A stretch of 64,000 nt of DNA from Halopseudomonas oceani. Lineage in GTDB: Bacteria > Pseudomonadota > Gammaproteobacteria > Pseudomonadales > Pseudomonadaceae. The translations under genes were made by a program, and so were the position numbers. Numbering within the stretch: the first letter of the stretch is position 1; each line of letters opens with the position of its first letter. The notes below the pieces were generated by a model that had not been told where the DNA came from, searched no databases, and saw nothing but the letters and a program-made list of their open reading frames with translations. Shown piece after piece: positions 1-64,000 of this stretch. The stretch lies in the NCBI RefSeq assembly GCF_002903165.1, contig NZ_PPSK01000015.1, forward strand, positions 1 through 64,000, written 5' to 3'.

Positions 1-1882
1 CCATGTCTTCTGCTGGCTCAACATCGTGATCGCTCAGATCAACCCCTGTCCATGCTGCACCAGTACCTAACCAGATCGGTTTAATGCCTGCTTTGTACAT
101 TTCGCGATATCGGGCGACGCAGCTGGCGGCGCTGTTATTGGTTGTCTGCAGTATTAATCGAGGTCCGAAGTTGGCGGCAAGGTGCTGTTCTAGGCTGGCG
201 GCGTTTCGATGTGACGTGCAAAGCACCAGGGTTCCGCCTTTGGCTTTCGCTGCTGCATCGGCAATGATCGCTGCAGCTTCTTCTGCCCATTGGTCAGAAT
301 CGTCAGGCGGTATTGCTGTTCTGCATTCATGCAGTCTTACCGGAGCTTTCACCCAATCTGGATGGACGGAGGGTAGGTATGCAGCCCGAGCAGGTGGTAC
401 GGAGAGCTTCCAACGGATCAGCTTCGAGTCGCTGCCGTCTGAGTAGAGCGTAGCGGAGATCAGGGCGGCACTGCGACACTGATCCCACATGAACTCCATG
501 GATGCTTGGAGATTTGATCGGCCAACCATCAGACTCGGATGGTTTCTGACAGGGGATAGTTCCACCTGCAGACGCATCCCGACTTTCGAGGAGCTATTGC
601 ACGCTTTAATCGCAACATTGAGCACTGATCGACTGCCGGGGGAGAGCTTCTTTTGATTGATGGCCGAGAGCGCAATGCCTGTTTCCTTCAGCGCGGCAGC
701 TAGCTCGGACTCTTCGGTGGCCAAGCCAGAAAAGCGCTTTCCTTCATTTCCTTGGATAAGGCGTTTGCAAATCTCCTCTAGCGCGGCAACGGCTAACAGC
801 GCAGGTTTCTTGCCTAATGTCACTTCGCTTTTGATCAGGCGTTGCAGTGATCTGAGGTGGATTGCGTTGGTGTTGATGCCGACCATCGCATCTTCGAACA
901 AATGCGCTTCATCAACCAACAGGGCACCAATCTTGACAGGGATGCATAGCGGTCCCAGGTGGTTGTCATCTGCCTCATTATCGCTTTGGGTTTGCAGCAA
1001 TTGAAAATGGGATGCCAGAGAGTGATGAGAGCAGAGGACTATAGCTGCTTCTGTATTGCCCCTGCATAGCGCGAGGAACTGCTTTTCGGCCTCGCACTCT
1101 TCTATGTCATTATCTTCACGCAGAGCTACAGCGTTGATTGGTAAGTTCTCAGCCAGGTATATGGCATCTTCGAGCAGCCAGCATAACTGAGTACCTGTGA
1201 TCTTACTCGCTGCGATAGCGTTGGGGGAGATCGGCTTGCCTCCGGTGTTGATCCAGTCGATGAGCTCATGAGCGTCATTGTCTTGGGCCCACCCAAGGGC
1301 AGCAGCAGGGGATATGAGAGCCTGACGCTCCAAGACTAGTCGAATGCCCGCCTCGTTTGCCTCTGGAATAGCAGATAGGTCCGCAATGAGTCGCCAGATC
1401 CGTGTCATTGGGGCGCTTATCACTATGCGCCCAGCACTTCTAGCGGCCTCTGCTGCGAGAGCAGAAATCAGTCGCCCTTTACCAGTGCCGGTTGCGGCTT
1501 CGACGAAGACCACCTTTCCTCCAGACATTTGCTGGTGAGCCCTTCGCATCAGAGGGCGCAGAATTTCGTGCACAAGGGATTCCCCGGCAAGCCGGGCTGG
1601 TTCTGGCTTTCTAATATCGTCTGTCGATCCAAATTTCTCGATATGGACCGCCTCGATCAGGCCGGCAGAGTAGTCCGCAGGGCTCAGTTTTGCCTGGTTT
1701 GCGCCTTGCTTAATTCTCTTGCCAAGTCCCGGAGGCATGCTGACGGTAAAGGAGGTCAGCTTATGGCTAGGTAGCAGCACTGGTGCAAGCTCTAGCTCTA
1801 TGGCGAGGGTTAGGAGTTTTCTTGCCCAAGCACTGCGGTTGGTGTCAGGTGGGTTGAGTGCGCCAAGTCGAATGGTTATCAA
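1..1882 (-). CDS. DinG-type superfamily 2 helicase, partial (candidate Csf4)
   Basis: The frame is open from a TTG at 1882 to the left edge (about 627 codons), so the C-terminus is missing. A Shine-Dalgarno-like GAGAGG lies 7 nt upstream of the TTG. Seen in sequence: Walker A (AATGTGKG, about residues 129-136), a DEAH box (LLVDEAHLF, about 323-330), and a late GTGAAWTGVDL segment (about 607-617) resembling a DinG/XPD motif V region. These point to an ATP-dependent helicase of the DinG/XPD family. The roughly 120-residue extension before Walker A, with no Fe-S cysteine cluster that I could identify, is compatible with the DinG protein of type IV-A CRISPR-Cas (Csf4), which unwinds DNA for plasmid interference. 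That assignment is inference: no csf1, csf2, csf3 or array lies inside the window; they could lie beyond position 1. A chromosomal or phage DinG is the alternative. Confidence 0.75.
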   Translation of the reverse strand, partial: MITIRLGALNPPDTNRSAWARKLLTLAIELELAPVLLPSHKLTSFTVSMPPGLGKRIKQGANQAKLSPADYSAGLIEAVHIEKFGSTDDIRKPEPARLAGESLVHEILRPLMRRAHQQMSGGKVVFVEAATGTGKGRLISALAAEAARSAGRIVISAPMTRIWRLIADLSAIPEANEAGIRLVLERQALISPAAALGWAQDNDAHELIDWINTGGKPISPNAIAASKITGTQLCWLLEDAIYLAENLPINAVALREDNDIEECEAEKQFLALCRGNTEAAIVLCSHHSLASHFQLLQTQSDNEADDNHLGPLCIPVKIGALLVDEAHLFEDAMVGINTNAIHLRSLQRLIKSEVTLGKKPALLAVAALEEICKRLIQGNEGKRFSGLATEESELAAALKETGIALSAINQKKLSPGSRSVLNVAIKACNSSSKVGMRLQVELSPVRNHPSLMVGRSNLQASMEFMWDQCRSAALISATLYSDGSDSKLIRWKLSVPPARAAYLPSVHPDWVKAPVRLHECRTAIPPDDSDQWAEEAAAIIADAAAKAKGGTLVLCTSHRNAASLEQHLAANFGPRLILQTTNNSAASCVARYREMYKAGIKPIWLGTGAAWTGVDLSDHDVEPAEDM

Positions 1883-2190
1883 GTTATACCTCTCATGTCT
1901 TCTAGCTTGCGCATGCAAATTAGTGTGTGTTTTTTCAAAAAAATGGCGGCGGCCGTACAGCTCTTTTTGGTCACCTTAGAGGGTTATACAACATTTCGAT
2001 TTGGCCCGAAGTAAAGCTCAGCCGGTGAGCTACGTACTCGCCCCAGGCAAACCCTAGGCTGGAAATTCCCTTTCGAGGTGCTGGTTGAATACCTCCAGCT
2101 GCAGGCCACTAACCAGCTGGGTTCAATTCACTGATGTTGCACTTGGAACTTGAGGCGGCCCTTCCGATCTGCTTAGCAGGGTCACAATAG

Positions 2191-2217
2191 GTGTCCACTT
2201 AATAAATAGGTGGACAC
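2191..2217. promoter_or_regulatory. Inverted repeat, putative operator upstream of the HTH gene
   Basis: Perfect 8-bp arms GTGTCCAC (2191-2198) and GTGGACAC (2210-2217) flank an AT-rich 11-bp spacer. It sits about 70-110 bp upstream of the HTH gene and about 300 bp from the divergent helicase start, a usual position for an autoregulatory operator. Binding by the adjacent HTH protein is inference. Confidence 0.4.
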
Positions 2218-2288
2218 TATCGCCAGTGGTCAGCTGAAGCTCAAGATGGGTTCGCCGGACGATTACCTTACAGATCAGCATCTACAGG

Positions 2289-2744
2289 GTGGAGCCAACG
2301 CTGCGGGCAACACGTAATGTTATTGAGAGTATGCTCAATCACTCGAAACCACGATTAGAGGACACCTACAACAAGAACCGGCATCAGGAGGAGCAGAAAC
2401 TTATCTGGCATGAGTGGGCCTATGTAGTTACTACAGCACTGCTTGGATCCAATAGTGAATCCCCTGAATCAATCGCGCCCCGCGCTGCAGAATTAGCGGG
2501 CCAAAAAATGACGTCTTATTCGGCTGCACATTCCATCGTAATGGCCACTTTGGTTAACGCGTTAGCCGCTTGGCTAAAGGAAAAAAACATAAGTAAAGCG
2601 GAAGCAGCTCGAGTGCTGGGCATTAGTGCCCAGCGCTTAGAGCAGATAGAGAAAGGGCTATCGAAAAGTTTCACGTTCGAGTCTCTTTCATACATGCTCG
2701 CTAAGGCAGGAAAGCAGGTAACAGTCAGCATTAGAGACATATAA
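2289..2744 (+). CDS. XRE-type helix-turn-helix protein
   Basis: A protein of about 137-151 residues; GTG at 2289 gives the longest form and ATG at 2331 (preceded by TTGAGAG) is an equally plausible start. The C-terminal half reads as a lambda-repressor-like helix-turn-helix: ISKAEAARVLGISAQRLEQIEKG, with the conserved A-ARVLG-S--R--Q pattern, then a strand-like end VTVSIRDI. Such domains with a C-terminal VTV strand are common in small antitoxin-like or regulatory proteins (family knowledge). The N-terminal ~80 residues are not recognised. It lies downstream of an inverted repeat that may be its operator. No toxin-like partner is seen next to it, so regulator of the divergent helicase block or solitary antitoxin are both possible. 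Confidence 0.6.
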   Translation: MEPTLRATRNVIESMLNHSKPRLEDTYNKNRHQEEQKLIWHEWAYVVTTALLGSNSESPESIAPRAAELAGQKMTSYSAAHSIVMATLVNALAAWLKEKNISKAEAARVLGISAQRLEQIEKGLSKSFTFESLSYMLAKAGKQVTVSIRDI

Positions 2745-3204
2745 CCATCTTTTAGGTTTTTAGGCGCCAGTAATCTGATTCTCAGCCTATAGAATCTTCT
2801 TCATGTCGAAATCTCATTGTGTTCATAGTGCCGAATATGGCAAGCCGGGCACCGCTGCAGAGTGTTCGTGCTCAGGCTTTCCGCCAAAACCCGCACAGCC
2901 TGATAGTCGAGCACCTGCCCAGCATCCGCCAACGCCTACAGAGTCAGGCGGCTTTCATCTTCGGCAGCCCCATCAAGAGGCCTGTTAATTTGGCAGCAGC
3001 CAAGTTGATGACTGTCCGCCAATAAAAGCCATGAGCCAACTCCATTGCTGAGCCACTGGCTTCCGAGGCTAGTCACGCTGCCCCTCACCATCGTGATGGT
3101 CACCAAGAGTGTGCCGAACCAGTGGATGCCGGGCTAACCGGCGGGGGTGCATTCGGCAGGCAGGCTGACGGCGTGGGCAACCGCGCCTCTCTCGGCTCAT
3201 ACCT

Positions 3205-3580
3205 ATTTGTCCCTAATTAGGGACAAATACCCCCCAAATCATACAGTCAACGCTCCTTATCCTAGAGGTAATTTGTCCATATATATGGACAAATGGGGGT
3301 ACTCCCGTCTACGCGATGGAGCGCAGATGACATGGCGAGTCCGCCAACAACCGGCTGATTCGCCGATGGCTTTTTGTATAGACTCATACCCCATTTGTCC
3401 CTAATTAGGGACAAATACCCCTGCTGCAAACAGCAATCGATGCCGCCTGGCTCAGAGGTGATTTTCCATATATAGGGACAAATAGGGGGGTATTTGTCCC
3501 TAGAGGTGATAAACCGCCAATTTCGCGGCGATTTTACATAGGGACAAATACCCCCCTATTTTTCCATAGATAGAGAATGG
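3205..3580. repeat. Array of 24-bp palindromes and half-sites
   Basis: Three perfect 24-bp palindromes occur at 3205-3228, 3271-3294 and 3393-3416. The first and third are identical, with half-site ATTTGTCCCTAA; the second has half-site ATTTGTCCATAT. An imperfect copy lies at 3461-3483, a half-site at about 3492-3503 and others at about 3536-3580. Most copies are preceded by AGAGGTRAT or followed by ATACCCCC, so the repeated unit is wider than the palindrome. Spacing is irregular (66, 122 and 68 bp), unlike a CRISPR array. This is what a multi-site operator or an iteron-like replication region would look like. Confidence 0.75.
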
Positions 3581-4760
3581 CAAAATGGGTCCATACCTGA
3601 AGGCTTACGCGAATAGCCCTGCTGCAAAATACCCACTGAAAAATGGCGGCATCGCGCCCGCCCCAAACTCGCCCCAGATTCAATTTTTCCTGAGAAAACG
3701 CTCAAGGGTGCCAGAGGGCAGAAAAAATCACTCCACGGGCCTAATTTCGCTATTTTAGATAGCACCGTACCCCTGGCTCACAGACAAATATTCCCTGTTT
3801 TTCTTCGAGAGGCTGAAAACTAGCTGCCAGCCACTTGCTTGGAAAAATTCACAGACCATGCAAATCGGTCGAATTTACGTGCTGATGTAACCGCCGAGGA
3901 AAGGTCGAACCCTCTGGTTGCTTGAGAGCAGGCCCCAAGAAGCCTCGCAGAAAAACGGGTCATATTCTCACAGCGACATGCTGAGCTAGCGGCACCCTTG
4001 ACGTCACCGCTATCAAAGTCCAACTGACAAGCGCTTTTTAATAAAGCGCCCTAAATGGAAAAAACTTTTCTTTTTCAACCACAGGTGACCAGCGCAGTAA
4101 AACTCTAGAAAAAACTCCCGCTGTCGCAAGACCCACTGAGGATTAACAACCCTAACGCGTGCCACCAAGCAGCACCTCGATAAAGAAAGACAAAAACTAA
4201 TAACCCTCAAACTAGGATACGAATCACACCCACATGCAAAACAGAATGTACCGTAGGAAACATATACTTTCCCAAACCATCCGAACGCAAAACTGAAACC
4301 CAACATCACTTGCATCACAAAGCAACTCGCACCTCGCTCAACCCGCTATCTTTTCTGACCATTAAAATCGCCCGCCAATCCATAACCAAATTAATCTGAA
4401 ACGCATTTTCTCTCAAGAGAGCGAGAGCCCAAAAGGCAACACCAACAAAGCGAAAGTTCAAAACACTCTCTCGCCTCTGCGCTCAAAACATTACACACTA
4501 GCGACGCCTTTTAAAAAGGAACAACCCAAGGCATTAGATAGCAAACTTTCCAAATCGTCATCCCCTGCACGATACACCATACTCTAACTACGATTACGCA
4601 ATCACCATCAGCAGGGAGCCAAGCAAGCCTCCGGCACTAGTTACAGCATCTCGTCACACATCAGGAATGTAAGCGTATGCTCCACGTATTTTGATCAGCC
4701 TTTTCTGGCCTTCAACACACTTCGCCTCACGTTTATCATTTGCGGCATAAGCTCTGATGG

Positions 4761-4803
4761 ACTTGCCCCCCTAGTTACAAGTTTAGGAAGGCAAGTTTTT
4801 TTT
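4761..4803 (+). terminator. Rho-independent terminator, plus strand
   Basis: Arms ACTTGCC (4761-4767) and GGCAAGT (4790-4796) enclose an inner CCTA/TAGG stem and are followed by eight T residues. It ends a plus-strand transcript, although no plus-strand gene is seen for about 2 kb upstream; the next gene, at 4841, is on the minus strand and converges on it. Confidence 0.55.
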
Positions 4804-4840
4804 GTGAATCAGCGTGCGCGAAAAACTCTCAGTGTACTTT

Positions 4841-6943
4841 TCAGTTTACGAACCCAATCGTCCTCTTCACGCCGTCTCGCTTCAATCCGACCTCTTCCAC
4901 CAGCGCGTCGGCAAAGCCAAGGCCATCGCTGAATGGCTTAAAACGCGCGCGCCGGGCCACGGCAGCAAAGTCGCCCGGGGCCAGATTGTTCAACCCGACA
5001 ACCTTGTTCAGCCCTAACTGCTGCGGGTCCTTCAGTTTCAATTCAAGGATATGCGACTGGAACAACTCAACGATCTGCTCAGCACGCAAGGCTTTGAAGT
5101 TAACCTTGAGGTCGAAACGCCGCAGTGCTGCCTCATCCAGGTCATTCATCAGGTTGGTCGAAGCGATGAACAGGCCGTCGAAGGCTTCCATCTGCGTAAG
5201 CATTTCATTGACGCCGGTAACTTCCCAGGTGTGCTTAGCCTTGCTGCGATCCTGCAGAAAGCTGTCGACCTCGTCGAGCACCAGCACTGCACCGGTCTCT
5301 TGAGCCTGGCTGAAGGCCGCGGCTAAATTCTGCTCCGTTTGACCAACCAAAGGACCGATCAGGTCTGAGCAGCGCTTGACCAGCACCGGCTTGGAGAGGC
5401 TGTCAGCCAGCCAATGGGCGAAAGCTGTTTTGCCGGTGCCAGGCCGGCCGTAGAAACACAGGCGCGCCTGCGGGCAGCGCCTAAGCCCGGCAAGCAGGTC
5501 ATCAAGGGCAATATCGGTATTAACCAGGGCAGGTGAATATAGCCCCGGTAGACGGGAGGATTTATCGCCGCTCCGCTCCAGGGGAGCATGGCCTTGAGCC
5601 TTGAGCGTGGCATCCAGAATGCGCTCAAGCACTTGGTTTTGCCGTCGCCCCGCACGCGGCTGACTCATGCGCGCCACTTCATAGGCCCGCTTGAACACTG
5701 CTGGTGACAGCGCATCGTGACTAGTCAGCTTGCCCAGCATGTCCTGCCCCAATCGCCCGGCGCCTAAATTGAGCAGAATCTGTTCGCGAGACTGCCGAGC
5801 CGGGTTGGTCGCCTCGATGATCAGGTCGAAACGACGGATATAGGCCGAGTCCAACTCACGGATGTCGTTGCTCAGCCAGAAACAGGGTTGATTGTTCTCC
5901 TCCAGAACGCGGTTGACCCAGCTCTTGTACAGTCGCCGGGAGCTGTTGCCGTGCTCATGAAAGATATCCTCAATCTCATCAAGCAGCACCAGCGCCTGAC
6001 TACCGCGTAGCACGTGCATTGCCGAGCGTAGAGCGCATAGACGCTGATGCCCAGGAATTGGATCGCCATCGCGATCACTGACCGCGATCTCGTAGAGTTC
6101 GCTTCCCAGCTCGCTGGCAAGCAGGCGGCATAGCTCGGTCTTTCCTGTACCCGGTGGACCGTAGATCAACACGTTTACGCCAACCCTGCTCTGCGCCTGA
6201 CTCTTGCGTAAAAAACGGAGCGCAATGTCAATTTCCTGCTCAAGATGGGGGTAACTGGCGGCGCTCAGTAGGCCAGGCTCGCTGATCCGAAACGAATGCC
6301 GAAACAAGTCTTCGGTAGCGCCGCGGTGATGACAGAGTTGATCAAGCAGATCGGGGCTACTGAAGGACAGGCGGTCACAGAGGTGGAAGTCGCCGACCGC
6401 GTAGTCGACCTCCAATAAGCCGCTGGCAAACAGCGGCGCCCCCTTGCCCATAGCTATTTGAATATCTCCAGGCGGCAGTTGCAGCAGCAGCGCAAGGGTG
6501 TGCACCAAGCGGCGATTATCAAAGCCGCCAAAAAGGGTAATACAGCGGTGCAGCAAGGAATCGCTGTGCATCAGTGCGCACAACCCAAGCACCTGACAAG
6601 CAGCACTGTTAAGCCCTAGCATCCGCGCCAGCGCCTGGAGGTTTATGCCGAGGGGCTCGGGATAAGCAAGCTTGTGCCCAGCTTCGGCAAAACAGCGAGC
6701 ATTGCGGCGCAACTGCTGTTGCAAGTGCTGGCGGTCATAGGTGTCTACTTCGACAAATTCTCCCAGTCCAAGGCTGCGAGCTACCTCAACGTCAGCAATG
6801 CCACGATGCTGCAGCAACTGGCGGTGCCCCTGCATATAGATCATCAGACGAAATGCAAAATGCATCGACAGCGTCGAGACATCGGGTTGAGGTGTCATGG
6901 GCAGTTCGAGGTCAAGCGGAAGAAACTGGGAAAAAGCTTTCAT
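4841..6943 (-). CDS. Tandem-AAA ATPase
   Basis: A protein of about 700 residues; I prefer the ATG at 6943 over the upstream TTG at 6976. Two AAA+ modules are visible. The first, in the middle of the protein, has Walker A GPPGTGKTE and Walker B ALVLLDEIED, with a later AYIRRFDL arginine-finger-like segment. The second, in the last third, has Walker A GRPGTGKTAF, Walker B AVLVLDEVDSF and ALRRFDL. The N-terminal ~230 residues are helical and unrecognised. This arrangement resembles CDC48/FtsH-like paired AAA cores and is frequent in accessory islands of Pseudomonas (family knowledge), but the substrate is unknown. The gene stands alone, with gene-poor DNA on both sides and a convergent terminator beyond its 3' end. 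Confidence 0.8.
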   Translation of the reverse strand: MKAFSQFLPLDLELPMTPQPDVSTLSMHFAFRLMIYMQGHRQLLQHRGIADVEVARSLGLGEFVEVDTYDRQHLQQQLRRNARCFAEAGHKLAYPEPLGINLQALARMLGLNSAACQVLGLCALMHSDSLLHRCITLFGGFDNRRLVHTLALLLQLPPGDIQIAMGKGAPLFASGLLEVDYAVGDFHLCDRLSFSSPDLLDQLCHHRGATEDLFRHSFRISEPGLLSAASYPHLEQEIDIALRFLRKSQAQSRVGVNVLIYGPPGTGKTELCRLLASELGSELYEIAVSDRDGDPIPGHQRLCALRSAMHVLRGSQALVLLDEIEDIFHEHGNSSRRLYKSWVNRVLEENNQPCFWLSNDIRELDSAYIRRFDLIIEATNPARQSREQILLNLGAGRLGQDMLGKLTSHDALSPAVFKRAYEVARMSQPRAGRRQNQVLERILDATLKAQGHAPLERSGDKSSRLPGLYSPALVNTDIALDDLLAGLRRCPQARLCFYGRPGTGKTAFAHWLADSLSKPVLVKRCSDLIGPLVGQTEQNLAAAFSQAQETGAVLVLDEVDSFLQDRSKAKHTWEVTGVNEMLTQMEAFDGLFIASTNLMNDLDEAALRRFDLKVNFKALRAEQIVELFQSHILELKLKDPQQLGLNKVVGLNNLAPGDFAAVARRARFKPFSDGLGFADALVEEVGLKRDGVKRTIGFVN

Positions 6944-6976
6944 AGCATTTACCGCATTAGCTCCTGGTAGCGACAA

Positions 6977-7661
6977 CAGCCATCATGACACCAGAGCGCG
7001 ACAACTGATGTCGCATAGCGTTGGTCGCTTATAGCGCCACTGATGAGCAGAGGTTCCGATGCCTAAACATAGGCATACAACACCTTGAGCGGCCTGCAGC
7101 AGCAAACCATCAGCGAATGGACGCACAAAGCGCTGGAGTATCCTAGTATCAGTAACGATAGGCGCCTGACATGCAAGAGCCGTAATACGCAACGGAAACC
7201 AGCTCACCGAAGGTCGATATAATCCGTGACCGATTCCAACCGCCCTGTTCGTCCTCCGACAGCACTAGAGCTCTGGCGCCCTCCAGGCTCATTGGCCCAG
7301 CTCAACGCGCAACCGCCGCCATCATTCCGTCATGTCCACACCTGCAGAATCGAAGGCCGATCTAGAGGGAATATCGGTATTGTAAAAATTTACCCGAACG
7401 CGACTTGCTCACTGACTGTGTAATTCGCGCCAGAGAATTCCAGGCCCGCTGAGGACGTTAAGTAGAGGCAATGTTTGGGCTACTTCCCCTAGGTCACCGG
7501 CACAGACAGCCAGATCAAGAGCCAGGCTCCCTGCGGTGTAAAGGCAAACAGGGATCCGTAGCGGCGGGCTCATTTCCGCCCGCAATTTCCCAACGAAGTA
7601 ACAGCGATGGCTCCAGCGATTTCTGGCTCCCACACGTTATGCTAACGCTCGTCAGTCGCCG
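6977..7661. other. Intergenic region, nothing recognised
   Basis: About 680 bp without a convincing gene. Short open frames on both strands have no ribosome-binding site or recognisable motif. It should hold the promoter of the tandem-AAA gene (minus strand) and that of the antitoxin gene (plus strand). Confidence 0.4.
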
Positions 7662-8114
7662 ATGATCGTAGCTATGACCATGACAACAACCAACACGGAT
7701 ACAGAAGCATTTTGGAATATCGTGCTTGGACATCAGCAGCTAAGCGAAGGGGAGCGGATCCAGCGAATCGAGCGCGGGATCGACGCTACCCTCGTGGGCG
7801 CGATCAGTCGGTCACTTCAACTGACCAAGCAGGAAACTGCTGATATGGCGAACACGCGTCCGGCGACACTAGCTCGTTTAGAGCGCGACGGCGGGCGACT
7901 TAATAGCGGCGGCTCTGAGCGAATTGATCGACTCTTAGTGGTTGCCCAACACGCGTTTGAGGTGCTTGAGACCCAAGACGCGGCCATCAAATGGCTTTCA
8001 TCAAGCAACTTCTCTCTGGGCGGCGAGTCTCCGGCAATGCATTGCTGCACTGGGCTAGGTGGTCGCCAGGTTAGGCGCCTGCTAAATGCAATAGAGTGGG
8101 GAGTTCAGGCGTAA
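7662..8114 (+). CDS. Xre/MbcA/ParS-type (DUF2384-like) antitoxin, orphan
   Basis: A protein of up to 150 residues; the real start may be one of the ATGs just downstream (for example 7680). It has an N-terminal HTH-like segment (RSLQLTKQETADMANTRPATLARLERDG, about residues 48-75) followed by a C-terminal domain with SERIDRLLVVAQHAFEVLE and a terminal LLNAIEWGV. This matches the Xre-MbcA-ParS antitoxin layout, in which the C-terminal domain neutralises a RES-domain NAD-degrading toxin encoded just downstream (established for ParST/MbcTA-like pairs). Here the next ~290 bp hold no coding sequence, so the toxin is missing. It could be a decayed toxin-antitoxin locus, or an antitoxin acting in trans. 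Confidence 0.65.
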   Translation: MIVAMTMTTTNTDTEAFWNIVLGHQQLSEGERIQRIERGIDATLVGAISRSLQLTKQETADMANTRPATLARLERDGGRLNSGGSERIDRLLVVAQHAFEVLETQDAAIKWLSSSNFSLGGESPAMHCCTGLGGRQVRRLLNAIEWGVQA

Positions 8115-8402
8115 CTACTTAGTTCCGACAATAAAATTCGCCATCCATAGAAAATGGTCGGTTTTGCTGACCACTATTGAAAACTATCAACCAATTTAAA
8201 AACTTGAAATTCCAATACCGTCAAGATAATCTCTAAACCATGAGTTTTCAGGCTCATTCTAGTAGCTGGCTAGACCAGAAAACAGCAATTAAATTATTAG
8301 TAACCGAATAGAGTTGAAACGTGCAGTCTCCAACCGCTCGCGCGTTTAATCATTACGACCGGCAAAACTGCTGAGACCAACGCCGCAAAAAATATCGGCT
8401 CC

Positions 8403-8714
8403 TCAAATTGGGACCTGGCACCAGGCCACCCAGAACATAGCCGCACTCGCCACCACACCGATTGCGTGCCCCCAAGGGTGCGCTCGAATACCTGCGAGAA
8501 CGCCGGACAGCTGGCTGGAAAAAACTGCAACCAACAACCAGCAGACAGACAAAGCCAGCGAAAAAACTGCAATGAACTGCACCACTAAAAATACAGATTG
8601 GTCCGGCTCCAGCTGTGCATCCAACCACAACACGAACAGTAATGCAGCTGCAAACGCAACCTGCATGAACGCATAGAAAAAACTACTAAATGAGCTGCGC
8701 AGATCATTAGGCAT
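8403..8714 (-). CDS. Small integral membrane protein
   Basis: About 103 residues from ATG 8714 (a TTG at 8741 would add nine). Three hydrophobic helices are visible: around FMQVAFAAALLFVLWL, VFLVVQFIAVFSLALSVCWLL and AIGVVASAAMFWVAWC. There is no signal-peptide cleavage motif. Function is not recognised. Other frames over the same bases also lack stops, so the coding call rests on the regular alternation of hydrophobic helices and charged loops. It sits alone, between an orphan antitoxin and an AlpA-like regulator. Confidence 0.5.
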   Translation of the reverse strand: MPNDLRSSFSSFFYAFMQVAFAAALLFVLWLDAQLEPDQSVFLVVQFIAVFSLALSVCWLLVAVFSSQLSGVLAGIRAHPWGHAIGVVASAAMFWVAWCQVPI

Positions 8715-8812
8715 GAGGCTCAACACTCCGTTGAAAAACAAGCGTCAAAACTACCAGAACCCCGAAAAACTCAAAATATTTCCGTATCCTATTTATACGA
8801 CTGGAGTTTCAT

Positions 8813-8989
8813 ATGCGTACAACCTATTACACACTGCAGCAGGTCATCGCCCGGACCTCACTGTCATCCAGCACGATATACCGGTGGGAAAAACTCGGCA
8901 TTTTTCCGCAGCGTACAAAACTGGGACCTCGACGTGTTGCCTGGCGCAGCGATCAGATTGAGGACTGGATGACTGCCTCGATAGAGTAA
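8813..8989 (+). CDS. AlpA-family DNA-binding regulator
   Basis: A 58-residue protein starting at ATG 8813, with CTGGAG eight bases upstream. It reads as a winged-helix/MerR-like HTH: an N-terminal TYYTLQQVIARTSLSSST, then IYRWEKLGIFPQRTKLGPR, then a C-terminal WRSDQIEDWM. The order TLQQV, IYRW, FP--, LG-R-V-W, IE-W is the AlpA pattern. AlpA-like proteins regulate excision or other functions of prophages and integrative elements (family knowledge). No integrase is present in the window, so the element it served may be incomplete. A terminator-like hairpin follows 10 bp after the stop. Confidence 0.85.
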   Translation: MRTTYYTLQQVIARTSLSSSTIYRWEKLGIFPQRTKLGPRRVAWRSDQIEDWMTASIE

Positions 8990-8999
8990 GCCCCTCTCT

Positions 9000-9028
9000 C
9001 CCCTACCCTTAACATCGTAGGGTAGGGG
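9000..9028 (+). terminator. Terminator-like hairpin after alpA-like gene
   Basis: Perfect arms CCCCTACCCT (9000-9009) and AGGGTAGGGG (9019-9028) flank a 9-bp loop, followed by the T-rich TAATTCATTTTA. Confidence 0.6.
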
Positions 9029-9367
9029 TAATTCATTTTATGGGAGCCAGAGGACGGAGGGTTGACTATGGCAAAACGCCGTATACCACGCCCTAGCAGC
9101 CAGCGCCTCGGAAGAGATAGGCCGCTATGCGTTGTCAGGGATTTTTGGAGCTAAGCATACGCTCTCTCAGGCACCGGACAATTCATTTGTCTCCAAGACA
9201 CAAGCCGCTTACCAACACTGTCTTTTCAAATGCCGACTAAACGGCAGTTGGAGCCTCCCCTACTGCAGTCAGCATACACGCTCCGGACCGCAGAGCAGCG
9301 GTCGAAACACTGTTGCGCTGGCCCCCGTTATAGCCGGAGCGTCCAACGGGAGCAGCTACTCAGGGCC
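9029..9367. other. Intergenic region, nothing recognised
   Basis: About 340 bp. A 28-codon frame starting at ATG 9068 (MAKRRIPRPSSQR) could be the stump of a degraded gene downstream of the AlpA-like regulator, but it has no identifiable family. Confidence 0.3.
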
Positions 9368-10807
9368 TTACATCCAAGCTTCTTCGTTTACCTGGAGTCG
9401 AGCATAATAAATAATCGCTACAGCCGGAATAAGTGCTGAATAACCAGGTTTAATTGCCGTCTTCAAGTCGATCACCAGTCTACTCGCCTTTCTATGCGCT
9501 TCTATCAAAGTGCCGATCTTACTATTCGAGGCTAGCAAAAGCCTGACTCCAGGCAGTGCCAGCGATGACGATGGCTCTCGCGGCTGGAAACTAGAAGTCA
9601 ACGTAAGGCGCTTGGAAAGGTCATCGACCGCTTCTAGGTAAGTAATTTGAGACACTCGTTTCATCTGAGAGGCAGTCGCGCTTGCCAGTGGATGCCCATT
9701 AGAAAAATAATTGCGAAAGAAATAGCTTACCAGCCTCTCCTCGTACTCAACAACTCTCGCACAACCGTACAAATTCGACGTCATACCGAAATGATCAGCG
9801 AGCATTTCTAGCACTTGTGAATAACGCAGCCCGTTACCTCTTACAAGATTTATTAGGCAATTCCCCGCGACCAACTGAAACTCTCGAGCAAACGCTAGCG
9901 CCTTATCAGGCTCACACTCATTAAACGATGCCCATGCACTGGTTTTAAGATACTTAACTGCAGCATCAAGCAAGCGTGATTCGGATTTTTTTAGCACTTG
10001 ATAAAGTACACAATCGCTTTTTGAGAAATCTTCTTCTGGCGGAGGTACCAGTCCGCCTGCCGGCCAAGACAAGGCAGAAAATTTAGATGCCTCCATAACC
10101 TCCCGGAGCTTTGGCCAGTAATCAGAATGCCCAAAACCATGCATATGCACATTCTCGAAGAGGCCAACCTCATTACGTCCAATACAAGTTTCGCCAACAT
10201 TCATTAAAAGTACACGATCACTTTTTGAGTATGCATTGATTAAGCGCCCACTCACACAGCAAAGCATCGCGGCAGCCTCGGAAGTAGAAACCTCAACCGC
10301 TGCAGCCATCAGCAATACATCTCCAATTTTAAAATATTGCCCAACTGCCCCTTCCTTCAAAGCAGTAGCGAGAACTCGGCCACCCAGCGAATGACCAATG
10401 AGGTTTACTTGTTCTACCTGAGGGTGATGCTTTAAAAGGTAACTTTCAAGTTGCTCCACAAAGACACGACCCATTTCCTCTGCCCTCAACCGGATTCGCA
10501 AAAAATGGGCTGCGCGATCTACACTTAATGCTGCCAAGCCCAATCTAGCGTCAAACCGAGCCGCTACTGCGAGGTACCTTTTACTTCGGCGATCTAGCCG
10601 GGAATAATGGCCTGAGGGCCAAAATGCAAGAATGTTGAGTTCCTCGTTAAGCTCTAGAGGGATGCTGCGGAGTAGTGCTTGACGATCCGTTAGGTCATGC
10701 CCGGCTGAATAGCCGTGAAGGAAGATGTTAGCTTCTGTTTTGTCTACCTTACGTAGCGGCGTAAATTGGAATGAGTTGGCAGAGGTTGAAGAGGTCTTGG
10801 CTCCCAC
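9368..10807 (-). CDS. DUF726-like alpha/beta hydrolase
   Basis: A 479-residue protein starting at GTG 10807, with GGAG five bases upstream. The N-terminal half is an alpha/beta hydrolase: an oxyanion-hole segment FLHGYSAG (about residues 29-36) and a nucleophile elbow IGHSLGGR (about 138-145). The later stretch VSGRLINAYSKSDRVLLM matches the pattern seen in DUF726 proteins (V-GR-N-YS-nD-vL). The C-terminal ~210 residues are helical and unrecognised. Family members are thought to be lipases or hydrolases but substrates are mostly unknown. No signal peptide is seen, so a cytoplasmic location is likely. Not in an operon. Confidence 0.7.
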   Translation of the reverse strand: MGAKTSSTSANSFQFTPLRKVDKTEANIFLHGYSAGHDLTDRQALLRSIPLELNEELNILAFWPSGHYSRLDRRSKRYLAVAARFDARLGLAALSVDRAAHFLRIRLRAEEMGRVFVEQLESYLLKHHPQVEQVNLIGHSLGGRVLATALKEGAVGQYFKIGDVLLMAAAVEVSTSEAAAMLCCVSGRLINAYSKSDRVLLMNVGETCIGRNEVGLFENVHMHGFGHSDYWPKLREVMEASKFSALSWPAGGLVPPPEEDFSKSDCVLYQVLKKSESRLLDAAVKYLKTSAWASFNECEPDKALAFAREFQLVAGNCLINLVRGNGLRYSQVLEMLADHFGMTSNLYGCARVVEYEERLVSYFFRNYFSNGHPLASATASQMKRVSQITYLEAVDDLSKRLTLTSSFQPREPSSSLALPGVRLLLASNSKIGTLIEAHRKASRLVIDLKTAIKPGYSALIPAVAIIYYARLQVNEEAWM

Positions 10808-11165
10808 TTTTTCTCCAGTCTTAATTTTTGATGCTGCTGCCTTTTGAGATGGACAAGTGCCAATACGTCACGCCCTCGACAGCGCGCGAAGCGCCCGGAC
10901 AAGGGCTCATTCCGCCGGTTCGATTCCAGCGCTAAAAACCGTAACCAACTTAATCGGAAATCCAGCTACAAGCCGCGAAAACCCGAAGGGTTGAGTGACT
11001 ACCGATCTAAACTGTAGGCGCGCCGGCGTTGACGTTCAGCGTGAGCTGATCACGAAAATCCATTTACACAACACTCCTTTTTCGCACCTGCACCGACAGT
11101 GTGGTTTCAGCTCTGCGACGCGGCCCAAAAGCACTGAGGCGCGAATACTAAGTGCTTTCTCCGAA
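10808..11165. other. Intergenic region with a T-loop-like string
   Basis: No gene is convincing here. At about 10915-10937 there is a GGTTCGATTCC string flanked by near-complementary 5-bp segments, resembling the T arm of a tRNA 3' end, but no acceptor, D or anticodon arm could be matched. It might be an old attachment-site remnant; this is weak. Confidence 0.25.
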
Positions 11166-12655
11166 AATGTATGGCAAATCGCCAACACTGCACAACTGCC
11201 CTATCATGGGAGAACCAAGGGATGTCATCAAGCCATTAGGACATTCCGTTGCAGATTGACAGAGCAAGCCCCAAAGGGAATATTCTGTCTCGGTTATGTC
11301 GAAAAGGATCTTCGCCGCAATGCCCGACGCACTCACCCCTGACCAAATTGAATTTGCCAACTTTCTAGCAACGCTTTGGGACTCCCCCAGTGAGGGCCTG
11401 GCACTGCCACCGTGCTTTCCGGGGTCCTCTGAGGGGCTCCTGCACGCCTACCCCATAAGCAGACATAGAAACTGGAAGTCATGGCGCCAAGCGCAGCCCC
11501 GAGGCACGAAGCATTGGTGGTGTCAGTCTTTGAGTGATGCCGCCAGGAGCTACGCCTGGTCGTCGAACGAGAATGAGCAAGACTTTCTTGCGCTGGCAGC
11601 GGCGCTGCAGCATGCGCTTGATTGCGGTGACGACAAGCTCGCGTTAGACGCCTGTCTGGCAATATTCCGCTGGGGTGGCGTAGCAAGAACGCCAAAGGAC
11701 ACTTCCAGAAGATGGGTTACCGAGCAAGCAAGCAATGGCATGCTGTGCTCTAGCATCCGATCAGCGGTGGATCTGCTGGATCCAGCCCAAGGCCAGGCGC
11801 TGTCTGCATTTGACGGCAAGCGCCTGCTGATGAATTCAGCGATGACCAAGGTTTATGCTGCTGCTGCGCCAAGTAAAGTCATTATTTACGACGGCCGCGT
11901 GGGCGCGGCGTTAGCCCTACTGGCACGATACTGGCTGGAGAAACAGGGAAGCACATCAGTGCCTGTATCCCTAGCGTTTCGGAGTGCAAACGGCCAAGGC
12001 GGGCTAATGAGAAATCCATCCAAAGGAAGCCTGAAGTTTTCGAGCCTCTACGGCGGAAAGAATGGCGCTAAGCGCTGGGCGGAACTATCCCGGTTGGCTG
12101 CGGCGACTTTCCTTAAGATGCAAACCCTTAACAAGTCGATACCCGACATCGGCGAGGTCGAAAAGGCCATGTTTATGATCGGTTATAGAACCGAATATTC
12201 CCCCCCAAACACAGAAAAAACCAGCCAACAAGGACGCCCCATGCCCGAGAATAGCCAATGCCCTGAGGCTCGCGCCCAAGCTCAAAAGATCCTCCAAGAG
12301 GTGTGGCCAAAAATCGCACAGGGCGAGTACAGAACACCTGCTCAAAAGCGACAATTCAAGCTCGTTACCCGAGACGCCAACAGCGTTGAAGCTAACTTTG
12401 AGAAATCGTCACTAACGATCAGGCGCGACAGCTTTGTAGCGGCCCTTGCGTACCTGTTGGAACACGGCCACGGTCCTGGCAACCGTTGTGTGATTGGGGC
12501 GAACAACGTGCCCGCCAAAGCGAGCGAGCTTTGCAGACAATCAAGACAAACAGCACAGGGAACCTACGGCCCCTGCAACATCCGTTACATACTCCCAGTC
12601 TTACAGGGCGTAGGGGTAGTCGAAACTTATGAAGGCCGGCCAGCGACTGTTTGGC
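11166..12655 (+). repeat. Long direct repeat, copy A (~1.5 kb)
   Basis: From about 11166 to 12655 the sequence is nearly identical to 29763-31251 in the same orientation, including about 130 bp upstream of the shared gene. Homology ends within the last codons of the gene. The two copies bracket about 17-18.6 kb with the SbcCD-like and five-gene operons. Confidence 0.9.
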
Positions 12656-12666
12656 TGGCACGCTAA
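11296..12666 (+). CDS. Conserved hypothetical protein, paralogue A
   Basis: 456 residues from ATG 11296; an ATG at 11320 has an AAGGA upstream and could be the real start. Function is not recognised. The N-terminal ~300 residues include a helical region with WWCQSLSDAARSYAW, and a segment NSAMTKVYAAAAPSKVIIYDGRVGAALA (about residues 181-208). The latter vaguely resembles the helix-hairpin-helix/OGG-fold pattern 'TKvl...P..iyDsRva.aL'; this is only a suggestion. The C-terminal ~140 residues, from about CPEARAQAQ, look like a separate basic domain. About 95% identical in protein to the gene at 29892-31271, so one is a recent duplicate or both are kept similar by gene conversion. It stands alone on the plus strand next to leftward operons. 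Confidence 0.8.
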   Translation: MSKRIFAAMPDALTPDQIEFANFLATLWDSPSEGLALPPCFPGSSEGLLHAYPISRHRNWKSWRQAQPRGTKHWWCQSLSDAARSYAWSSNENEQDFLALAAALQHALDCGDDKLALDACLAIFRWGGVARTPKDTSRRWVTEQASNGMLCSSIRSAVDLLDPAQGQALSAFDGKRLLMNSAMTKVYAAAAPSKVIIYDGRVGAALALLARYWLEKQGSTSVPVSLAFRSANGQGGLMRNPSKGSLKFSSLYGGKNGAKRWAELSRLAAATFLKMQTLNKSIPDIGEVEKAMFMIGYRTEYSPPNTEKTSQQGRPMPENSQCPEARAQAQKILQEVWPKIAQGEYRTPAQKRQFKLVTRDANSVEANFEKSSLTIRRDSFVAALAYLLEHGHGPGNRCVIGANNVPAKASELCRQSRQTAQGTYGPCNIRYILPVLQGVGVVETYEGRPATVWLAR

Positions 12667-12692
12667 GCCTTTTCGCTGAGGGCGGTGTTGTT

Positions 12693-12721
12693 GACTCGTA
12701 ATGCGCGCAACGCTACGAGTC
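12693..12721. repeat. Inverted repeat downstream of paralogue A
   Basis: Perfect 8-bp arms GACTCGTA (12693-12700) and TACGAGTC (12714-12721) separated by 13 bp, 27 bp after the stop codon. It could act as a terminator stem, but there is no T-run. Confidence 0.4.
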
Positions 12722-12949
12722 GACACTCCAGCGCCCCCCCTGCCACCCGGTGAAAGCTGAGCCAGTCGAGATTGGGCAGCAGCATCTACTTCTAGGGCTC
12801 ATAATTAGAAAGGTCTTAGAGCTGCTTAATCGCTGGCGAGTAAACTACAGGACCGCAGAATTGCAGCCGCCAAGAAGTTGAGCCGCAGCGGAAAATGCTC
12901 ATCAAGGTGGCTAACTAGATCGCACAGATCGAGTAACCCTGCATCTAGC

Positions 12950-13192
12950 TCATTTTAGCCCCACACCTGCTGCAGTCGCCGCCACAATAAAGCCAACCCC
13001 GGAAAACATCGCGATGGCTGGCATACAGGTTCGCTGCCAGTAAAGCACCAGAAACACCAGGCACACCGGGAAAAACAGCACACAACCAATCCCCCACAAA
13101 ATGCTTTGGGCAAAAGCCAGCACATAGAACCATATAATACCAACTGCAAACAACGCGAAGCCGACGTAAACTAGGTAATCCATGAACTCCAT
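12950..13192 (-). CDS. Small Pseudomonas-type membrane protein
   Basis: 80 residues from ATG 13192, with AAGGAA seven bases upstream. It is almost entirely hydrophobic, with three predicted helices: LVYVGFALFAVGIIWFYVLA, ILWGIGCVLFFPVCLVFLVL and AMFSGVGFIVAATAAGVGL. The W-Y-VLAF--S--WG-GC-L--P pattern is one I associate with a small conserved membrane protein of pseudomonads of unknown function. It follows the PLD gene by 31 bp on the same strand, so it may be the last gene of the SbcD-SbcC-PLD operon, or an independent resident gene. Confidence 0.7.
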   Translation of the reverse strand: MEFMDYLVYVGFALFAVGIIWFYVLAFAQSILWGIGCVLFFPVCLVFLVLYWQRTCMPAIAMFSGVGFIVAATAAGVGLK

Positions 13193-13223
13193 GTAAATTC
13201 CTTTAAATCAAAAAGACAGCTCA

Positions 13224-14099
13224 TCACTTGGTGCGGAGATACTCGGTCGCCCAGTAGCGCAGGGCTGGAGAGGTCGCAGGATGGGATGACAGAACCTGAA
13301 TGAACCGGCGCACCTTCTCAATGGTTTTGGCATGTTTGGCACGCGCCAATACGTCCGCAGGCGTTGTAAAGTAGGGACAACTGTCAATCCGTGTTTGGAT
13401 TTTATTGCCGGCAGCAGTCCAGATGATGCTAGCCGCGTACGCTGGGTTCCAGACGCTTCTGCGAGTTTCTGGCTCGATAGCATCGGCGTAGATATTCTCC
13501 AGGTAGCGCGCAGCCATGCGGATTTTGTTACCGCCGGTAATGCTGCTTTTGAACAACTCCGCCTCTACTAACACAGGCGGGCGCTCATGCGTATCCGGTA
13601 CCGGGGCGCCCCCAGCTCCGCTGGCTTGCAACACGGCCCTGGCCTCAAACTGCAGTTCTGCCTCAAACAACACTTGCTCCGCAACCGGGAGGGCAGACTG
13701 CCAGTGCGCCTCAAACCAAGTTGTGACCTCCACAGCATCGACCAATACAGCAGCTTCGTGCCAACCAGCACCTGGTTCGGCGCCAATGCCCAAACCATTG
13801 GCCGAAAAATTGGCGGAGCCGACCAATGCCTGAGAAGCTCCGATAAAAACCTTAGCATGCAGGCCCGGCAAATAGCGTACCTCGACGTTAGGGCAAGTCA
13901 GTAACATCCTGATAACCGCAGGGTTGGTACCACCCTCAGTTAGGTTGCAAATGATCCGATAGCGTTTGGACGGATCGACCAGCTCGTCTGCCCCAGCCCC
14001 CCAGAAGGCAACCGCCACCCGCAAGGGGTCGCTCTCAGGCTGACTTTGCGTCAGGCGCCGAACCTCGGCCAGAATGGCAGGCTTTGCCCCCATAAACAT
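13224..14099 (-). CDS. Phospholipase D-like (HKD) nuclease-family protein
   Basis: 291 residues; starts at ATG 14099 or two codons later. A single HKD-type motif is visible: LHAKVFIGASQALVGSANFS (about residues 80-99), with the conserved H-K spacing and the G-SAN segment seen in PLD-family endonucleases. One HKD motif implies that an active site would require a dimer, as in Nuc and BfiI (family knowledge). The C-terminal ~150 residues are not recognised. It follows the SbcC-like gene by 16 bp and most likely shares its transcript, suggesting that a DNA-end-processing pair works with a second nuclease. Confidence 0.75.
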   Translation of the reverse strand: MFMGAKPAILAEVRRLTQSQPESDPLRVAVAFWGAGADELVDPSKRYRIICNLTEGGTNPAVIRMLLTCPNVEVRYLPGLHAKVFIGASQALVGSANFSANGLGIGAEPGAGWHEAAVLVDAVEVTTWFEAHWQSALPVAEQVLFEAELQFEARAVLQASGAGGAPVPDTHERPPVLVEAELFKSSITGGNKIRMAARYLENIYADAIEPETRRSVWNPAYAASIIWTAAGNKIQTRIDSCPYFTTPADVLARAKHAKTIEKVRRFIQVLSSHPATSPALRYWATEYLRTK

Positions 14100-14115
14100 T
14101 AGCTTCGCTCCAAAA

Positions 14116-16764
14116 TTATTCTGCCCCAGCGGTTTTTAGCCCCGCCATCTCACGAGCCCGTATACCCAAATCCTGCCAGTTTTCCGGATGGCAACTGAAC
14201 AACAAAATTTGATGCCGTTGAGCAGCATCAAATAGAACGCGCTTCATCTGAGCTAATCGCTGGGTATCGCTATGCACCAACGCGTCGTCAAGAATGATCA
14301 GCGTGGGTTTCCCCGCTTCCTGCAACATGTCGGCGTAGGCCAAACGGCTGATTAACCCCATTTGCTCCCTTGCCCCAAAGCTCAGAGCTCCCAGAGCCTC
14401 ATGAAATGCATCACCGCGGGAGCCACGAGCTAGCTGAACAGGTTTCAAGTGCTCATCGACAACCAGCGAGGCCTGGGGAAACAGTAGCTGCAGATAGTGA
14501 TTGAGGTGTTTCTGCAGCGGTGCCTGCAAGCGCTGAGTTAACTCTTGGCGCTTTTCCTGAAGCAAGCGTTGCAGCAATGAAAGCGCATCCGCTCTGCGCT
14601 CGAGTTCATCCAGTCGCCCCCGAGCGGCTTGCAGCGTGGTTTGGACTTCGGCGCTCTGCTCTTCAAGCCCCTCAGCCCCCATCACTTCAAGACGCACCCT
14701 GAGATCTTGAATTTCCCTATCGCGCTGACGGCTGGCGTGTTCCGCGGCGTCTGCACTCAACTCCAGCCGCTTGATGTCCTGCTCCAAAATATCCGGACGG
14801 GCTGCTTGAATTTCCTGGCTACGCTGTTCCAGCGACTGCTCCAGACGCCGCTGCTCAAGTTTCAACATACCCAATTGCTGAAGCAGTTGTTCTTCTCGGG
14901 CTCTGGTTGCGGGGTCATCCACCTCGCGTTGTAACCGCTCACACTCGCCGCTGAGGTGTTGTACCTGCTGCGCAAGGACTGCTACCTCACGGCGCTGATC
15001 AGCCAAGGCTACCTCAAGGCTGCTCAACCGCTCTGTCGCAACGCTAAGCTGCTCCTGCGCCAAGTCGACAGTGGTGACGCTGTCACTTGCAGAGGGCATC
15101 TGGTCAAGCTGGTTTTGCGCGTGCTCTGCACGCTCCCGCAGGGATTGCACTGTTTGCGCCAATGCGTCGGTGCCATCGGGTGCCAGCTGTGCAATAGCCT
15201 TCTGCAGACTACCGATTTCGCCCTCTAGCCTCTGCGCCAGCACCGCGTTGTCTTCAGCCTGCTGAAGATCGGCGGCTCCGAGCCGGTCCAGCAGGGCAAG
15301 GCGCTCCTGCTCGTATTGCCGCTGACGCTCAGCAGTAACCGCGAGGTCGGTGCCGCCCGGGTAAATTTCCAGCCGGCCAACGCCTTCAATTTCCAATATG
15401 CCCGGAACAGACAAAAGCTGCTCCGACGCGCCCTCGATAGCTACGCCGTTAAGTTTCGCAACCTGCCCTTCATGGAATTGATAGCGCAACCTAGTAGCCG
15501 CTGTTTGCTGCCGAATCTGTAATCGATCCAGTTCTTGCGCTACCACCTTTAACTGCTTCAGCGCGGCCGGTTCAACAACCAGGGCTGCCAGCTGCGCGCG
15601 TTGCTGCGCCAAGCTCGCGGCCTCGGACTTCGCCTGCTCCAGCTTTTGCTCGGCATCATGCAAGGCGCTCTTAAGCAGCTGCAGGGCAGATTGCCGTTCA
15701 CACCGCTGTTCTTGCAGTCGGGCCAGTCTGAGCTGCTCCCCCGCGGCCTGGCTTTGACTTTGCGCTTGCTGCAAACGCTGCAACAGAGATGGCTCAAGAG
15801 CCTGCTTTTCTGCCAGCGACTGAGTGGCGCCACTCAACTCACGCTGGCGCTCGGCAAGCAGCGCCTGGCGCTGCGAACCCTGCTGCAGGCTTTCACTATA
15901 TAGTCGCTGGCTCTCTTGATTCTGCTGCAACTCACGGTGTTCTCGATCCTGTTCGCTCTGCATAGCCTTGATTGCCTCAAGCTGCTGCATTGCCGCCTTG
16001 GCATCGGCCCTGAAGATCAACCAAGGTTTGCTGTCATCCTGCTTTTGAGCAATCAGGAGTTCCCCTAGACGATCAACCTGCAAGCGGTAGCTATCAACTT
16101 TATCTAGCAGCTCAGCATGATGGCTTTCCAGCTCCGCGACATGCTTGATCGCCTTGGCTAGCTCGCCGGTTGGCTTGTCGGTGGACGCGGTCCTGAGCTT
16201 GCTACGCTCCTCCCGCACTCGCTCAAATACGGCATCGCCGATGGAGCTGGTGAGTTCGCTTACATTCCTGCCAAGGGCCGACTGTAAATGCGCCTCGGCG
16301 CTATCTACCGCGTCGTTAATCTCCTGCCCCTGCCCCTGCTCTACCCACAAGAGGCCTGGAATTCCCCAATGCTTAGGCTTGCTGGCACCGCTGCCTGCGA
16401 ATTCGTAGCCCAACAGAGTACTGAGCTGATCTTCTGCTTCCTCACCACTGCAAGATCGACCTCCGATCTGCAGGTCGCATCGCTTTTGCCGCAGAAAGCG
16501 TTTGTTGAGCTTCCAATGCTCGTCTTGCCATTCAAATTCGATCGCCACTTCAGGCGCTGCCGAGGAGTCACCCCAGGGTCTCAGATCCTCAACACTGCTG
16601 GACTTATATCGTTCGAAAAACGCGGCTCGAATTGCGCGTACCAAGGTGCTTTTGCCAGACTCATTAGGGCCGACGAACAGATTGATCCCCGGTCCAAGGT
16701 CACGGACTTCAAGCGGCTGGCGAAACTGCCGCAACTGCTCAACACGTATGGATTGAACCTTCAT
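14116..16764 (-). CDS. SbcC/Rad50/YhaN-like ATPase
   Basis: 882 residues from ATG 16764. The N-terminus has Walker A VGPNESGKST (about residues 32-41). Long heptad-rich coiled coils run through about 190-400 and 480-760. The C-terminus has an ABC-type signature region (ALSFGAREQMGLI), Walker B LIILDDALVHSD and a His-loop-like LLFSCHPE. These are the halves of an SMC-type ATPase head. I find no CxxC zinc hook between the coils; a non-coil insert with GILEIEGVGRLEIYPGG occupies the middle instead, closer to YhaN than to canonical SbcC. It overlaps the SbcD-like gene by 4 bp (ATGA), so the two are almost certainly translated together as an Mre11-Rad50-like complex that trims DNA ends. Confidence 0.85.
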   Translation of the reverse strand: MKVQSIRVEQLRQFRQPLEVRDLGPGINLFVGPNESGKSTLVRAIRAAFFERYKSSSVEDLRPWGDSSAAPEVAIEFEWQDEHWKLNKRFLRQKRCDLQIGGRSCSGEEAEDQLSTLLGYEFAGSGASKPKHWGIPGLLWVEQGQGQEINDAVDSAEAHLQSALGRNVSELTSSIGDAVFERVREERSKLRTASTDKPTGELAKAIKHVAELESHHAELLDKVDSYRLQVDRLGELLIAQKQDDSKPWLIFRADAKAAMQQLEAIKAMQSEQDREHRELQQNQESQRLYSESLQQGSQRQALLAERQRELSGATQSLAEKQALEPSLLQRLQQAQSQSQAAGEQLRLARLQEQRCERQSALQLLKSALHDAEQKLEQAKSEAASLAQQRAQLAALVVEPAALKQLKVVAQELDRLQIRQQTAATRLRYQFHEGQVAKLNGVAIEGASEQLLSVPGILEIEGVGRLEIYPGGTDLAVTAERQRQYEQERLALLDRLGAADLQQAEDNAVLAQRLEGEIGSLQKAIAQLAPDGTDALAQTVQSLRERAEHAQNQLDQMPSASDSVTTVDLAQEQLSVATERLSSLEVALADQRREVAVLAQQVQHLSGECERLQREVDDPATRAREEQLLQQLGMLKLEQRRLEQSLEQRSQEIQAARPDILEQDIKRLELSADAAEHASRQRDREIQDLRVRLEVMGAEGLEEQSAEVQTTLQAARGRLDELERRADALSLLQRLLQEKRQELTQRLQAPLQKHLNHYLQLLFPQASLVVDEHLKPVQLARGSRGDAFHEALGALSFGAREQMGLISRLAYADMLQEAGKPTLIILDDALVHSDTQRLAQMKRVLFDAAQRHQILLFSCHPENWQDLGIRAREMAGLKTAGAE

Positions 16765-17873
16765 GCCTGCACCTCCGCGTCCTTGCTCAGCAAGCTGGCC
16801 AGCAGCACGAGGGCATCCTTGGCGACTGGGGAATCACCCTCGAGGTCGCGTAGCTCGGCAATAACGTCACCCAGGTAACCGTCTGCGCTCAACGCGGCTA
16901 TATCTTCGTCTGTGGGCTCAAGACGCAAGTCTTTAACATCACAGTCGACGCTACGACAGCGAGCCTGCGCGACCGCGAGCGCACGCTGCAAACGAGCCTG
17001 ACCGGCGAGATCGGTTTGCCCTGAAACTTTCAGACTGAGCACTGAATTGGGCTCCAGCTCTTGAAGGCGCTCGATCAGCACATCCAAGTCGCTGGCGACT
17101 TCGAGCTGAGCACTCCATTGGAGCCAGATAAACTGCCCTACCTGCCTTGTAGACAGCACCGAAGGCTCGCCCGAGGCCGGCAAGTCAACCAATACAACCT
17201 GACCAGCCCCATTGTCCTTGAAGCGATCGGGCTCCGGAGTGCCGCTGTAAACCGTGCGCTGGTCGACCTGCTTGAATCCGTGCCAGTCGCCCAAAGCCAA
17301 ATAGTCAAGATGCGCGGTTGCCGCGCGGTCAGCAGCAATCGGGTTGTGGGAGTCGACATCCTCATGCAGCAAGCCCTGCACGCTGCCATGGGCCAACCCG
17401 ACTCGTAGAAGCCCTGCTGGTGTCTGCGCGCTGTCAAACCAGGCAGTCAGATCATCGTATGTCTGACGCTGGGTCAATGGCGCGCCCAAAACAGCAATGC
17501 CTTGTTCTTCCAGTACCAGCACACCCGGTTCTTTGATTACATGAACATTGGCTGGGATGGCACCGATGCGCTCAGCACGATCCCAAACGCTTTCAGCCAG
17601 AGCTGCATCATGATTTCCGGGCAACATAATCCAAGGGCCGGTGAAGGCGGATGTAGCATTGAACAAACGCCGAATGGTCAGTTCGCTGACGCCCTGCGCA
17701 TCAAAAACATCCCCAGCCACAAGCACCGCATCAACGTTTTCAACCGCCGCCAGCGCTGCAATTTTTTCAACCGTGGACGTCCGCGCTGCCGCCAATACCA
17801 CAGCATCTTCCACCTCGAATCTGCTGTACTGCCGACCGATCTGCCAATCAGCGGTGTGTAAAATCCTCGCCAT
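16761..17873 (-). CDS. SbcD/Mre11/YhaO-like exonuclease
   Basis: 370 residues from ATG 17873. The full calcineurin-like metallophosphoesterase motif set is present: HTADWQIG (residues 6-13), AGDVFD (about 54-59), PGNHD (about 84-88), LAHG (about 157-160), and ALGDWHG with SGTPEPD (about 193-218). These ligate two metal ions in Mre11-type nucleases. A C-terminal capping region follows. It is first in a leftward operon with the SbcC-like ATPase and a PLD-like protein. The host chromosome should have its own SbcCD, so a second copy in an accessory island next to a PLD nuclease suggests defence or element maintenance. Confidence 0.88.
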   Translation of the reverse strand: MARILHTADWQIGRQYSRFEVEDAVVLAAARTSTVEKIAALAAVENVDAVLVAGDVFDAQGVSELTIRRLFNATSAFTGPWIMLPGNHDAALAESVWDRAERIGAIPANVHVIKEPGVLVLEEQGIAVLGAPLTQRQTYDDLTAWFDSAQTPAGLLRVGLAHGSVQGLLHEDVDSHNPIAADRAATAHLDYLALGDWHGFKQVDQRTVYSGTPEPDRFKDNGAGQVVLVDLPASGEPSVLSTRQVGQFIWLQWSAQLEVASDLDVLIERLQELEPNSVLSLKVSGQTDLAGQARLQRALAVAQARCRSVDCDVKDLRLEPTDEDIAALSADGYLGDVIAELRDLEGDSPVAKDALVLLASLLSKDAEVQA

Positions 17874-18264
17874 GGGTCCCTTGTTCTCCTACTTCGGGTG
17901 GGCGCCAGCCGGGCTAAACCCTACTGGCTATCTGGCCAAGCATGAACCCTATGCAACAACCGTCGGGACGTCCAGATTGGCTATTCGTACAGGTAAAGTT
18001 TTGGGACAGGAGCTGACGCATGACTACTGACCAAACAGAGCCTAGCCCAACGTCGAGCAGCAACTTCATTATGAGGGGGCATCTATCGCTTACGGCACTT
18101 GCAATTCGGATCTCATTGCCAAGCAACATTATTTGACTTTTCTTATCGATCGTATATGAAGGTAACTTGGTAGTAAGATCACAACACGCTGGCATGGCCT
18201 TTGACCCGAACGATTTCAGACATCTAAAGTCCGCCACTCCTGACGAAACCTAGGAGGACATTCC
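17874..18264. other. Divergent intergenic region
   Basis: About 390 bp between the leftward SbcD-like gene and a rightward gene. No coding frame here is convincing. It should carry promoters for both directions; a strong AGGAGG ribosome-binding site lies at about 18251-18256. Confidence 0.4.
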
Positions 18265-18801
18265 ATGGGCAACATCCCAGATGGTTTTTTACCCAACGGT
18301 GCCGACCTTCGGTTGCCGATGGTTTTCGCAGCTAGGAATGCGGTCCGCGTTCGCGATTGGGCTGACGGTAGCCTCTGGACAGCGACAGTGAAGGCGTACC
18401 GCGAAGGTGAGCCATCTAGGATTTTCGACGACGTCGTCTTTTTCTCAAAAGGCTCGCTAGCTGGAATAATTGGCATCGAGTCTGAAAGCGGTTATCCGAC
18501 TGTCCTGCCTCATGAGGTCGCCATCCGACAGCAGGAATTTATTGCTTATCTACGCAAAGAGCGGCAGCGAAAAGTTATCAGCTTGGGCCTGATGGCACGC
18601 TGCTTTGAGGGTTGGGAGTACAGCACCGAGGCGGCAGCTACAGCCAGTTTCATGGCACTGTGCACGGGACTAACTGATATAGCGATCGGCTTCCACGACG
18701 ATCACGGCGAGTACAAAATTTTTCGCGTGGATGCCGGTGACACAGTTAACGATTGGCTGGATATAGCTCGCAGGGTCCCTCCTTTTGAGTTGCTGGACTG
18801 A
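18265..18801 (+). CDS. Hypothetical protein, 178 residues
   Basis: Starts at ATG 18265, with an excellent AGGAGG eight bases upstream, which supports a real gene. Function is not recognised. The N-terminal half looks beta-rich (LRLPMVFAARNAVRVRDW, IFDDVVFFSKGSLAGIIG), followed by a helical stretch with YLRKERQRKVISLGLM, then an alpha/beta end with DIAIGFHDDHGEYKIFRV. No membrane segment or signal peptide. It lies between the SbcCD-like operon (divergent) and a broken zinc-ribbon gene (same strand), with no clear functional link to either. Confidence 0.65.
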   Translation: MGNIPDGFLPNGADLRLPMVFAARNAVRVRDWADGSLWTATVKAYREGEPSRIFDDVVFFSKGSLAGIIGIESESGYPTVLPHEVAIRQQEFIAYLRKERQRKVISLGLMARCFEGWEYSTEAAATASFMALCTGLTDIAIGFHDDHGEYKIFRVDAGDTVNDWLDIARRVPPFELLD

Positions 18802-18926
18802 ACTGCTGCTCGTGAGCTTCTTTGCTATCCAGAGTTTTGCTTGCACGTCAAAGGCGGTGGACCGACCTCGGTGTTAGTGAAGCACAGCGTGATAAGCTGG
18901 CAGGACACCCATCCGTCACACTAGGA

Positions 18927-19232
18927 ATGCTCTCGATGGACAAGCCGCCTCAAACTAATGGCGATATTCACTGCACAGTATGCGACAGCAACACGCGGGC
19001 ACAGGGCTATGGCCAGCAGTACGGCACCTTGTAGGCTATTTGGGGATACGGCTCACAGCATGATGGCGAGCGGTACCTGGTACGCTTGTGTGAGGCCTGT
19101 TTTTTCGGTGTGCTGGCCTACCTACGTCAGGAACGATGTATCCACACCCTGTACGATGACGAACAGGCCGCGGACGACCAGCTATTGGGCCAGGTTTCCC
19201 GCGACGATTTTTTGTGGCAAGTCTTAACGTAA
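18927..19232 (+). pseudogene. Zinc-ribbon-like small protein interrupted by an in-frame TAG
   Basis: From ATG 18927 (or 18936) one frame encodes a cysteine pair CTVC, then GYGQQYGTL, then a TAG stop at 19032-19034. The same frame continues directly with AIWGYGSQHDGERYLVRLCEACFFGVL and runs to TAA at 19232. The pattern CxxC...GYG..YG.L.A.WGYGS.HDGE.Y.v.LCE.CFF is familiar from small pseudomonad proteins, where the position of the TAG is a normal codon. A single CAG-to-TAG change would explain it. No frameshift is needed, so it is a recent pseudogene or, less likely, a readthrough case. Confidence 0.7.
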
Positions 19233-19419
19233 TTTAAACGCCATAGATATGATGATGCGTATTCATCTGCTACCCGATCTCCACAACAACCCCTGCTAGG
19301 TGAATCGCCCCGGATTCCCTAGACACTTTCCAGGCTCAGTAAATGTCGCTTCTCAAACTCTACCGGCGATGGCTTATCGGCTAAACGATGTCCTCGCTTG
19401 GCTTTTTCCGGTGAAATGG

Positions 19420-20004
19420 TCAACGCACGAAACCTTCTGGCCATCCATTTATAAAGATCGTTCCATCAGTTCTCAGGCGAACTTCAAGCATACGTTCGAC
19501 GTCACCATCACTTTCAATCCGTGCGTCGTAACGCTCTGTCAGGTAGTGAAATTGTTGATTTTTGGAGCCTACCCAACGGCGATTTTGCTCCGGAAAACTC
19601 TCCTCATACGGACCATCTACCAACACATCTGTGTAGCGAAGCAGTTGATCAACCCCTGGCAACTGCATCACATCAAGCTCGTTTTTTGTATATCCACTAA
19701 ACACCATCACTGACAGCCCCAAAGACTGCGCTCCTTGCGCAATGACAGCCAAGCCTTTTGCTTGCAACATTGGCTCGCCACCGAGAAAGGTCACCCCGTC
19801 AAGATCATGCGCATGGTGTACGTTCTCCAGCCACTCGAGAACTGATGAAGCCGAGACAAGTTCACGCTCAACCAGTTGCAGATAAGAGGGGTTGCAACAG
19901 CCACGGCAACGCTTGTTGCAGCCTTGCACCCACAATGCAGCTCTTCGCCCCGGCCCTTCGGCTTCGGTGCAAGATAGGCGAGACGCTATATTCAGCCAAT
20001 ACAC
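19420..20004 (-). CDS. Radical SAM activase-like protein (4Fe-4S single-cluster type)
   Basis: About 194 residues from GTG 20004, which has CTGGAG seven bases upstream and begins 4 bp after the previous stop; an ATG at 20055 would overlap the ClpB-like gene and adds residues without homology. The radical SAM triad CNKRCRGC (C29, C33, C36 from the GTG) is intact, preceded by ALWVQGC. Then follow FLGGEP (the SAM-binding GGE motif) and a G-S---Y-G-like FSGYTKNEL. The size and the WVQGCN-RC-GC form match NrdG/PflA-type activases, which make glycyl radicals. No glycyl-radical enzyme is encoded here, so the substrate is unknown. Last gene of the five-gene operon. Confidence 0.85.
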   Translation of the reverse strand: MYWLNIASRLSCTEAEGPGRRAALWVQGCNKRCRGCCNPSYLQLVERELVSASSVLEWLENVHHAHDLDGVTFLGGEPMLQAKGLAVIAQGAQSLGLSVMVFSGYTKNELDVMQLPGVDQLLRYTDVLVDGPYEESFPEQNRRWVGSKNQQFHYLTERYDARIESDGDVERMLEVRLRTDGTIFINGWPEGFVR

Positions 20005-20008
20005 AAAT

Positions 20009-21871
20009 TCACTCCAGCTCGAATAACAACTTGCCCCCGGCAATATGAACTTCAATTACCTTGCCCCGAATCTGATCAGGGACGGCCATATGTAAAAATA
20101 GAAAATCGGCCAATGGGTCAATCAGCTTATTGGTCAGTGCGTTGGGGACGCCGCGGCCACCCGTCCCGCGATCCACATCTCTAATCAGCAAGGCCAGTAT
20201 CTCGGCTTCCTTAACCAGCCTCAAGTCCGCCCCCCCCCATTTATCCTTCAGCCCTTTGCGCAATGGTTCCAACTTGGCGCGGGCGATATCAATCAAGAAG
20301 CTATCGTCACGCATGAAGTTGAAAGGAATGATGTTGGCTTCGCCAATGCGCCCTAGCAATTCTGGGCGTTTTAATTCGTGCACAAAATGCTGTCGCACCT
20401 TTTGGATGAATTCATTTCGCACATCCTGGCTTTCATGGCTCACTTCGGCTGCGCCAATATTCGAGGTGAAGACGATGACGGTATCCGAAAACAACACCGT
20501 TTCGCCCTTGCCATCCGTCAAACGCCCGTCTTCCAGAATTTGCAAAAACTTATCAAGGATGCGCGGGTGCGCCTTCTCGATTTCATCAAATAGAAGCAGG
20601 GAAAATGGTTTTTGCTTCACCGCATTGGTCAGCTGCCCGCCAGCTTCGTAGCCCACATAACCTGGCGGTGCACCCACCAACCGCTGGTCAGCATGCTCGT
20701 GATTGAACTCGGACATATCGAAGCGAAGGCAGGCCTCTTCGTCGCCGAAGAGAAATTCGGCAATGGACTTCGCCAGTTCAGTTTTACCGACGCCCGTAGG
20801 GCCGACAAAAAACAACACGCCCTTAGGAGTGCGTTGCCTGTGTGAGTGTTGAAGTCCCGAAAGTCCTGTGAAGGCGCGCACAAGGATGCGCCGCACCGAT
20901 TCAATGGCTTCCCCTTGACCTTTGACGCGCCGCCCCAGGGTTTCGACAATGGTCTGAAGCTTTTTGTGATCCAATTGCTCCCAAGGACTGTGCCTGCGGC
21001 CGTGGCGATATAGGTTGAGCAGAGACAAGGCACTTGAGACTTCAGTCTCCTGTCGTGAAAGTCGTGCGAGATTGTGAATGTCGCGGATACTCTGGCCTTC
21101 CAAACCATCCACGAAGTCAGCCAACTCTCGTCCGCCTTGCTGCAAAGGGGGCTGCAGCCGAAACACTTCTTTCAAACCCAGTACGGCAGACTCGCGAATC
21201 TGCCTTGTCGGTAAGGGAATTGATATTTCCCTGAACAAGGGGTTGTTCAGGTAGATGGATGGCGGCAACACATTCAAGCCCCCACACAGCAGCACCAGCA
21301 GCGATTGCGGTTGACCAATACTTTGAGCATTACGAACCACTGCGGCATCACGGGTGGCCTGTCCCAGCCGTAGCAGCCATCCGCGCTCGTTCTCACTCAA
21401 CGAATTGACGCTGCCAAACAAATATTGAGTCCAGTCCAGCACAAAAGCGACAGGCTTTTCGGCGTGCGGTTGCCGCAGCCATTGCGCAGCAACAGTCAGT
21501 AAGTCATCCGCGCTGGCCGTGATGCCGTTGGATGCGGGGCTCGCCACAGGTATAGGCGATAAATCCCCCATGTCATAGGCATTCCCCTCAGATGTGCTTT
21601 CTCTTGCGGCAGGTGGTGTAACTGAGCTTTGCAACTCACCCCAAGTCCTCGCATCAACACCGCTGACACCGTTGACGCGGTTCCAACAAACTACATGCTG
21701 ATACCCACGCTGGCGCAGCAGGTTCATCACCGCGGTAGGTAACGCTGTCCATTGCCCTGGTGCTTCGGGGTCGGATGTTAAATCACCCGTATTACCGTGC
21801 AATATCAATCCGCGTCGTATGCCGCATTCGCGGCGAAAGTCCTCCTGCCACGGCAACAAGGCTGAACTCAT
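20009..21871 (-). CDS. ClpB/ClpA-type AAA+ ATPase
   Basis: 620 residues from ATG 21871. The C-terminal ~330 residues are a class-II Clp/Hsp100 second AAA+ module: FVGPTGVGKTELAKS (Walker A, about residue 355), LRFDMSEF, the pore-loop region GAPPGYVGYE, Walker B SLLLFDEIEKAH, then LQILEDGRLTD and VFTSNIG. The N-terminal ~300 residues show a degenerate ATPase-like fold (FVLDWTQYL) with no Walker A that I can see. Canonical ClpB has two active ATPase modules and a long middle coil, so this is a shortened, diverged relative. ATGA overlap with the preceding coiled-coil gene suggests a stoichiometric complex; remodelling of that partner is inference. Confidence 0.88.
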   Translation of the reverse strand: MSSALLPWQEDFRRECGIRRGLILHGNTGDLTSDPEAPGQWTALPTAVMNLLRQRGYQHVVCWNRVNGVSGVDARTWGELQSSVTPPAARESTSEGNAYDMGDLSPIPVASPASNGITASADDLLTVAAQWLRQPHAEKPVAFVLDWTQYLFGSVNSLSENERGWLLRLGQATRDAAVVRNAQSIGQPQSLLVLLCGGLNVLPPSIYLNNPLFREISIPLPTRQIRESAVLGLKEVFRLQPPLQQGGRELADFVDGLEGQSIRDIHNLARLSRQETEVSSALSLLNLYRHGRRHSPWEQLDHKKLQTIVETLGRRVKGQGEAIESVRRILVRAFTGLSGLQHSHRQRTPKGVLFFVGPTGVGKTELAKSIAEFLFGDEEACLRFDMSEFNHEHADQRLVGAPPGYVGYEAGGQLTNAVKQKPFSLLLFDEIEKAHPRILDKFLQILEDGRLTDGKGETVLFSDTVIVFTSNIGAAEVSHESQDVRNEFIQKVRQHFVHELKRPELLGRIGEANIIPFNFMRDDSFLIDIARAKLEPLRKGLKDKWGGADLRLVKEAEILALLIRDVDRGTGGRGVPNALTNKLIDPLADFLFLHMAVPDQIRGKVIEVHIAGGKLLFELE

Positions 21872-23013
21872 TTGCTTCTCTCCTGTGTTGCATCAGGGTA
21901 CGGGCGAGCATCCTCATCTTGGTCGTCGGGATTGACCCAAATCACGCGTTTGTCACTCAGACTGATACCGTAAGCATCTTGTAGCGTTGCCATGACGGGG
22001 GCGACATCCTTCTCGCACGTTTTGCCTTTGTACTGATGAAACTTATAGCTGAGATGACCGCTCAAGTTGACTCTGAAATCTGCCTGCGCACCAGCAGGGC
22101 GGCGGGCGCGAATCAGCACTTGATCTTCCTTTTCCGATACAAGATGCTCTGGCCTATCCACAACAAAACCAGCTTGTTGTAATGACTGATACACCGCCCG
22201 CACAACCTCACGGCGCTGGCTTTCGTCTACGGCAGCTTCATCTTGCTCTTGCACCAGTTGGTTCAAGGCTTCAGCCTGCTCTGCAGGAGCCAGTCCTATT
22301 GCATGAGCCAACGCCTCGCGCAACTTGGCAGCGCGTTCGCCACCGTCCTTAATCGCTTCCTGCTCCAACTGCTCTCTTTGCAGCGTCAGTACGTCAGTCA
22401 CGGCCTCGCGCTGTACACGATTTTTCATTTCTTGCAACTGTCGCTCAGCGTCCACTTCATACCGTTGCCGAACTTCGCGCAAGGCGGCTGAAATTTGCGC
22501 CGAGGTCACTTTGTCGGCTGCATTGCCAAGTAGTCGCTCCCGTAGTTGCTGCAACTCGGCAAACGCGGCGTTGAGTGCAACAGGTGTGCTCCAGCCGCTC
22601 AAGCCCTCACGCCACGCTGTCTCAAGCTCTGCCCTCAGCTGCAGCTGTCGTTCGACCTCAGCTTGCTGCGCTTTGCGAAATGCCTCAGCCGAGGCTAGCT
22701 CCGCCTCTTGACGGGAACGACGCTGCTCACGCGCAAAGCGTGGCAATCCATGGATCCGTGCTCCTAGGGAACGGCTCATATCCCTGGCAGCAAACGGGTC
22801 AGACTCCAGCAGCGCCTCCATGCGCCGAAGCTCAGAGCTCAGCTCACGAAACTCTGCTGGAATTACATCATCGAGCCGTTGGCTGGCGACATCATTCAAT
22901 ACGCTGCGGTAACGCTCAAGGAACGGACGCGTTGTCTCGCGCACACGCTGTCTATCAAGCTCTTGTTTACGTTGCCGATGAATTTGGTAGCGATATTCGT
23001 CTGCCCTACTCAT
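21868..23013 (-). CDS. Coiled-coil protein of the five-gene operon
   Basis: About 381 residues from ATG 23013, preceded by AAAGGA at good spacing and lying 4 bp after the PIN gene's stop; an upstream start at 23103 would overlap that gene by ~85 bp. The sequence is dominated by charged heptads rich in R, E, Q, L and A from about residue 1 to 270. The C-terminal ~110 residues are a globular domain (QAGFVVDRPEHL, VLIRARRPAG, GHLSYKFHQYKG) that I do not recognise. No catalytic motif is evident. Position between a nuclease-type PIN protein and a Clp-type ATPase suggests a scaffold or adaptor; that is inference. Confidence 0.75.
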   Translation of the reverse strand: MSRADEYRYQIHRQRKQELDRQRVRETTRPFLERYRSVLNDVASQRLDDVIPAEFRELSSELRRMEALLESDPFAARDMSRSLGARIHGLPRFAREQRRSRQEAELASAEAFRKAQQAEVERQLQLRAELETAWREGLSGWSTPVALNAAFAELQQLRERLLGNAADKVTSAQISAALREVRQRYEVDAERQLQEMKNRVQREAVTDVLTLQREQLEQEAIKDGGERAAKLREALAHAIGLAPAEQAEALNQLVQEQDEAAVDESQRREVVRAVYQSLQQAGFVVDRPEHLVSEKEDQVLIRARRPAGAQADFRVNLSGHLSYKFHQYKGKTCEKDVAPVMATLQDAYGISLSDKRVIWVNPDDQDEDARPYPDATQERSK

Positions 23014-23017
23014 GGTT

Positions 23018-25411
23018 TCATTTCCTTTGTTTTTTTCTTTTATCCCGGATTCGTGGCTGTGTGCTTGGCGTAGCAGCAGTGGGCACAATGCGCGAACGCG
23101 CAAATGAGCTTGAATCTTGCGTGTTCAGGCCAAGCGACTGCGCCTTGTTGCGTAAGTTGATGTCATTACTCACAAACACCACGTCATTTAGCCGAAAGAA
23201 TAACGCCGTTGAGAGAATGCCATGGTCAGGCTGCCTGGCATCCCATTCAGGAGGCAGTAAGGCTGCGTGGTCTGTTTCATGGCGGAGACGGGACGAGTGT
23301 GCATCCAAGTGGCGAATGGCCGCGCGCGCCTTGACCGCACGAGTCTCATCTTCACTGCTCTTCAACCCATCCAACTCGCCCAGCACACGGCGCGGCACCA
23401 CCAAAGTATCGCTGGTGCTCTGACCTTTCAAAAGTTCAGGATGCTCCATCAGAGCGCAGGTATCCAAGACGGCGATGCGTTGCCCAATCTCGATGGGGGC
23501 CAACTGCTCCTGCGCCATAACGTTCCAGCTTTCCACCATGTCATTCAACGCATCCCAGAGGGGCAGCGATACCTTTAGACTGTGAAAACTCAGGGCAGCT
23601 TTGCGCCAAGTGCGAACAGCATCCAACGCATGAGGGGTCAAGGTGCGCACATACATTTGGCCATTACCAGCCGCTTTCAATGCCTGTTCGCCAATACTCC
23701 GATAAACGTCCTGAACGGCTTTCTGAATATCTTGCATCGGCTGCTGTATTGCGTGCGGGCCATACAGCTTCAAATCTTTTCGCTCCAATGCGTGTTCCAG
23801 CCACACTCGCCGCAATTCGATGGAGAGCAATTCTTCTGGAATCGCAGTGGTGGAAGGCAAGGCAGATCGCAGTTTTGCCAATGACTCCAAGGCGCGAATG
23901 GGCGCCGCATGAAGCAGTAGCGCGGCTTGCAGAGGCGCAGCCTTGTCAGCAGGCAGCATCTGAGCCACCTGAGTCAAAAGAGAAGCGATTTCTTCAGGCT
24001 CAAGCTGATTGGGCGTATGCCTCAACGATTCATCAATGGCTCTTGCCAGAGATACTTCCCACGCAGGTTTCCAGTCTTTCCCCCCAGGCCGCCACAAACC
24101 AATTGCTTGTATAGCGGGCTCAATCAACGCTATCAGATCGCCCAGCGGCTGTTCAGCACGTCTGGATAGCCACGGCCACACTGTTTCGCCGATCGCATCG
24201 ATATCCCGCCATGCTACGGGCATGAAGACAATGCGTGGGTCATCGGAGTGCTCGCAAGCTCCCTCTAAATCCATGCGCAGCTTGGCCCAAAGCGCGGTTG
24301 CAGCGTGGTCGCTCAAAGTAACCGCCAAGCCACACGAGCGCGGCTGCCCAGCCCAATAGAGGCGGAGGTTACCGGCCACTTCTGCTTGAGCGCTCGCTCC
24401 GCCGATCTGTGGCAGAGACAAGCTACGAAATCCCGTAATCATTCCTGCGGGAGGTGGCACAAGCAGTGTGAACAAAGTCGGTTGTTTGCCATTGGCAACC
24501 AGTTCCGGTGCGTTCACTTCAGACGATAAAACGATGGTGGGTGTTGCCGCATCCGCCGCAACGCCTTGCGTAACGATGCACAACCGCGCTCTGACTGCCC
24601 CCCTATTAGTTGCTGCAATGGGACGGGCAGTACGGGCATCGCGTAAAACAGAAGAGTCAATGACGGGCAGAGAAGCATTCGGTTCGCTTGTCAATGCGCC
24701 AGCAAGCAGAATTTCCCATGCCAGTTCGGATTGTGCTTGCTCCAGCCAGCGCTGCAATGCGGCATCACGCGGAGCGCTCGCGGACAGCACGCCATCCTCG
24801 CTGCACGAGATTTCGAGCCTACGCTCTCCCCATCCAGATAGCTGAACCACGGGCGCAATGCGGTCTATAACTGTCGCAGAGTTTTTCCAGTCATAAGTTT
24901 CCTGCGCTATAGCGCGTTCTACTTGCGGCAACGGATTTTGCGGCCTCAAAGCGTTGTCGACGGAGCTCATGTTGCCTTGGCTCTGCTGCCCACCATCCCT
25001 CTTGACCGGTTTGATCTCATCACCAATAGGGTCGTAGTGATGACTGACTTTAATCGTGCGCGAGCGCACAGGCAGGCTGTCGCTGCGCAAGAATTGCAAG
25101 CCATCGGCAGTCAATTCAAGCTCAGTTAGAGGCACCTCGAGCGTATCAAGAGCATAACGTTTGGGCAGAGCACCCAAAGCGGAAAGTTCAGATACGCAGC
25201 CCTCCAACAGTTCACGCACATCGCCTGCGCCCAATTGATCGCGGAAGACACCAAGCAAGGATAGGCTCTGTTTATCAGGTAAATGGAGCCCAGGATCACA
25301 CAGTCGCAACACCATCCGCTCAAATACTGTGGGCTTGCGCTCGGTGTGATAGGTCACATCGGATTCAATGCGATACAAGGGCAAGGGAACGGAAATGTCT
25401 GCTAGCTTCAT
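23018..25411 (-). CDS. Large protein with C-terminal PIN nuclease domain
   Basis: 797 residues from ATG 25411, which overlaps the stop of the helicase gene by 4 bp. The last ~150 residues form a PIN domain with the conserved acidic residues: AVLDTCALMEH (D, about residue 645), VLGELDGLKSSED (E), and DHGILSTALFF with VVFVSNDINLRNKA (two D). PIN domains of this PhoH/VapC type cut RNA, less often DNA (family knowledge). The first ~640 residues are not recognised; they contain beta-rich and helical segments. The catalytic set looks intact, so an active RNase within a helicase/AAA+ operon is plausible. Confidence 0.85.
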   Translation of the reverse strand: MKLADISVPLPLYRIESDVTYHTERKPTVFERMVLRLCDPGLHLPDKQSLSLLGVFRDQLGAGDVRELLEGCVSELSALGALPKRYALDTLEVPLTELELTADGLQFLRSDSLPVRSRTIKVSHHYDPIGDEIKPVKRDGGQQSQGNMSSVDNALRPQNPLPQVERAIAQETYDWKNSATVIDRIAPVVQLSGWGERRLEISCSEDGVLSASAPRDAALQRWLEQAQSELAWEILLAGALTSEPNASLPVIDSSVLRDARTARPIAATNRGAVRARLCIVTQGVAADAATPTIVLSSEVNAPELVANGKQPTLFTLLVPPPAGMITGFRSLSLPQIGGASAQAEVAGNLRLYWAGQPRSCGLAVTLSDHAATALWAKLRMDLEGACEHSDDPRIVFMPVAWRDIDAIGETVWPWLSRRAEQPLGDLIALIEPAIQAIGLWRPGGKDWKPAWEVSLARAIDESLRHTPNQLEPEEIASLLTQVAQMLPADKAAPLQAALLLHAAPIRALESLAKLRSALPSTTAIPEELLSIELRRVWLEHALERKDLKLYGPHAIQQPMQDIQKAVQDVYRSIGEQALKAAGNGQMYVRTLTPHALDAVRTWRKAALSFHSLKVSLPLWDALNDMVESWNVMAQEQLAPIEIGQRIAVLDTCALMEHPELLKGQSTSDTLVVPRRVLGELDGLKSSEDETRAVKARAAIRHLDAHSSRLRHETDHAALLPPEWDARQPDHGILSTALFFRLNDVVFVSNDINLRNKAQSLGLNTQDSSSFARSRIVPTAATPSTQPRIRDKRKKQRK

Positions 25412-28400
25412 GCACGACCTCCCCGGCGACTATACTTGTCGTTTCTGGGCGTAGCCGTCCGGTTACTCGAAGCACTAGACCTGCCACGCTGTTGTTGCTG
25501 CTGGGGTAGCATGTCAGGCGACATCAATTGCCTTGCCGGCACCAACCGTGCATCACGATCTAGTTGATCCAAGATGTCTTTGTAAACCGTTCGCTTCACG
25601 CTGCCTGCGCTATCCATGCGCGGCAAGTCCACCTCATAAGATGCGTACATGCTTTTCGCACCAAAGACAATCAGCAGCTCCTGCGCACGTGAAAATGCCA
25701 CATTAATAAATTCAAACCGAGCAACATTGGCTTTGCTGGAACGACGTCGGGGTTGATTGCCTGAACGCAAGGGGTCGTATCCATCATGGCGTACCATGCT
25801 AACCAGCACGATCGACTTTTCTTTGCCCTGATAGCGAATCACCGTATTGACTTCCACATCCAGACACTCAAATCGCCCGTTTGACTCTTTAGGCCTGCGG
25901 CGGCGGATGGCGGCGCGAATTTCTCGGCACTGGTTGGCATAGAAAGACACCACGCCGACTTTGCGTTTGTTTGTTCGTGAGTAGTCTTGCGCAGCAGATT
26001 GCCGTTCGATTTGTTCTAGCGTTTCGGCAATCAACTCTGCTTCCAGCTTATTGGTGCGCCGTGGCTGGTTGCCGTCCATGTCCTCACGATGAATCCCGTT
26101 GTGCAGGTTGTAGGTTGTATCCACCCACAACGCATGGTCACCCGGCGTGAGTAAAGCTGAGCCACCGGCAACATTCTTCAATGTCAGTCCGTGAGTACGG
26201 CGAAGCTTAGTGTCTGGATCATCGTCAGGCCGAAGGAGACCACATTCCAACTGCCCTTCGTAGAAGTGGTTCACCATCGCCATGATTTGCGGATGCATGC
26301 GAAACTGGACATTCAGTCGCGCACGATTGGAATCGTCCGCCCTCTCGAAATGCGACTTAAACAAGGAAGCGGTGACCATTTTCTCGAAGCGACGTATGTT
26401 GTCACGGGTCAGCAAGGTCTGCGCTTCGACAGAGTGACCTGTGCCATTTTCCCCAGTGTCGACCGCTTCGTTTTCTTCAATTTCATCCATGAAACTGCGG
26501 GCTTCATCGCCCTCCTGAAATAGCGGTGGCAGTTGGCGGTGGTCGCCCACAAGCACGGCGCGGCGCGCACGCATCAAGGGCATCAACAATTCCAGCGGGG
26601 TAGCCTTGCTCACTTCGTCAATGATGGCGACATCAAAACTAGTCTGCCCTGCATCGTCCAGCGTGCGCTCATTTTCGTTGCAAGTAATGGCCACCACATT
26701 GCAGCTAGCCAGAAAATCTGCGCTCAGATGCTGCCAATCTTCTGATGCGGCGTTGTTGCGACTTAAATCGCGCATCCAATCATCCAGCAACGGCCCCCAT
26801 GTCATGCGCTCATGTTGCTGGCTTGCTTGGCGTTGCTGCAAGGCCTTAATGACGTGGGCGACGGTGTCGAAGCACTGTGACAAAGTCGCAGCAGATTCTG
26901 GCGGCAACCGGTCACCTTGGGTGATCGCCTCATCCTGCAAGAGGGCCTCAACCGTCTTCGCATGCTGCCTGCGCTGCTCATCCCAATCATCTAGGCTGCT
27001 TTGAGCGCTGCGCTCCTGGCTCTGTGCACCTCGCACAAGACCATCGCTCGGAACTTCAGGCGCGGACTCCGACAACTGTGCCTGCAAAGACTGCTTGAGG
27101 GTTTCGAGGGCCTGTTCGATGGCCAGCTGCGCCCTCTCCAACTCCATCAGGCTGTCAGATATTTCGTCAGCCAGTAGGGTCGCATTTTCAATGGGAACGC
27201 ACCATTTAGCGGCTTGGTGAAACAAGCCGTCATAGCGGCTGCGCTCCAAGCCCGCACCGGCCCGCTCCAAATCTTTGAGCTCCTTGCGCGTAGCTCTCCA
27301 AGCGTCTACGAAAGCGTCGTCCTTTTCCATCTGCTCCTCCAAGGCTTTGACCTTGTTTCGGAGCGATTCAATGCGTAGCCGGGTACTGGCATCCTGAACC
27401 GGGCCGTTCGCCGCGTCACGCAGGCGGCGAATGTCCGCGGCAATGGCTTCTCGCACACTCGTGAAACGCCGCCATACGGACAGCATATGTGCCAGCATTG
27501 CACCCCGGCTGCTTGTATGAGCCAGCCAATCGTCCATCGAAAACTTCACGAGTAATCCTGCCTCCTCACAGGAAGCAACGCTTTGCATGAGTTTTCTGGC
27601 AAGCGGCTCTACATCACGTAAGTCGCCATGTAGCGTTTCGGCTTCGCCATACAGCAAAGCCTGAACGCTTTGCAGGCGTTGGCGTTTGGCAGTGTCCTCA
27701 TCCAACACCTTGCAAGCGGCGTCATACGCTTTCTCCGCCTGCCTTGCCTGGCTGCGTGCCGATGCCAAGTCCAGCTCAAGCTGCCCGCGTCTAGTGCTTA
27801 ACTCCTTCTCATCGTGCAACACAAAAGCCGCTCGCTCCTGCCACTCCTGCAGGAGACGCAAGTCCTTTTCACCGCGTTTCCACACGGCAAGACGATCTTC
27901 GGTTTGCCCTGCCAAGGCCTTGTAGTAGCGCTGCAAGGATGCTTGCCCCGCGAAGGCTGCGCCATCCTCCGTCACCTTGCGTTCATTCCGTGCCAACCGC
28001 ACTACGCGCAAGGAGCCATCAAGGTCTAGCCTGTCGAGCGCGTTGTCCACGGCGGTATGTGCTTGCGATGACAGCAGCACCCGCTGCCCACGCCGCGCCA
28101 GCTGCACAATTGCCTCCGCAATAACTGTGGTTTTTCCCGTACCCGGTGGCCCCTGGACCAAGCACAAATCCGGTGCGGAAAGAATTTTGACGACGGCTTC
28201 TTTCTGGGCGGGGTTGAGTTTGTTGTTGGCCCACTGTGTCACCCGCTCCAGACGCTGCGGCACGGAGACCTGTGCAGCCTCAAACAGATAATCCGTTAGA
28301 TACGGAGCATAACCAGCCTGTTCCTGCAGCTGCCGCAGCGCCTGTTGATGGCGCTTGATCAGGCTCATGTCGCCGGCTGTTGAGATGGACAAAAAACCAG

Positions 28401-29364
28401 ACTCCGGAACCCGACTCAGGATGCGCTCGCGCAGTGCGTCTGGCTCCTCAGCATTGGCGAGATCATTTGCGTCATCTTCGGTCAGTGAAACAGCTAATTC
28501 GGCAAACACAGGCGCAGGCCAAGGACATTCCGGCAAGTTTTCGTCCTGGAAGAGTTTCCTATCTTGCGGCAACGAGTCAAGTTGGGAGAGTTTGCCGGCC
28601 TGCCCCATGCGGGGAAGGCGGCGCTCCTCCCTTTCAGGCAATTCGAATACCCAAGGATCTTTGGATTGCCCCACCTGAAACGCCACAAGATCATCCCGCC
28701 CCAATGCCTTGCGGTCTTTTTGCAAAGCCTGGGTACTCTGTGCGATCAAGAAAAAAACCAACTGCTCGTCACGCCATTCACGGCTGACGTAGCGCAAACC
28801 CCGCGCCTTGTAGCGAGTGAGGCGTTCTTTCCACCGAAGAAATTCAGTCCACTCCGTCAACTGTCTCTCGGTTTGCTGGGTGATTGGCGGCAAATCGGCC
28901 AGCAATTGCGGCGTGAGCAGATTATTTACCCGCTGAATGCGCTCCTGGCCCGGCATAGATTGCACACTGTCATGCACTGCAAATGCCGTCACTTCGCGCT
29001 CGAAAGATCGCGCAGGTAGGTCGGCAGTCTCTATGAAACCGTTGATCAGGAAGAGTGGCGAAGAGTGTTCGGTGGGCCAACTTCCCATGGCGATGAAGGC
29101 GCATCCTTCCCGAAACGGCCATTCCCGTCCAGCTCCGCTGATACGAATCGCCATCTGCGTGTATCGTGGATTCTGTTTGTCCCGCTGCCGATTAGAAACA
29201 TAGCCTGTGATTGGCATATTGTTTGGAAATATCAGCTCGAATAGAACTTCTGCTCCATCGCGACCGTTGCAAAAATTTTTGAATGCCTGATGGCGGCGCT
29301 GAAGATCGGCGACAACCTGCTTCATCCTTCGGTGATTCAGGTCAAGCCCAACATAAAAATTCAT
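25408..29364 (-). CDS. Superfamily 1 helicase (COG1112/Dna2-like)
   Basis: About 1318 residues from ATG 29364 (a GTG nine bases upstream is also possible). Walker A CLVQGPPGTGKTTVIAEA lies near residue 405, followed by motif Ia-like LLSSQAHTAVDNAL. A long coiled-coil insert of about 400 residues separates it from motif II, VAIIDEVSKATPLELL (near 915). Then come motif III VLVGDHRQLPP, motif IV-like LNVQFRMHP, and motifs V-VI with NTVIRYQGKEKSIVLVSMV and NVAFSRAQELL. This is the Upf1/Dna2/COG1112 type, which acts on RNA or DNA. The same superfamily occurs in Mokosh and other defence systems, but without the present partners as far as I know. First gene of the five-gene leftward operon. Confidence 0.88.
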   Translation of the reverse strand: MNFYVGLDLNHRRMKQVVADLQRRHQAFKNFCNGRDGAEVLFELIFPNNMPITGYVSNRQRDKQNPRYTQMAIRISGAGREWPFREGCAFIAMGSWPTEHSSPLFLINGFIETADLPARSFEREVTAFAVHDSVQSMPGQERIQRVNNLLTPQLLADLPPITQQTERQLTEWTEFLRWKERLTRYKARGLRYVSREWRDEQLVFFLIAQSTQALQKDRKALGRDDLVAFQVGQSKDPWVFELPEREERRLPRMGQAGKLSQLDSLPQDRKLFQDENLPECPWPAPVFAELAVSLTEDDANDLANAEEPDALRERILSRVPESGFLSISTAGDMSLIKRHQQALRQLQEQAGYAPYLTDYLFEAAQVSVPQRLERVTQWANNKLNPAQKEAVVKILSAPDLCLVQGPPGTGKTTVIAEAIVQLARRGQRVLLSSQAHTAVDNALDRLDLDGSLRVVRLARNERKVTEDGAAFAGQASLQRYYKALAGQTEDRLAVWKRGEKDLRLLQEWQERAAFVLHDEKELSTRRGQLELDLASARSQARQAEKAYDAACKVLDEDTAKRQRLQSVQALLYGEAETLHGDLRDVEPLARKLMQSVASCEEAGLLVKFSMDDWLAHTSSRGAMLAHMLSVWRRFTSVREAIAADIRRLRDAANGPVQDASTRLRIESLRNKVKALEEQMEKDDAFVDAWRATRKELKDLERAGAGLERSRYDGLFHQAAKWCVPIENATLLADEISDSLMELERAQLAIEQALETLKQSLQAQLSESAPEVPSDGLVRGAQSQERSAQSSLDDWDEQRRQHAKTVEALLQDEAITQGDRLPPESAATLSQCFDTVAHVIKALQQRQASQQHERMTWGPLLDDWMRDLSRNNAASEDWQHLSADFLASCNVVAITCNENERTLDDAGQTSFDVAIIDEVSKATPLELLMPLMRARRAVLVGDHRQLPPLFQEGDEARSFMDEIEENEAVDTGENGTGHSVEAQTLLTRDNIRRFEKMVTASLFKSHFERADDSNRARLNVQFRMHPQIMAMVNHFYEGQLECGLLRPDDDPDTKLRRTHGLTLKNVAGGSALLTPGDHALWVDTTYNLHNGIHREDMDGNQPRRTNKLEAELIAETLEQIERQSAAQDYSRTNKRKVGVVSFYANQCREIRAAIRRRRPKESNGRFECLDVEVNTVIRYQGKEKSIVLVSMVRHDGYDPLRSGNQPRRRSSKANVARFEFINVAFSRAQELLIVFGAKSMYASYEVDLPRMDSAGSVKRTVYKDILDQLDRDARLVPARQLMSPDMLPQQQQQRGRSSASSNRTATPRNDKYSRRGGRA

Positions 29365-29464
29365 CACAAGCACTGCCTCTTCCTTGTTGCAACGTTGATA
29401 AACACTTCAATGTTCCGGCTACAGCAACTCGTAGAATTGCCGTTTGCCGATACCCTCTTGATTG

Positions 29465-29716
29465 GCGAAGGTGGGGATGGATTCCCTGTGGACTACCCCC
29501 TATAAAACCGGACACGAGTACCTCGCTAAACTGCTGCCAACCTTCGAACTCCCGAGGTAATCGGTATCTCAGAGCACTATGCGAGTACTCTTCGTTGTCC
29601 TGCTCAAACGCGGTAGCCTGCTTAGATAAGGCAGTCCCCCTTTCTGGCCTGGACACATGAGTGGTGTCGTCTCGCTTGAAGGTCTTCGCGAAGCACTCTG
29701 CAATGCCGTTTCATGG
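29465..29716 (-). pseudogene. IS3-family transposase OrfB, C-terminal fragment
   Basis: Reading leftward from about 29716 one frame gives NGIAECFAKTFKRDD, then DNEEYSHSALRYRLPREFEGW. This is the hallmark C-terminal end of IS3-family DDE transposases (sNGmaEafvkTfKRDy ... YN-HPHSaLgYrsPreF). A TGA precedes it, and nothing of the catalytic DDE core is left. It sits immediately upstream of the five-gene operon and just before the second direct-repeat copy, so an insertion sequence helped shape this junction. Confidence 0.85.
29489..29514. repeat. Probable IS3-family terminal inverted repeat
   Basis: The 26 bases at 29489-29514 read on the minus strand as TGTCCGGTTTTATAGGGGG followed by TAGTCCA. 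This resembles the TGTCCGG...GGGG ends of IS3-family elements and lies at the 3' end of the transposase fragment, as expected. No matching opposite end was found. Confidence 0.5.
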
Positions 29717-29762
29717 GTGACTTTCCTCAGCTGCATCCACCACTCGATTCCTATCACAGGCC

Positions 29763-31251
29763 GGCAATGGCTAATCGCCAACACATCATAACTGTTCTAT
29801 CATGGGGGGACCGAGGGATGTCATCAAGCCATCAGGACATTCCGTTACAGATTGACAGAGTAGGCCCCAAAGGGAATATTCTGTCTCGGTTATGTCGAAA
29901 AGGATCTTCACCGCAATGCCCAGCGCGCTCGCCCCGGACCAGATTGAATTTGCCAACTTTCTAGCAACGCTTTGGGATTCTCCCAGTGAGGGCTTGGCAC
30001 TGCCACCCTGCTTTCCGGGATCCTCTGAAGGGCTCCTACACTCCTATCCCATAAGCAGACATAGAAACTGGAAGCCCTGGCGCCAAGCGCAGCCCCGAGG
30101 CACGAAGCATTGGTGGTGTCAGTCTTTGAGTGATGCCGCCAGGAGCTACGCCTGGTCGTCGAACGAGAATGAGCAAGACTTTCTTGCGCTGGCAGCGGCG
30201 CTGCAGCATGCGCTTGATTGCGGTGACGACAAGCTCGCGTTAGACGCCTGTCTGGCAATATTCCGCTGGGGTGGCGTAGCAAGAACGCCAAACGACACAT
30301 CCAGAAGATGGGTTGCCGAGCAAGCAAGCAATGGCATGCTGTGCTCTAGCATACGATCAGCGGTGGATCTGCTGGATCCAGCCCAAGGCCAGGCGCTGTC
30401 TGCATTTGACGGCAAGCGACTGCTGATGAATTCAGCGATGACCAAGGTTTATGCTGCTGCAGCGCCAAGTAAAGTCATTATTTACGACGGCCGCGTGGGC
30501 GCGGCGTTAGCCCTACTGGCACGATACTGGCTGGAGCAACAGGGAAGCACATCAGTGCCTGCATCCCTAGCGTTTCGGAGCGCGAACGGTCAAGGCGGGC
30601 TACTGAGAAACCCGTCCAAAGGAAGCCTGAAGTTTTCGAGCTTATACGGCGGAAAGCATGCTGCTCAGCGCTGGGCGGAGCTATCCCGATTGGCTGCGGC
30701 GACTTTCCTGAAGATGCAAACCCTTAACAAATCGATACCCGACATCGGCGAGGTCGAAAAGGCCATGTTTATGATCGGTTATAGAACCGAATATTCCCCC
30801 CCAAAAGCAGAAAAAACCAGCCGACAAGGACGCCCCATGCCCGAAAATAGCCAATGCCCCGAGGCTCGCGCCCAAGCTCAAAAGATCATCCAAGAGGTGT
30901 GGCCAAAAATCGCACAGGGCGAGTACAGAACACCTGCTCAAAAGCGACAATTCAAGCTCGTTACTCGAGACGCCAACAGCGTTGAAGCTAACTTTGAGAA
31001 ATCGTCATTACCGATCAGTCGCGACAGTTTTGTAGCGGCCCTTGCGTACCTGTTGGAACACAACCACAGTCCTGGCAACCGTTGTGTGATTGGAGCGAAC
31101 AACGTGCCCGCCAAAGCGAGCGAGCTTTGCAGACAATCAAGACAAACAGCACAGGGAACCTACGGCCCCTGCAACATCCGTTACATACTCCCAGTCTTAC
31201 AGGGCGTAGGGGTGGTCGAAACTGATGGAGGCCGGCCAGCGACTGTTTGGC
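29763..31251 (+). repeat. Long direct repeat, copy B (~1.5 kb)
   Basis: Nearly identical to 11166-12655, same orientation. The similarity starts about 130 bp before the gene, in a segment sharing GGATGTCATCAAGCCAT, and ends at the last codons, where copy B reads on through a different tail (TRDSQ instead of AR). Confidence 0.9.
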
Positions 31252-31271
31252 TAACCAGAGATAGCCAATAG
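29892..31271 (+). CDS. Conserved hypothetical protein, paralogue B
   Basis: 459 residues from ATG 29892, about 95% identical to the product of 11296-12666. Differences are scattered single substitutions plus a changed C-terminal tail. The frame is intact in both copies, so selection or gene conversion appears to preserve it. As for the first copy, function is unknown; the notable segment is NSAMTKVYAAAAPSKVIIYDG. It lies between an IS3 remnant and the RiPP-like cluster, on the same strand as the latter but 160 bp upstream and of clearly higher GC content, so it is unlikely to belong to that cluster. Confidence 0.8.
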   Translation: MSKRIFTAMPSALAPDQIEFANFLATLWDSPSEGLALPPCFPGSSEGLLHSYPISRHRNWKPWRQAQPRGTKHWWCQSLSDAARSYAWSSNENEQDFLALAAALQHALDCGDDKLALDACLAIFRWGGVARTPNDTSRRWVAEQASNGMLCSSIRSAVDLLDPAQGQALSAFDGKRLLMNSAMTKVYAAAAPSKVIIYDGRVGAALALLARYWLEQQGSTSVPASLAFRSANGQGGLLRNPSKGSLKFSSLYGGKHAAQRWAELSRLAAATFLKMQTLNKSIPDIGEVEKAMFMIGYRTEYSPPKAEKTSRQGRPMPENSQCPEARAQAQKIIQEVWPKIAQGEYRTPAQKRQFKLVTRDANSVEANFEKSSLPISRDSFVAALAYLLEHNHSPGNRCVIGANNVPAKASELCRQSRQTAQGTYGPCNIRYILPVLQGVGVVETDGGRPATVWLTRDSQ

Positions 31272-31443
31272 ATTTGTAGGAAGGCCTATACTCAAAAGCA
31301 ACGAATCACTTACGAGCAAATTACTCAATCGACCCGTGCATATTTACATGCATTAGACACCCGGGGAGGGAGCACCATCCCCAAAACAAAGGGCATGTTA
31401 AACATTCCACACGCCCATTCAGCCTGAGCACATGGAGACACTC

Positions 31444-31617
31444 ATGCAAGACAAAAAGCCTACCATTGAGACCAATGCTGCTGACTCCGCAGTGGAGAAA
31501 AAACGCAAAAACTTACGCCTAAGCGATCTAGACGCAAACACAATGAGCGACCTGCAATCAATGTTCGGCATGTGGAAAGAAGCCGACCACTGCGACAAGA
31601 GCTACGACATAAATTAA
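31444..31617 (+). CDS. Short acidic/basic peptide, putative RiPP precursor
   Basis: 57 residues from ATG 31444, which has GGAGAC seven bases upstream; an ATG at 31432 is in frame but has no ribosome-binding site. The N-terminal two thirds are hydrophilic (KKPTIETNAADSAVEKKRKN), then LRLSDLDANTMSDL, and the tail FGMWKEADHCDKSYDIN concentrates W, H, C and Y. A leader-like helix followed by a short aromatic/cysteine tail, directly upstream of a radical SAM-SPASM enzyme and an oxygenase, is the usual form of a ribosomally made and modified peptide. There is no homology I can name, so the precursor role is inference from context. Confidence 0.6.
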   Translation: MQDKKPTIETNAADSAVEKKRKNLRLSDLDANTMSDLQSMFGMWKEADHCDKSYDIN

Positions 31618-31636
31618 CTTGAAATAGAGCGTTCGC

Positions 31637-32833
31637 TTGCCCAGAAAAATTCGATTATTTTCCGGACTTCGAACGCCCTCTCACAGCGATGAATTGTTGA
31701 ATTTTTTTTTGCAGCGAGAGGGCTGGAACACCGGAGACACAATAGGAACACTCGAGAATTTTGAATTCTCGAAAACAAGAGAAAAACAAAACTTCGTATT
31801 TGTATTACCAATATTTGGCGATAACGACCTACTCCTTGAGCACACTGCTGTGCTGGAGTCGATATCATCTCACTGCCTAATGGCGGGCAGCCGCGTTGTA
31901 ATCGTGCTGAAGGGAGACAGGCATGTTAACGATGAGTTTGTGCTTGAGCAGCACACCGCAAAAGCAAAGCTAAAAAAAATATTTCATACCATTGAAGCCA
32001 CAAGCATACTCAAAACAAAACTAGACCAAGATACCGCCGAGCGAATTGCAGACGAAATCTCGAGCATACTTAACACGGAAACATCAAATTTCCGAGAGCT
32101 AGACTTACTCACACAACTGCTTGGTGACCGCCCTTTCTGGGCTCCCCAAAAAAAGCAAATAAGTTTCTACAACGAAGCCAGAGGTATCAGTCTACTACAA
32201 GGAGTTTCCAGCGAAAAAATAGACACAACAGCTAGGATCCTAAAAACCCTGGCGCCCTTCGCACTTGAAATAAATAACAGTCACTTCAAAAACAAAGACA
32301 TAGCACCACTTTCACAGCTATCCAGCTTAAAAGCAGTGCAGCTTGGGAGCAATAACCTTAGCATTGAATTTGCGCTATCCACCTTCAAATATTGCCGGTG
32401 GATTAGCATAGCCGCCAATGGGATTTCATCGTTAGACCTTTCATTAGCACATCCACCTCTCAGCAGCCTGCTTGCACAAAAAAACAATATTCGAGATATA
32501 AACATCGAATCCAATGCAAATTTCACACTAAAAAGGCTAAGCCTCTATAGAAACAAGATAGAAGAGCTACCTTGGCCAAAAACTCAAGAAAGAATTGAGA
32601 CGATAAACATTGGAGCAAATCCAATAAAAAGGCTCCCCGAACAACTTGCCAACGCCAAAAACCTCAGATTCATCGGGTTAGCAAGAACGCACATCAAGAC
32701 ACTCCCAGAATGGATTTTTCACCTGCCATTACTAAAAGAAATTGACATAAGTCACATAGAGGACGCCCTACCCTCAAGCCAAATAAAAAAAGCATTAAAA
32801 AATGGCATAAAGTTAACAAAAAAACCCGCATAG
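31637..32833 (+). CDS. Leucine-rich-repeat protein of the RiPP-like cluster
   Basis: 398 residues from TTG 31637 (an ATG at 31689 is another candidate), 19 bp after the peptide gene. Residues about 1-190 form an alpha/beta domain that I do not recognise (FVFVLPIFGDNDLLLE, SRVVIVLKGDRHV). Residues about 200-380 contain six or more leucine-rich repeats of the form L--L-L--N-i--L (for example LKAVQLGSNNLS, LKRLSLYRNKIEELP, IETINIGANPIKRLP). LRRs bind proteins, so the product may hold the precursor peptide or provide self-protection; both are inference. The gene is markedly AT-rich and ends 8 bp before the next gene. Confidence 0.75.
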   Translation: MPRKIRLFSGLRTPSHSDELLNFFLQREGWNTGDTIGTLENFEFSKTREKQNFVFVLPIFGDNDLLLEHTAVLESISSHCLMAGSRVVIVLKGDRHVNDEFVLEQHTAKAKLKKIFHTIEATSILKTKLDQDTAERIADEISSILNTETSNFRELDLLTQLLGDRPFWAPQKKQISFYNEARGISLLQGVSSEKIDTTARILKTLAPFALEINNSHFKNKDIAPLSQLSSLKAVQLGSNNLSIEFALSTFKYCRWISIAANGISSLDLSLAHPPLSSLLAQKNNIRDINIESNANFTLKRLSLYRNKIEELPWPKTQERIETINIGANPIKRLPEQLANAKNLRFIGLARTHIKTLPEWIFHLPLLKEIDISHIEDALPSSQIKKALKNGIKLTKKPA

Positions 32834-32841
32834 GAAAACCG

Positions 32842-33735
32842 ATGAGCAACGTATTTACATTCTTATTTGGGGAAATAGAAAAAGACATCTTCCTCGAAAA
32901 TTTTTTCCAAAAAGAACCTCTTCTCATCAAGGGAGAAGCCAGCAAATTTCAAACAATATTTGACATAGAAACGCTTAACTCAATACTGAATACCCATGAA
33001 CTAACCTACCCAAAAACACGAGTAACAGATCACAACAACACAATCCATAAATACAACTTAATCGACGATAAAGACCGATACGAAAACAACAAAAACGACA
33101 TACTAAATAGAGAAAAAATCCTTCACGCTATCGCTCGGGGTGGAACCCTTGTTGTCGACAGAATCCAAGAGCACTGCCCAGAATTGGAAAACCTCGTAGA
33201 CATGCTCTCTAACGAGATCCATACAAGAATCAGTGTTAACGGTTACTACACCGCAAAAAACAACAAAGGAGTTAACCCTCATTTCGATAGACACGATGTT
33301 CTGGCACTACAAGTGCACGGAAGTAAGCGCTGGTACTTTAAAAAAGATAAACACATACTAGGAAAAGCAATCCGACACCAACCGGCACCCGCTGTCAATG
33401 AAGAACTAACAGACTGGAGTTCGGTATTACTTGAGCAAGGAGACATATTTTACTGCCCACGCGGGCTGTGGCACTTTACCAAAACGGAAGATGAACACTC
33501 TGCACATCTTGCTTTTGGACTATACCCTCTTACCTTGGCAGAGTGGCTGCATCAACTGAAGAAAGATGATCAAATTTCCAGCCTCCTTGAAGAATACGTT
33601 CGCCATCCGTTTCAACCTGAAAACTCAAAAATTAGGCAGGAGGCAGTTCAAGCATTCGCCAGGCAGATGTTAGCTACGGCTGAGCAGCCGTTCGATCTAG
33701 GCTTGACATTTAGACCATACATGGAGCTTGAATAA
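32842..33735 (+). CDS. JmjC/cupin Fe(II)-2-oxoglutarate oxygenase
   Basis: 297 residues from ATG 32842. The central double-stranded beta helix shows NPHFDRHDVLALQVHGSKRW (H147 and D149 as HxD) and the distal iron ligand in GDIFYCPRGLWHFT (H211), spaced as in the ribosomal-protein hydroxylases YcfD/RoxA (H125, D127, H187). N-terminal FLENFFQKEPLLIKG is also typical of this family. The predicted reaction is O2- and 2-oxoglutarate-dependent hydroxylation of a protein or peptide side chain. In this cluster the likely substrate is the upstream peptide. The stop overlaps the start of the next gene, indicating coupled translation. Confidence 0.88.
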   Translation: MSNVFTFLFGEIEKDIFLENFFQKEPLLIKGEASKFQTIFDIETLNSILNTHELTYPKTRVTDHNNTIHKYNLIDDKDRYENNKNDILNREKILHAIARGGTLVVDRIQEHCPELENLVDMLSNEIHTRISVNGYYTAKNNKGVNPHFDRHDVLALQVHGSKRWYFKKDKHILGKAIRHQPAPAVNEELTDWSSVLLEQGDIFYCPRGLWHFTKTEDEHSAHLAFGLYPLTLAEWLHQLKKDDQISSLLEEYVRHPFQPENSKIRQEAVQAFARQMLATAEQPFDLGLTFRPYMELE

Positions 33736-34766
33736 TGGAGCAAATATATTTCGTACTAACTGAACAATGTAATTTAACATGCAGTCACTGCATTAGGGAT
33801 TCGTCTCCGTACAGAACTGAAACAGCCGAACAGAACCTAATCCAAAAAACCTTAGTTGAAATAAGCAGGTCTTACCCTCAAGCGATGGTTATGCTCACTG
33901 GTGGAGAACCCACCATACACCGCGATTTTGAAACGCTGTTAACACACAGCTTAAATCTAGGCCTAAACGTCACCATAAACAGCAACGGAACAACAGGTTT
34001 CTTTTCAGAGAGCAGCCTCAACAATTGGAAGGGCTACAACAATCTCAGCATTCAAATATCCTTAGATGGCCCGGATAGCGAGCACGATAAAATCCGCGGC
34101 GACGGCTCATACCGGCGTGCGCTAAAGACAATAAATACACTTCGCAATTTGGGATTCACCTGTAGCGTATCTTGCACCGTAACGAATATAAACACATTCG
34201 ACCACATAGAGCCGTTCATACGCGACTTGGAAGATCTAGGGCTTGCCCATATATCTATAAAAAGAGCCACTTATGCAGGAAGGGCTTCCTCTGGAGTCGA
34301 GCTAACTACTGGAGATTGGAATAAAAAGATTCACGAGCTTCGTCAAGGTAAATGGAACACTAGAATCATAGCATTCCCAATGTATGACTTTACCTTGCTG
34401 GACGCCATTGACGAAGATTCACTTAAAAAATTAGACCTACCATCTTCGGTAAAGAACTGCGGAGCAGGAACTTCAAAGATCTATATATACCCAAACGGAG
34501 ATGTTTGCTCGTGCACTTGCTTTAAATCCCTTCCCATGGGAAATATATATAAAACCACGCTACCGAATATCTTACTCAATCGCTTGAAAATCAGCGTCAC
34601 CGATCCGACTTGTGTGCAGTGCCGCTACTTTCAGCTATGCCAGGGCGGCTGCTTGGGCAGTGGGTATCAACACACTGGCGTACTTGGTCATCCAGACCCT
34701 CGTTGCCCTCGACACCAAAAAGATCAATTGATTCCGAGCCAGAAAATCGAGGCGAAGTGCATATAG
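33735..34766 (+). CDS. Radical SAM-SPASM peptide maturase
   Basis: 343 residues from ATG 33735. The radical SAM cluster motif CNLTCSHC uses C12, C16 and C19; MLTGGEP is the SAM-binding GGE motif, and ISLDGPD is typical. A C-terminal SPASM domain begins with NCGAGTSKIYIYPNGDVCSC and ends with CVQCRYFQLCQGGC, giving the seven or so cysteines for auxiliary Fe-S clusters. SPASM enzymes commonly install C-C, C-S or epimer modifications in RiPPs (family knowledge). Last gene of the four-gene AT-rich operon, so it should act on the 57-residue peptide. The exact modification cannot be read from sequence. Confidence 0.92.
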   Translation: MEQIYFVLTEQCNLTCSHCIRDSSPYRTETAEQNLIQKTLVEISRSYPQAMVMLTGGEPTIHRDFETLLTHSLNLGLNVTINSNGTTGFFSESSLNNWKGYNNLSIQISLDGPDSEHDKIRGDGSYRRALKTINTLRNLGFTCSVSCTVTNINTFDHIEPFIRDLEDLGLAHISIKRATYAGRASSGVELTTGDWNKKIHELRQGKWNTRIIAFPMYDFTLLDAIDEDSLKKLDLPSSVKNCGAGTSKIYIYPNGDVCSCTCFKSLPMGNIYKTTLPNILLNRLKISVTDPTCVQCRYFQLCQGGCLGSGYQHTGVLGHPDPRCPRHQKDQLIPSQKIEAKCI

Positions 34767-34903
34767 ACTCTGCATACTATTCAACCGCTGCAAGCACCGA
34801 TGAAGCACACTGCTAACGCTCAATACCTAGAGCCGTGTACACCAGACGATACACGACGACCCGCCAGTACTACACTTATCGTAAAAAGATGACCCTATCC
34901 ATG

Positions 34904-35896
34904 TTATTTGATCAGTGTAAGTAGCGCCAAGACGAGTCCGGTTACTTCACCTATTTTCACCGCCTTAGAGCTGGGGACAGCCTCAGTTCTGCTATTTTTT
35001 TTTGATACTTCGTATACAGACGCCCGATTGATTAGATCATCAGTCCTACTCAAATCTGATGCCTTATCCAAATTTCGGGAAACTGGGGTAGCGTCTTCGC
35101 TTGCACATTCAAATAGGCTTTGGCTTTCTATTAGCCCGAAGGTTTCATCAATAGGACGTTCATTCTTTCTTTTACTGGAAAGCTCTCTTCTTGCCAGTCT
35201 CACCAGCTCCGCGGATCTAGCTTTTCGCACGGAAGAGCTCAGCCTTGATTTAACGATACGTACCTCAACGTCCGGTCGTTGGATAGAGGCATTGGCTAGC
35301 GTTTCTGGGAAATCCCGTCCTTCCGCTACAGAAGGGACATTCTCATCGTTGGACCGGTTCTTATAACGATACGCGGCCAGCCAAGCATCATATTCATCAA
35401 GTTTTTTAAAAATATTTTTAATTTCCCGATCAAACAAACCGAAATCGGGTTCATAACCTAACTCGTGCACTAGCTTGTTTCGCGAAGATATAATAAGTCT
35501 AGCACTACGTACAACCTCCAGTGGCAGCACACTCTCCAAGCTACCAACAATATCATGTAGAGATTCACCCTTTCCGCCTATCGATAATAGTCTAGTATGT
35601 AGAATCTTAATCGATGATAGAGTTCGACGAATATCAGAGTCGTATTTGGCAGCCTGAGCAGCGTCCAACCCAGCCGTGACGACTTCACAAAGAGAATTGA
35701 ACGAATATAAATCTACGCTCTTCTCATCCAAAACTTCCGCCCTTACCACAGCCAGCTTACGAATATTAAATAGCAAATCATGACCAATCAAAGCTTCGAC
35801 ACTTTTAGCTTTTGAAACAAGCCCTCTCCCAGTTGCACCCAACAACTCTAGCTTTGACTCAATCAACTTTGTACCTTCTAAAACGACGCCAATCAT
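34904..35896 (-). CDS. Protein with HEPN-like RNxxxH motif and C-terminal membrane segment
   Basis: About 330 residues from ATG 35896, preceded by GGAGGA. The helical N-terminal ~180 residues contain SARLIISSRNKLVHELGYEP. R-N-K-L-V-H there (near residues 139-144) fits the Rx4-6H signature of HEPN domains, whose active forms are RNases in toxin-antitoxin and abortive-infection systems (family knowledge). It also resembles the non-catalytic DUF4145-type HEPN. A charged, probably disordered linker follows (about 190-300), and the last ~18 residues (IGEVTGLVLALLTLIK) are a possible single membrane anchor. It has no operon partner. The HEPN assignment is by motif only. Confidence 0.55.
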   Translation of the reverse strand: MIGVVLEGTKLIESKLELLGATGRGLVSKAKSVEALIGHDLLFNIRKLAVVRAEVLDEKSVDLYSFNSLCEVVTAGLDAAQAAKYDSDIRRTLSSIKILHTRLLSIGGKGESLHDIVGSLESVLPLEVVRSARLIISSRNKLVHELGYEPDFGLFDREIKNIFKKLDEYDAWLAAYRYKNRSNDENVPSVAEGRDFPETLANASIQRPDVEVRIVKSRLSSSVRKARSAELVRLARRELSSKRKNERPIDETFGLIESQSLFECASEDATPVSRNLDKASDLSRTDDLINRASVYEVSKKNSRTEAVPSSKAVKIGEVTGLVLALLTLIK

Positions 35897-36174
35897 CGGT
35901 CCTCCACACTCCAAGCCCCAACCATAACTATAATATAAAATTCAAAGTCGCATCAAATTCGATAGAAAACAAAAAACATTCAAAACCGTCTTAAAACCAA
36001 GAAAAAATTAAACACAACCATGCCAATTACGCACATCAATTAATTTACCCCACATCAAAACAGAAGCAAAAATTAATAAATAAATAAATTTACTATTCTC
36101 TGAAAACCCCTGAAAATCGGCAAACCCATAACCAACTCGAATCATGATTTCAAGCACACTGCCCTACGAAAAAC

Positions 36175-37431
36175 TTAGAACCCCTTTTGAAGATGTGTCG
36201 TTTCCTTTCCGGCGCTATCCAGCTGCACCCGGACCCACTCAAACACCTGTTCAGCACCGATTACACCGCCTTGATGAAGTCTGATATCTGGATCAAAGGC
36301 CGTTTCGAGTAAATCAACGCCATGCAAACGCGAGCGAGCAGCACTCAGAAGAGCCTCCAGATCGGACGGTCGAACCAAGTCCACCTTGTTCAAGCACACT
36401 AGTACCGGACGCCCAAAGCTCTGCAAGGAGGACAGCATTTTCATATCCGCACCGGAAATACCACGATTCACATCAATAATCATTACAAACAAATCGGTAT
36501 GATTAAGTTGATCCTTAGCCAAAGACTCCACTTCCGGGCGGTAATCATTAAATCCAGGAAAATTCACAAGCTGAATCGCCCCCGTCCCTCCTAAATCATA
36601 TACTTGCATGTCACTTGTTGAGCCCGCCACCGGACTAACGTTGCCCGTATTCAAACCAAACACGCTTTTAAATAGCGAATCCTTACCAACGGATCCATCA
36701 CCTACCACCCCGATGTTGATCCGCTTAACAACCATCTGACGAAGCATAGCAACATGCAGTACTGCAGGAACTGTTTTGCGATAAGCAGGCCCAGCCAAGT
36801 CAATTGCGAGCCAAGCTCCAGTCACGATCCAGCCAATCGGACCTATCGCCATTCCGATTGTACGACTTATAGCGGCATTAGCCGCAAAGGTTAGACCTCG
36901 CCCAAGAACCGCGCGCGAAACCATATTCGCCAAGATCAAGGATGATTTATAAACGGCGAACCCGCCATAATGGCGCGCCAATTGCTGTACCAAAATCGTA
37001 CCGGCAGAACCAAATGGTACATCCATCTTTGTAATCCCTATCGACCCCATCAACTCCCGCTTTTCATCTTCTGACATTTGATCTAGAGCATCAGCAAACA
37101 GCTTTTCAATTATTGCCTTTTCGTTTTCCTCAATAGAATTTGATTCATTTACTTTCACCTTAAGCTTACGGCCCACATCAAAAACTATCTCGCTATAGCC
37201 AACGCCCTGCCCTCCCCTAAAAACAGTCGCGAAATCATTACTGCCCATCCTGCATAGATAAGAAGCTATCTTCTCAGCGTTCTCGAGCGTCCTATCCCTT
37301 GCATTTAATTCCAAATCAGATTTATCCATTTTTAGATAATCAGCGATAGGAGCCACATCCGAAGCGCCATATGCGAGCGCGCGCTGCAGAACCTCTACCA
37401 GGGTAAGACTCTTCTTTTGTACCGCTTGCAT
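36175..37431 (-). CDS. YaaW-like domain fused to a small GTPase domain
   Basis: About 418 residues from ATG 37431 (a TTG at 37452 is possible). Residues about 60-235 match the YaaW/UPF0174 (DUF3944-type) pattern: YSEIVFDVGRKLKV, then FGGFAVYKSSLILANMVSRAV-like, GRGLTFAANAAISRT, and GPIGWIVTGAWLAIDLAGPAY, a glycine-rich probably membrane-associated segment. From about 245 a P-loop GTPase follows: VVGDGSVGKDS (G1), NFPGFND (G3-like DxxG replacement FPGF) and CLNKVDL (NKxD, G4). Fusion of YaaW to an Era-like GTPase is unusual in my knowledge. It is the second gene downstream of a sigma-54-type promoter. Confidence 0.8.
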   Translation of the reverse strand: MQAVQKKSLTLVEVLQRALAYGASDVAPIADYLKMDKSDLELNARDRTLENAEKIASYLCRMGSNDFATVFRGGQGVGYSEIVFDVGRKLKVKVNESNSIEENEKAIIEKLFADALDQMSEDEKRELMGSIGITKMDVPFGSAGTILVQQLARHYGGFAVYKSSLILANMVSRAVLGRGLTFAANAAISRTIGMAIGPIGWIVTGAWLAIDLAGPAYRKTVPAVLHVAMLRQMVVKRINIGVVGDGSVGKDSLFKSVFGLNTGNVSPVAGSTSDMQVYDLGGTGAIQLVNFPGFNDYRPEVESLAKDQLNHTDLFVMIIDVNRGISGADMKMLSSLQSFGRPVLVCLNKVDLVRPSDLEALLSAARSRLHGVDLLETAFDPDIRLHQGGVIGAEQVFEWVRVQLDSAGKETTHLQKGF

Positions 37432-37462
37432 TTCAGCACCTGCCTTTTTCAAAAATAGGGGA

Positions 37463-37486
37463 ATGCGTAACTAACTAGTTACGCAT
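37463..37486. repeat. Inverted repeat between the two sigma-54-unit genes
   Basis: Perfect 11-bp arms ATGCGTAACTA (37463-37473) and TAGTTACGCAT (37476-37486) separated by two bases. It lies in the 47-68-bp gap between the two leftward genes and could attenuate transcription, protect an mRNA end, or be a protein-binding site. Confidence 0.55.
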
Positions 37487-37499
37487 GAGTGATGTCACA

Positions 37500-37865
37500 T
37501 TAACGAAGATCAAAGACATAACCACCTTCATCCTCCCTTCTTACAAAAGTCAAATCGAAATGGGCTACTGTCATTCCTGCAAGCCCTCCAATAGCGGCAC
37601 CCGCTAATACACCATAGCCCCCCCCAATCGATAGCAGGCCTGCCAGACCGCCAGCTGTCGCGCCAACGCATACACAGAACTGCAATTTCGCAGCGTCTGG
37701 AGTAACTACAGTAACTCGGACCCTGTTCTCCGCAGCGAACTGCCTCAAAGCGTCATACACCCCCTCCATGAGCTCCTCATCGATCAAGAATTGACCTTTC
37801 GCTCGTGCGGCGATGAAAGCCAGAATCTTTTGTATGGCATCACTTGATTTGATTTCGATAGTCAT
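37500..37865 (-). CDS. Glycine-zipper membrane-associated protein
   Basis: 121 residues from ATG 37865, with GGAG eight bases upstream; upstream in-frame starts would overlap the promoter. The N-terminal ~60 residues are an alpha/beta part (IQKILAFIAARAKGQFLIDEEL, VRVTVVTPDAAKL). Then a glycine-zipper hydrophobic region follows (GATAGGLAGLLSIGGGYG, then VLAGAAIGGLAGM), and a short C-terminal strand. Such zippers oligomerise in membranes. It is first downstream of the putative sigma-54 promoter, followed by the YaaW-GTPase gene, so the two may form a membrane-stress module; that is inference. Confidence 0.7.
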   Translation of the reverse strand: MTIEIKSSDAIQKILAFIAARAKGQFLIDEELMEGVYDALRQFAAENRVRVTVVTPDAAKLQFCVCVGATAGGLAGLLSIGGGYGVLAGAAIGGLAGMTVAHFDLTFVRREDEGGYVFDLR

Positions 37866-37905
37866 ATTCTTCACTCCGCATTTATCCATTCCACAAACCA
37901 GCACA

Positions 37906-37921
37906 TGCCAGAACCATGCCA
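37906..37921 (-). promoter_or_regulatory. Sigma-54 (-24/-12) promoter
   Basis: Read on the minus strand, 37921-37906 is TGGCATGGTTCTGGCA, matching the RpoN consensus TGGCACG-N4-TTGCW with the invariant GG and GC dinucleotides at correct spacing. Transcription should begin near 37894, about 30 bp before the glycine-zipper start at 37865. A GAFTGA-type activator is encoded divergently 110 bp away, which strongly supports the call. Confidence 0.75.
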
Positions 37922-38028
37922 AAAATTTAAAATCTTTATAATCAATGACTTAAGAACAACCCCTTGAAAAATAGCAAAAAAAAGTGTAAAAAAATACACC
38001 TAATGATTCACTTTGTGGACTTTTATAT

Positions 38029-39729
38029 ATGGATGTCAGAATAATTAGCTTGGGATGTCTAAGCTCAACACTCCCTAAACCAGCCTATCAAGCGCTACGG
38101 CAGGGTAACGAGCTATCCATTGAAGGGATATCAGATGCACCCCAGCTGTATGGCATGCCTCCCTTACAACGACTGGTATTTCAAACACAACATGAAGAGT
38201 GGTCCAATTCCATTTGCAAGGTTTTCTCCCACGAACTTAATAAGTTTGCTGAATGCATTAAAGTAGAACACCTAATCAGGAGCGGCCCATGGCGCGTCCT
38301 ATCACCAGAGGGTGAGTTTTTGTTTCCCTTCGACACTAATAAGGAGCTCGACAAATATGACGCATCCCTTCTTGAAAACAGTCTAAAACCCCTTGCCCTT
38401 AAGATAATCAAGCGAAAGACTCTCCTTGTAATCCCTAACGACCAAGAGAGTTCACAGCCATACCTTGAAAGCGATCTGCTTAACAAAATCGCAGACGAAT
38501 TAATCCATAACTTAGGCAATGAATCGCCTTATAGAGACATAGCTTTAATTCCGCTACGCAGCAGATCGCAATCATCCACGCTCACAGCAGGACTTTTTGA
38601 TGCAGTAATGAATGCGCTTTTCTGCAGAACAACCCAACTCAACTTCGCAAGCCGACTTCACCAGAAGGAGGGGCCGCTATTAATAGAGGGCGCCACCGGC
38701 ACAGGAAAAAGCCAAGCCGCATCATTAATTGCCAATACGCTAAAAAAAGATCTGATAGAAATCAATCTAGCAGCTCTTTCTAACGAACTAATTGAATCAA
38801 GAATAAGAGGATATAAAAAGGGCGCGTTCACTGGAGCGGAAAAGGATACCCCGGGTTTTTTTGAAGAAGCTGACGGTAAAGTCCTGTTTTTAGATGAGCT
38901 TCAAAGTACAGCTCTAACCTCGCAAACTCAACTCCTTGACCTACTGAGCGCAGTCAGCAACCGTGTCAGAGTTGGCCGAATTGGCGGCGACAGCACAAGA
39001 CGAGAATATACAGTTAAGGTGATTCTAGCCACGAACAGGCCTGCAAAGGATCTGCTATCAGAAGGTGTACTCCGTGAGGATCTATTCCATCGAATTAGAG
39101 ATGTTGTCAGTTTTAAAAACTTAAACCAACTTCTAAAACAAGACGATTATCAGGAGCTCATCAAAAAGCTACTAACCTTGTACCGGTGGAAGTCTCTTGC
39201 GCCCCTTGACGCGGATATTCCAGAAGTACGCACAGAGTTGATCTTCCCTTCTATCGATCCAGGAATCTTCAGCCAGATTAGGCAAGCTAACTGGCCAGGA
39301 AACTTTCGCCAATTTGAACGTTTTTCCTACGATCTATACTGGGCGCTCGAGACCCAAAGTTCCCCTGAAATATCGAGAGATTTGGTTCGTGAACTTATTA
39401 AGCGCGAGGCCGAACGATTCTTTCTTCCTGATGAAGCTCCTGAGAAAAAGCCAACCACTGGACCAGCTCGCAAAGCTTCAGTAGTAGAAGATGTACTAAC
39501 TCGCAATGGTATGGTTATATCTAAATCACTACCAGAGCTTGCCGATGAGAAACTTAAAAGCCGTAACACACTAAAAACATTTATACTCAGAAACAAGGAG
39601 TATTTCAGCGAGCATTTCCTAGAAGACTCTAAAATTCACGATTTCATTAATAGTAAAAACTCAAGGCAAAATAAAAACTCGCACAGCCGTTCACTCGATC
39701 AGGATGAAATCAAAAAAAATAACACTTAA
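38029..39729 (+). CDS. Sigma-54-dependent transcriptional activator (bEBP)
   Basis: 566 residues from ATG 38029. The central AAA+ domain has Walker A IEGATGTGKSQA (about 218-229), the sigma-54-contacting loop GAFTGA (about 265-270), and Walker B KVLFLDELQST. The latter is followed by TRREYTVKVILATNRP and REDLFHRI. The N-terminal ~200 residues are not a receiver, GAF or PAS domain that I recognise and would sense the signal. The C-terminal ~100 residues contain a possible helix-turn-helix around ELADEKLKSRNTLKTFILR. It is divergent from the sigma-54 promoter at 37906-37921 and presumably activates it. Its stop overlaps the stop of convergent brxL. Confidence 0.88.
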   Translation: MDVRIISLGCLSSTLPKPAYQALRQGNELSIEGISDAPQLYGMPPLQRLVFQTQHEEWSNSICKVFSHELNKFAECIKVEHLIRSGPWRVLSPEGEFLFPFDTNKELDKYDASLLENSLKPLALKIIKRKTLLVIPNDQESSQPYLESDLLNKIADELIHNLGNESPYRDIALIPLRSRSQSSTLTAGLFDAVMNALFCRTTQLNFASRLHQKEGPLLIEGATGTGKSQAASLIANTLKKDLIEINLAALSNELIESRIRGYKKGAFTGAEKDTPGFFEEADGKVLFLDELQSTALTSQTQLLDLLSAVSNRVRVGRIGGDSTRREYTVKVILATNRPAKDLLSEGVLREDLFHRIRDVVSFKNLNQLLKQDDYQELIKKLLTLYRWKSLAPLDADIPEVRTELIFPSIDPGIFSQIRQANWPGNFRQFERFSYDLYWALETQSSPEISRDLVRELIKREAERFFLPDEAPEKKPTTGPARKASVVEDVLTRNGMVISKSLPELADEKLKSRNTLKTFILRNKEYFSEHFLEDSKIHDFINSKNSRQNKNSHSRSLDQDEIKKNNT

Positions 39730-41819
39730 TCGTCGTCATGAGAAACTCTCACAAAGGTCACACTAAACTCCTTGCACTGCCTATGCTGTTGCAAACGATT
39801 AGCGAAGTTGAATGCGTCATTTAGCTCATAGCGCTGAAACACGTCCAGCCCCCGGCCAAGCACAATTTTCCAGCCAGTGTCAGTCGTGATGTCGCGATCG
39901 TGCTTGGTACCGCTGGTGTCATACGCCCAGCTGAATTGAATACCAACGCCTTCGCAGGCGTCCGCGATTTTCTGCAGGCTTTCTGACTGGCGATCTCCGT
40001 TTGTGTCATCCTCGACGGTGACCACATGCACTGCGACCTCTTCGCCCGGGCTGATTTGCTTGCTCACAGTTTCCATCAGCTCCATGAGGTTGCGTAGCTG
40101 ATGAAACATACGCAAGTAGGGGTCAGTGATAACAATACGCTTTGCCCCACTCAGGTACGGGCCAAAAAGCTTGTCGAACGATACGCCACGCTGGTTTTCT
40201 TGGATCACAATGTGCTGAGATATCAGCTCCGCCGACTCCGCTGCTTTTGCTGCAGATGGGGCTACTACTTCTGCAACCTCGTTTCTTTCAGTGGTAGCTG
40301 TCGGGTTAGCTTCTGCCAAAATATCTTCGGTAGGGGCGTCACAGGCTATTCGGCGATGGTACTGATTCGGATATTCACCCTCCTCCAGCGTACCGACAAG
40401 CTTCTCTTGCCCGCTCTTATCAAAGTACGCGAAACGCACCTCGGGATAGGTACTGTCAATTCGTAGCAGTTGATCCTTAACGCGTTTTCGGCCTTCGATG
40501 GCGCTCCGCAGCACCTCTTCCACTTCGGTCTCGGTCGCCTCACCATGTGGAAAGAGGATCTTCATCAGGCCTGAGAAGGTTTTGTTTATTCCATCACGGT
40601 CGCGTGTCGAAATTTCATCGGATAACGAGAACAAGCCCTTGTAACGGTCCGAAAAATCATGACTACGAAGCGAGCGCAGAATTTCTGCCAAGTAGTCCAC
40701 GACAAAGCCATAGCCACTGGAAAACATCTCACCGCGGATCACATCCACTTCCCACCCTGGGATGTAGCTATGCAAGCGGTCCAAGAACGCCGAATCATGG
40801 AATTTCTCGGGGAGCGGGTCGAACAAGTCGCTGTGCTTGAGCATGTAGGGGACGGTGTGATCAGTATTACCCACAAACACCATACTCGCCTCTGCCCCGA
40901 GGGTTTCCACCCCTCGAGAAAAAGACTTGTTGGCCATGTAGTTTTTCATGATGTCGACTAGCGCCTTGTCCACCCGCTTCTGCTTGCCTGCAAACTCATC
41001 GAATGCAACCACATCCCAATACCCAACCAGGCCGAGCTTGCCCGTGCCGTTGTGAACAAAGAGTTTAGGAACAGTCACCTCCCCCCCGGAGATCAAAATG
41101 CCGTGAGGAGAAAACTCCGAGTAGACGTGAGATTTGCCGGTACCTTTTGGGCCCAGCTCGATGAGGTTGTAGTTTCGCTCGCAAAAAGGAATCAACCGGA
41201 TCAACTGCAGGAGCTTGTTCCGCTTGCCAAACATCTGAGGATTAAACCCCACGCTTTGAATCAGCAGGTCGATCCATTCGTCCGTGCTGAACTGCTTACG
41301 GGCCTCAAGGTACCCATCAAAATCGAATCGCGATATCTGGATTGGTTTAAGGGAAGCCAGCACCCAAGGTGATGCAGACTTGTCCTCTGTGTACTCATAC
41401 TCCAAATCGGCAATACACCACACGCCCCCGACCAGAAGCTTCTGGTGCGCCTTCACGGTGCTGGAGTCAATCAGCACTTTTTTTACACCAAGGTTCGCGA
41501 ACTCAGCTTCGTAGACGTCCTCCTTGTCATTCAGAGAAACACTAACCCGGTCGATAACCTTGTGTCGGCCCTTCTCCTTGATGGTGGAGCGAACCAGCCC
41601 CGCCTCGTTACGATGCACATAGTGCTTTCGCAGGATCTCCTTGACCGTATCTATGCCACTCTGGATTGTCGACTCATCGTTCGTTGCGCAGTACTGGCCC
41701 AGCAGGTATTCAAGAACGTAGGACGGAACGATAGCGTTGCCCTTTACAGCCTTGACCAGGTCTTTGCGAACCACCAGTCCACCAAAGTGCTCATTAATTT
41801 TATCGTCAAGCTGACTCAT
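39726..41819 (-). CDS. brxL: BREX BrxL, Lon-like AAA+ protein
   Basis: 697 residues from ATG 41819. The N-terminal ~200 residues are the BrxL-specific domain. Walker A ELGPKGTGKSHVYSEF lies at about 222-236, with Walker B-like WDVVAFDEFAG after it. The C-terminal ~150 residues hold the Lon-protease-like fold (KRIVITDPYLRM region onward); I cannot confirm its Ser-Lys dyad. BrxL forms hexameric DNA-binding rings and is needed for phage exclusion in type 1 BREX (established). Last gene of the operon, 11 bp after pglZ, matching the canonical order. Size is typical. Confidence 0.93.
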   Translation of the reverse strand: MSQLDDKINEHFGGLVVRKDLVKAVKGNAIVPSYVLEYLLGQYCATNDESTIQSGIDTVKEILRKHYVHRNEAGLVRSTIKEKGRHKVIDRVSVSLNDKEDVYEAEFANLGVKKVLIDSSTVKAHQKLLVGGVWCIADLEYEYTEDKSASPWVLASLKPIQISRFDFDGYLEARKQFSTDEWIDLLIQSVGFNPQMFGKRNKLLQLIRLIPFCERNYNLIELGPKGTGKSHVYSEFSPHGILISGGEVTVPKLFVHNGTGKLGLVGYWDVVAFDEFAGKQKRVDKALVDIMKNYMANKSFSRGVETLGAEASMVFVGNTDHTVPYMLKHSDLFDPLPEKFHDSAFLDRLHSYIPGWEVDVIRGEMFSSGYGFVVDYLAEILRSLRSHDFSDRYKGLFSLSDEISTRDRDGINKTFSGLMKILFPHGEATETEVEEVLRSAIEGRKRVKDQLLRIDSTYPEVRFAYFDKSGQEKLVGTLEEGEYPNQYHRRIACDAPTEDILAEANPTATTERNEVAEVVAPSAAKAAESAELISQHIVIQENQRGVSFDKLFGPYLSGAKRIVITDPYLRMFHQLRNLMELMETVSKQISPGEEVAVHVVTVEDDTNGDRQSESLQKIADACEGVGIQFSWAYDTSGTKHDRDITTDTGWKIVLGRGLDVFQRYELNDAFNFANRLQQHRQCKEFSVTFVRVSHDDD

Positions 41820-41830
41820 GCTAGCTCCGG

Positions 41831-44338
41831 TTAAAAATCAAACTCACTGGAGAATGAACGACGAATCGTATAGCGAGTGGCTTTGTACTGAGTGAAATGA
41901 GAGGTACCTTCCACTTGCTCCTCAAGCCGCAGCTCAACCTGCTGATTGTTTACATCGTCAGCCTTGCGGCTGAGCAGTAACCGTATCGACTGCTCGCGCT
42001 CGCGTGGACTTTCAGAGACAAAATCAAAAGTCAGATCGTGCGAGTCAGATATCAGATCGTTATCCAATGTGTACAGCCCAAGCCGTAACCGCCTGGCCTG
42101 TGTCTTCTCAGTGACTGGTTCTGTCTGATAAAGCACCACCGCCACTTGTCCTGTTGTAATGGTTCTGCCGCCACCGCCAATGAACTCAACATCGACCTTT
42201 CCAACGTCGCTTTGACGTTTTTTATTAATTCGCACAACCGGGATCACGACCTCCTGCAGTGTCGCACCGCCATGCACAAATCGACTACCCGAGCCTTTTA
42301 ACCGCAAGCGATTGATCGATTTTGGAATCTGCACCCCTAACGTTCCGCCAAGGCCTAGCTGTTCCGGGGTAAATGACCTGAATCCTGGCTGTTCACGCAG
42401 GCCATGTCCCAGCACAAATCGACGATCACGGTAGAGCACCTCATCTCCGTCAGGCGCACTGCTCAGAAAATCACTTTCTGAGAGAGGACGATGCTGGTAG
42501 ATAAACCCGTGGTCCGCCGTAACTAGCAGATTACTCGCGTTAGCATTGGTGAGTTTCTTGATAAGACGGACCAGCTCAGCCAATGTTTCTTCGGCTGCTG
42601 CAAATACCCGCTCTTCGGTGTCCCGAGTATCTCCGGTCTTGTCGATCAGATTGTGATAGACGTATACCACATCGTTTTCCCTGAGCAACGCACGCGACTC
42701 ATTCTGATTCATGGTCATCAGATCTTTGGCAAGAATCACGGTCGAGCTTGGCACCGCGCTAGCCAGGATCTTGGCGCGATTTGCTGAGCCTTGGGCACTA
42801 AGCCCATCAACCAAGGCGTCTCCACTATCATTTTCGGCTAGCTGCAACACCTGATTAGGTAGCAAAGCCGCCATGCCTAGCTGTGTATAACTAGGAAGCA
42901 TTGACAGCGCTGGCTCCAGGCCGGCCTCAAAGCGATCCTCTTGCCGAATCAGACTCTGCAGTTCTTCAGCAACCTCGTAGCGGAACGCATCCGAGATCAG
43001 GACGCAGACTTTAGTCTTGCGCTCCATAAAGGGCTTTACATAACGGCTGAAGAAATTCCGTTGTAGCATCACCGGCGCAGCTGACCAGGTAGAAGCTGAG
43101 TCAACAAACTGCTGCCAACGATCGTTGAGGCGAGTCAGATAGTTGTTGGTGTACTGGTTCTCAACCTGGTTATTAAGCTCTTCCAGCAAGGATGCTTGGC
43201 CAGATTGACGCGAATGGAAAGTAAATTTCCGATACAGCTGGTCCAGCCTAAACCAGGTTTTGGCGTACTTATCCACGCCATCGGCCAACGAAGACATTTC
43301 CAGCTTCGCCATGTCCAGCGTCTGCAAAAACTGGGAGGCATGACCTAAGGCAAGATACACATCTTCGAAATTAGAGAACCAATGGCTCTGACGTCTTTGG
43401 CGAACAATCTGCGCCACTTCCGCCGAGCTGATGGCCCCCGTCACAATGTCGCGCACCAGCTCGCTCAGAATTTTGCGGTCAATCAGCTCAAAATAATCAA
43501 GCTCTAACAACGCCCGGTAGCCGAGCTTGTGTAAATGATCATCAATCCTGAGTACTTTAGCGCACTCATGCGACAAACGTTCAAAGCTACTCTCGTGGGA
43601 GCGGCTATCCTTCCAGCGTCTAAGCAATACCTGCGCCTCAGCTGACAGGCGAGCTTGGTAGCCGGGATCTGTTCCCATCATAAAGCACGCCTTGAAGAGC
43701 TCAATCACGAAGTCGTGCATACCCGGTTGCTCCGAGACATAGCCGTAGGCACGCTTCATGTGCTCCCAGAGAGTGGCGCCCAAACCGCTTGCGTCGATCA
43801 GTTTGATGCAGCCGCTCTCGGAGTTCGCCAGTTCAGCTAGCAACTCCTCGACAATCACGTCCAGCCGAGGTTCACAGCCCGCACACACTGCAAGCATTTT
43901 GAATCGCAGCTTGTTGTGCGAGTCATCGGGCTCAAGCAGTTTCTGTAACTGCTCACGCCGCTTTGCGGCGGCAAAAAATGCGGAATGTTCCTCGAGGACC
44001 GGGTAGCAATCTGGCCCTAACGCCAGCTCAGCCAACCACAGCGCAACCTGATCGGTACGGAAGGTACTACCGCTGGCCAACTGCACATCAAGCAACCAAT
44101 TATCCAGATATGCAGGCTCCCCCCCCTCTCGGTAAAGCAGAAACTTTTGCTCTGGTTGCTCCCGCAATATGCGGTACTTCACACCGAACTCGTTGTTAAC
44201 CAGCTCGATTTTTTCAACGCCAGGCAGATTCAGAGACTCGAACTCTTCACGAAACTCCAGGCGGTGGTCATACCAAAACACCAGCCGCTGCTTTTCGAAT
44301 AGATTCGCCAGCGCCTGAGAGACTCTTGAACTGCTCAT
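41831..44338 (-). CDS. pglZ: BREX PglZ, alkaline-phosphatase-superfamily protein
   Basis: 835 residues from ATG 44338, overlapping the previous stop by 4 bp. The PglZ domain is recognisable from VCVLISDAFRYEVAEELQ (metal-binding D, nucleophile region) and from LLVTADHGFIYQHRPLSESDF (DH metal ligands). The start MSSSRVSQALANLFEKQRLVFWYD is typical of type 1 PglZ (KRIVFWYD pattern). The C-terminal ~150 residues form a beta-rich domain. PglZ works with PglX in modification and exclusion; the exact reaction is unsettled. Full length for the family. Confidence 0.95.
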   Translation of the reverse strand: MSSSRVSQALANLFEKQRLVFWYDHRLEFREEFESLNLPGVEKIELVNNEFGVKYRILREQPEQKFLLYREGGEPAYLDNWLLDVQLASGSTFRTDQVALWLAELALGPDCYPVLEEHSAFFAAAKRREQLQKLLEPDDSHNKLRFKMLAVCAGCEPRLDVIVEELLAELANSESGCIKLIDASGLGATLWEHMKRAYGYVSEQPGMHDFVIELFKACFMMGTDPGYQARLSAEAQVLLRRWKDSRSHESSFERLSHECAKVLRIDDHLHKLGYRALLELDYFELIDRKILSELVRDIVTGAISSAEVAQIVRQRRQSHWFSNFEDVYLALGHASQFLQTLDMAKLEMSSLADGVDKYAKTWFRLDQLYRKFTFHSRQSGQASLLEELNNQVENQYTNNYLTRLNDRWQQFVDSASTWSAAPVMLQRNFFSRYVKPFMERKTKVCVLISDAFRYEVAEELQSLIRQEDRFEAGLEPALSMLPSYTQLGMAALLPNQVLQLAENDSGDALVDGLSAQGSANRAKILASAVPSSTVILAKDLMTMNQNESRALLRENDVVYVYHNLIDKTGDTRDTEERVFAAAEETLAELVRLIKKLTNANASNLLVTADHGFIYQHRPLSESDFLSSAPDGDEVLYRDRRFVLGHGLREQPGFRSFTPEQLGLGGTLGVQIPKSINRLRLKGSGSRFVHGGATLQEVVIPVVRINKKRQSDVGKVDVEFIGGGGRTITTGQVAVVLYQTEPVTEKTQARRLRLGLYTLDNDLISDSHDLTFDFVSESPREREQSIRLLLSRKADDVNNQQVELRLEEQVEGTSHFTQYKATRYTIRRSFSSEFDF

Positions 44339-46212
44339 GTCTCAACCTCAGCTTCTTCCTCATCATCTAACAACGCCTCCTCAGGTGTTGCCAGTGCATC
44401 ACTCACAACCACATTGTGACGCAGACGCTGCAGAAGAGCCTCACGACGGGCTCCATAAAATCTAAAAAAGTCTTTGAAATCTAAGCTGGCGCTATCATCC
44501 AGCAGCAAGTCAGCCTGCGTCACGCCTGTGCCTTTGTTTGAGATCCACTCATCCAGGGCCATGTCGTTCTTCGAGCGGTTCTGGGATGCATTTAGCAGAT
44601 GTAAGTTAGCAATCGAATTCCAGTTGAGCGGATTTCGGTAGAACGCCATCAAGTCCGCGTCCTCTTTGAGAAAAGCGTGGCCAGAAAGTGAGACCTTGGT
44701 AAAAGCGCTTTTGGGGTGCAGATGATCGATATCCAGCTGCAGATTCTCATTAATTTCCGGGAACAAAAGGCTCAAAACAGAGCGACAGCGAGGATCTCCA
44801 TACTGGATATCCAGCAACCCCCTAAGATACGCCTCATCAAAGCGCATATCCTTGTTGGTTCCTGTGAACGCCTCAATAATCTCCTCAAGAGGGAACGTTT
44901 TTTTCTCAAGGTGCCTTGTGAGCAAGCGCTGCATTCGTGACAGCACACCGTCTGCCTGGCCGCCGAATATACCTCGCAGCAAAACCATGTGCAGCCAACG
45001 CGATAGGGCCAGTCGCTCATCGCGCAGATGGTTCAGATTCGTGATGCTCAAGTAAAGCGGCTGGTCTTTGAAAGACTGTTTATACAGATAGAAGGCCAGC
45101 GGAATCACTGCGTTCTTTGCTCTCAGCGAGTGGTCGTTAAACCCAAGCCTGCGCAACAAAGTGAACGTTGCAACGATGCAGGAGCGGATTTGCTTCCATT
45201 GAGACTGGATGATACTGACCCGGTCAGCATCAAAGTTCTTGACCTTAAACCGGACGTCCGCGTCTGTCAGCATCAAGCACGTCTTCAGAACCCAATCGCG
45301 GCCAATCGAAAACTGCATTTCAGAGCTCTGCCTCACCTCGGCAATCAGCTCGTCTATGTCTTTGCGCGCATCGCCCTCCCAGTTCGCGATGGCGATGGAC
45401 ATCAGCAGGTCCGAAAAAGCCAGAGGTGTACCACCACTGTTGGTGCGGATGAAAACATCAAGGACGTAATCTATGTCCTGGCTTTCTTCGTTGTAAAAGT
45501 GAATAACCTCCGCGCGCCGCACCAGGTAGTACAAACGGTTCAGCGCTTTGATGGCAAAACTGTCGCCAGCAAGGCCCTCCTGCTCCAGGTACGGAAGCAC
45601 AACCTCCAGCAGAATTTGATCATCTGATTTCACTTCAGGGAGAGATAAAACCTTGCCCACCTCAAACCAGTAGGATGTTGCATCACTCTGATACGCAGCA
45701 ACCTGCTTCTCTGTCAGGAAGCGGAAGTCGTAGTGAACCATTGCCTCGTTATCATCGCCGTCCACACCTTTACGCAAGTTCAAATAGAGCCGGCGCGGTG
45801 GAAGCGCCTGGTCGTTACGCGTGTTGGGCCACCAGACTCGGGGCTGCTTGTAGGCATAAGTGCCCTTCAGACCGATATAAATTGAAGTGAGACGCTGCTG
45901 CCCATCAATGACCGCCTTGAAGTCCTTGAAGTCCCCCTTGGTCGCCACATAGTCGTTCGATTCCTTAAATCGTTGGCAATAGTCGGTGAGGAAACTGTAA
46001 AAACGGTACTTGTCCTTGATCTCGGGGCTCGTTACGTCCCAAAACATAAAAGTGTTGATAGGATAATCGCGCATCAGCGAGTCAAACAGCGTACAAATTT
46101 GTTGGGTAGACCAGACAAAATTGCGCTGGATCGCGGGCAACAAAAACGTTCGGTCATCAATATTGCGTATAGCTTGACGAATAGTGATTGCCCGCTCAAA
46201 ACGGCCTGCCAT
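44335..46212 (-). CDS. GmrSD/BrxU-like DUF262-DUF1524 type IV restriction protein
   Basis: 625 residues from ATG 46212, starting 1 bp after the pglX 3' part ends. The N-terminal DUF262 domain contains FLLPAIQRNFVW and the catalytic-type VIDGQQRLTS (about 101-110). The C-terminal region has LDIDHLHPKSAF and NSIANLHLLNASQNRSKND, the His-Me-finger (HNH-like) motif of DUF1524. Both halves of GmrS and GmrD are thus in one chain, as in BrxU of a BREX plasmid, which cuts DNA with modified bases (established for that protein). Location inside the BREX operon fits complementary defence: BREX against unmodified phages, this protein against glucosylated or hydroxymethylated DNA. Confidence 0.88.
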   Translation of the reverse strand: MAGRFERAITIRQAIRNIDDRTFLLPAIQRNFVWSTQQICTLFDSLMRDYPINTFMFWDVTSPEIKDKYRFYSFLTDYCQRFKESNDYVATKGDFKDFKAVIDGQQRLTSIYIGLKGTYAYKQPRVWWPNTRNDQALPPRRLYLNLRKGVDGDDNEAMVHYDFRFLTEKQVAAYQSDATSYWFEVGKVLSLPEVKSDDQILLEVVLPYLEQEGLAGDSFAIKALNRLYYLVRRAEVIHFYNEESQDIDYVLDVFIRTNSGGTPLAFSDLLMSIAIANWEGDARKDIDELIAEVRQSSEMQFSIGRDWVLKTCLMLTDADVRFKVKNFDADRVSIIQSQWKQIRSCIVATFTLLRRLGFNDHSLRAKNAVIPLAFYLYKQSFKDQPLYLSITNLNHLRDERLALSRWLHMVLLRGIFGGQADGVLSRMQRLLTRHLEKKTFPLEEIIEAFTGTNKDMRFDEAYLRGLLDIQYGDPRCRSVLSLLFPEINENLQLDIDHLHPKSAFTKVSLSGHAFLKEDADLMAFYRNPLNWNSIANLHLLNASQNRSKNDMALDEWISNKGTGVTQADLLLDDSASLDFKDFFRFYGARREALLQRLRHNVVVSDALATPEEALLDDEEEAEVET

Positions 46213-46213
46213 A

Positions 46214-47977
46214 TCAGCTTTCCTTGCTCGCTAGCCCGGGGATTTTTTTCAGTGCATCCCCCAGCTTGAGATAATTGACTTTAACACCATCATCCAGATC
46301 CAACTCGAGCTGCTGCGTAGCTAACGGATAGAGCGTGTCACGCTCGTAGTCGTCCAATTCCAGCAGTTGCTTTTTGATGGTCTCGGATTCCTTGCCCGCT
46401 TTGGTTTTTTCTGCCTGACCCGCTGAAGGGTTGATAGCCACCTGTTTCAAGTAGTCTAAGCGTGAGGCAAGCTTTTTACGGAAGTCACGCAGGTAGCTGA
46501 GCACTACGCTGACGGTGTCCGGACGGTAACGGTGTAGGTAGACCAATGCGCTGAAGGTGCCCTTGGGGCTGCTGAACAGCCAGTAGATGGGACGCTTCTT
46601 GTAGCGCTTCACATGGTCGGCATAGAACTCGCCCAGGAAGTAGTCGCGTAGGCTGTAGTTGCGCTTGCCCTTGACGTTGAGCGCCTGCTCGATGAAGGCC
46701 AGGTTGTCTTCGTAATGCGCATCGCCAAAGGCCACACGCAAGAACTGGCGGAAACGCAAGGTGATGTCGTCCGGGAACCAGTCGCCATCCAACAGCGGGA
46801 TCACATTGTCGTCATCGGCCGGGAAGCTGGGCTGTGGCACTTGGCTCAGATAGTCCACCAGCGTTTCACCCTGGTTGGCCAGGATCAGCCCCGGTTTGTC
46901 GAGGCTGTAGCGGCCGAACATGCAGCCCACGGCGTAGCTCACCAGCTCGCGCATGGTGTCGGCCAACAGCATCGTCTCCAACTCCTCCTCGCTCTTGTCA
47001 CCGCCGTAGCGGTAGTGCGGATTGCAGGTGAGCGTGACCTCACTAAGGTCAACCTTCTCATCAAGCTCATCCTGCAGGCCGTAGGCGTCAATAAAGATGC
47101 GATTGTTCTCCTGCTCCAGGAGCTGCATCTTCAGCGTCATCTCGCGCCAGTAAGCGCGGAGCTTCTGGTAGCTGGCCTGGAGCATGGGCTGGCGGTGGTC
47201 GGGGTGCAGCAGAGCGAGTCCGATGAAGTCCCATGAGACCTCGTAAGAATCCCAATCTCGGCGCGAAAGATCAGTTATCGATTCGATGATCTTGGTGACG
47301 TCAACTGATGCATTGGGAAGTGGAATTTTCCCAATATCACCGGGGTTGGCGTTCAGAGTTGGGTTAATTGCCTTACCCAGAACGACGTGCGCCTTCGAGT
47401 TCAAAAGCCCAGCATATAGGCTTGAATCCCCGTCGCAGAACATCGCATTCGACGCGGAACTAAAGAGGAATCCTTTGGGCAGCATTCTTATAGAAAATGC
47501 ACCGCTGGTGATTGACGTCCAAGAAAGGCCAGGCTTGAAGATAAAGTCTAGGTTTAAGTTGACGGCACGGATGCGTCCGCTCTCGTGCTCCTCAGTCTGT
47601 AAACGGTGACCATCATTTTCCCAGTTTACAACGTCATCAAAATTCCCATACCACTTCCTGTATTCACCTCCATTGGCATACGGAAACCATCGAAGGCACG
47701 ACTTAGCCGCCTCAGACCTTGATTGACTGAATCCAATGCACTGTATAGAAACCTCATGCCATGACCGCACAAAAACTGCGTTGAGCCCAGTTGCCATTCC
47801 CTTACGTGTGGAGCAGTCGTTAGAAATGAGGTGTCCTTTTTCAAACGAACCGATAACGGCATCCGACAGCCAATAGGCAACAGGACTCCCTGGAATCTTC
47901 TTGAAGTCCGCTGCCGAAGCCCGAAAAAAGTACTTCTCCATGCCCTGCTCGCGGCCGCTGTTTTGGTGATCACTCAT
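46214..47977 (-). CDS. pglX: PglX, C-terminal half (separate frame)
   Basis: 587 residues from ATG 47977. The protein starts with a short non-homologous lead and enters PglX homology at FFRASAADFKKIPGSPVAYW, the segment that in intact type 1 PglX directly follows the methyltransferase half. It then continues with the target-recognition region (LNAVFVRSWHEV, FPYANGGEYRKWYG, LPKGFLFSSAS) and the conserved C-terminus with RPIYWLFSSPKGTFSALVY. Length plus the N-terminal half gives about 1190 residues, the normal PglX size. The ATG overlaps the stop of the reverse-transcriptase gene (ATGA), so it can be translated as a separate subunit. Whether the two halves reassemble is unknown. Confidence 0.9.
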   Translation of the reverse strand: MSDHQNSGREQGMEKYFFRASAADFKKIPGSPVAYWLSDAVIGSFEKGHLISNDCSTRKGMATGLNAVFVRSWHEVSIQCIGFSQSRSEAAKSCLRWFPYANGGEYRKWYGNFDDVVNWENDGHRLQTEEHESGRIRAVNLNLDFIFKPGLSWTSITSGAFSIRMLPKGFLFSSASNAMFCDGDSSLYAGLLNSKAHVVLGKAINPTLNANPGDIGKIPLPNASVDVTKIIESITDLSRRDWDSYEVSWDFIGLALLHPDHRQPMLQASYQKLRAYWREMTLKMQLLEQENNRIFIDAYGLQDELDEKVDLSEVTLTCNPHYRYGGDKSEEELETMLLADTMRELVSYAVGCMFGRYSLDKPGLILANQGETLVDYLSQVPQPSFPADDDNVIPLLDGDWFPDDITLRFRQFLRVAFGDAHYEDNLAFIEQALNVKGKRNYSLRDYFLGEFYADHVKRYKKRPIYWLFSSPKGTFSALVYLHRYRPDTVSVVLSYLRDFRKKLASRLDYLKQVAINPSAGQAEKTKAGKESETIKKQLLELDDYERDTLYPLATQQLELDLDDGVKVNYLKLGDALKKIPGLASKES

Positions 47978-50900
47978 TCTTTCTCTCCCGCCGGCAATAC
48001 CTTGCGGCCAAAATCAATTTCAAATCCATCCGGCACCGGTTTGAACGGTTTGGCCGGGGAGCGATAGCTGCTCTGGAACTGGCGCAGCGACCGCACGTCA
48101 ATCTCGCCGATCACGCAATAGTCGGTCACACCGCCCTTAACTCGCAGCACATCACGCTCCCAACTGTCTTTTGCGGGGGCGCGGATGCGGCTATCACCGT
48201 ATTGGCGGTCATTGCACTGGATGATGTAGGCGTGCATATCCAGCGCAGCGGACTCCACCAAGGCATTGAAGGTCTCGGTGTCCTGGTTCCACTCAGGCAC
48301 AAACAACGCGTCCACCTTGCCGCGAAGGCCGGCACGATAGCTGATGTTGGTCAGTTCGCTGCAGATCAGCAGGGCAAAACGCAAGTCACCATGCTGCAGA
48401 ATGGGCGGTGTTCGCCACGCCTTGTCAGCTCTCAACTCCAAGCCAGCCAGACGCTGCAGCTCCCGTTCCTCATGCAGGGCTGGGCGCTGTTTGTCCTGCC
48501 GATAGATCATCAACGAAGGGAAGCCCAGGCCATCGTGCGACAGCGCAACCCAAACCTGGTTGCGCACGCGCCCTTTACTGGCGTGCAGGTATTCAATGCC
48601 AGTGATCAGCGAAATGCCGCGCCCCTGAAGCTTGCGCGCAATACGGATGAACCAGTGCGCGGGCAAGGCCAACTCGGGCAGAACTAAATAACGGCTTTCC
48701 CTTGGCTGAGCAATCACGCCATCCAACAGACGGCAAAGGCGTGCGTAACGCTCAGCATCGGGATCGGACATGCGCATGACCGAGGCCGTCCAGCTCGCCA
48801 TCTGCGTTTTCCAGCTGGAGACGGCGATCCCGTACTTGGGCTGGGGCTGGCCATCCGGGATCTGTAGCACGCCGTGCTTGTCGAAAGCGGGCGCTGCATC
48901 ACCAAGCTCGAAGCCGCGTACAGCGAGGACGACAGCTTGCATGGCCCCGTGCGCCGCAGCATCGTAGGCCGCCTTGTTCAGGATAAACAGCTCCGGCAGG
49001 TTGTAAGGCCGGGTGGCAAACAGCAGCCCGTGCGGCAAACCTTTGAAGCGGATCCACTTGGCAAGCACTTGGCTGCCGTCGAGCACGGTCTCTGGCAGCA
49101 AATCAGCCGCATGGGTGCAGGATGCTGCGGCCTTCTTCGCAGGGATGCCACGCTGGGCCACCATTTCCTCGGGCAAGCCAAGGAAGCGGAACGGCATATG
49201 CGCCAGATCGAATGAGAACAGCCTTGCTTGCTGAGTTTGGAAGCCCTTGATTGGGAACAAATACCAATTCAGGAAAGCATCGATATTCGCCGGTGCGTAG
49301 CCCTCCATATGTGCCAGCCAGGCCGCCTTACCGTCTTTCGATAGCCGGGGCGGGAAGGCTGCGCTGATGCTCTCGCGTACCGTGCTGAAGAGCTGCTTTT
49401 GCCAGCGATCGAGCATTTCGCTGTGGCTTGGTTTGTCTTCTGCGGGGCACGCCTTAATGCTGAGCTCGCAACCTTGTGACACTTGCGTACACAGTTGCTC
49501 CAGCCCCCGCAAGATCTGTCGAAGGGCTGAGAAGTCTTCGCATGCCGTAGCGAGGCGAATAACCCGAGGCAGGTAGAGCGACAGATCAAAAAACTGTGGC
49601 AGCACCAGCACGTGCTGAACAAAGGCACGGAAGAATGCCTGCCGATGCTCGCGCCACGCGTCTGGCTGCAGGTCACGTTCGTAGGCTTCAAAGTCGCGCA
49701 GCTTGATGGCAAAGCCCGCGCGGCGCATGGTCAGGGCATCCGCCTTGCGCAGGTTGTCGGCGGCCTCACCGTCGCTTTGCGTGGCGGCTAGCAGATCGGT
49801 AGCCACGTGGCTGGCTGCGCGCGGCAAACGGGGCATGGCGCGCCATTCGCTGGCGCGTTGGTGGATCTGGTGGGCGATGGCATCCACCAGGGTTTTACCC
49901 GGCTCGCCCGCCAACATGAACACCTTGTTCTTGGCGTTGGCAAAGCGGATCTGGCTGTCGCTCAAGTAGCTGGGCTGAAAACCGATCTGCTTATGCTCCT
50001 CGCTCGGCACCCACGCCAGCATGCCGCTGGAGCGGGCGAACAGCCACTCCCACAGCTCAGCCGTGGAACGGAAGCTGGCACCGTTCTCCATGACCAGGAG
50101 GATGTCATCTACATAGCGGCCGTAGTACAGCGGCGCAATCTGCTGCTCGACGACGCGATCCAGCTCAATCAGCGCAACGTTCGCCACCACGGCTGAAGCT
50201 GGCAGACCTACGGGCAGGCCCCTCTTCAGCGGCGTGGCTGCCGCCCATGCCTGCAGCGCCTGAATGAAGAGGCGATGCAGCTTAGATTGAGCGGGAGACA
50301 GTTCCAGCCCCAGCACATCCGTAACGAAGGCTGGATTGAGCATGAAGCCAGGATTCAGCTCGTGATAGAAAGAGCTGACATCCGCCGTGAGCGCTACGAT
50401 CTTCTTGTCTGCGTCCAACGCAGTACGCATGGCCTCGATACCCTGGTCACGCCAGTCGCGGAAAGGCTTCAGGTACGGCTGAAAAGAGCCCAGCGAGAAC
50501 GCATTGATGCCTTTCCCATCTTGCGTGCGACGCAATCGGTTGCCATAGGCACAGTCGGTCAACTGGGCATCGAACAGATGGCCAACCTCCAACATCCAGA
50601 GGGTGGACAGCACATGAAAGTCCAGGCTGCACTGGGCCATCACTCGAAATTCGGCTTTGGGCTTTTGGGGATGTTCGCCTTCAGCCAGAAGGCCACAGGC
50701 ATGGGCCCACTCCTCGGCCGGAGATGAAAAGATCAGGCCATTGCCATTCTGCTTGCGATACTCATCCCAGCAAGACATGTCCACCGACTTGGTGGCCAGA
50801 GTCCAGCCGCCGATAAACTCGGGTTGAATGACCCAGGACTCATCATCGCTAAGCAGCTTCGCGAGCAAAGCAGTCAGGTTGGCATGGAGTGCGTCCTCGT

Positions 50901-50994
50901 AGTTCGCAATCGCGTCCAGCGATGCATGAGACGAGTAGTACAGGTCCACCTTGGCTTTGCGGTAAGCCAGGCCTAAGGCTTGGAGGGAAGTCAT
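47974..50994 (-). CDS. DRT type 1 (UG1) reverse transcriptase-nitrilase fusion
   Basis: 1006 residues from ATG 50994, overlapping the previous stop (ATGA). The RT domain has IVALTADVSSFYHEL (first catalytic D, about 205), GLPVGLPASAVVAN (about 259-272) and YGRYVDDILLVM (catalytic DD, about 296-297). The last ~250 residues are nitrilase-like: YLVLPELALPAHWF (E of the triad), and FALLICSELTNISYR (C of the triad). RT fused to a nitrilase is the signature of the UG1 class, DRT1, a described antiphage RT family. Both active sites look intact. It sits inside the split pglX, between a Shedu-like gene and the pglX 3' half. Confidence 0.9.
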   Translation of the reverse strand: MTSLQALGLAYRKAKVDLYYSSHASLDAIANYEDALHANLTALLAKLLSDDESWVIQPEFIGGWTLATKSVDMSCWDEYRKQNGNGLIFSSPAEEWAHACGLLAEGEHPQKPKAEFRVMAQCSLDFHVLSTLWMLEVGHLFDAQLTDCAYGNRLRRTQDGKGINAFSLGSFQPYLKPFRDWRDQGIEAMRTALDADKKIVALTADVSSFYHELNPGFMLNPAFVTDVLGLELSPAQSKLHRLFIQALQAWAAATPLKRGLPVGLPASAVVANVALIELDRVVEQQIAPLYYGRYVDDILLVMENGASFRSTAELWEWLFARSSGMLAWVPSEEHKQIGFQPSYLSDSQIRFANAKNKVFMLAGEPGKTLVDAIAHQIHQRASEWRAMPRLPRAASHVATDLLAATQSDGEAADNLRKADALTMRRAGFAIKLRDFEAYERDLQPDAWREHRQAFFRAFVQHVLVLPQFFDLSLYLPRVIRLATACEDFSALRQILRGLEQLCTQVSQGCELSIKACPAEDKPSHSEMLDRWQKQLFSTVRESISAAFPPRLSKDGKAAWLAHMEGYAPANIDAFLNWYLFPIKGFQTQQARLFSFDLAHMPFRFLGLPEEMVAQRGIPAKKAAASCTHAADLLPETVLDGSQVLAKWIRFKGLPHGLLFATRPYNLPELFILNKAAYDAAAHGAMQAVVLAVRGFELGDAAPAFDKHGVLQIPDGQPQPKYGIAVSSWKTQMASWTASVMRMSDPDAERYARLCRLLDGVIAQPRESRYLVLPELALPAHWFIRIARKLQGRGISLITGIEYLHASKGRVRNQVWVALSHDGLGFPSLMIYRQDKQRPALHEERELQRLAGLELRADKAWRTPPILQHGDLRFALLICSELTNISYRAGLRGKVDALFVPEWNQDTETFNALVESAALDMHAYIIQCNDRQYGDSRIRAPAKDSWERDVLRVKGGVTDYCVIGEIDVRSLRQFQSSYRSPAKPFKPVPDGFEIDFGRKVLPAGEKE

Positions 50995-52235
50995 GCGCCC
51001 CTCCGGTTTGGTGTCACAATCCGTGCTGAATTCTGACGTCTCATCATTTCAATGATGTTCCCCACCCGGCGCAATAAGTCGTCATAAGTCATGATGTCGA
51101 GCATGTTGGCGTATTTACGCCGGATGATTTCAAAGTCAAAACGCTGCTGCCCCACAAAATCGTTATCACGCCCGAGCAGGATCATTGCCTTGGGATTGGT
51201 GATCTTGAGCTCAATCCAAGTTGGCAACTCACTTTTCCGCTTGTTGTAGATTTCCTTCTCACCCGCGTGCCCCCATTTACTCAGGTGGAATAGATATTTT
51301 TCCGCCTGCATGACAGATCCGGCCAACTCTTTCTTCGGTGTGTGGCTGTCACGGTATGTGCTGCGGGACACCATTGCATTCGGAAAGGGCTTTTTGACTT
51401 CGATGATGTCGATGTTGCCATTCGCATCGACCAGCATCAGGTCGATGTAACGGTCGGTGGTTTTGGAAGCATTGGTGTAGAAGTCCTTGATATGGACATT
51501 CTCAAGTACCGCAACATACTTGGGGAAAACAAACAACAGCAAGCCCAATATCTTGGCCTGCCAGTCCTTCTCAGAGTACGCATCCACCTGCTTCAGCATG
51601 GACTCCAATTCTGCATGAACATACTCAAACTTTTGCAGCTCAAAGTTGGAAACAATGCTTTCACGGGACGCAGCAGGGAGCTTCTTCTTGCGCTTCAGGT
51701 ACTGATTCAGCTGGCCTTCGGCATCCGAGATCGTTCCAAAATAGTCTTTGAGAACCCGCACAATACGGGCTCGGGCGTAATGGGTGAGCTCGGTGCTGGT
51801 CGGAAAGGTTTTTAGAAGCTGCTCAAAATCCGCCAACGGGATGGCGCTTTCGTTGTCACCGCCAACGACGATAGGTTCATCAATCAATTCATCGATTCTT
51901 CGGAACACCGAAATATCGCGCTGCGCAATGAATGTGCTCGGTACCAGCGTCATCCCTCTGTCGAGCAGAAGGTCGTGCTTAAGGCCAAGCACGTCACCAT
52001 TGATCTTGTAGTAGCCGTCCTCCAATAGGCCGAGCAAAAAGATGCGTTCGCTGTCGTCCCTCTCTTCAGAGGATGCAGACTGGGTCAGCAGATCTGCACC
52101 AGTGAAGGTGAACGTGCGGCGCAGAGTCACTTCGCCGTCTTGCCGCAGCTTCTCATCGAGCCAACGCGCATCGTTGAAGCGATCAGGCTGATACGTCAGT
52201 AGCAGTTGGTTCTCTTCGGCGAAAATACTGATCAC
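50991..52235 (-). CDS. Shedu-like DUF4263 nuclease
   Basis: 414 residues from GTG 52235, overlapping the preceding stop (TAGTG). The C-terminal half has the DUF4263/PD-(D/E)xK arrangement: SEKDWQAKILGLLLFVFPKY (E222), DRYIDLMLVDANG (D265) and DIIEVKKP (E279 and K281). Shedu (SduA) proteins carry this nuclease domain and protect against phage as single genes (established). The N-terminal ~200 residues would be the regulatory domain. The stop overlaps the start of the DRT1 gene, so the two form a pair. Catalytic residues appear intact. Confidence 0.85.
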   Translation of the reverse strand: MISIFAEENQLLLTYQPDRFNDARWLDEKLRQDGEVTLRRTFTFTGADLLTQSASSEERDDSERIFLLGLLEDGYYKINGDVLGLKHDLLLDRGMTLVPSTFIAQRDISVFRRIDELIDEPIVVGGDNESAIPLADFEQLLKTFPTSTELTHYARARIVRVLKDYFGTISDAEGQLNQYLKRKKKLPAASRESIVSNFELQKFEYVHAELESMLKQVDAYSEKDWQAKILGLLLFVFPKYVAVLENVHIKDFYTNASKTTDRYIDLMLVDANGNIDIIEVKKPFPNAMVSRSTYRDSHTPKKELAGSVMQAEKYLFHLSKWGHAGEKEIYNKRKSELPTWIELKITNPKAMILLGRDNDFVGQQRFDFEIIRRKYANMLDIMTYDDLLRRVGNIIEMMRRQNSARIVTPNRRGA

Positions 52236-52402
52236 TAATCAACCTCACGCGTGTCCTTTGGCCCGCCCTGAATCAGAAAGGCCTTGAACAGCTGGATCTT
52301 GCTGGCGCCGTTCTCGCTGATGACGATGTTGATGCCCGGCGTGAAGTCGATGGCCAGATCGGTGAAGGCAATGAAGTTCTTGAGCTGCAGGTTGGTGATC
52401 AT
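52235..52402 (-). pseudogene. Truncated AAA ATPase stub with degenerate Walker A
   Basis: 55 codons from ATG 52402, whose first bases overlap the stop of the pglX 5' half. It begins NLQLKNFIAFTDLAIDF and continues INIVISENGASKIQLFKAF, the N-terminal strand pair and P-loop region of SMC/OLD-like AAA proteins, in which one expects GENGTGKTHLLKA. Here the lysine-serine/threonine of the P-loop is changed (NGASKIQ), and nothing follows: a TAG ends it, overlapping the Shedu-like start. It is either the relic of a full ATPase gene or a short coupling ORF. Confidence 0.7.
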
Positions 52403-54207
52403 GCAACCCTGCCTTGAACGATGGCCTTGGCCATCATTTCCATCTTTTCCGCTTCCGAATTGCCATCCACCAGGCGCATGTAAGCGCCCCGGTAATCGGG
52501 CTTGTGGGCGTTTTCCAGCACAAAGGCTGTGGTCGAAACAACTTCACCACCGATACTGTCGAAGGCCCGTGCACCCAAGTGCGCCATGGATAGGATGGTG
52601 TGCTGATTCAGGATGCGGCTACGCAAAGACTCGAAGGAGGAAAGGAACATCCAGCTCTGCATGGTGATCATGGCAACAGCTCCTCCCTTCACCGTCAGAT
52701 CCAAGTTGCGCTCGATGAACATCGCAAACAGGTCGGATTTGCTGCTCGGGAACTTCTCCTTGGCCCAAGTGCTCAAGCGAGGGTTCATGCCCTTACTGCC
52801 CATGTAAGGAGGGTTAGCCACGACTACTGCGTAGCGCGGGCTCAAGGCATCAGCCATGCGCAGAACAGTCAGGACTTTCTTGTGCGTCTCGGCCAGGAAC
52901 AGGTTGCTGCTCATGTCCTTGCTCTCCAGCGTGGCCAGGACATCTGCCACGTTGGCGACCTTGGGCACAATCAGCGAGCCGAAGTTGTCGGCTTCACTGA
53001 ACTGCTCCAGCGTTTCGCGAAGGCCGTAGGTGAACAAGTCACGGCCGACAAAGCTCATATACTCGTCCAGCTCTTCGCTGCTGAAGCTCACCTTTTCCAG
53101 CACGCAGATGTTCGGCCTGACGCCTTTATTGAAGAAGCGCCGTTGACGGGTACGGGCTTTCATGGTGAGCGCGAACGCAGCCAACTCACCAGCACGCTCA
53201 TCCAGCTCGATGCCGAAGAGGTTGTGGGTGAGGATCTTTTCCGGGATCTCAGCCGAGTCATAGCCCTCTTCTTCGTACATCGCATACAGCAGGTCGAAGG
53301 CGTAGGTGAGCATGTGACCGGAGCCGCACGCCGGATCGCAGACTTTTATGTCCTCTGGTCCGGTGATCTTGAGGAAATCACTCTCTGGCTTCTCTGGCGG
53401 GATGTAGTACTCCATTTGCTCTTCTAGCCGTGAGTTGGGCCGGTTGAGCAGCCAGAGTCGGCCCAGCGAGTTGTCCACCAGATAGCGCACAATCCAGTGC
53501 GGGGTGAACAGCTGAGTGGCCGCTGGGATATTCTCTGGAGTGATCTTCTGATTCTTCTTCAACCCCTCGAACACAGCGTCCTTCTTCTCGGAGATGTAGA
53601 ACTGGTAGAGCCAGCCGATCACCTCGACATCTTCGCAAGCGTCGGGCGTCATGGCCTCGCGCGTGTAGGCCAAGATGGAATTACCCGAAAGCAAATCGTC
53701 GGGCATCAGAAGTTCGGTGTAGTCGTCGATGCGCTCGAACAGAAAGGGCATCGATTGGTGCCAAGCGTTGCACGCAGCAACTACCAACAGGCGGTAGGCT
53801 TCGCCTTGCGAGTCGTTGCTTGGTGCGCGGCCCGCTAGCAGATCCAGGACCTTCTGACGAATCTGGCTCGGGACCATCTCTTCGTCGATATGCCCCATCT
53901 TGGCTTCAGCCAGGATCTCAGGTTGAAACTGCCCCTCAGCTGGAGACACTACGCCGATGCGGGTGTAGCGATTTACGTCCATGAAGCGCAGGGCACAGAA
54001 GCGGTTAAACCAGGTGTAGGCAACACGCTCTTCCACATACTCGCGACCGGAGTTGCTGATCAGCTTTTCCAACTCAGCCACTACCTGGGCTCTCTCACGA
54101 CGAGCAGCACTCTGCGGAGCCAACACCACATCCAACTTGCCACTCACCTGATCAAGCAAGGTGCGACGCGCGTATTGGGCAAATTTCTTGAGTTTGCTGG
54201 TATCCAT
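52399..54207 (-). CDS. pglX: PglX, N-terminal methyltransferase half (separate frame)
   Basis: About 602 residues from ATG 54207 (a TTG precedes it). The N6-adenine methyltransferase core is intact: SAM-binding CDPACGSGHM (about 291-300) and catalytic NPPY in VVVANPPYMGS (about 466-469). The start YARRTLLDQV and FTPHWIVRYLVDNSLGRLWL are typical of type 1 PglX. The product stops right after GNSEAEKMEMM and AKAIVQGRVA, where an intact protein would continue into the C-terminal half found at 46214-47977. Without that half, target recognition should be lost, so BREX methylation and exclusion depend on whether the pieces work in trans. It follows brxC by 76 bp. Confidence 0.92.
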   Translation of the reverse strand: MDTSKLKKFAQYARRTLLDQVSGKLDVVLAPQSAARRERAQVVAELEKLISNSGREYVEERVAYTWFNRFCALRFMDVNRYTRIGVVSPAEGQFQPEILAEAKMGHIDEEMVPSQIRQKVLDLLAGRAPSNDSQGEAYRLLVVAACNAWHQSMPFLFERIDDYTELLMPDDLLSGNSILAYTREAMTPDACEDVEVIGWLYQFYISEKKDAVFEGLKKNQKITPENIPAATQLFTPHWIVRYLVDNSLGRLWLLNRPNSRLEEQMEYYIPPEKPESDFLKITGPEDIKVCDPACGSGHMLTYAFDLLYAMYEEEGYDSAEIPEKILTHNLFGIELDERAGELAAFALTMKARTRQRRFFNKGVRPNICVLEKVSFSSEELDEYMSFVGRDLFTYGLRETLEQFSEADNFGSLIVPKVANVADVLATLESKDMSSNLFLAETHKKVLTVLRMADALSPRYAVVVANPPYMGSKGMNPRLSTWAKEKFPSSKSDLFAMFIERNLDLTVKGGAVAMITMQSWMFLSSFESLRSRILNQHTILSMAHLGARAFDSIGGEVVSTTAFVLENAHKPDYRGAYMRLVDGNSEAEKMEMMAKAIVQGRVA

Positions 54208-54286
54208 CAATCCCCCACTCAGCCATTCAACTGAACGGCCCTAGACTTGGCCTCGCACCTGACGGGCCAGTTGTATTTATTCCGTG

Positions 54287-57200
54287 TCAGATCTGCACTC
54301 GGTTGCCGGCCTGGATTTCCTTCAGCCAGGCTTCACGTTGCTTATCCAAGTACTCGTCAAGCTCCGTTTCACTGGTCAGCCAGGGCTTTGCGTAGCCGAC
54401 TTTGATGTGACGAGACTGCACAATGCGCGTCTCCGCCACATCCCTCACGGGCACATGTAGTGGTCCGTCGGTGCTTTCAGGCTGATCGGATGGTTTCGGT
54501 GGCTCCACCTGAGGCGATTTCGGACGAGCCAGTTGCTCCAGCTTGATTAGCAGTTGGGGATACTGCTGTTCCTCGAAACGATTACGCTGGTCGCGAATAA
54601 CCGCAATCAGCTTCTGACCTTTCAATTGTTGCTTAGCTTGTAAGAAGGGGGCCGAGAGCAGCTCTTTGTGGTCTTCAGCCAGCGCTGGGTATCCTTCAGC
54701 TCCTTGGAGACGCTGTTCCAGCTCATCAAGTAATTGTTCACTGGCGCTCTGTTCGTTTGCCAGCTGACTGGCAATCGCCTGTTGAAGCGCTTCAAGCTGC
54801 TGCCTGACCTGCTGCAGCTGATTACCCTGCCAAGGCTTGGCATCTGCCAGCACATCCAGAATTACGCTAACTTCAGCGGAGTCGACGTAAGCAAAATTGT
54901 CCTGTTGCTCCTGAACAAGCAGGCGGGCTTGATCGTATATCCCTTTCTGTGGGCTTTTCATAAAGCGCCGCACAGGGTCGATGATCTGCTCCTTAGCGTC
55001 CAACAGCTGGTCTTCTGCCCGGGAAAGGTCTGTCAGGAACCACGCAGGACTCTGGGCGGCGACTTCCTTGAGTGTGGCCAACACGCCGTCCAGGACGCCG
55101 AGGAAGGGGTACTGCACCTTCTGCCCATGAAGCTCAGCCAGGTCAATCTCCATCTCCTTAATTGCGTCGATGGTTTCCCGGGCTAGCGCGCGGGCCTCAT
55201 TGCTGCTTGCCGGCTCGCCGACGAAATCAGCATAAAAGTCCTTGAGTGCCCGTACTTGGGACGCACTGAACTCAATCTGCGGCTCAAGTACCAAGGTCGC
55301 ATGGGCATTGGTATTGCGCAGGCTGCGCTCCAGTAAATCCCCTTCCAGCGGATTGCTATCCTGACGCACCTCTACTTTCCCACGCGCAAAAAGAAGTGCA
55401 AGGTTGCAGAGGATAGCCGCGTAGTACCAGCCGTAACTTTTGCGCTCAAAACGCTCCAGTAGGCTTTTCACCGTTGTCCGAACACCGCTACGGGCGTTGG
55501 TCTGGATAAACGCCAATAGCTCCTGCTCCGGCTCACTCAGGCTGGTGGCATCATTACCAAGCAGCCCTTCCTGCCCCTGGCGCAGGTACTTACCAATATC
55601 GGCCTCGCTGAACGGGACATCCCGCAACATACGCAAGTTCGGATAGGTGGTTTCGATCAGCTGGAAAAAACCTTTCAAAACACGAGTTTGGCCATCGGTA
55701 TTAGGAACATCGATATCGGCGGCATTGATAATCAGTTGCGCACCGGCCAACAGCTGCTTCGCACGCTCCTGAAGATCCGCCGAGCGCTCGGTATTCTGAA
55801 AGCTTTTGGCATCGAGGATGCGCTTGACCGACTCCTGCGGCGTGCTGCTGTTCTGACGGATGTAGGTCTCAGTGCGCTTGTACATCGTGAGGTCTTGCAT
55901 AAATCGCGCATCAGCCGGCAAAACAACACGAAGCTCATCACGTCCCATGCTTTGCATACGCTGCACGGTGAGGTTATCGAAGTTGTCACTCAGCGGTGTT
56001 ACAACGTGGATGGCAAGCTCTTGCTCACGACTTAGTACCTTATCGTCCATCTTGCGTGTATAAGCGTAATCCTGACCGTTTTCATAGCGGATTTTGCGCT
56101 GCTTGATGACACCGTCAAACAGTAACTTCTCCAGCTCATCAAGGATGTCACCGGTCTCAGCCTCGGTGTTTTTGATTTCTTCCTCGATATCTTTTTCTTC
56201 GTCCGTCAGGTACTCATACAGCTCGCCATTACGCTGGATGTACGTCTGCTGCTCCAGCAGGTTGAGCGCCGCTTCGAGCTTCTTGCGCTGGGCAGGTACA
56301 TCTTCACCAAAGCCCTCCAGCATCAGCACACCAAGATTGCGTAAGGTGGCTTTAAATTCTTTCACGTATTTGACCAAGAAAAGCGTCTTGAGCACGCGAA
56401 CCGCATACTCATCACCCAAGTGGTGCTCCGCTGTACTGATTGCGCTTTGGATGGCGCTTTTCAATGCGCCGCGAATACCCTCGAACATCCGATCGAAGGT
56501 GGCCAGTTGACCAACTGGTTCGTTTTCAATGGCGATCGCGACTTCGCGAAAAACACCCAGCATTGATCGCTCACCGACTGAATTGGCCTTGCCTTCAAAC
56601 CCGTTATGCGCAGAGATTCCGCGGATAGCAGCCTGGAACAACGGAAACTGGTAAGGAACAAATGGATAGCAGTAGGTAAAGTGCGCAACATCCCGAAAGT
56701 TCTGATAGGTCTGGGCACCATCCGAGAACTCGAAAAGGGTTTTGAAATTGTTCACCTGCTGTTCGTATACAGCCCCCAGAATGTCTGCACCAGTCTGGTT
56801 TTTGGTCAGTAGCCTGCGCTGAATCACCTCGGCCACATCCGCACTGGTTAACTTCAGGCGATTGGAGAATCGAGCCTGGATCTTGGTGAAGTCATTGCTC
56901 TGCTGCTTGCTAAGGTCACCAAGCACAGAGTTCATATCCTCTTGAGCTGTGACGATGATCCACGCCCGCCCGTTGCACTTGGTCGCGAGGCTTTCAGCAA
57001 CCGTCTGCAGGTTGGTCATCAGTTTGGTGTTTTCTGCAATGTACTGCCCAACTTCGTCGACAAAGAAATTCAGACGGAAATTGGCTGGCTGCTTGTCCAA
57101 CCACGCCTTCACCTGGTTACCGAAATCCTCAATCGAGACGCTGTATTGCGTGCGATATTTATCAAGGATGCCTTTGGCTATGGCGGGATCTTCACCCGTG

Positions 57201-57829
57201 ATCTGCGCATAAGCCTTGGCAATGCTGCCGGACTCCAACAACGCCTGCTCGCGCCCCCGCTCCCAAGGCTTGTTGGCGATAGCCTGATAAGCCTCCTTGA
57301 AAGTCTGAAACTGTTCGCGGCTGTCCAGATCACGCTCAAACTGGGCGATGTAGCCTTGCTTGCCGAAATAGCCACACATTTCGTTGAAGACTTTTACGAA
57401 CACCGAGAGCAAGGCATCGATCTGCGTTTTGCTGATGATGTCGGCCTTCTGATCGATATTGAAGAGAATGCTTTTCGACGGAATGGCAACGGCCTTCTTC
57501 AGCTTGCTGCGTAGCAGCTCGTCATCCTCATCGATCTTGGGTAGGAAAATACCCAGTGCCGAAGAACCATCAATGGTGCGATTTTCCAGAAGCAAGGCCA
57601 GCATCTTCAGAAGGTGCGACTTACCCGACCCAAAAAAACCAGAAACCCAGACACCGTTTGCACCGTGATAGTTGGTGTATGCATCAAGGAAAGCCTCAAG
57701 CCGCTTGGCGACCTCGTCGGTGAGCACATACTCACTGAGCTCGTTATACAGACTCGCTTCATCATCAGCCTTGATCACCCCCTCAATGGGGCGACTGACC
57801 GGGTTCAGGAAAATACCGTTGAGTTCCAT
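54287..57829 (-). CDS. brxC: BREX BrxC, large P-loop ATPase
   Basis: 1180 residues from ATG 57829. Walker A SGFFGSGKSHLLKML lies at about 63-77, after the typical opening IFLNPVSRPIEGVIKADDE. FFVDEVGQYIAENTKLM gives a Walker B-like/ORC-type segment near residue 265. A long helical and coiled-coil region follows to the C-terminus. BrxC is required for both methylation and phage exclusion in type 1 BREX (established), and is thought to be an AAA+/ORC-like DNA-associated ATPase. Size is normal. It is 11 bp downstream of brxB. Confidence 0.95.
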   Translation of the reverse strand: MELNGIFLNPVSRPIEGVIKADDEASLYNELSEYVLTDEVAKRLEAFLDAYTNYHGANGVWVSGFFGSGKSHLLKMLALLLENRTIDGSSALGIFLPKIDEDDELLRSKLKKAVAIPSKSILFNIDQKADIISKTQIDALLSVFVKVFNEMCGYFGKQGYIAQFERDLDSREQFQTFKEAYQAIANKPWERGREQALLESGSIAKAYAQITGEDPAIAKGILDKYRTQYSVSIEDFGNQVKAWLDKQPANFRLNFFVDEVGQYIAENTKLMTNLQTVAESLATKCNGRAWIIVTAQEDMNSVLGDLSKQQSNDFTKIQARFSNRLKLTSADVAEVIQRRLLTKNQTGADILGAVYEQQVNNFKTLFEFSDGAQTYQNFRDVAHFTYCYPFVPYQFPLFQAAIRGISAHNGFEGKANSVGERSMLGVFREVAIAIENEPVGQLATFDRMFEGIRGALKSAIQSAISTAEHHLGDEYAVRVLKTLFLVKYVKEFKATLRNLGVLMLEGFGEDVPAQRKKLEAALNLLEQQTYIQRNGELYEYLTDEEKDIEEEIKNTEAETGDILDELEKLLFDGVIKQRKIRYENGQDYAYTRKMDDKVLSREQELAIHVVTPLSDNFDNLTVQRMQSMGRDELRVVLPADARFMQDLTMYKRTETYIRQNSSTPQESVKRILDAKSFQNTERSADLQERAKQLLAGAQLIINAADIDVPNTDGQTRVLKGFFQLIETTYPNLRMLRDVPFSEADIGKYLRQGQEGLLGNDATSLSEPEQELLAFIQTNARSGVRTTVKSLLERFERKSYGWYYAAILCNLALLFARGKVEVRQDSNPLEGDLLERSLRNTNAHATLVLEPQIEFSASQVRALKDFYADFVGEPASSNEARALARETIDAIKEMEIDLAELHGQKVQYPFLGVLDGVLATLKEVAAQSPAWFLTDLSRAEDQLLDAKEQIIDPVRRFMKSPQKGIYDQARLLVQEQQDNFAYVDSAEVSVILDVLADAKPWQGNQLQQVRQQLEALQQAIASQLANEQSASEQLLDELEQRLQGAEGYPALAEDHKELLSAPFLQAKQQLKGQKLIAVIRDQRNRFEEQQYPQLLIKLEQLARPKSPQVEPPKPSDQPESTDGPLHVPVRDVAETRIVQSRHIKVGYAKPWLTSETELDEYLDKQREAWLKEIQAGNRVQI

Positions 57830-57840
57830 CTACTGCTTCC

Positions 57841-58506
57841 TCAAGCCTGAGTCTCAAAAATGTTGAATGCACGGTAGTATTTGTCGTCGTGCAACAAGCC
57901 AAATAGTTCCAACGAAGCCCCCTGCTCCAGCGAATACCGGTACTCACCGGGGAAGAACATGACCGTCGGTTTTGACTTGGCAGTGCTCTGCAGGTTGTTC
58001 AGCACATTGTGCGAGCGAATGTAAGGGAAGACCTCTCCGATGCCGGAGAGAAACAAAACATCGTAATCTGCTGCGGCGATACGCTCGCCAATGGCGGGGA
58101 TCAGATACTCCTCAATGCCCAGGACATTTTGCAACGTTTCCAGCAACTGATCTTTCTCTGCCTCGGGTTCAACAGCTAGAAGGTCGTCCCAGAGGCTGGT
58201 CTCGTCGCTACCACCCTCTCGGGCCTTGAGCAGCTCGATGGATAGGTCGTACAGGTTAACTTCAAGCACCTGAACACCTCGCCCATGCAGGCAAGGAACA
58301 CTCATATTCGCCAGGCGGGTCACCAGTTGACGACGGACACGATCCATCTCAAAGGCTTCTGCTGCCTTAAATTCGCATATGTAGAATGGCAGATCATTAT
58401 TCAGCCCTCTCATCTCAAGAAAGCGCTGACCACTGATTACGCCGAGCAAGTGATCGAAGCGAACCGCCATTGGCTGTTCGCTGATTTTCCGGTTTATTGA
58501 AGCCAA
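57841..58506 (-). CDS. brxB: BREX BrxB (DUF1788)
   Basis: 221 residues from TTG 58506, which overlaps the end of brxA by 13 bp; an ATG at 58470 would give a 209-residue product but cuts into the conserved N-terminus. The patterns FDHLLGVISGQRFLEMRGL, DLPFYICEF and the C-terminal KPTVMFFPGEYRYSLEQG are characteristic of BrxB. It is a small protein needed for type 1 BREX function, with no known enzymatic activity. Genes on both sides are close or overlapping, consistent with one transcript. Confidence 0.92.
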   Translation of the reverse strand: MASINRKISEQPMAVRFDHLLGVISGQRFLEMRGLNNDLPFYICEFKAAEAFEMDRVRRQLVTRLANMSVPCLHGRGVQVLEVNLYDLSIELLKAREGGSDETSLWDDLLAVEPEAEKDQLLETLQNVLGIEEYLIPAIGERIAAADYDVLFLSGIGEVFPYIRSHNVLNNLQSTAKSKPTVMFFPGEYRYSLEQGASLELFGLLHDDKYYRAFNIFETQA

Positions 58507-59105
58507 CGTACGATCTCCTGATCTGTTGCTGGATAGATCAGCAACTCTTCCTTGCCCTTCTCTGCCAATAGCTGGGCCAACGCCGGCGACAGTAGCGCTG
58601 GCTGAATTTGCATCGATTCACTGAGCAAGTCAGCCTCTCGCAACATCCGAAAGAGGTTTTGCTTCAGTTTTTTCTGCGTCGATTCAGCAATCTGATCAAG
58701 CTCAGCGTGCCAAAGCGCTTTTCTACTCCAGAATGAGTCGAAGTCAACCGGTGATAGGGTGCGCCGCCTTACCAACAGATGCTCGCGCACTACTTCAGTC
58801 GCGAACTCACGGATAAAAGCATATCGCCGCGCGCAGGCAGCCCACAGAAGGTAGCCTAGATCTTTCCTGTTTCCCTCAACCAACGCCTCAAGCTCTCCGA
58901 CATCCAAGAGTTCAAGACGAGCAACAATCTCCTTACTTATCCGCATTGCTGCAGCGGCTGTGCGCACCTGGAGCAAATTCTGCTCACGTACTTGATCGCG
59001 CGTACTCTGCCAATCACGGCTCAAGAGGAAAAGCTCCGCAACCATCGGCGACTCCTGAATAAACAGCCCGCCGGTAGTGAATGACAAACGGTACAACTCA
59101 GACAT
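58494..59105 (-). CDS. brxA: BREX BrxA (DUF1819)
   Basis: 203 residues from ATG 59105, overlapping the small HTH gene by 8 bp. The opening YRLSFTTGGLFIQESPMVAELFL and the middle RTAAAAMRISKEIVARL and LLWAACARRYAFIREFATEVVRE match BrxA, a helical protein with a fold resembling the NusB-like anti-termination family and able to bind DNA (established for E. coli BrxA). Length is typical of the family. A longer reading from 59231 would run antisense-style through the HTH gene in another frame and is not favoured. Confidence 0.94.
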   Translation of the reverse strand: MSELYRLSFTTGGLFIQESPMVAELFLLSRDWQSTRDQVREQNLLQVRTAAAAMRISKEIVARLELLDVGELEALVEGNRKDLGYLLWAACARRYAFIREFATEVVREHLLVRRRTLSPVDFDSFWSRKALWHAELDQIAESTQKKLKQNLFRMLREADLLSESMQIQPALLSPALAQLLAEKGKEELLIYPATDQEIVRWLQ

Positions 59106-59298
59106 CCGTGGCCTCCGGCGTATCATCGCTGGCACCACCGGCCTTAACCCAAGCGTCGACCTCTGACCTCTGAAACTTCCATAAACGTCCCACCTTGTGC
59201 GCTGGCATGCGCCGCTTCGCGATCCATGCATAGACGGTATCCTTGCTCACACCCAAGTGCTCGCCGATGTCCTCCACACTCAACCACCGATCAGTCAT
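59098..59298 (-). CDS. Excisionase-type (HTH_17) DNA-binding protein
   Basis: 66 residues from ATG 59298, with GGAAAA just upstream. The whole protein is a MerR-like excisionase fold: WLSVEDIGEHLGVSKDTVY, AWIAKRRMPAHKVGRLWKF, SEVDAWV. Such proteins often precede restriction or BREX operons and are presumed regulators (family knowledge). It is the first gene of the BREX operon and overlaps brxA, so it may take part in controlling that promoter, particularly since the WYL regulator nearby is broken. Confidence 0.88.
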   Translation of the reverse strand: MTDRWLSVEDIGEHLGVSKDTVYAWIAKRRMPAHKVGRLWKFQRSEVDAWVKAGGASDDTPEATDV

Positions 59299-59766
59299 TT
59301 TCCTCCGCCCAACAGGCCGCGCAAAACCATGACTTTATCAGATCAAAGAGGGTTAGACCGGATTAAACAGGAATAGCCACTACCGCTAGCAGTAACAATC
59401 ATTAGGAAAGGTCATCCATGACCAAGGGATCCTTCCCTGCCCACTCCCAGCGGGCACAGTTGGATGATATGTCGCGTTAGCTGACAGACCAATAATGGTC
59501 ATGCATACAGGTCAAGTTTTCAGGCGGATGCTGGAACCTGCGCATCGCTTCTTGAAGGCTCGCTACTTGGTCGCTTACTTAGTCGGTTACATAGTCGCGA
59601 CTTGCTGTGGGGCAGCGATTTTGCGGCTCCTAAGCCGTCGACCACCGTCGAGGGAACATCAGCAAAGCAGCCGACCTTGCATCAACCCGAATCAACGTGC
59701 CATCTTGATTGACACGTCTTCATACACGACGCTTATGTGTCAGCTTTTCAAGCAGGTAAGGACACC
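59299..59766. other. Divergent regulatory region between BREX and the WYL remnant
   Basis: About 470 bp. It must carry the promoter of the leftward BREX operon and that of the rightward WYL gene. For the latter, TTGACA at 59709-59714 with TATGTG 19 bp downstream and AAGGA before the ATG is a weak match. Three tandem 12-bp repeats lie at 59562-59597. A 91-codon open frame across the region has no homology and contains those repeats, so I do not call it a gene. Confidence 0.55.
59562..59597. repeat. Three tandem 12-bp direct repeats
   Basis: GCTACTTGGTCG, CTTACTTAGTCG and GTTACATAGTCG follow each other without spacing (consensus NYTACWTRGTCG-like). A 12-bp period places the copies on nearby helix faces. 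They lie in the control region between BREX and its broken WYL regulator, so they may be operator sites. Confidence 0.55.
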
Positions 59767-59973
59767 ATGAAACGCAGTACCACCCCCGAATCCGTTCGCT
59801 GGGATCTTGCCCTTCGTTACCGCTTGATCGAGACGGCCGCCTGGTGGGAAGGCCGGTTGACCCAGTACCTGATGCAGAGCTTCGGTATCAGCCGCTAGCA
59901 GGCCTCCAAGGACATCAACACCTCCATCACCAACCATGCCCCGAAGAACCCGGAGCGGTTCAGGTCGCATTGA
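59767..59973 (+). pseudogene. WYL-domain regulator (BrxR/CapW-like), N-terminal remnant with in-frame TAG
   Basis: From ATG 59767 (AAGGA upstream) the frame reads PESVRWDLALRYRLIETAAW, then LMQSFGISR, a TAG at 59896-59898, and continues in the same frame QASKDINTSITNHAPKN to a TGA at 59971. This is the N-terminal winged-HTH of WYL transcription factors such as BrxR and CapW, which repress BREX, CBASS and other defence operons (established). The TAG replaces the first glutamine of the normal ISRQQASKDI. Everything after about residue 62, including the WYL and C-terminal domains, is gone. The remnant ends 5 bp before the convergent helicase stop, so the helicase-PLD block appears to have replaced the rest. 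Confidence 0.88.
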
Positions 59974-59978
59974 AGGAC

Positions 59979-62900
59979 TCACACCCTCGGCATCAAGTCG
60001 ATAGACCAAGCCTCCAACTGTCCCTGCGATACTTGGGAGCTATCGAGCAGATCAAGCAGTTCTTCCTGTCGCGGCTGACCAAAGACCACCCGGTAAGCAG
60101 CCAACTGGCGTTTCAACCTGGCGAAGGCCTCAACCTCGCTGGTGTAAGGCAATGCCGGCACATGGCGCTCGATCCGAGCCTCTCCCGGTGCGACCCAATA
60201 AGGCACTAGTTCGCTGCGGCCCTGCGCACGCGCTTCCCGATCAGCGCGCACAAAGATTTCTTGCCAGAGGTTTTGACCGGGGCGCCAGTTACACAGTGAC
60301 TCGGAGGAAAAGCGGGCGGCAACATTCTTACGTACTGCGTGCCCCTTATACCGATGCACCCGTCCCTCCCGCTGCTCCATATCCACCGGATTACCGGGCA
60401 GGTTCCAGTGAACAATCCGATGACACCACGGATGGAAGTCAAGCCCCTCTTGTCCCACTGATGTACTCGAGAGCAGGAATGGGCGGAATGGGCTGTTGAA
60501 GGCCTTTCGTACTGCGTCCTGAGTCAAACCGCCCTCCTCTGACTGCAAATGCCCAAAGCGCAGAGCAAACATCATCCGCAGATGCAGCTCCTCCGTCTCA
60601 ACCTGTTTACCCTTAACCCGATAGCAGCGAGCCAGCACTCGTGAAGGCCGTGGCTCTACCATTTCCACCACATCGGCTACGCAGTCACGGCAGACGGAGT
60701 TGATTTCCTGGCCTGCCGCCCAACCATGCTGCTCGAACACTAGATGCCAGGTTTCGTCGAGCACTGCTTGCAAGTTCCCGTCACGGCAATAGCGCAAGAC
60801 ACGATGCCAGTAGGCATCTTCATCGCTGGAATCAGAACCGGTGGAGTCCAGCTGACGGATAAGGCGAATCGATGCCGGGCGGTTGAACAAACGCCAGAAT
60901 GAATAGGCGGTCCTAGCAGCTAGCTCCCGACGTACCAGCGGTGACAATCCAGGCACATCAAGCATGCGCGCAGCAAGCACAGCCGGCGAGCCAAGCGCTA
61001 CATCAGTTAGGGTTTCAAGCAAGTGATCAGGACGGCGCCCCAGGGTGCTGATATCCAGGGAGAGCAGGTCATCTACGTAGCCAGGCAAATACTCAGGATT
61101 GGGTCGATACTCCGGTGCTGCAGAGTCATGCGGCCAGTCAGACAAAAACTCACGCATGTCAGGATCCAGCAGCAACGGCGCCGCCCATTCCCAACGATTA
61201 TCTACCGCAACATCCTCAGGATCAGGCAAGGTTTGGAGCAGCTCTGCCACCTGACCACGTACCCATTCGCGCCGGTCAACACCTACTGGAGCAGCAAGAG
61301 GATGAGCCTTATCTGCCAGTGTCAGACAGGGCATAAGCAGCAGCAACAGGCGATGCCGGGCTCGAGATCCACTTGTTTCAGTCAGGCGCAACAGGGCGCT
61401 CTGGCGACGATCCGGTTCGTGGTAACTCTCAAAATCAGGCCCCAGCATTCGCCGCTCGGCTTCATAGCTGAGCAGACCACTGACTACATCGGGAACCATG
61501 TTCCAGGCAGAGAACAACAGCGCCTTGCTCTGCCCATGCTGTCCCTCATAGGCTCCAGCCAACGGCCAGTATGGTACGGTCGGTGGCATCCAAAGCAGCT
61601 TCCACAATCCACTGTCGATCAAGCGTTCTCGCAAGTCACGCAGTTTTGCATGTGCATCCGGCACAGGCTCGAGCTTTGAAACAGCATCGATGGACAGCAT
61701 GCTGTCTTGGTGCTCGGTGATGACCTTGGCCAGCTTTTCAGGGAAGCGCTGCTGCGTATCCTGTATCCGCTTGTCCACGTTGTAGCGATGCATGAAGTTG
61801 GCGAGATAGGGGGCGGACTTCCAGTAAACCATTGGATCTCGCTCACCTACCGCACGAAATACCGCATCTGCCGACAGATACTGGCGTACATCCTCAGGCT
61901 GCAGTTTTACGGTATTGCCAGGCTCGACCAGCATACCGTCATGTTCTTCTGTGGCTGCCACGCGCTCGGTGCGAGCCATCACCTCTCGCAGGCAGAGCTC
62001 AAGCTCCTGCTTGGCTGGCAAGATCTGATCCGTTTCTCCCCTAGCTGCAAGACGTAACCCGCGACCAAATTCGGTAATCGCAGACTTCAGACGAGCGCCC
62101 CGCTTCTCGTCATGCCCAAGCAGAAAGGCGGTAGTAGCAATGAAATCCTTATAGTGGTCCTCCTGCTCAATCTCTGCGTCCGTGGTGAACAGCTTGTACG
62201 GAGTTGCGGAGAGCAGCAGCACCCTCGCAGGGACCCCCTCCGATGATTTAGCGCTAAACAGTGCCTGAGCAATCTCTGCCGAAGGATCAGATTCGGCCTG
62301 CTCTGGATCCAGAAGTGTTTTGAAGCGCTGGAACTCATCCACCACTATCAAGTCCGGCTCCAGCGCTTCGACGCAAACCTCAGCCAGCAACTGACGTAGT
62401 TCGCCGATCAAGCGTCGACGCAAATGACCAGCATCCGGCGGGTAGGACTCCCGATAACGAGCGAAGTAGCCGGTTGCAGCGTCAATTACATCCTGTTGCA
62501 GACGCCCACTATCCCGGAATCGCTCCCGGAAACGTGCAGCAATGCCCTCTTCCAGCGGCAGTGGCCAGTCATTGAGCTGCTGACGCCAGCGCTCACGGCT
62601 CTGGACCGCTCCCTGGAGTAAGTTCATCAACCCCACTCGTGGCATAACTACACCGTCGAGGAGGTGAAACAGTAACCGGCGTTCATCCCGCATCCCGGTC
62701 GAACGCCCCATGTCAAAGGAGGTACCTGGGGTAAAGCTGACAAAGTTCAGCTTGCTACCAGCCAATCCCAGCTGCCCCTCACGGGGGGCAAGCTCAGTAG
62801 CGAGCATGGTCAAGCGAGAAGCAAGGGAAAAACTGACCTGGTTGTCACCGGTGATCCGCAGTTTCGGTAGATTGGAGCGGGCAATACTCTGGTTGCTGCA

Positions 62901-63125
62901 GATATAAATCACGTCGATCCGATCGACATCCTGCCAGAGTTTGTCTACTGCGCGAGCGATCACACCTCGGGCGACCAGCGTCTTACCAAGGCCTACTTCA
63001 TCAGCAACAAGGAAACGGCCCGTACTGTCATCAGCATGGAATAGGCGATAGAAAGCATGCTCCACTGTGCGCCGCTGGAAAGTCTTCAGTGGGGCCAGAA
63101 CACTGTCGATATCTGGTCGTTTCAT
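59979..63125 (-). CDS. SNF2-like superfamily 2 helicase
   Basis: 1048 residues from ATG 63125, overlapping the PLD gene's stop by 4 bp. Walker A is in RFLVADEVGLGKTLVARGV (about 38-54), the form typical of SNF2/RapA ATPases. Motif II is LIVVDEFQRFKTLL, a DEFQ variant, and motif III is LLLSATPYKL. The C-terminal lobe has LLSSTSVGQEGLDFHPWC and motif VI NPVDMEQREGRVHRYKG. A long insert of about 400 residues lies between the lobes. Pairing with a PLD-domain protein recalls DISARM (DrmA/DrmC) and other helicase-nuclease defence pairs, but the other DISARM genes are absent, so it may be a stand-alone two-gene system or a BREX accessory. Confidence 0.88.
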   Translation of the reverse strand: MKRPDIDSVLAPLKTFQRRTVEHAFYRLFHADDSTGRFLVADEVGLGKTLVARGVIARAVDKLWQDVDRIDVIYICSNQSIARSNLPKLRITGDNQVSFSLASRLTMLATELAPREGQLGLAGSKLNFVSFTPGTSFDMGRSTGMRDERRLLFHLLDGVVMPRVGLMNLLQGAVQSRERWRQQLNDWPLPLEEGIAARFRERFRDSGRLQQDVIDAATGYFARYRESYPPDAGHLRRRLIGELRQLLAEVCVEALEPDLIVVDEFQRFKTLLDPEQAESDPSAEIAQALFSAKSSEGVPARVLLLSATPYKLFTTDAEIEQEDHYKDFIATTAFLLGHDEKRGARLKSAITEFGRGLRLAARGETDQILPAKQELELCLREVMARTERVAATEEHDGMLVEPGNTVKLQPEDVRQYLSADAVFRAVGERDPMVYWKSAPYLANFMHRYNVDKRIQDTQQRFPEKLAKVITEHQDSMLSIDAVSKLEPVPDAHAKLRDLRERLIDSGLWKLLWMPPTVPYWPLAGAYEGQHGQSKALLFSAWNMVPDVVSGLLSYEAERRMLGPDFESYHEPDRRQSALLRLTETSGSRARHRLLLLLMPCLTLADKAHPLAAPVGVDRREWVRGQVAELLQTLPDPEDVAVDNRWEWAAPLLLDPDMREFLSDWPHDSAAPEYRPNPEYLPGYVDDLLSLDISTLGRRPDHLLETLTDVALGSPAVLAARMLDVPGLSPLVRRELAARTAYSFWRLFNRPASIRLIRQLDSTGSDSSDEDAYWHRVLRYCRDGNLQAVLDETWHLVFEQHGWAAGQEINSVCRDCVADVVEMVEPRPSRVLARCYRVKGKQVETEELHLRMMFALRFGHLQSEEGGLTQDAVRKAFNSPFRPFLLSSTSVGQEGLDFHPWCHRIVHWNLPGNPVDMEQREGRVHRYKGHAVRKNVAARFSSESLCNWRPGQNLWQEIFVRADREARAQGRSELVPYWVAPGEARIERHVPALPYTSEVEAFARLKRQLAAYRVVFGQPRQEELLDLLDSSQVSQGQLEAWSIDLMPRV

Positions 63126-64000
63126 TGAGCTTCCATGTCATTCAGTACTGAATCAACTACTTGCCATACGACATAAAGATCATCGGGCACGATCTTTCGC
63201 CCCTCTTCCGACTGGCGCAAATCAGCAATCAGCCGTCTTACCGGGAGCAGCCGCTGCGGGTCCCTTGAGGCGGCGCGCAGCATGTCTTCCAGCAACGGCT
63301 CACCTCGGAGTCCCTGGCCTCCGGCAAAATTCCAAGTTTGCCCGGAACTGTCCCCGATGAGCCCGGCAATCTCCTCTAGCCCGCCAAGTAAGGCCCGCAG
63401 GAACTGCATGAAACGCTCAGGGCTATCGATCAGGGTGCGTAACACATGATGGATCCGCTCCTCCGGCATCCCTTCTACAGGCAGCTTGATGGCAAGATCG
63501 AGTCTCTCATCATGCCCATCCACGGCGATGCTGAAAGCGATAAATGCCGTCAGCCGGGCAATCGGTAGATACCAGCTGACACCGTCCTGCCACTCCTTAG
63601 CCTGATGCCCTTCAAGCGATAAGGGCCAAGCGGTTAGTGTGACGCCTTGAGGTAGGGCAATCCCACCCTGCACGGCCATTTGCCAATCGTCTTCTGCTGG
63701 TCGACAGCTGACACGCAACTCCGCGCCCAGCAATGCCTCTCGAGCCTGTTTGAGCTTGGTTGCGGCCTCTTGAGCTGATTCTTCCTCAGGCGCGTACTCA
63801 GCAGGCTGATAGTCTTCACACAGACTCTGAAAACCCGACTCCATAAAAAGATTGATGCCAATTCCTTTGCCCCCCGGACGTCCTTTAGGGCCTGAGGCCG
63901 ACGCCATCAGCTCAACATTTCTCCCGGTAAAAGCGGCATCGGTCAGGTTGGCTGAGCCGATAAACCAGGTGGCTCGATGCCCCCACTCAAATACCATCAG
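63122..64000 (-). CDS. PLD-domain protein, partial
   Basis: The frame is open at the right edge; at least 291 codons are inside the window. Near the visible N-terminal end is RATWFIGSANLTDAAFTGRN, the G-SAN...N-E part of an HKD phospholipase D-type motif, so the catalytic H-K part lies at or beyond position 64000. The following ~250 residues are an alpha-helical accessory region that I do not recognise. PLD-family nucleases in defence operons cut DNA (family knowledge). It overlaps the helicase start by 4 bp and must be co-translated with it. Confidence 0.8.
   Translation of the reverse strand: MMVFEWGHRATWFIGSANLTDAAFTGRNVELMASASGPKGRPGGKGIGINLFMESGFQSLCEDYQPAEYAPEEESAQEAATKLKQAREALLGAELRVSCRPAEDDWQMAVQGGIALPQGVTLTAWPLSLEGHQAKEWQDGVSWYLPIARLTAFIAFSIAVDGHDERLDLAIKLPVEGMPEERIHHVLRTLIDSPERFMQFLRALLGGLEEIAGLIGDSSGQTWNFAGGQGLRGEPLLEDMLRAASRDPQRLLPVRRLIADLRQSEEGRKIVPDDLYVVWQVVDSVLNDMEAQ

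Follow-up and report, generated by a model that had tools for sequence, protein, structure and literature searches.

Two-part pglX genes around an exchangeable cargo slot in type 1 BREX operons, and a probable two-subunit PglX

A type 1 BREX operon of Halopseudomonas oceani carries pglX as two reading frames, pglX-N and pglX-C, and these most probably encode a working two-subunit PglX arranged around an exchangeable cargo slot within one operon. The presumed subunits resemble HsdM and HsdS, the separate modification and specificity subunits of type I restriction-modification. The split occurs at nearly the same place in 36 distinct loci, and by sequence comparison it is a widespread variant of type 1 BREX that recurs, rather than a one-off insertion. 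Loss of BREX is unlikely.

Results

Organization of the operon

The window, i.e. the whole stretch of 64,000 nt that was analysed, contains the six core genes of type 1 BREX, recognized by Pfam and/or PADLOC profiles and all located on the minus strand, with pglX as two frames (Table 1). An earlier note, made from the sequence alone, had described PglX halves of 602 and 587 residues lying 4.4 kb apart with three frames between them, and these coordinates were confirmed, the length of pglX-N being counted from the ATG at 54207. The note read the three frames as an AAA stub, a Shedu-like nuclease and a DRT1 reverse transcriptase. The Shedu assignment stands, the stub corresponds to the start of the HEC-02A ATPase, and the third frame is indeed a reverse transcriptase but not DRT1, with 90 bits to Drt1a against 1043 bits to the UG5-nitrilase model PDLC03780, which is matched by residues 2–1005. 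The GmrSD-type gene is the cargo of a second slot, ahead of pglZ. No HsdR motor subunit was found among the ten operon proteins that were profile-scanned, and promoter and terminator scans gave no signal above shuffled sequences.

Table 1. Genes of the BREX operon and its cargo in the window
Gene	Description	Position	Strand	Evidence
brxA		58494..59231	-	PF08849 5.7e-50; PDLC02443
brxB		57841..58506	-	PF08747 3.9e-38
brxC	ATPase, P-loop GFFGSGKS	54287..57829	-	PDLC02479 1773 bits; motif
pglX-N	602 aa, N-terminal bundle and N6-adenine methyltransferase domain	52399..54207	-	profiles; DPACGSG, NPPY
stub	55 aa, N-terminal remnant of HEC-02A ATPase	52235..52402	-	70% identity over 43 residues
sduA	Shedu nuclease, 414 aa, EVKKP stretch in nuclease domain	50991..52235	-	PF14082 5e-35; PDLC00388 556 bits
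reverse transcriptase	UG5-nitrilase, 1006 aa, YVDD at 294	47974..50994	-	PDLC03780 1043 bits; PF00078 3e-8
pglX-C	587 aa, target-recognition domain, spacer, C-terminal region	46214..47977	-	PADLOC PglX models; alignment to PglX 8c45
GmrSD-type gene	HEC-05, BrxU-like, DGQQR, in pglX/pglZ slot	44335..46212	-	PF03235 7.4e-31; PDLC04151 701 bits
pglZ		41831..44338	-	PF08665 3.8e-62; PDLC02547 1071 bits
brxL	phospholipase-D-like region at C-terminus	39726..41819	-	PF13337, PF20442, PF16565; PDLC02508 1207 bits

Stop and start codons overlap by 1 to 4 bp at every junction from pglX-N to pglX-C, as the note had stated. The sequence is ATGA (4 bp) at the pglX-N/stub, sduA/reverse transcriptase and reverse transcriptase/pglX-C junctions, and TAGTG (1 bp) between the stub and sduA. 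The start of pglX-C is its own and is preceded by GGGAG, which resembles a ribosomal binding site. Overlaps of this kind, which are common in operons in general, are found at the N edge of the slot in 28 of the 36 split loci (absent in eight) and at the C edge in 22 of 30 (absent in eight). They suggest that BREX and cargo would be expressed from one transcript with translational coupling.

Loci compared

When 250 genome loci were ranked by likeness to the N half, the best 80 of them were used, and after removal of duplicate, broken and cut loci 36 split loci (window included) and 38 intact loci were compared, numbers that do not represent a population frequency. Among the loci removed, L095 and L082 duplicate L004, L097 duplicates L012, L001 is the window itself and L043 has an N half identical to that of L042. 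L092 and L098 represent a single locus with an apparently decayed N frame that stops early, after 565 codons; in L019 and L035 the two halves adjoin and the frame is interrupted elsewhere; and in ten others (L033, L051, L054, L069, L070, L085 and L088–L091) a frame leaves the contig or the stretch that was retrieved. The 76-row tree still contained L082, L092 and L043. Six loci on the opposite strand were outside the scripted scoring; by their open frames L083 and L084 are split and coincide in location with L096 and L097, and L086, L087, L093 and L094 are intact.

The two halves of PglX

The N half matches the PglX models and the Eco57I/N6_Mtase domains and has kept the DPACGSG and NPPY motifs. 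The C half matches positions 621–1173 of PDLC02521, i.e. the C-terminal part of the PADLOC PglX, and has no match in Pfam. In alignment to the solved sequence of PglX 8c45 the N half corresponds to residues 70–638 and the C half to residues 642–1217, and all domains of PglX/BrxX (bundle, methyltransferase, recognition domain, spacer and C-terminal region) are present across the two halves, in two frames instead of the single polypeptide by which PglX is recognized. The split point is nearly identical across the 36 loci and lies just ahead of the hinge of solved PglX, given as residues 654–659 in the available text of PMC11341690. Structure prediction for the C half is confident in the recognition region (block means 74–93 pLDDT), with values mostly below 70 in the remainder and 65 overall, and the global TM-score of this fold against PglX is poor (0.35). 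In Salmonella the C-terminal domain of PglX was not expressible alone, according to the same text (PMC11341690), so that the C subunit, when made as a separate protein, may depend on its partner.

PglX would be made as two polypeptides, pglX-N for methyl transfer and pglX-C for target recognition, that most likely rejoin as one modifying enzyme in the manner of HsdM and HsdS. Type 1 BREX is characterized by N6-adenine methylation of an asymmetric 6-bp motif and by phage exclusion. The earlier note had reckoned with an intact pglX elsewhere. None was found; the genome has one match to the N half (E ≤1e-3) and one to the C half (E ≤1e-10).

Selection and covariation

The dN/dS ratios between the window and relatives are 0.06–0.24 for the N half (0.23–0.24 against L096 and L012), 0.14–0.26 for the C half, 0.08–0.09 for the reverse transcriptase, 0.11 for SduA (one pair), 0.04–0.07 for BrxC and 0.03–0.09 for PglZ, and are partly rough, several dS values being near saturation. 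The ratios well below 1 in both halves indicate purifying selection on both. Conservation is high in the late part of the C half, whose identities follow those of the N half with r=0.92 in 20 split loci and r=0.81 in 32 intact loci. This is not how halves from two different PglX lineages, an origin that the note had considered, would behave. The recognition region is hypervariable, with a mean identity of 38% that is uncorrelated with the N half. Mosaic inheritance of pglX is also seen among intact loci, e.g. L038 with L040, and recombination peculiar to split loci was therefore rejected.

Two genes 4.4 kb apart, the second with its own start and with a conserved late part that could contact other proteins, might also encode halves that work separately, the N methyltransferase guided by some other factor and the C half binding DNA in partnership with the cargo or with another BREX protein. 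We regard this as rather improbable, since N and late C vary together more closely than either does with BrxC in the split loci (r=0.72 and 0.83 respectively), a single N half and a single C half are found in each of the four genomes checked, and both halves remain where the cargo changes.

The note had left a choice between a knocked-out BREX and a functional split that brings several defences together. If the insertion had destroyed pglX, the operon would be kept only for Shedu, the reverse transcriptase and the GmrSD-type enzyme. In the three solved PglX sequences found PglX is indeed one chain, and two truncated pglX genes that sum to a full one occur in cyanobacterial assemblies, a like split which PMC9716671, in the portion available, interprets as truncation limiting BREX function, mentioning no cargo between the pieces. 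We nevertheless consider a destroyed pglX very unlikely, because both halves show dN/dS well below 1 and covary as tightly as the corresponding parts of fused PglX, the motifs of the N half are intact, the boundary is close to fixed, pglX-C has its own start and putative ribosomal binding site, and the remaining five core BREX genes are all within the window. Purifying selection, covariation and wide occurrence thus favour the functional split.

Distribution of the split

Searches for relatives of each half, with a size limit that shuts out full-length PglX, listed at least 120 relatives of the N half, all stand-alone and 590–629 aa long (602 aa in 111 of 120), and at least 120 of the C half, likewise all stand-alone and of 512–756 aa. 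A match at E ≤1e-100 was obtained in 10 of 398 genomes of the window's family, with a frame of split length in four including the window, and a class-wide search added little, with 5 of 369 genomes counting that of the window. In the tree the split of the window belongs to a 16-row group (15 distinct loci) in which all are split, and further lineages are split too. A single origin is rejected by the AU test (p 0.006), a result for which recombination inside the N half may mislead the tree. The note's proposal that a nested cassette split pglX here was not borne out, the split being common to the all-split group and other lineages with a cassette that varies by locus. An assembly or annotation artefact separating one gene, conceivable in a genome that is a 64-contig draft, has next to no probability, and misassembly or chance arrangement is ruled out, by the like split that many assemblies show in 35 further distinct loci and by N-half protein clusters on contigs of up to 7.25 Mb.

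The cargo slot

The slot between the halves holds 18 recognised arrangements in the 36 split loci, among them HEC-02, UG5 reverse transcriptase, SIR2-HerA, Schlafen, YhcG, Shedu, Fic and others. The cargo matches in part the PADLOC candidate models HEC-02, HEC-05 and PDC-S02, and for some slot proteins no family match was found. The cargo differs among the loci while both PglX halves persist; on an N-half tree of 35 rows the reverse transcriptase (10 carriers) requires nine changes and SIR2-HerA (7 carriers) six. The two were found together in none of the 36 split loci (11 and 7 carriers), which would happen by chance in about 6 of 100 cases.

Remnants of old cargo persist at the slot edges, including the stub of the window, which has a degenerate P-loop (SENGASKI versus GENGTGKT in HEC-02A) and falls short of a complete HEC-02 with 43 of 381 residues matched; the slot of the window gave no match to the partner HEC-02B. 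Recombination would then swap the cargo and leave such fragments behind. The cargo would consist of stand-alone defence modules linked to both halves through the overlapping codons, in the window Shedu and the UG5-nitrilase reverse transcriptase, with the GmrSD-type enzyme in the second slot. That cargo and recognition domain always move together was rejected, the reverse transcriptases of the window and L096 being 97% identical while the recognition regions differ. Cargo at the brxC/pglX border is found in 29 of 35 intact loci and 8 of 32 split loci (Fisher 4.4e-6, 66 tree rows), a contrast without phylogenetic support, with three independent pairs on well-supported branches.

A more far-reaching reading, which we put forward tentatively and hold to be possible but doubtful, is that the split PglX is a true two-subunit enzyme that arose repeatedly at the same hinge and that the gap is a dedicated docking position, where cargo is held by translation between the halves of the enzyme that it backs up. 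On this view the cargo would serve as a layer of effectors and would also keep PglX in check, and recombination through the conserved N half and late C half would replace cargo and recognition domain independently of each other. Loss of cargo should then lower the amount of specificity subunit, phages able to disable PglX would remain exposed to the cargo, and a single operon would allow one strain to alter both the motif that it targets and the weapon that it keeps in reserve.

Comparison with known systems

With a two-subunit PglX, an apparently broken gene becomes a recurring architecture, and the BREX methyltransferase would exist in two natural parts, making modification and recognition easier to test separately. 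Such BREX systems would be wrongly called dead by any pipeline in which a short pglX counts as a pseudogene. The slot may also guide the discovery of defence genes, any gene between pglX halves being a candidate.

Defences embedded in other systems are reportedly the subject of a 2024 preprint by Payne et al. (the HEC and PDC candidates of PADLOC). As far as the text available on them goes, these lie between the genes of a system, whereas here they lie between the halves of one core protein. No description of a cargo slot between pglX halves was found in the papers covered by the search.

Single-chain type 1 BREX (Salmonella 8c45 and E. coli 9ewz) has the same six core genes, to whose PglX the halves align end to end, and cargo at the borders between genes occurs in intact type 1 loci as well, but here two polypeptides make up PglX and the gap between them serves as a slot for cargo in its own right. 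Type I restriction-modification is similar in having separate modification and specificity subunits and other defences nested in the operon, such as DarTG2 between hsdS and hsdR in the text available of PMC12255303; it differs in that the present subunits are PglX halves, the rest of the operon is BREX and HsdR is lacking from it. Shedu-type nucleases, GmrSD, OLD-ABC pairs and Schlafen RNases occur in or beside BREX loci according to the text available of PMC12839542, a paper on auxiliary and backup BREX effectors; this text gives BrxX as one protein, and a text search of the paper's main text for 'split', 'reverse transcriptase' and 'nitrilase' gave no hit. A likeness to the second slot is brxU of the pEFER BREX (PMC8565348, in the part available), likewise a GmrSD-type enzyme nested in a BREX operon as a complementary defence. 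It is located between brxC and pglX, whereas the GmrSD-type gene of the window lies between pglX-C and pglZ, and the window has further cargo between its pglX halves.

Organization of the operon and position of the cut in PglX

The split BREX loci have constrained, co-varying PglX halves with exchangeable defence cargo between them, and overlapping frames. In the window the genes are read from the minus strand in the order brxA, brxB, brxC, pglX-N (methyltransferase half), an ATPase stub, sduA, an RT-nitrilase gene, pglX-C (target-recognition half), a GmrSD-type gene, pglZ and brxL. The earlier note had described pglX as two halves around a stub, a Shedu nuclease and a reverse transcriptase (RT), and both coordinates and profiles agree with this, the halves being 4.4 kb apart. 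The short stop/start overlaps that it had claimed at every junction can be read from the sequence, namely ATGA between pglX-N and the stub, TAGTG between the stub and sduA, and ATGA at both the sduA/RT and the RT/pglX-C junctions, with GGGAG preceding the ATG of pglX-C. Its assignment of the RT to DRT1 is rejected, since the protein scores 1043 bits with the PADLOC class RT_UG5-nitrilase vs 90 bits with Drt1a.

Coordinates of features in the window and in two related BREX loci
Feature	Positions	Strand	Product length
pglX-N	52399-54207	minus	602 aa
pglX-C	46214-47977	minus	587 aa
zacC-like and zacB-like frames	59979-63997	minus	
Helicase, PIN-domain, unmatched and Cdc48-type genes	20009-29373	minus	1321 aa (helicase)
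Phosphoesterase and SMC-like ATPase genes	14116-17873	minus	370 aa, 882 aa
Unmatched slot protein	L015:10476-12110		544 aa
Partner of second ATPase type	L002:13200-13769		189 aa

On the solved single-chain Salmonella PglX (8c45), pglX-N aligns to residues 70-638 and pglX-C to residues 642-1217, and the hinge joining the two domains of that protein is placed at 654-659 in PMC11341690. Comparison with the uninterrupted pglX of relatives, as the earlier note had proposed, puts the cut in the EAVKNPDCGWFYRASAADFKKIPG/EKYFFRASAADFKKIPG region. Many intact relatives read like ...EAVKNPDCGWFYRASAADFKKIPG... across it, the N halves of split loci stop a few residues short of this point (with ...AKAIAQGRAA in the group of the window), and the C halves begin with a short new head, after which the sequence resembles ...EKYFFRASAADFKKIPG. 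The methyltransferase motifs DPACGSG and NPPY are found in pglX-N, and judged from these alignments the split is clean, with all PglX domains retained. The last ~100 residues of pglX-N are of differing types in L012, L015, L016, L056, L060 and L062, and some of these types are shared with intact pglX, which suggests recombination inside the N half near its end.

Occurrence and spread of the split

Protein searches admitting 0.55-1.75 times the query length, and thereby excluding full-length PglX, gave at least 7965 relatives of the C half and at least 7985 of the N half, which may include fragments of full-length PglX. Among the matches listed all 120 were half-length for each half, and for the N half 111 of the 120 had exactly 602 residues, the first listed being that of the window itself. 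Separate PADLOC profiles for the N part and for the C part of PglX exist already (PDLC02525 and PDLC02516, respectively). The best 80 of 250 genome loci, the loci from family and class searches and the window yielded 36 distinct split and 38 intact loci once duplicates and broken or cut loci were removed. Split loci are found, as labelled, in Pseudomonadaceae, several Burkholderiales families and Chlorobiaceae, among others, and in one assembly each under the labels Kiritimatiellae, Actinomycetes, Melainabacteria and Sericytochromatia. Many of the split loci are in metagenome bins. In the N-half tree (76 rows, including 3 that are duplicates or decayed) the window is located within an all-split group of 16 rows with an SH-aLRT of 98. 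The split state needs 8 changes on this tree, at least 3 of them on strong branches, and an AU test rejects the grouping of all split rows in one clade (p 0.006), indicating that the split arose more than once or spread through recombination.

Fourfold-site divergence between the window and its nearest relative L002, computed in steps of 50 codons, amounts to 0.37-0.69 in brxC (0.22 in the last step) and 0.33-0.78 in pglZ vs 0-0.38 in pglX-N, 0-0.44 in the RT gene and 0-0.26 in residues 250-500 of pglX-C, rising to 0.69 just past residue 500. By these values pglX and part of the cargo entered a different BREX backbone through recombination. L002, L012, L096 and L003 have similar backbones (brxC fourfold-site divergence 0.15-0.26) and differing cargo. 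In the control, intact pglX was equally mosaic, which cautions against over-reading the mosaicism of the split loci.

Cargo between the halves

The gap between the halves is, by comparison of the loci, a cargo slot. Eighteen recognised arrangements were found in the 36 split loci, a count that includes six loci in which the contig ends before the C half is reached. The only two slots lacking recognised cargo at half coverage were both among these six. The carriers among the 36 were HEC-02 ATPase-nuclease (13), UG5-nitrilase RT (11), SIR2-HerA (7), Schlafen AlbA_2 (5), a second ATPase type (4), YhcG (PDC-S02) (4), KilA-N (3), Shedu (2) and Fic (1). On the N tree with 35 split rows the RT needs 9 changes for 10 carriers, SIR2-HerA 6 for 7 and Schlafen 5 for 5, and HEC-02 only 4 for 12, indicating that HEC-02 is a more stable cargo. 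Fragments of former cargo persist: the slot of the window keeps the start of HEC-02A, L015, L017 and L020 retain RT ends, L010 the end of HerA, L018 pieces of Schlafen, and L031 a weakly matching Fic end (36% identity). In 28 of the 36 loci the pglX-N stop and the start of the frame that follows it overlap, with five kinds of first cargo, and in 22 of the 30 loci holding a C half the last cargo frame overlaps the pglX-C start, as inferred by homology.

Some slot proteins have no Pfam or PADLOC match. The one in L015, between a YhcG nuclease and the RT remnant, is a candidate new defence protein, and the one that accompanies the second ATPase type in L002, with relatives in L031 and L062, is a candidate effector. 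In the Chlorobiaceae loci L060 and L032 the first ~12 residues of the first slot gene are alike by eye (MSDILNKLHDQP and MSDFLKNLLTQP), although one gene encodes YhcG and the other Schlafen, as if the start region was kept and the remainder replaced.

Cargo also occupies the outer slots, scored as gaps above 500 bp. Between brxC and pglX it is present in 29 of 35 intact vs 8 of 32 split loci, a contrast that is not supported when relatedness is taken into account (3 independent pairs). Between pglX and pglZ the counts are 23 of 37 intact vs 17 of 25 split loci. In a HEC-02A tree of 34 rows the inner-slot copies form a 12-row clade among outer-slot copies, with L017 apart, and strong branches force two slot changes; HEC-02A probably moved from the outer to the inner slot. 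The named plasmids pLM6 (Methylomonas koyamae) and pTomMM15c (Sphingobium) carry an intact pglX with two genes before it.

Constraint on the halves

The dN/dS between the window and L002 is 0.06 for the N half and 0.26 for the C half, some dS values in these comparisons being near saturation. For the C half it is 0.14-0.20 against L003, L005, L096, L012, L006 and L011, and for the N half 0.06-0.09 against L003, L005, L006 and L011 and 0.23-0.24 against L096 and L012, which have a differing N tail. Identity of the N half correlates with that of the conserved later part of the C half with r=0.92 in the 20 split loci with all genes vs 0.81 in 32 intact loci, and with that of BrxC at 0.72 in split loci. 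The target-recognition region has a mean identity of 38% and no correlation with the N half (r=0.10, permutation p 0.15). This is the pattern expected of co-evolving modification and specificity subunits with a changing target motif, and the halves look functional together. Genome searches found one N half and one C half in the genome of the window, and likewise in those of three relatives. The halves most likely assemble into one modification enzyme, as HsdM and HsdS do, and BREX and the layers formed by Shedu, RT and GmrSD would be expressed from a single transcript. Probably the stub persists because it carries the overlaps linking pglX-N to sduA.

No account of cargo inserted between the halves of pglX was found in the literature searched, including the portions available of PMC12839542, PMC9716671, PMC8565348, PMC12255303, PMC12629846, PMC8565338, PMC12988326 and PMC11341690, and Payne et al. 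2024 (preprint) and Goldfarb et al. 2015 may bear on the question. PMC12839542 is a catalogue of BREX auxiliary effectors, the main text of which lacks the word 'split' in a text search, and PMC9716671 reports two truncated pglX genes that together make one pglX.

Other systems in the window

Two frames upstream of brxA, in the same direction as BREX, resemble zacC (1040 bits) and zacB, the latter matching only the second half of its PADLOC model, and are probably an Azaca-type system. Another defence operon is possibly formed by an AAA_11/AAA_12 helicase (best PADLOC match MkoA, 350 bits) and, downstream, a PIN-domain protein, then one that matched nothing in Pfam or PADLOC, and lastly a Cdc48-type AAA protein, some of the gene ends overlapping. 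A calcineurin-like phosphoesterase gene followed with a 4-bp overlap by that of an SMC-like ATPase constitutes a putative Rad50/Mre11-like pair.
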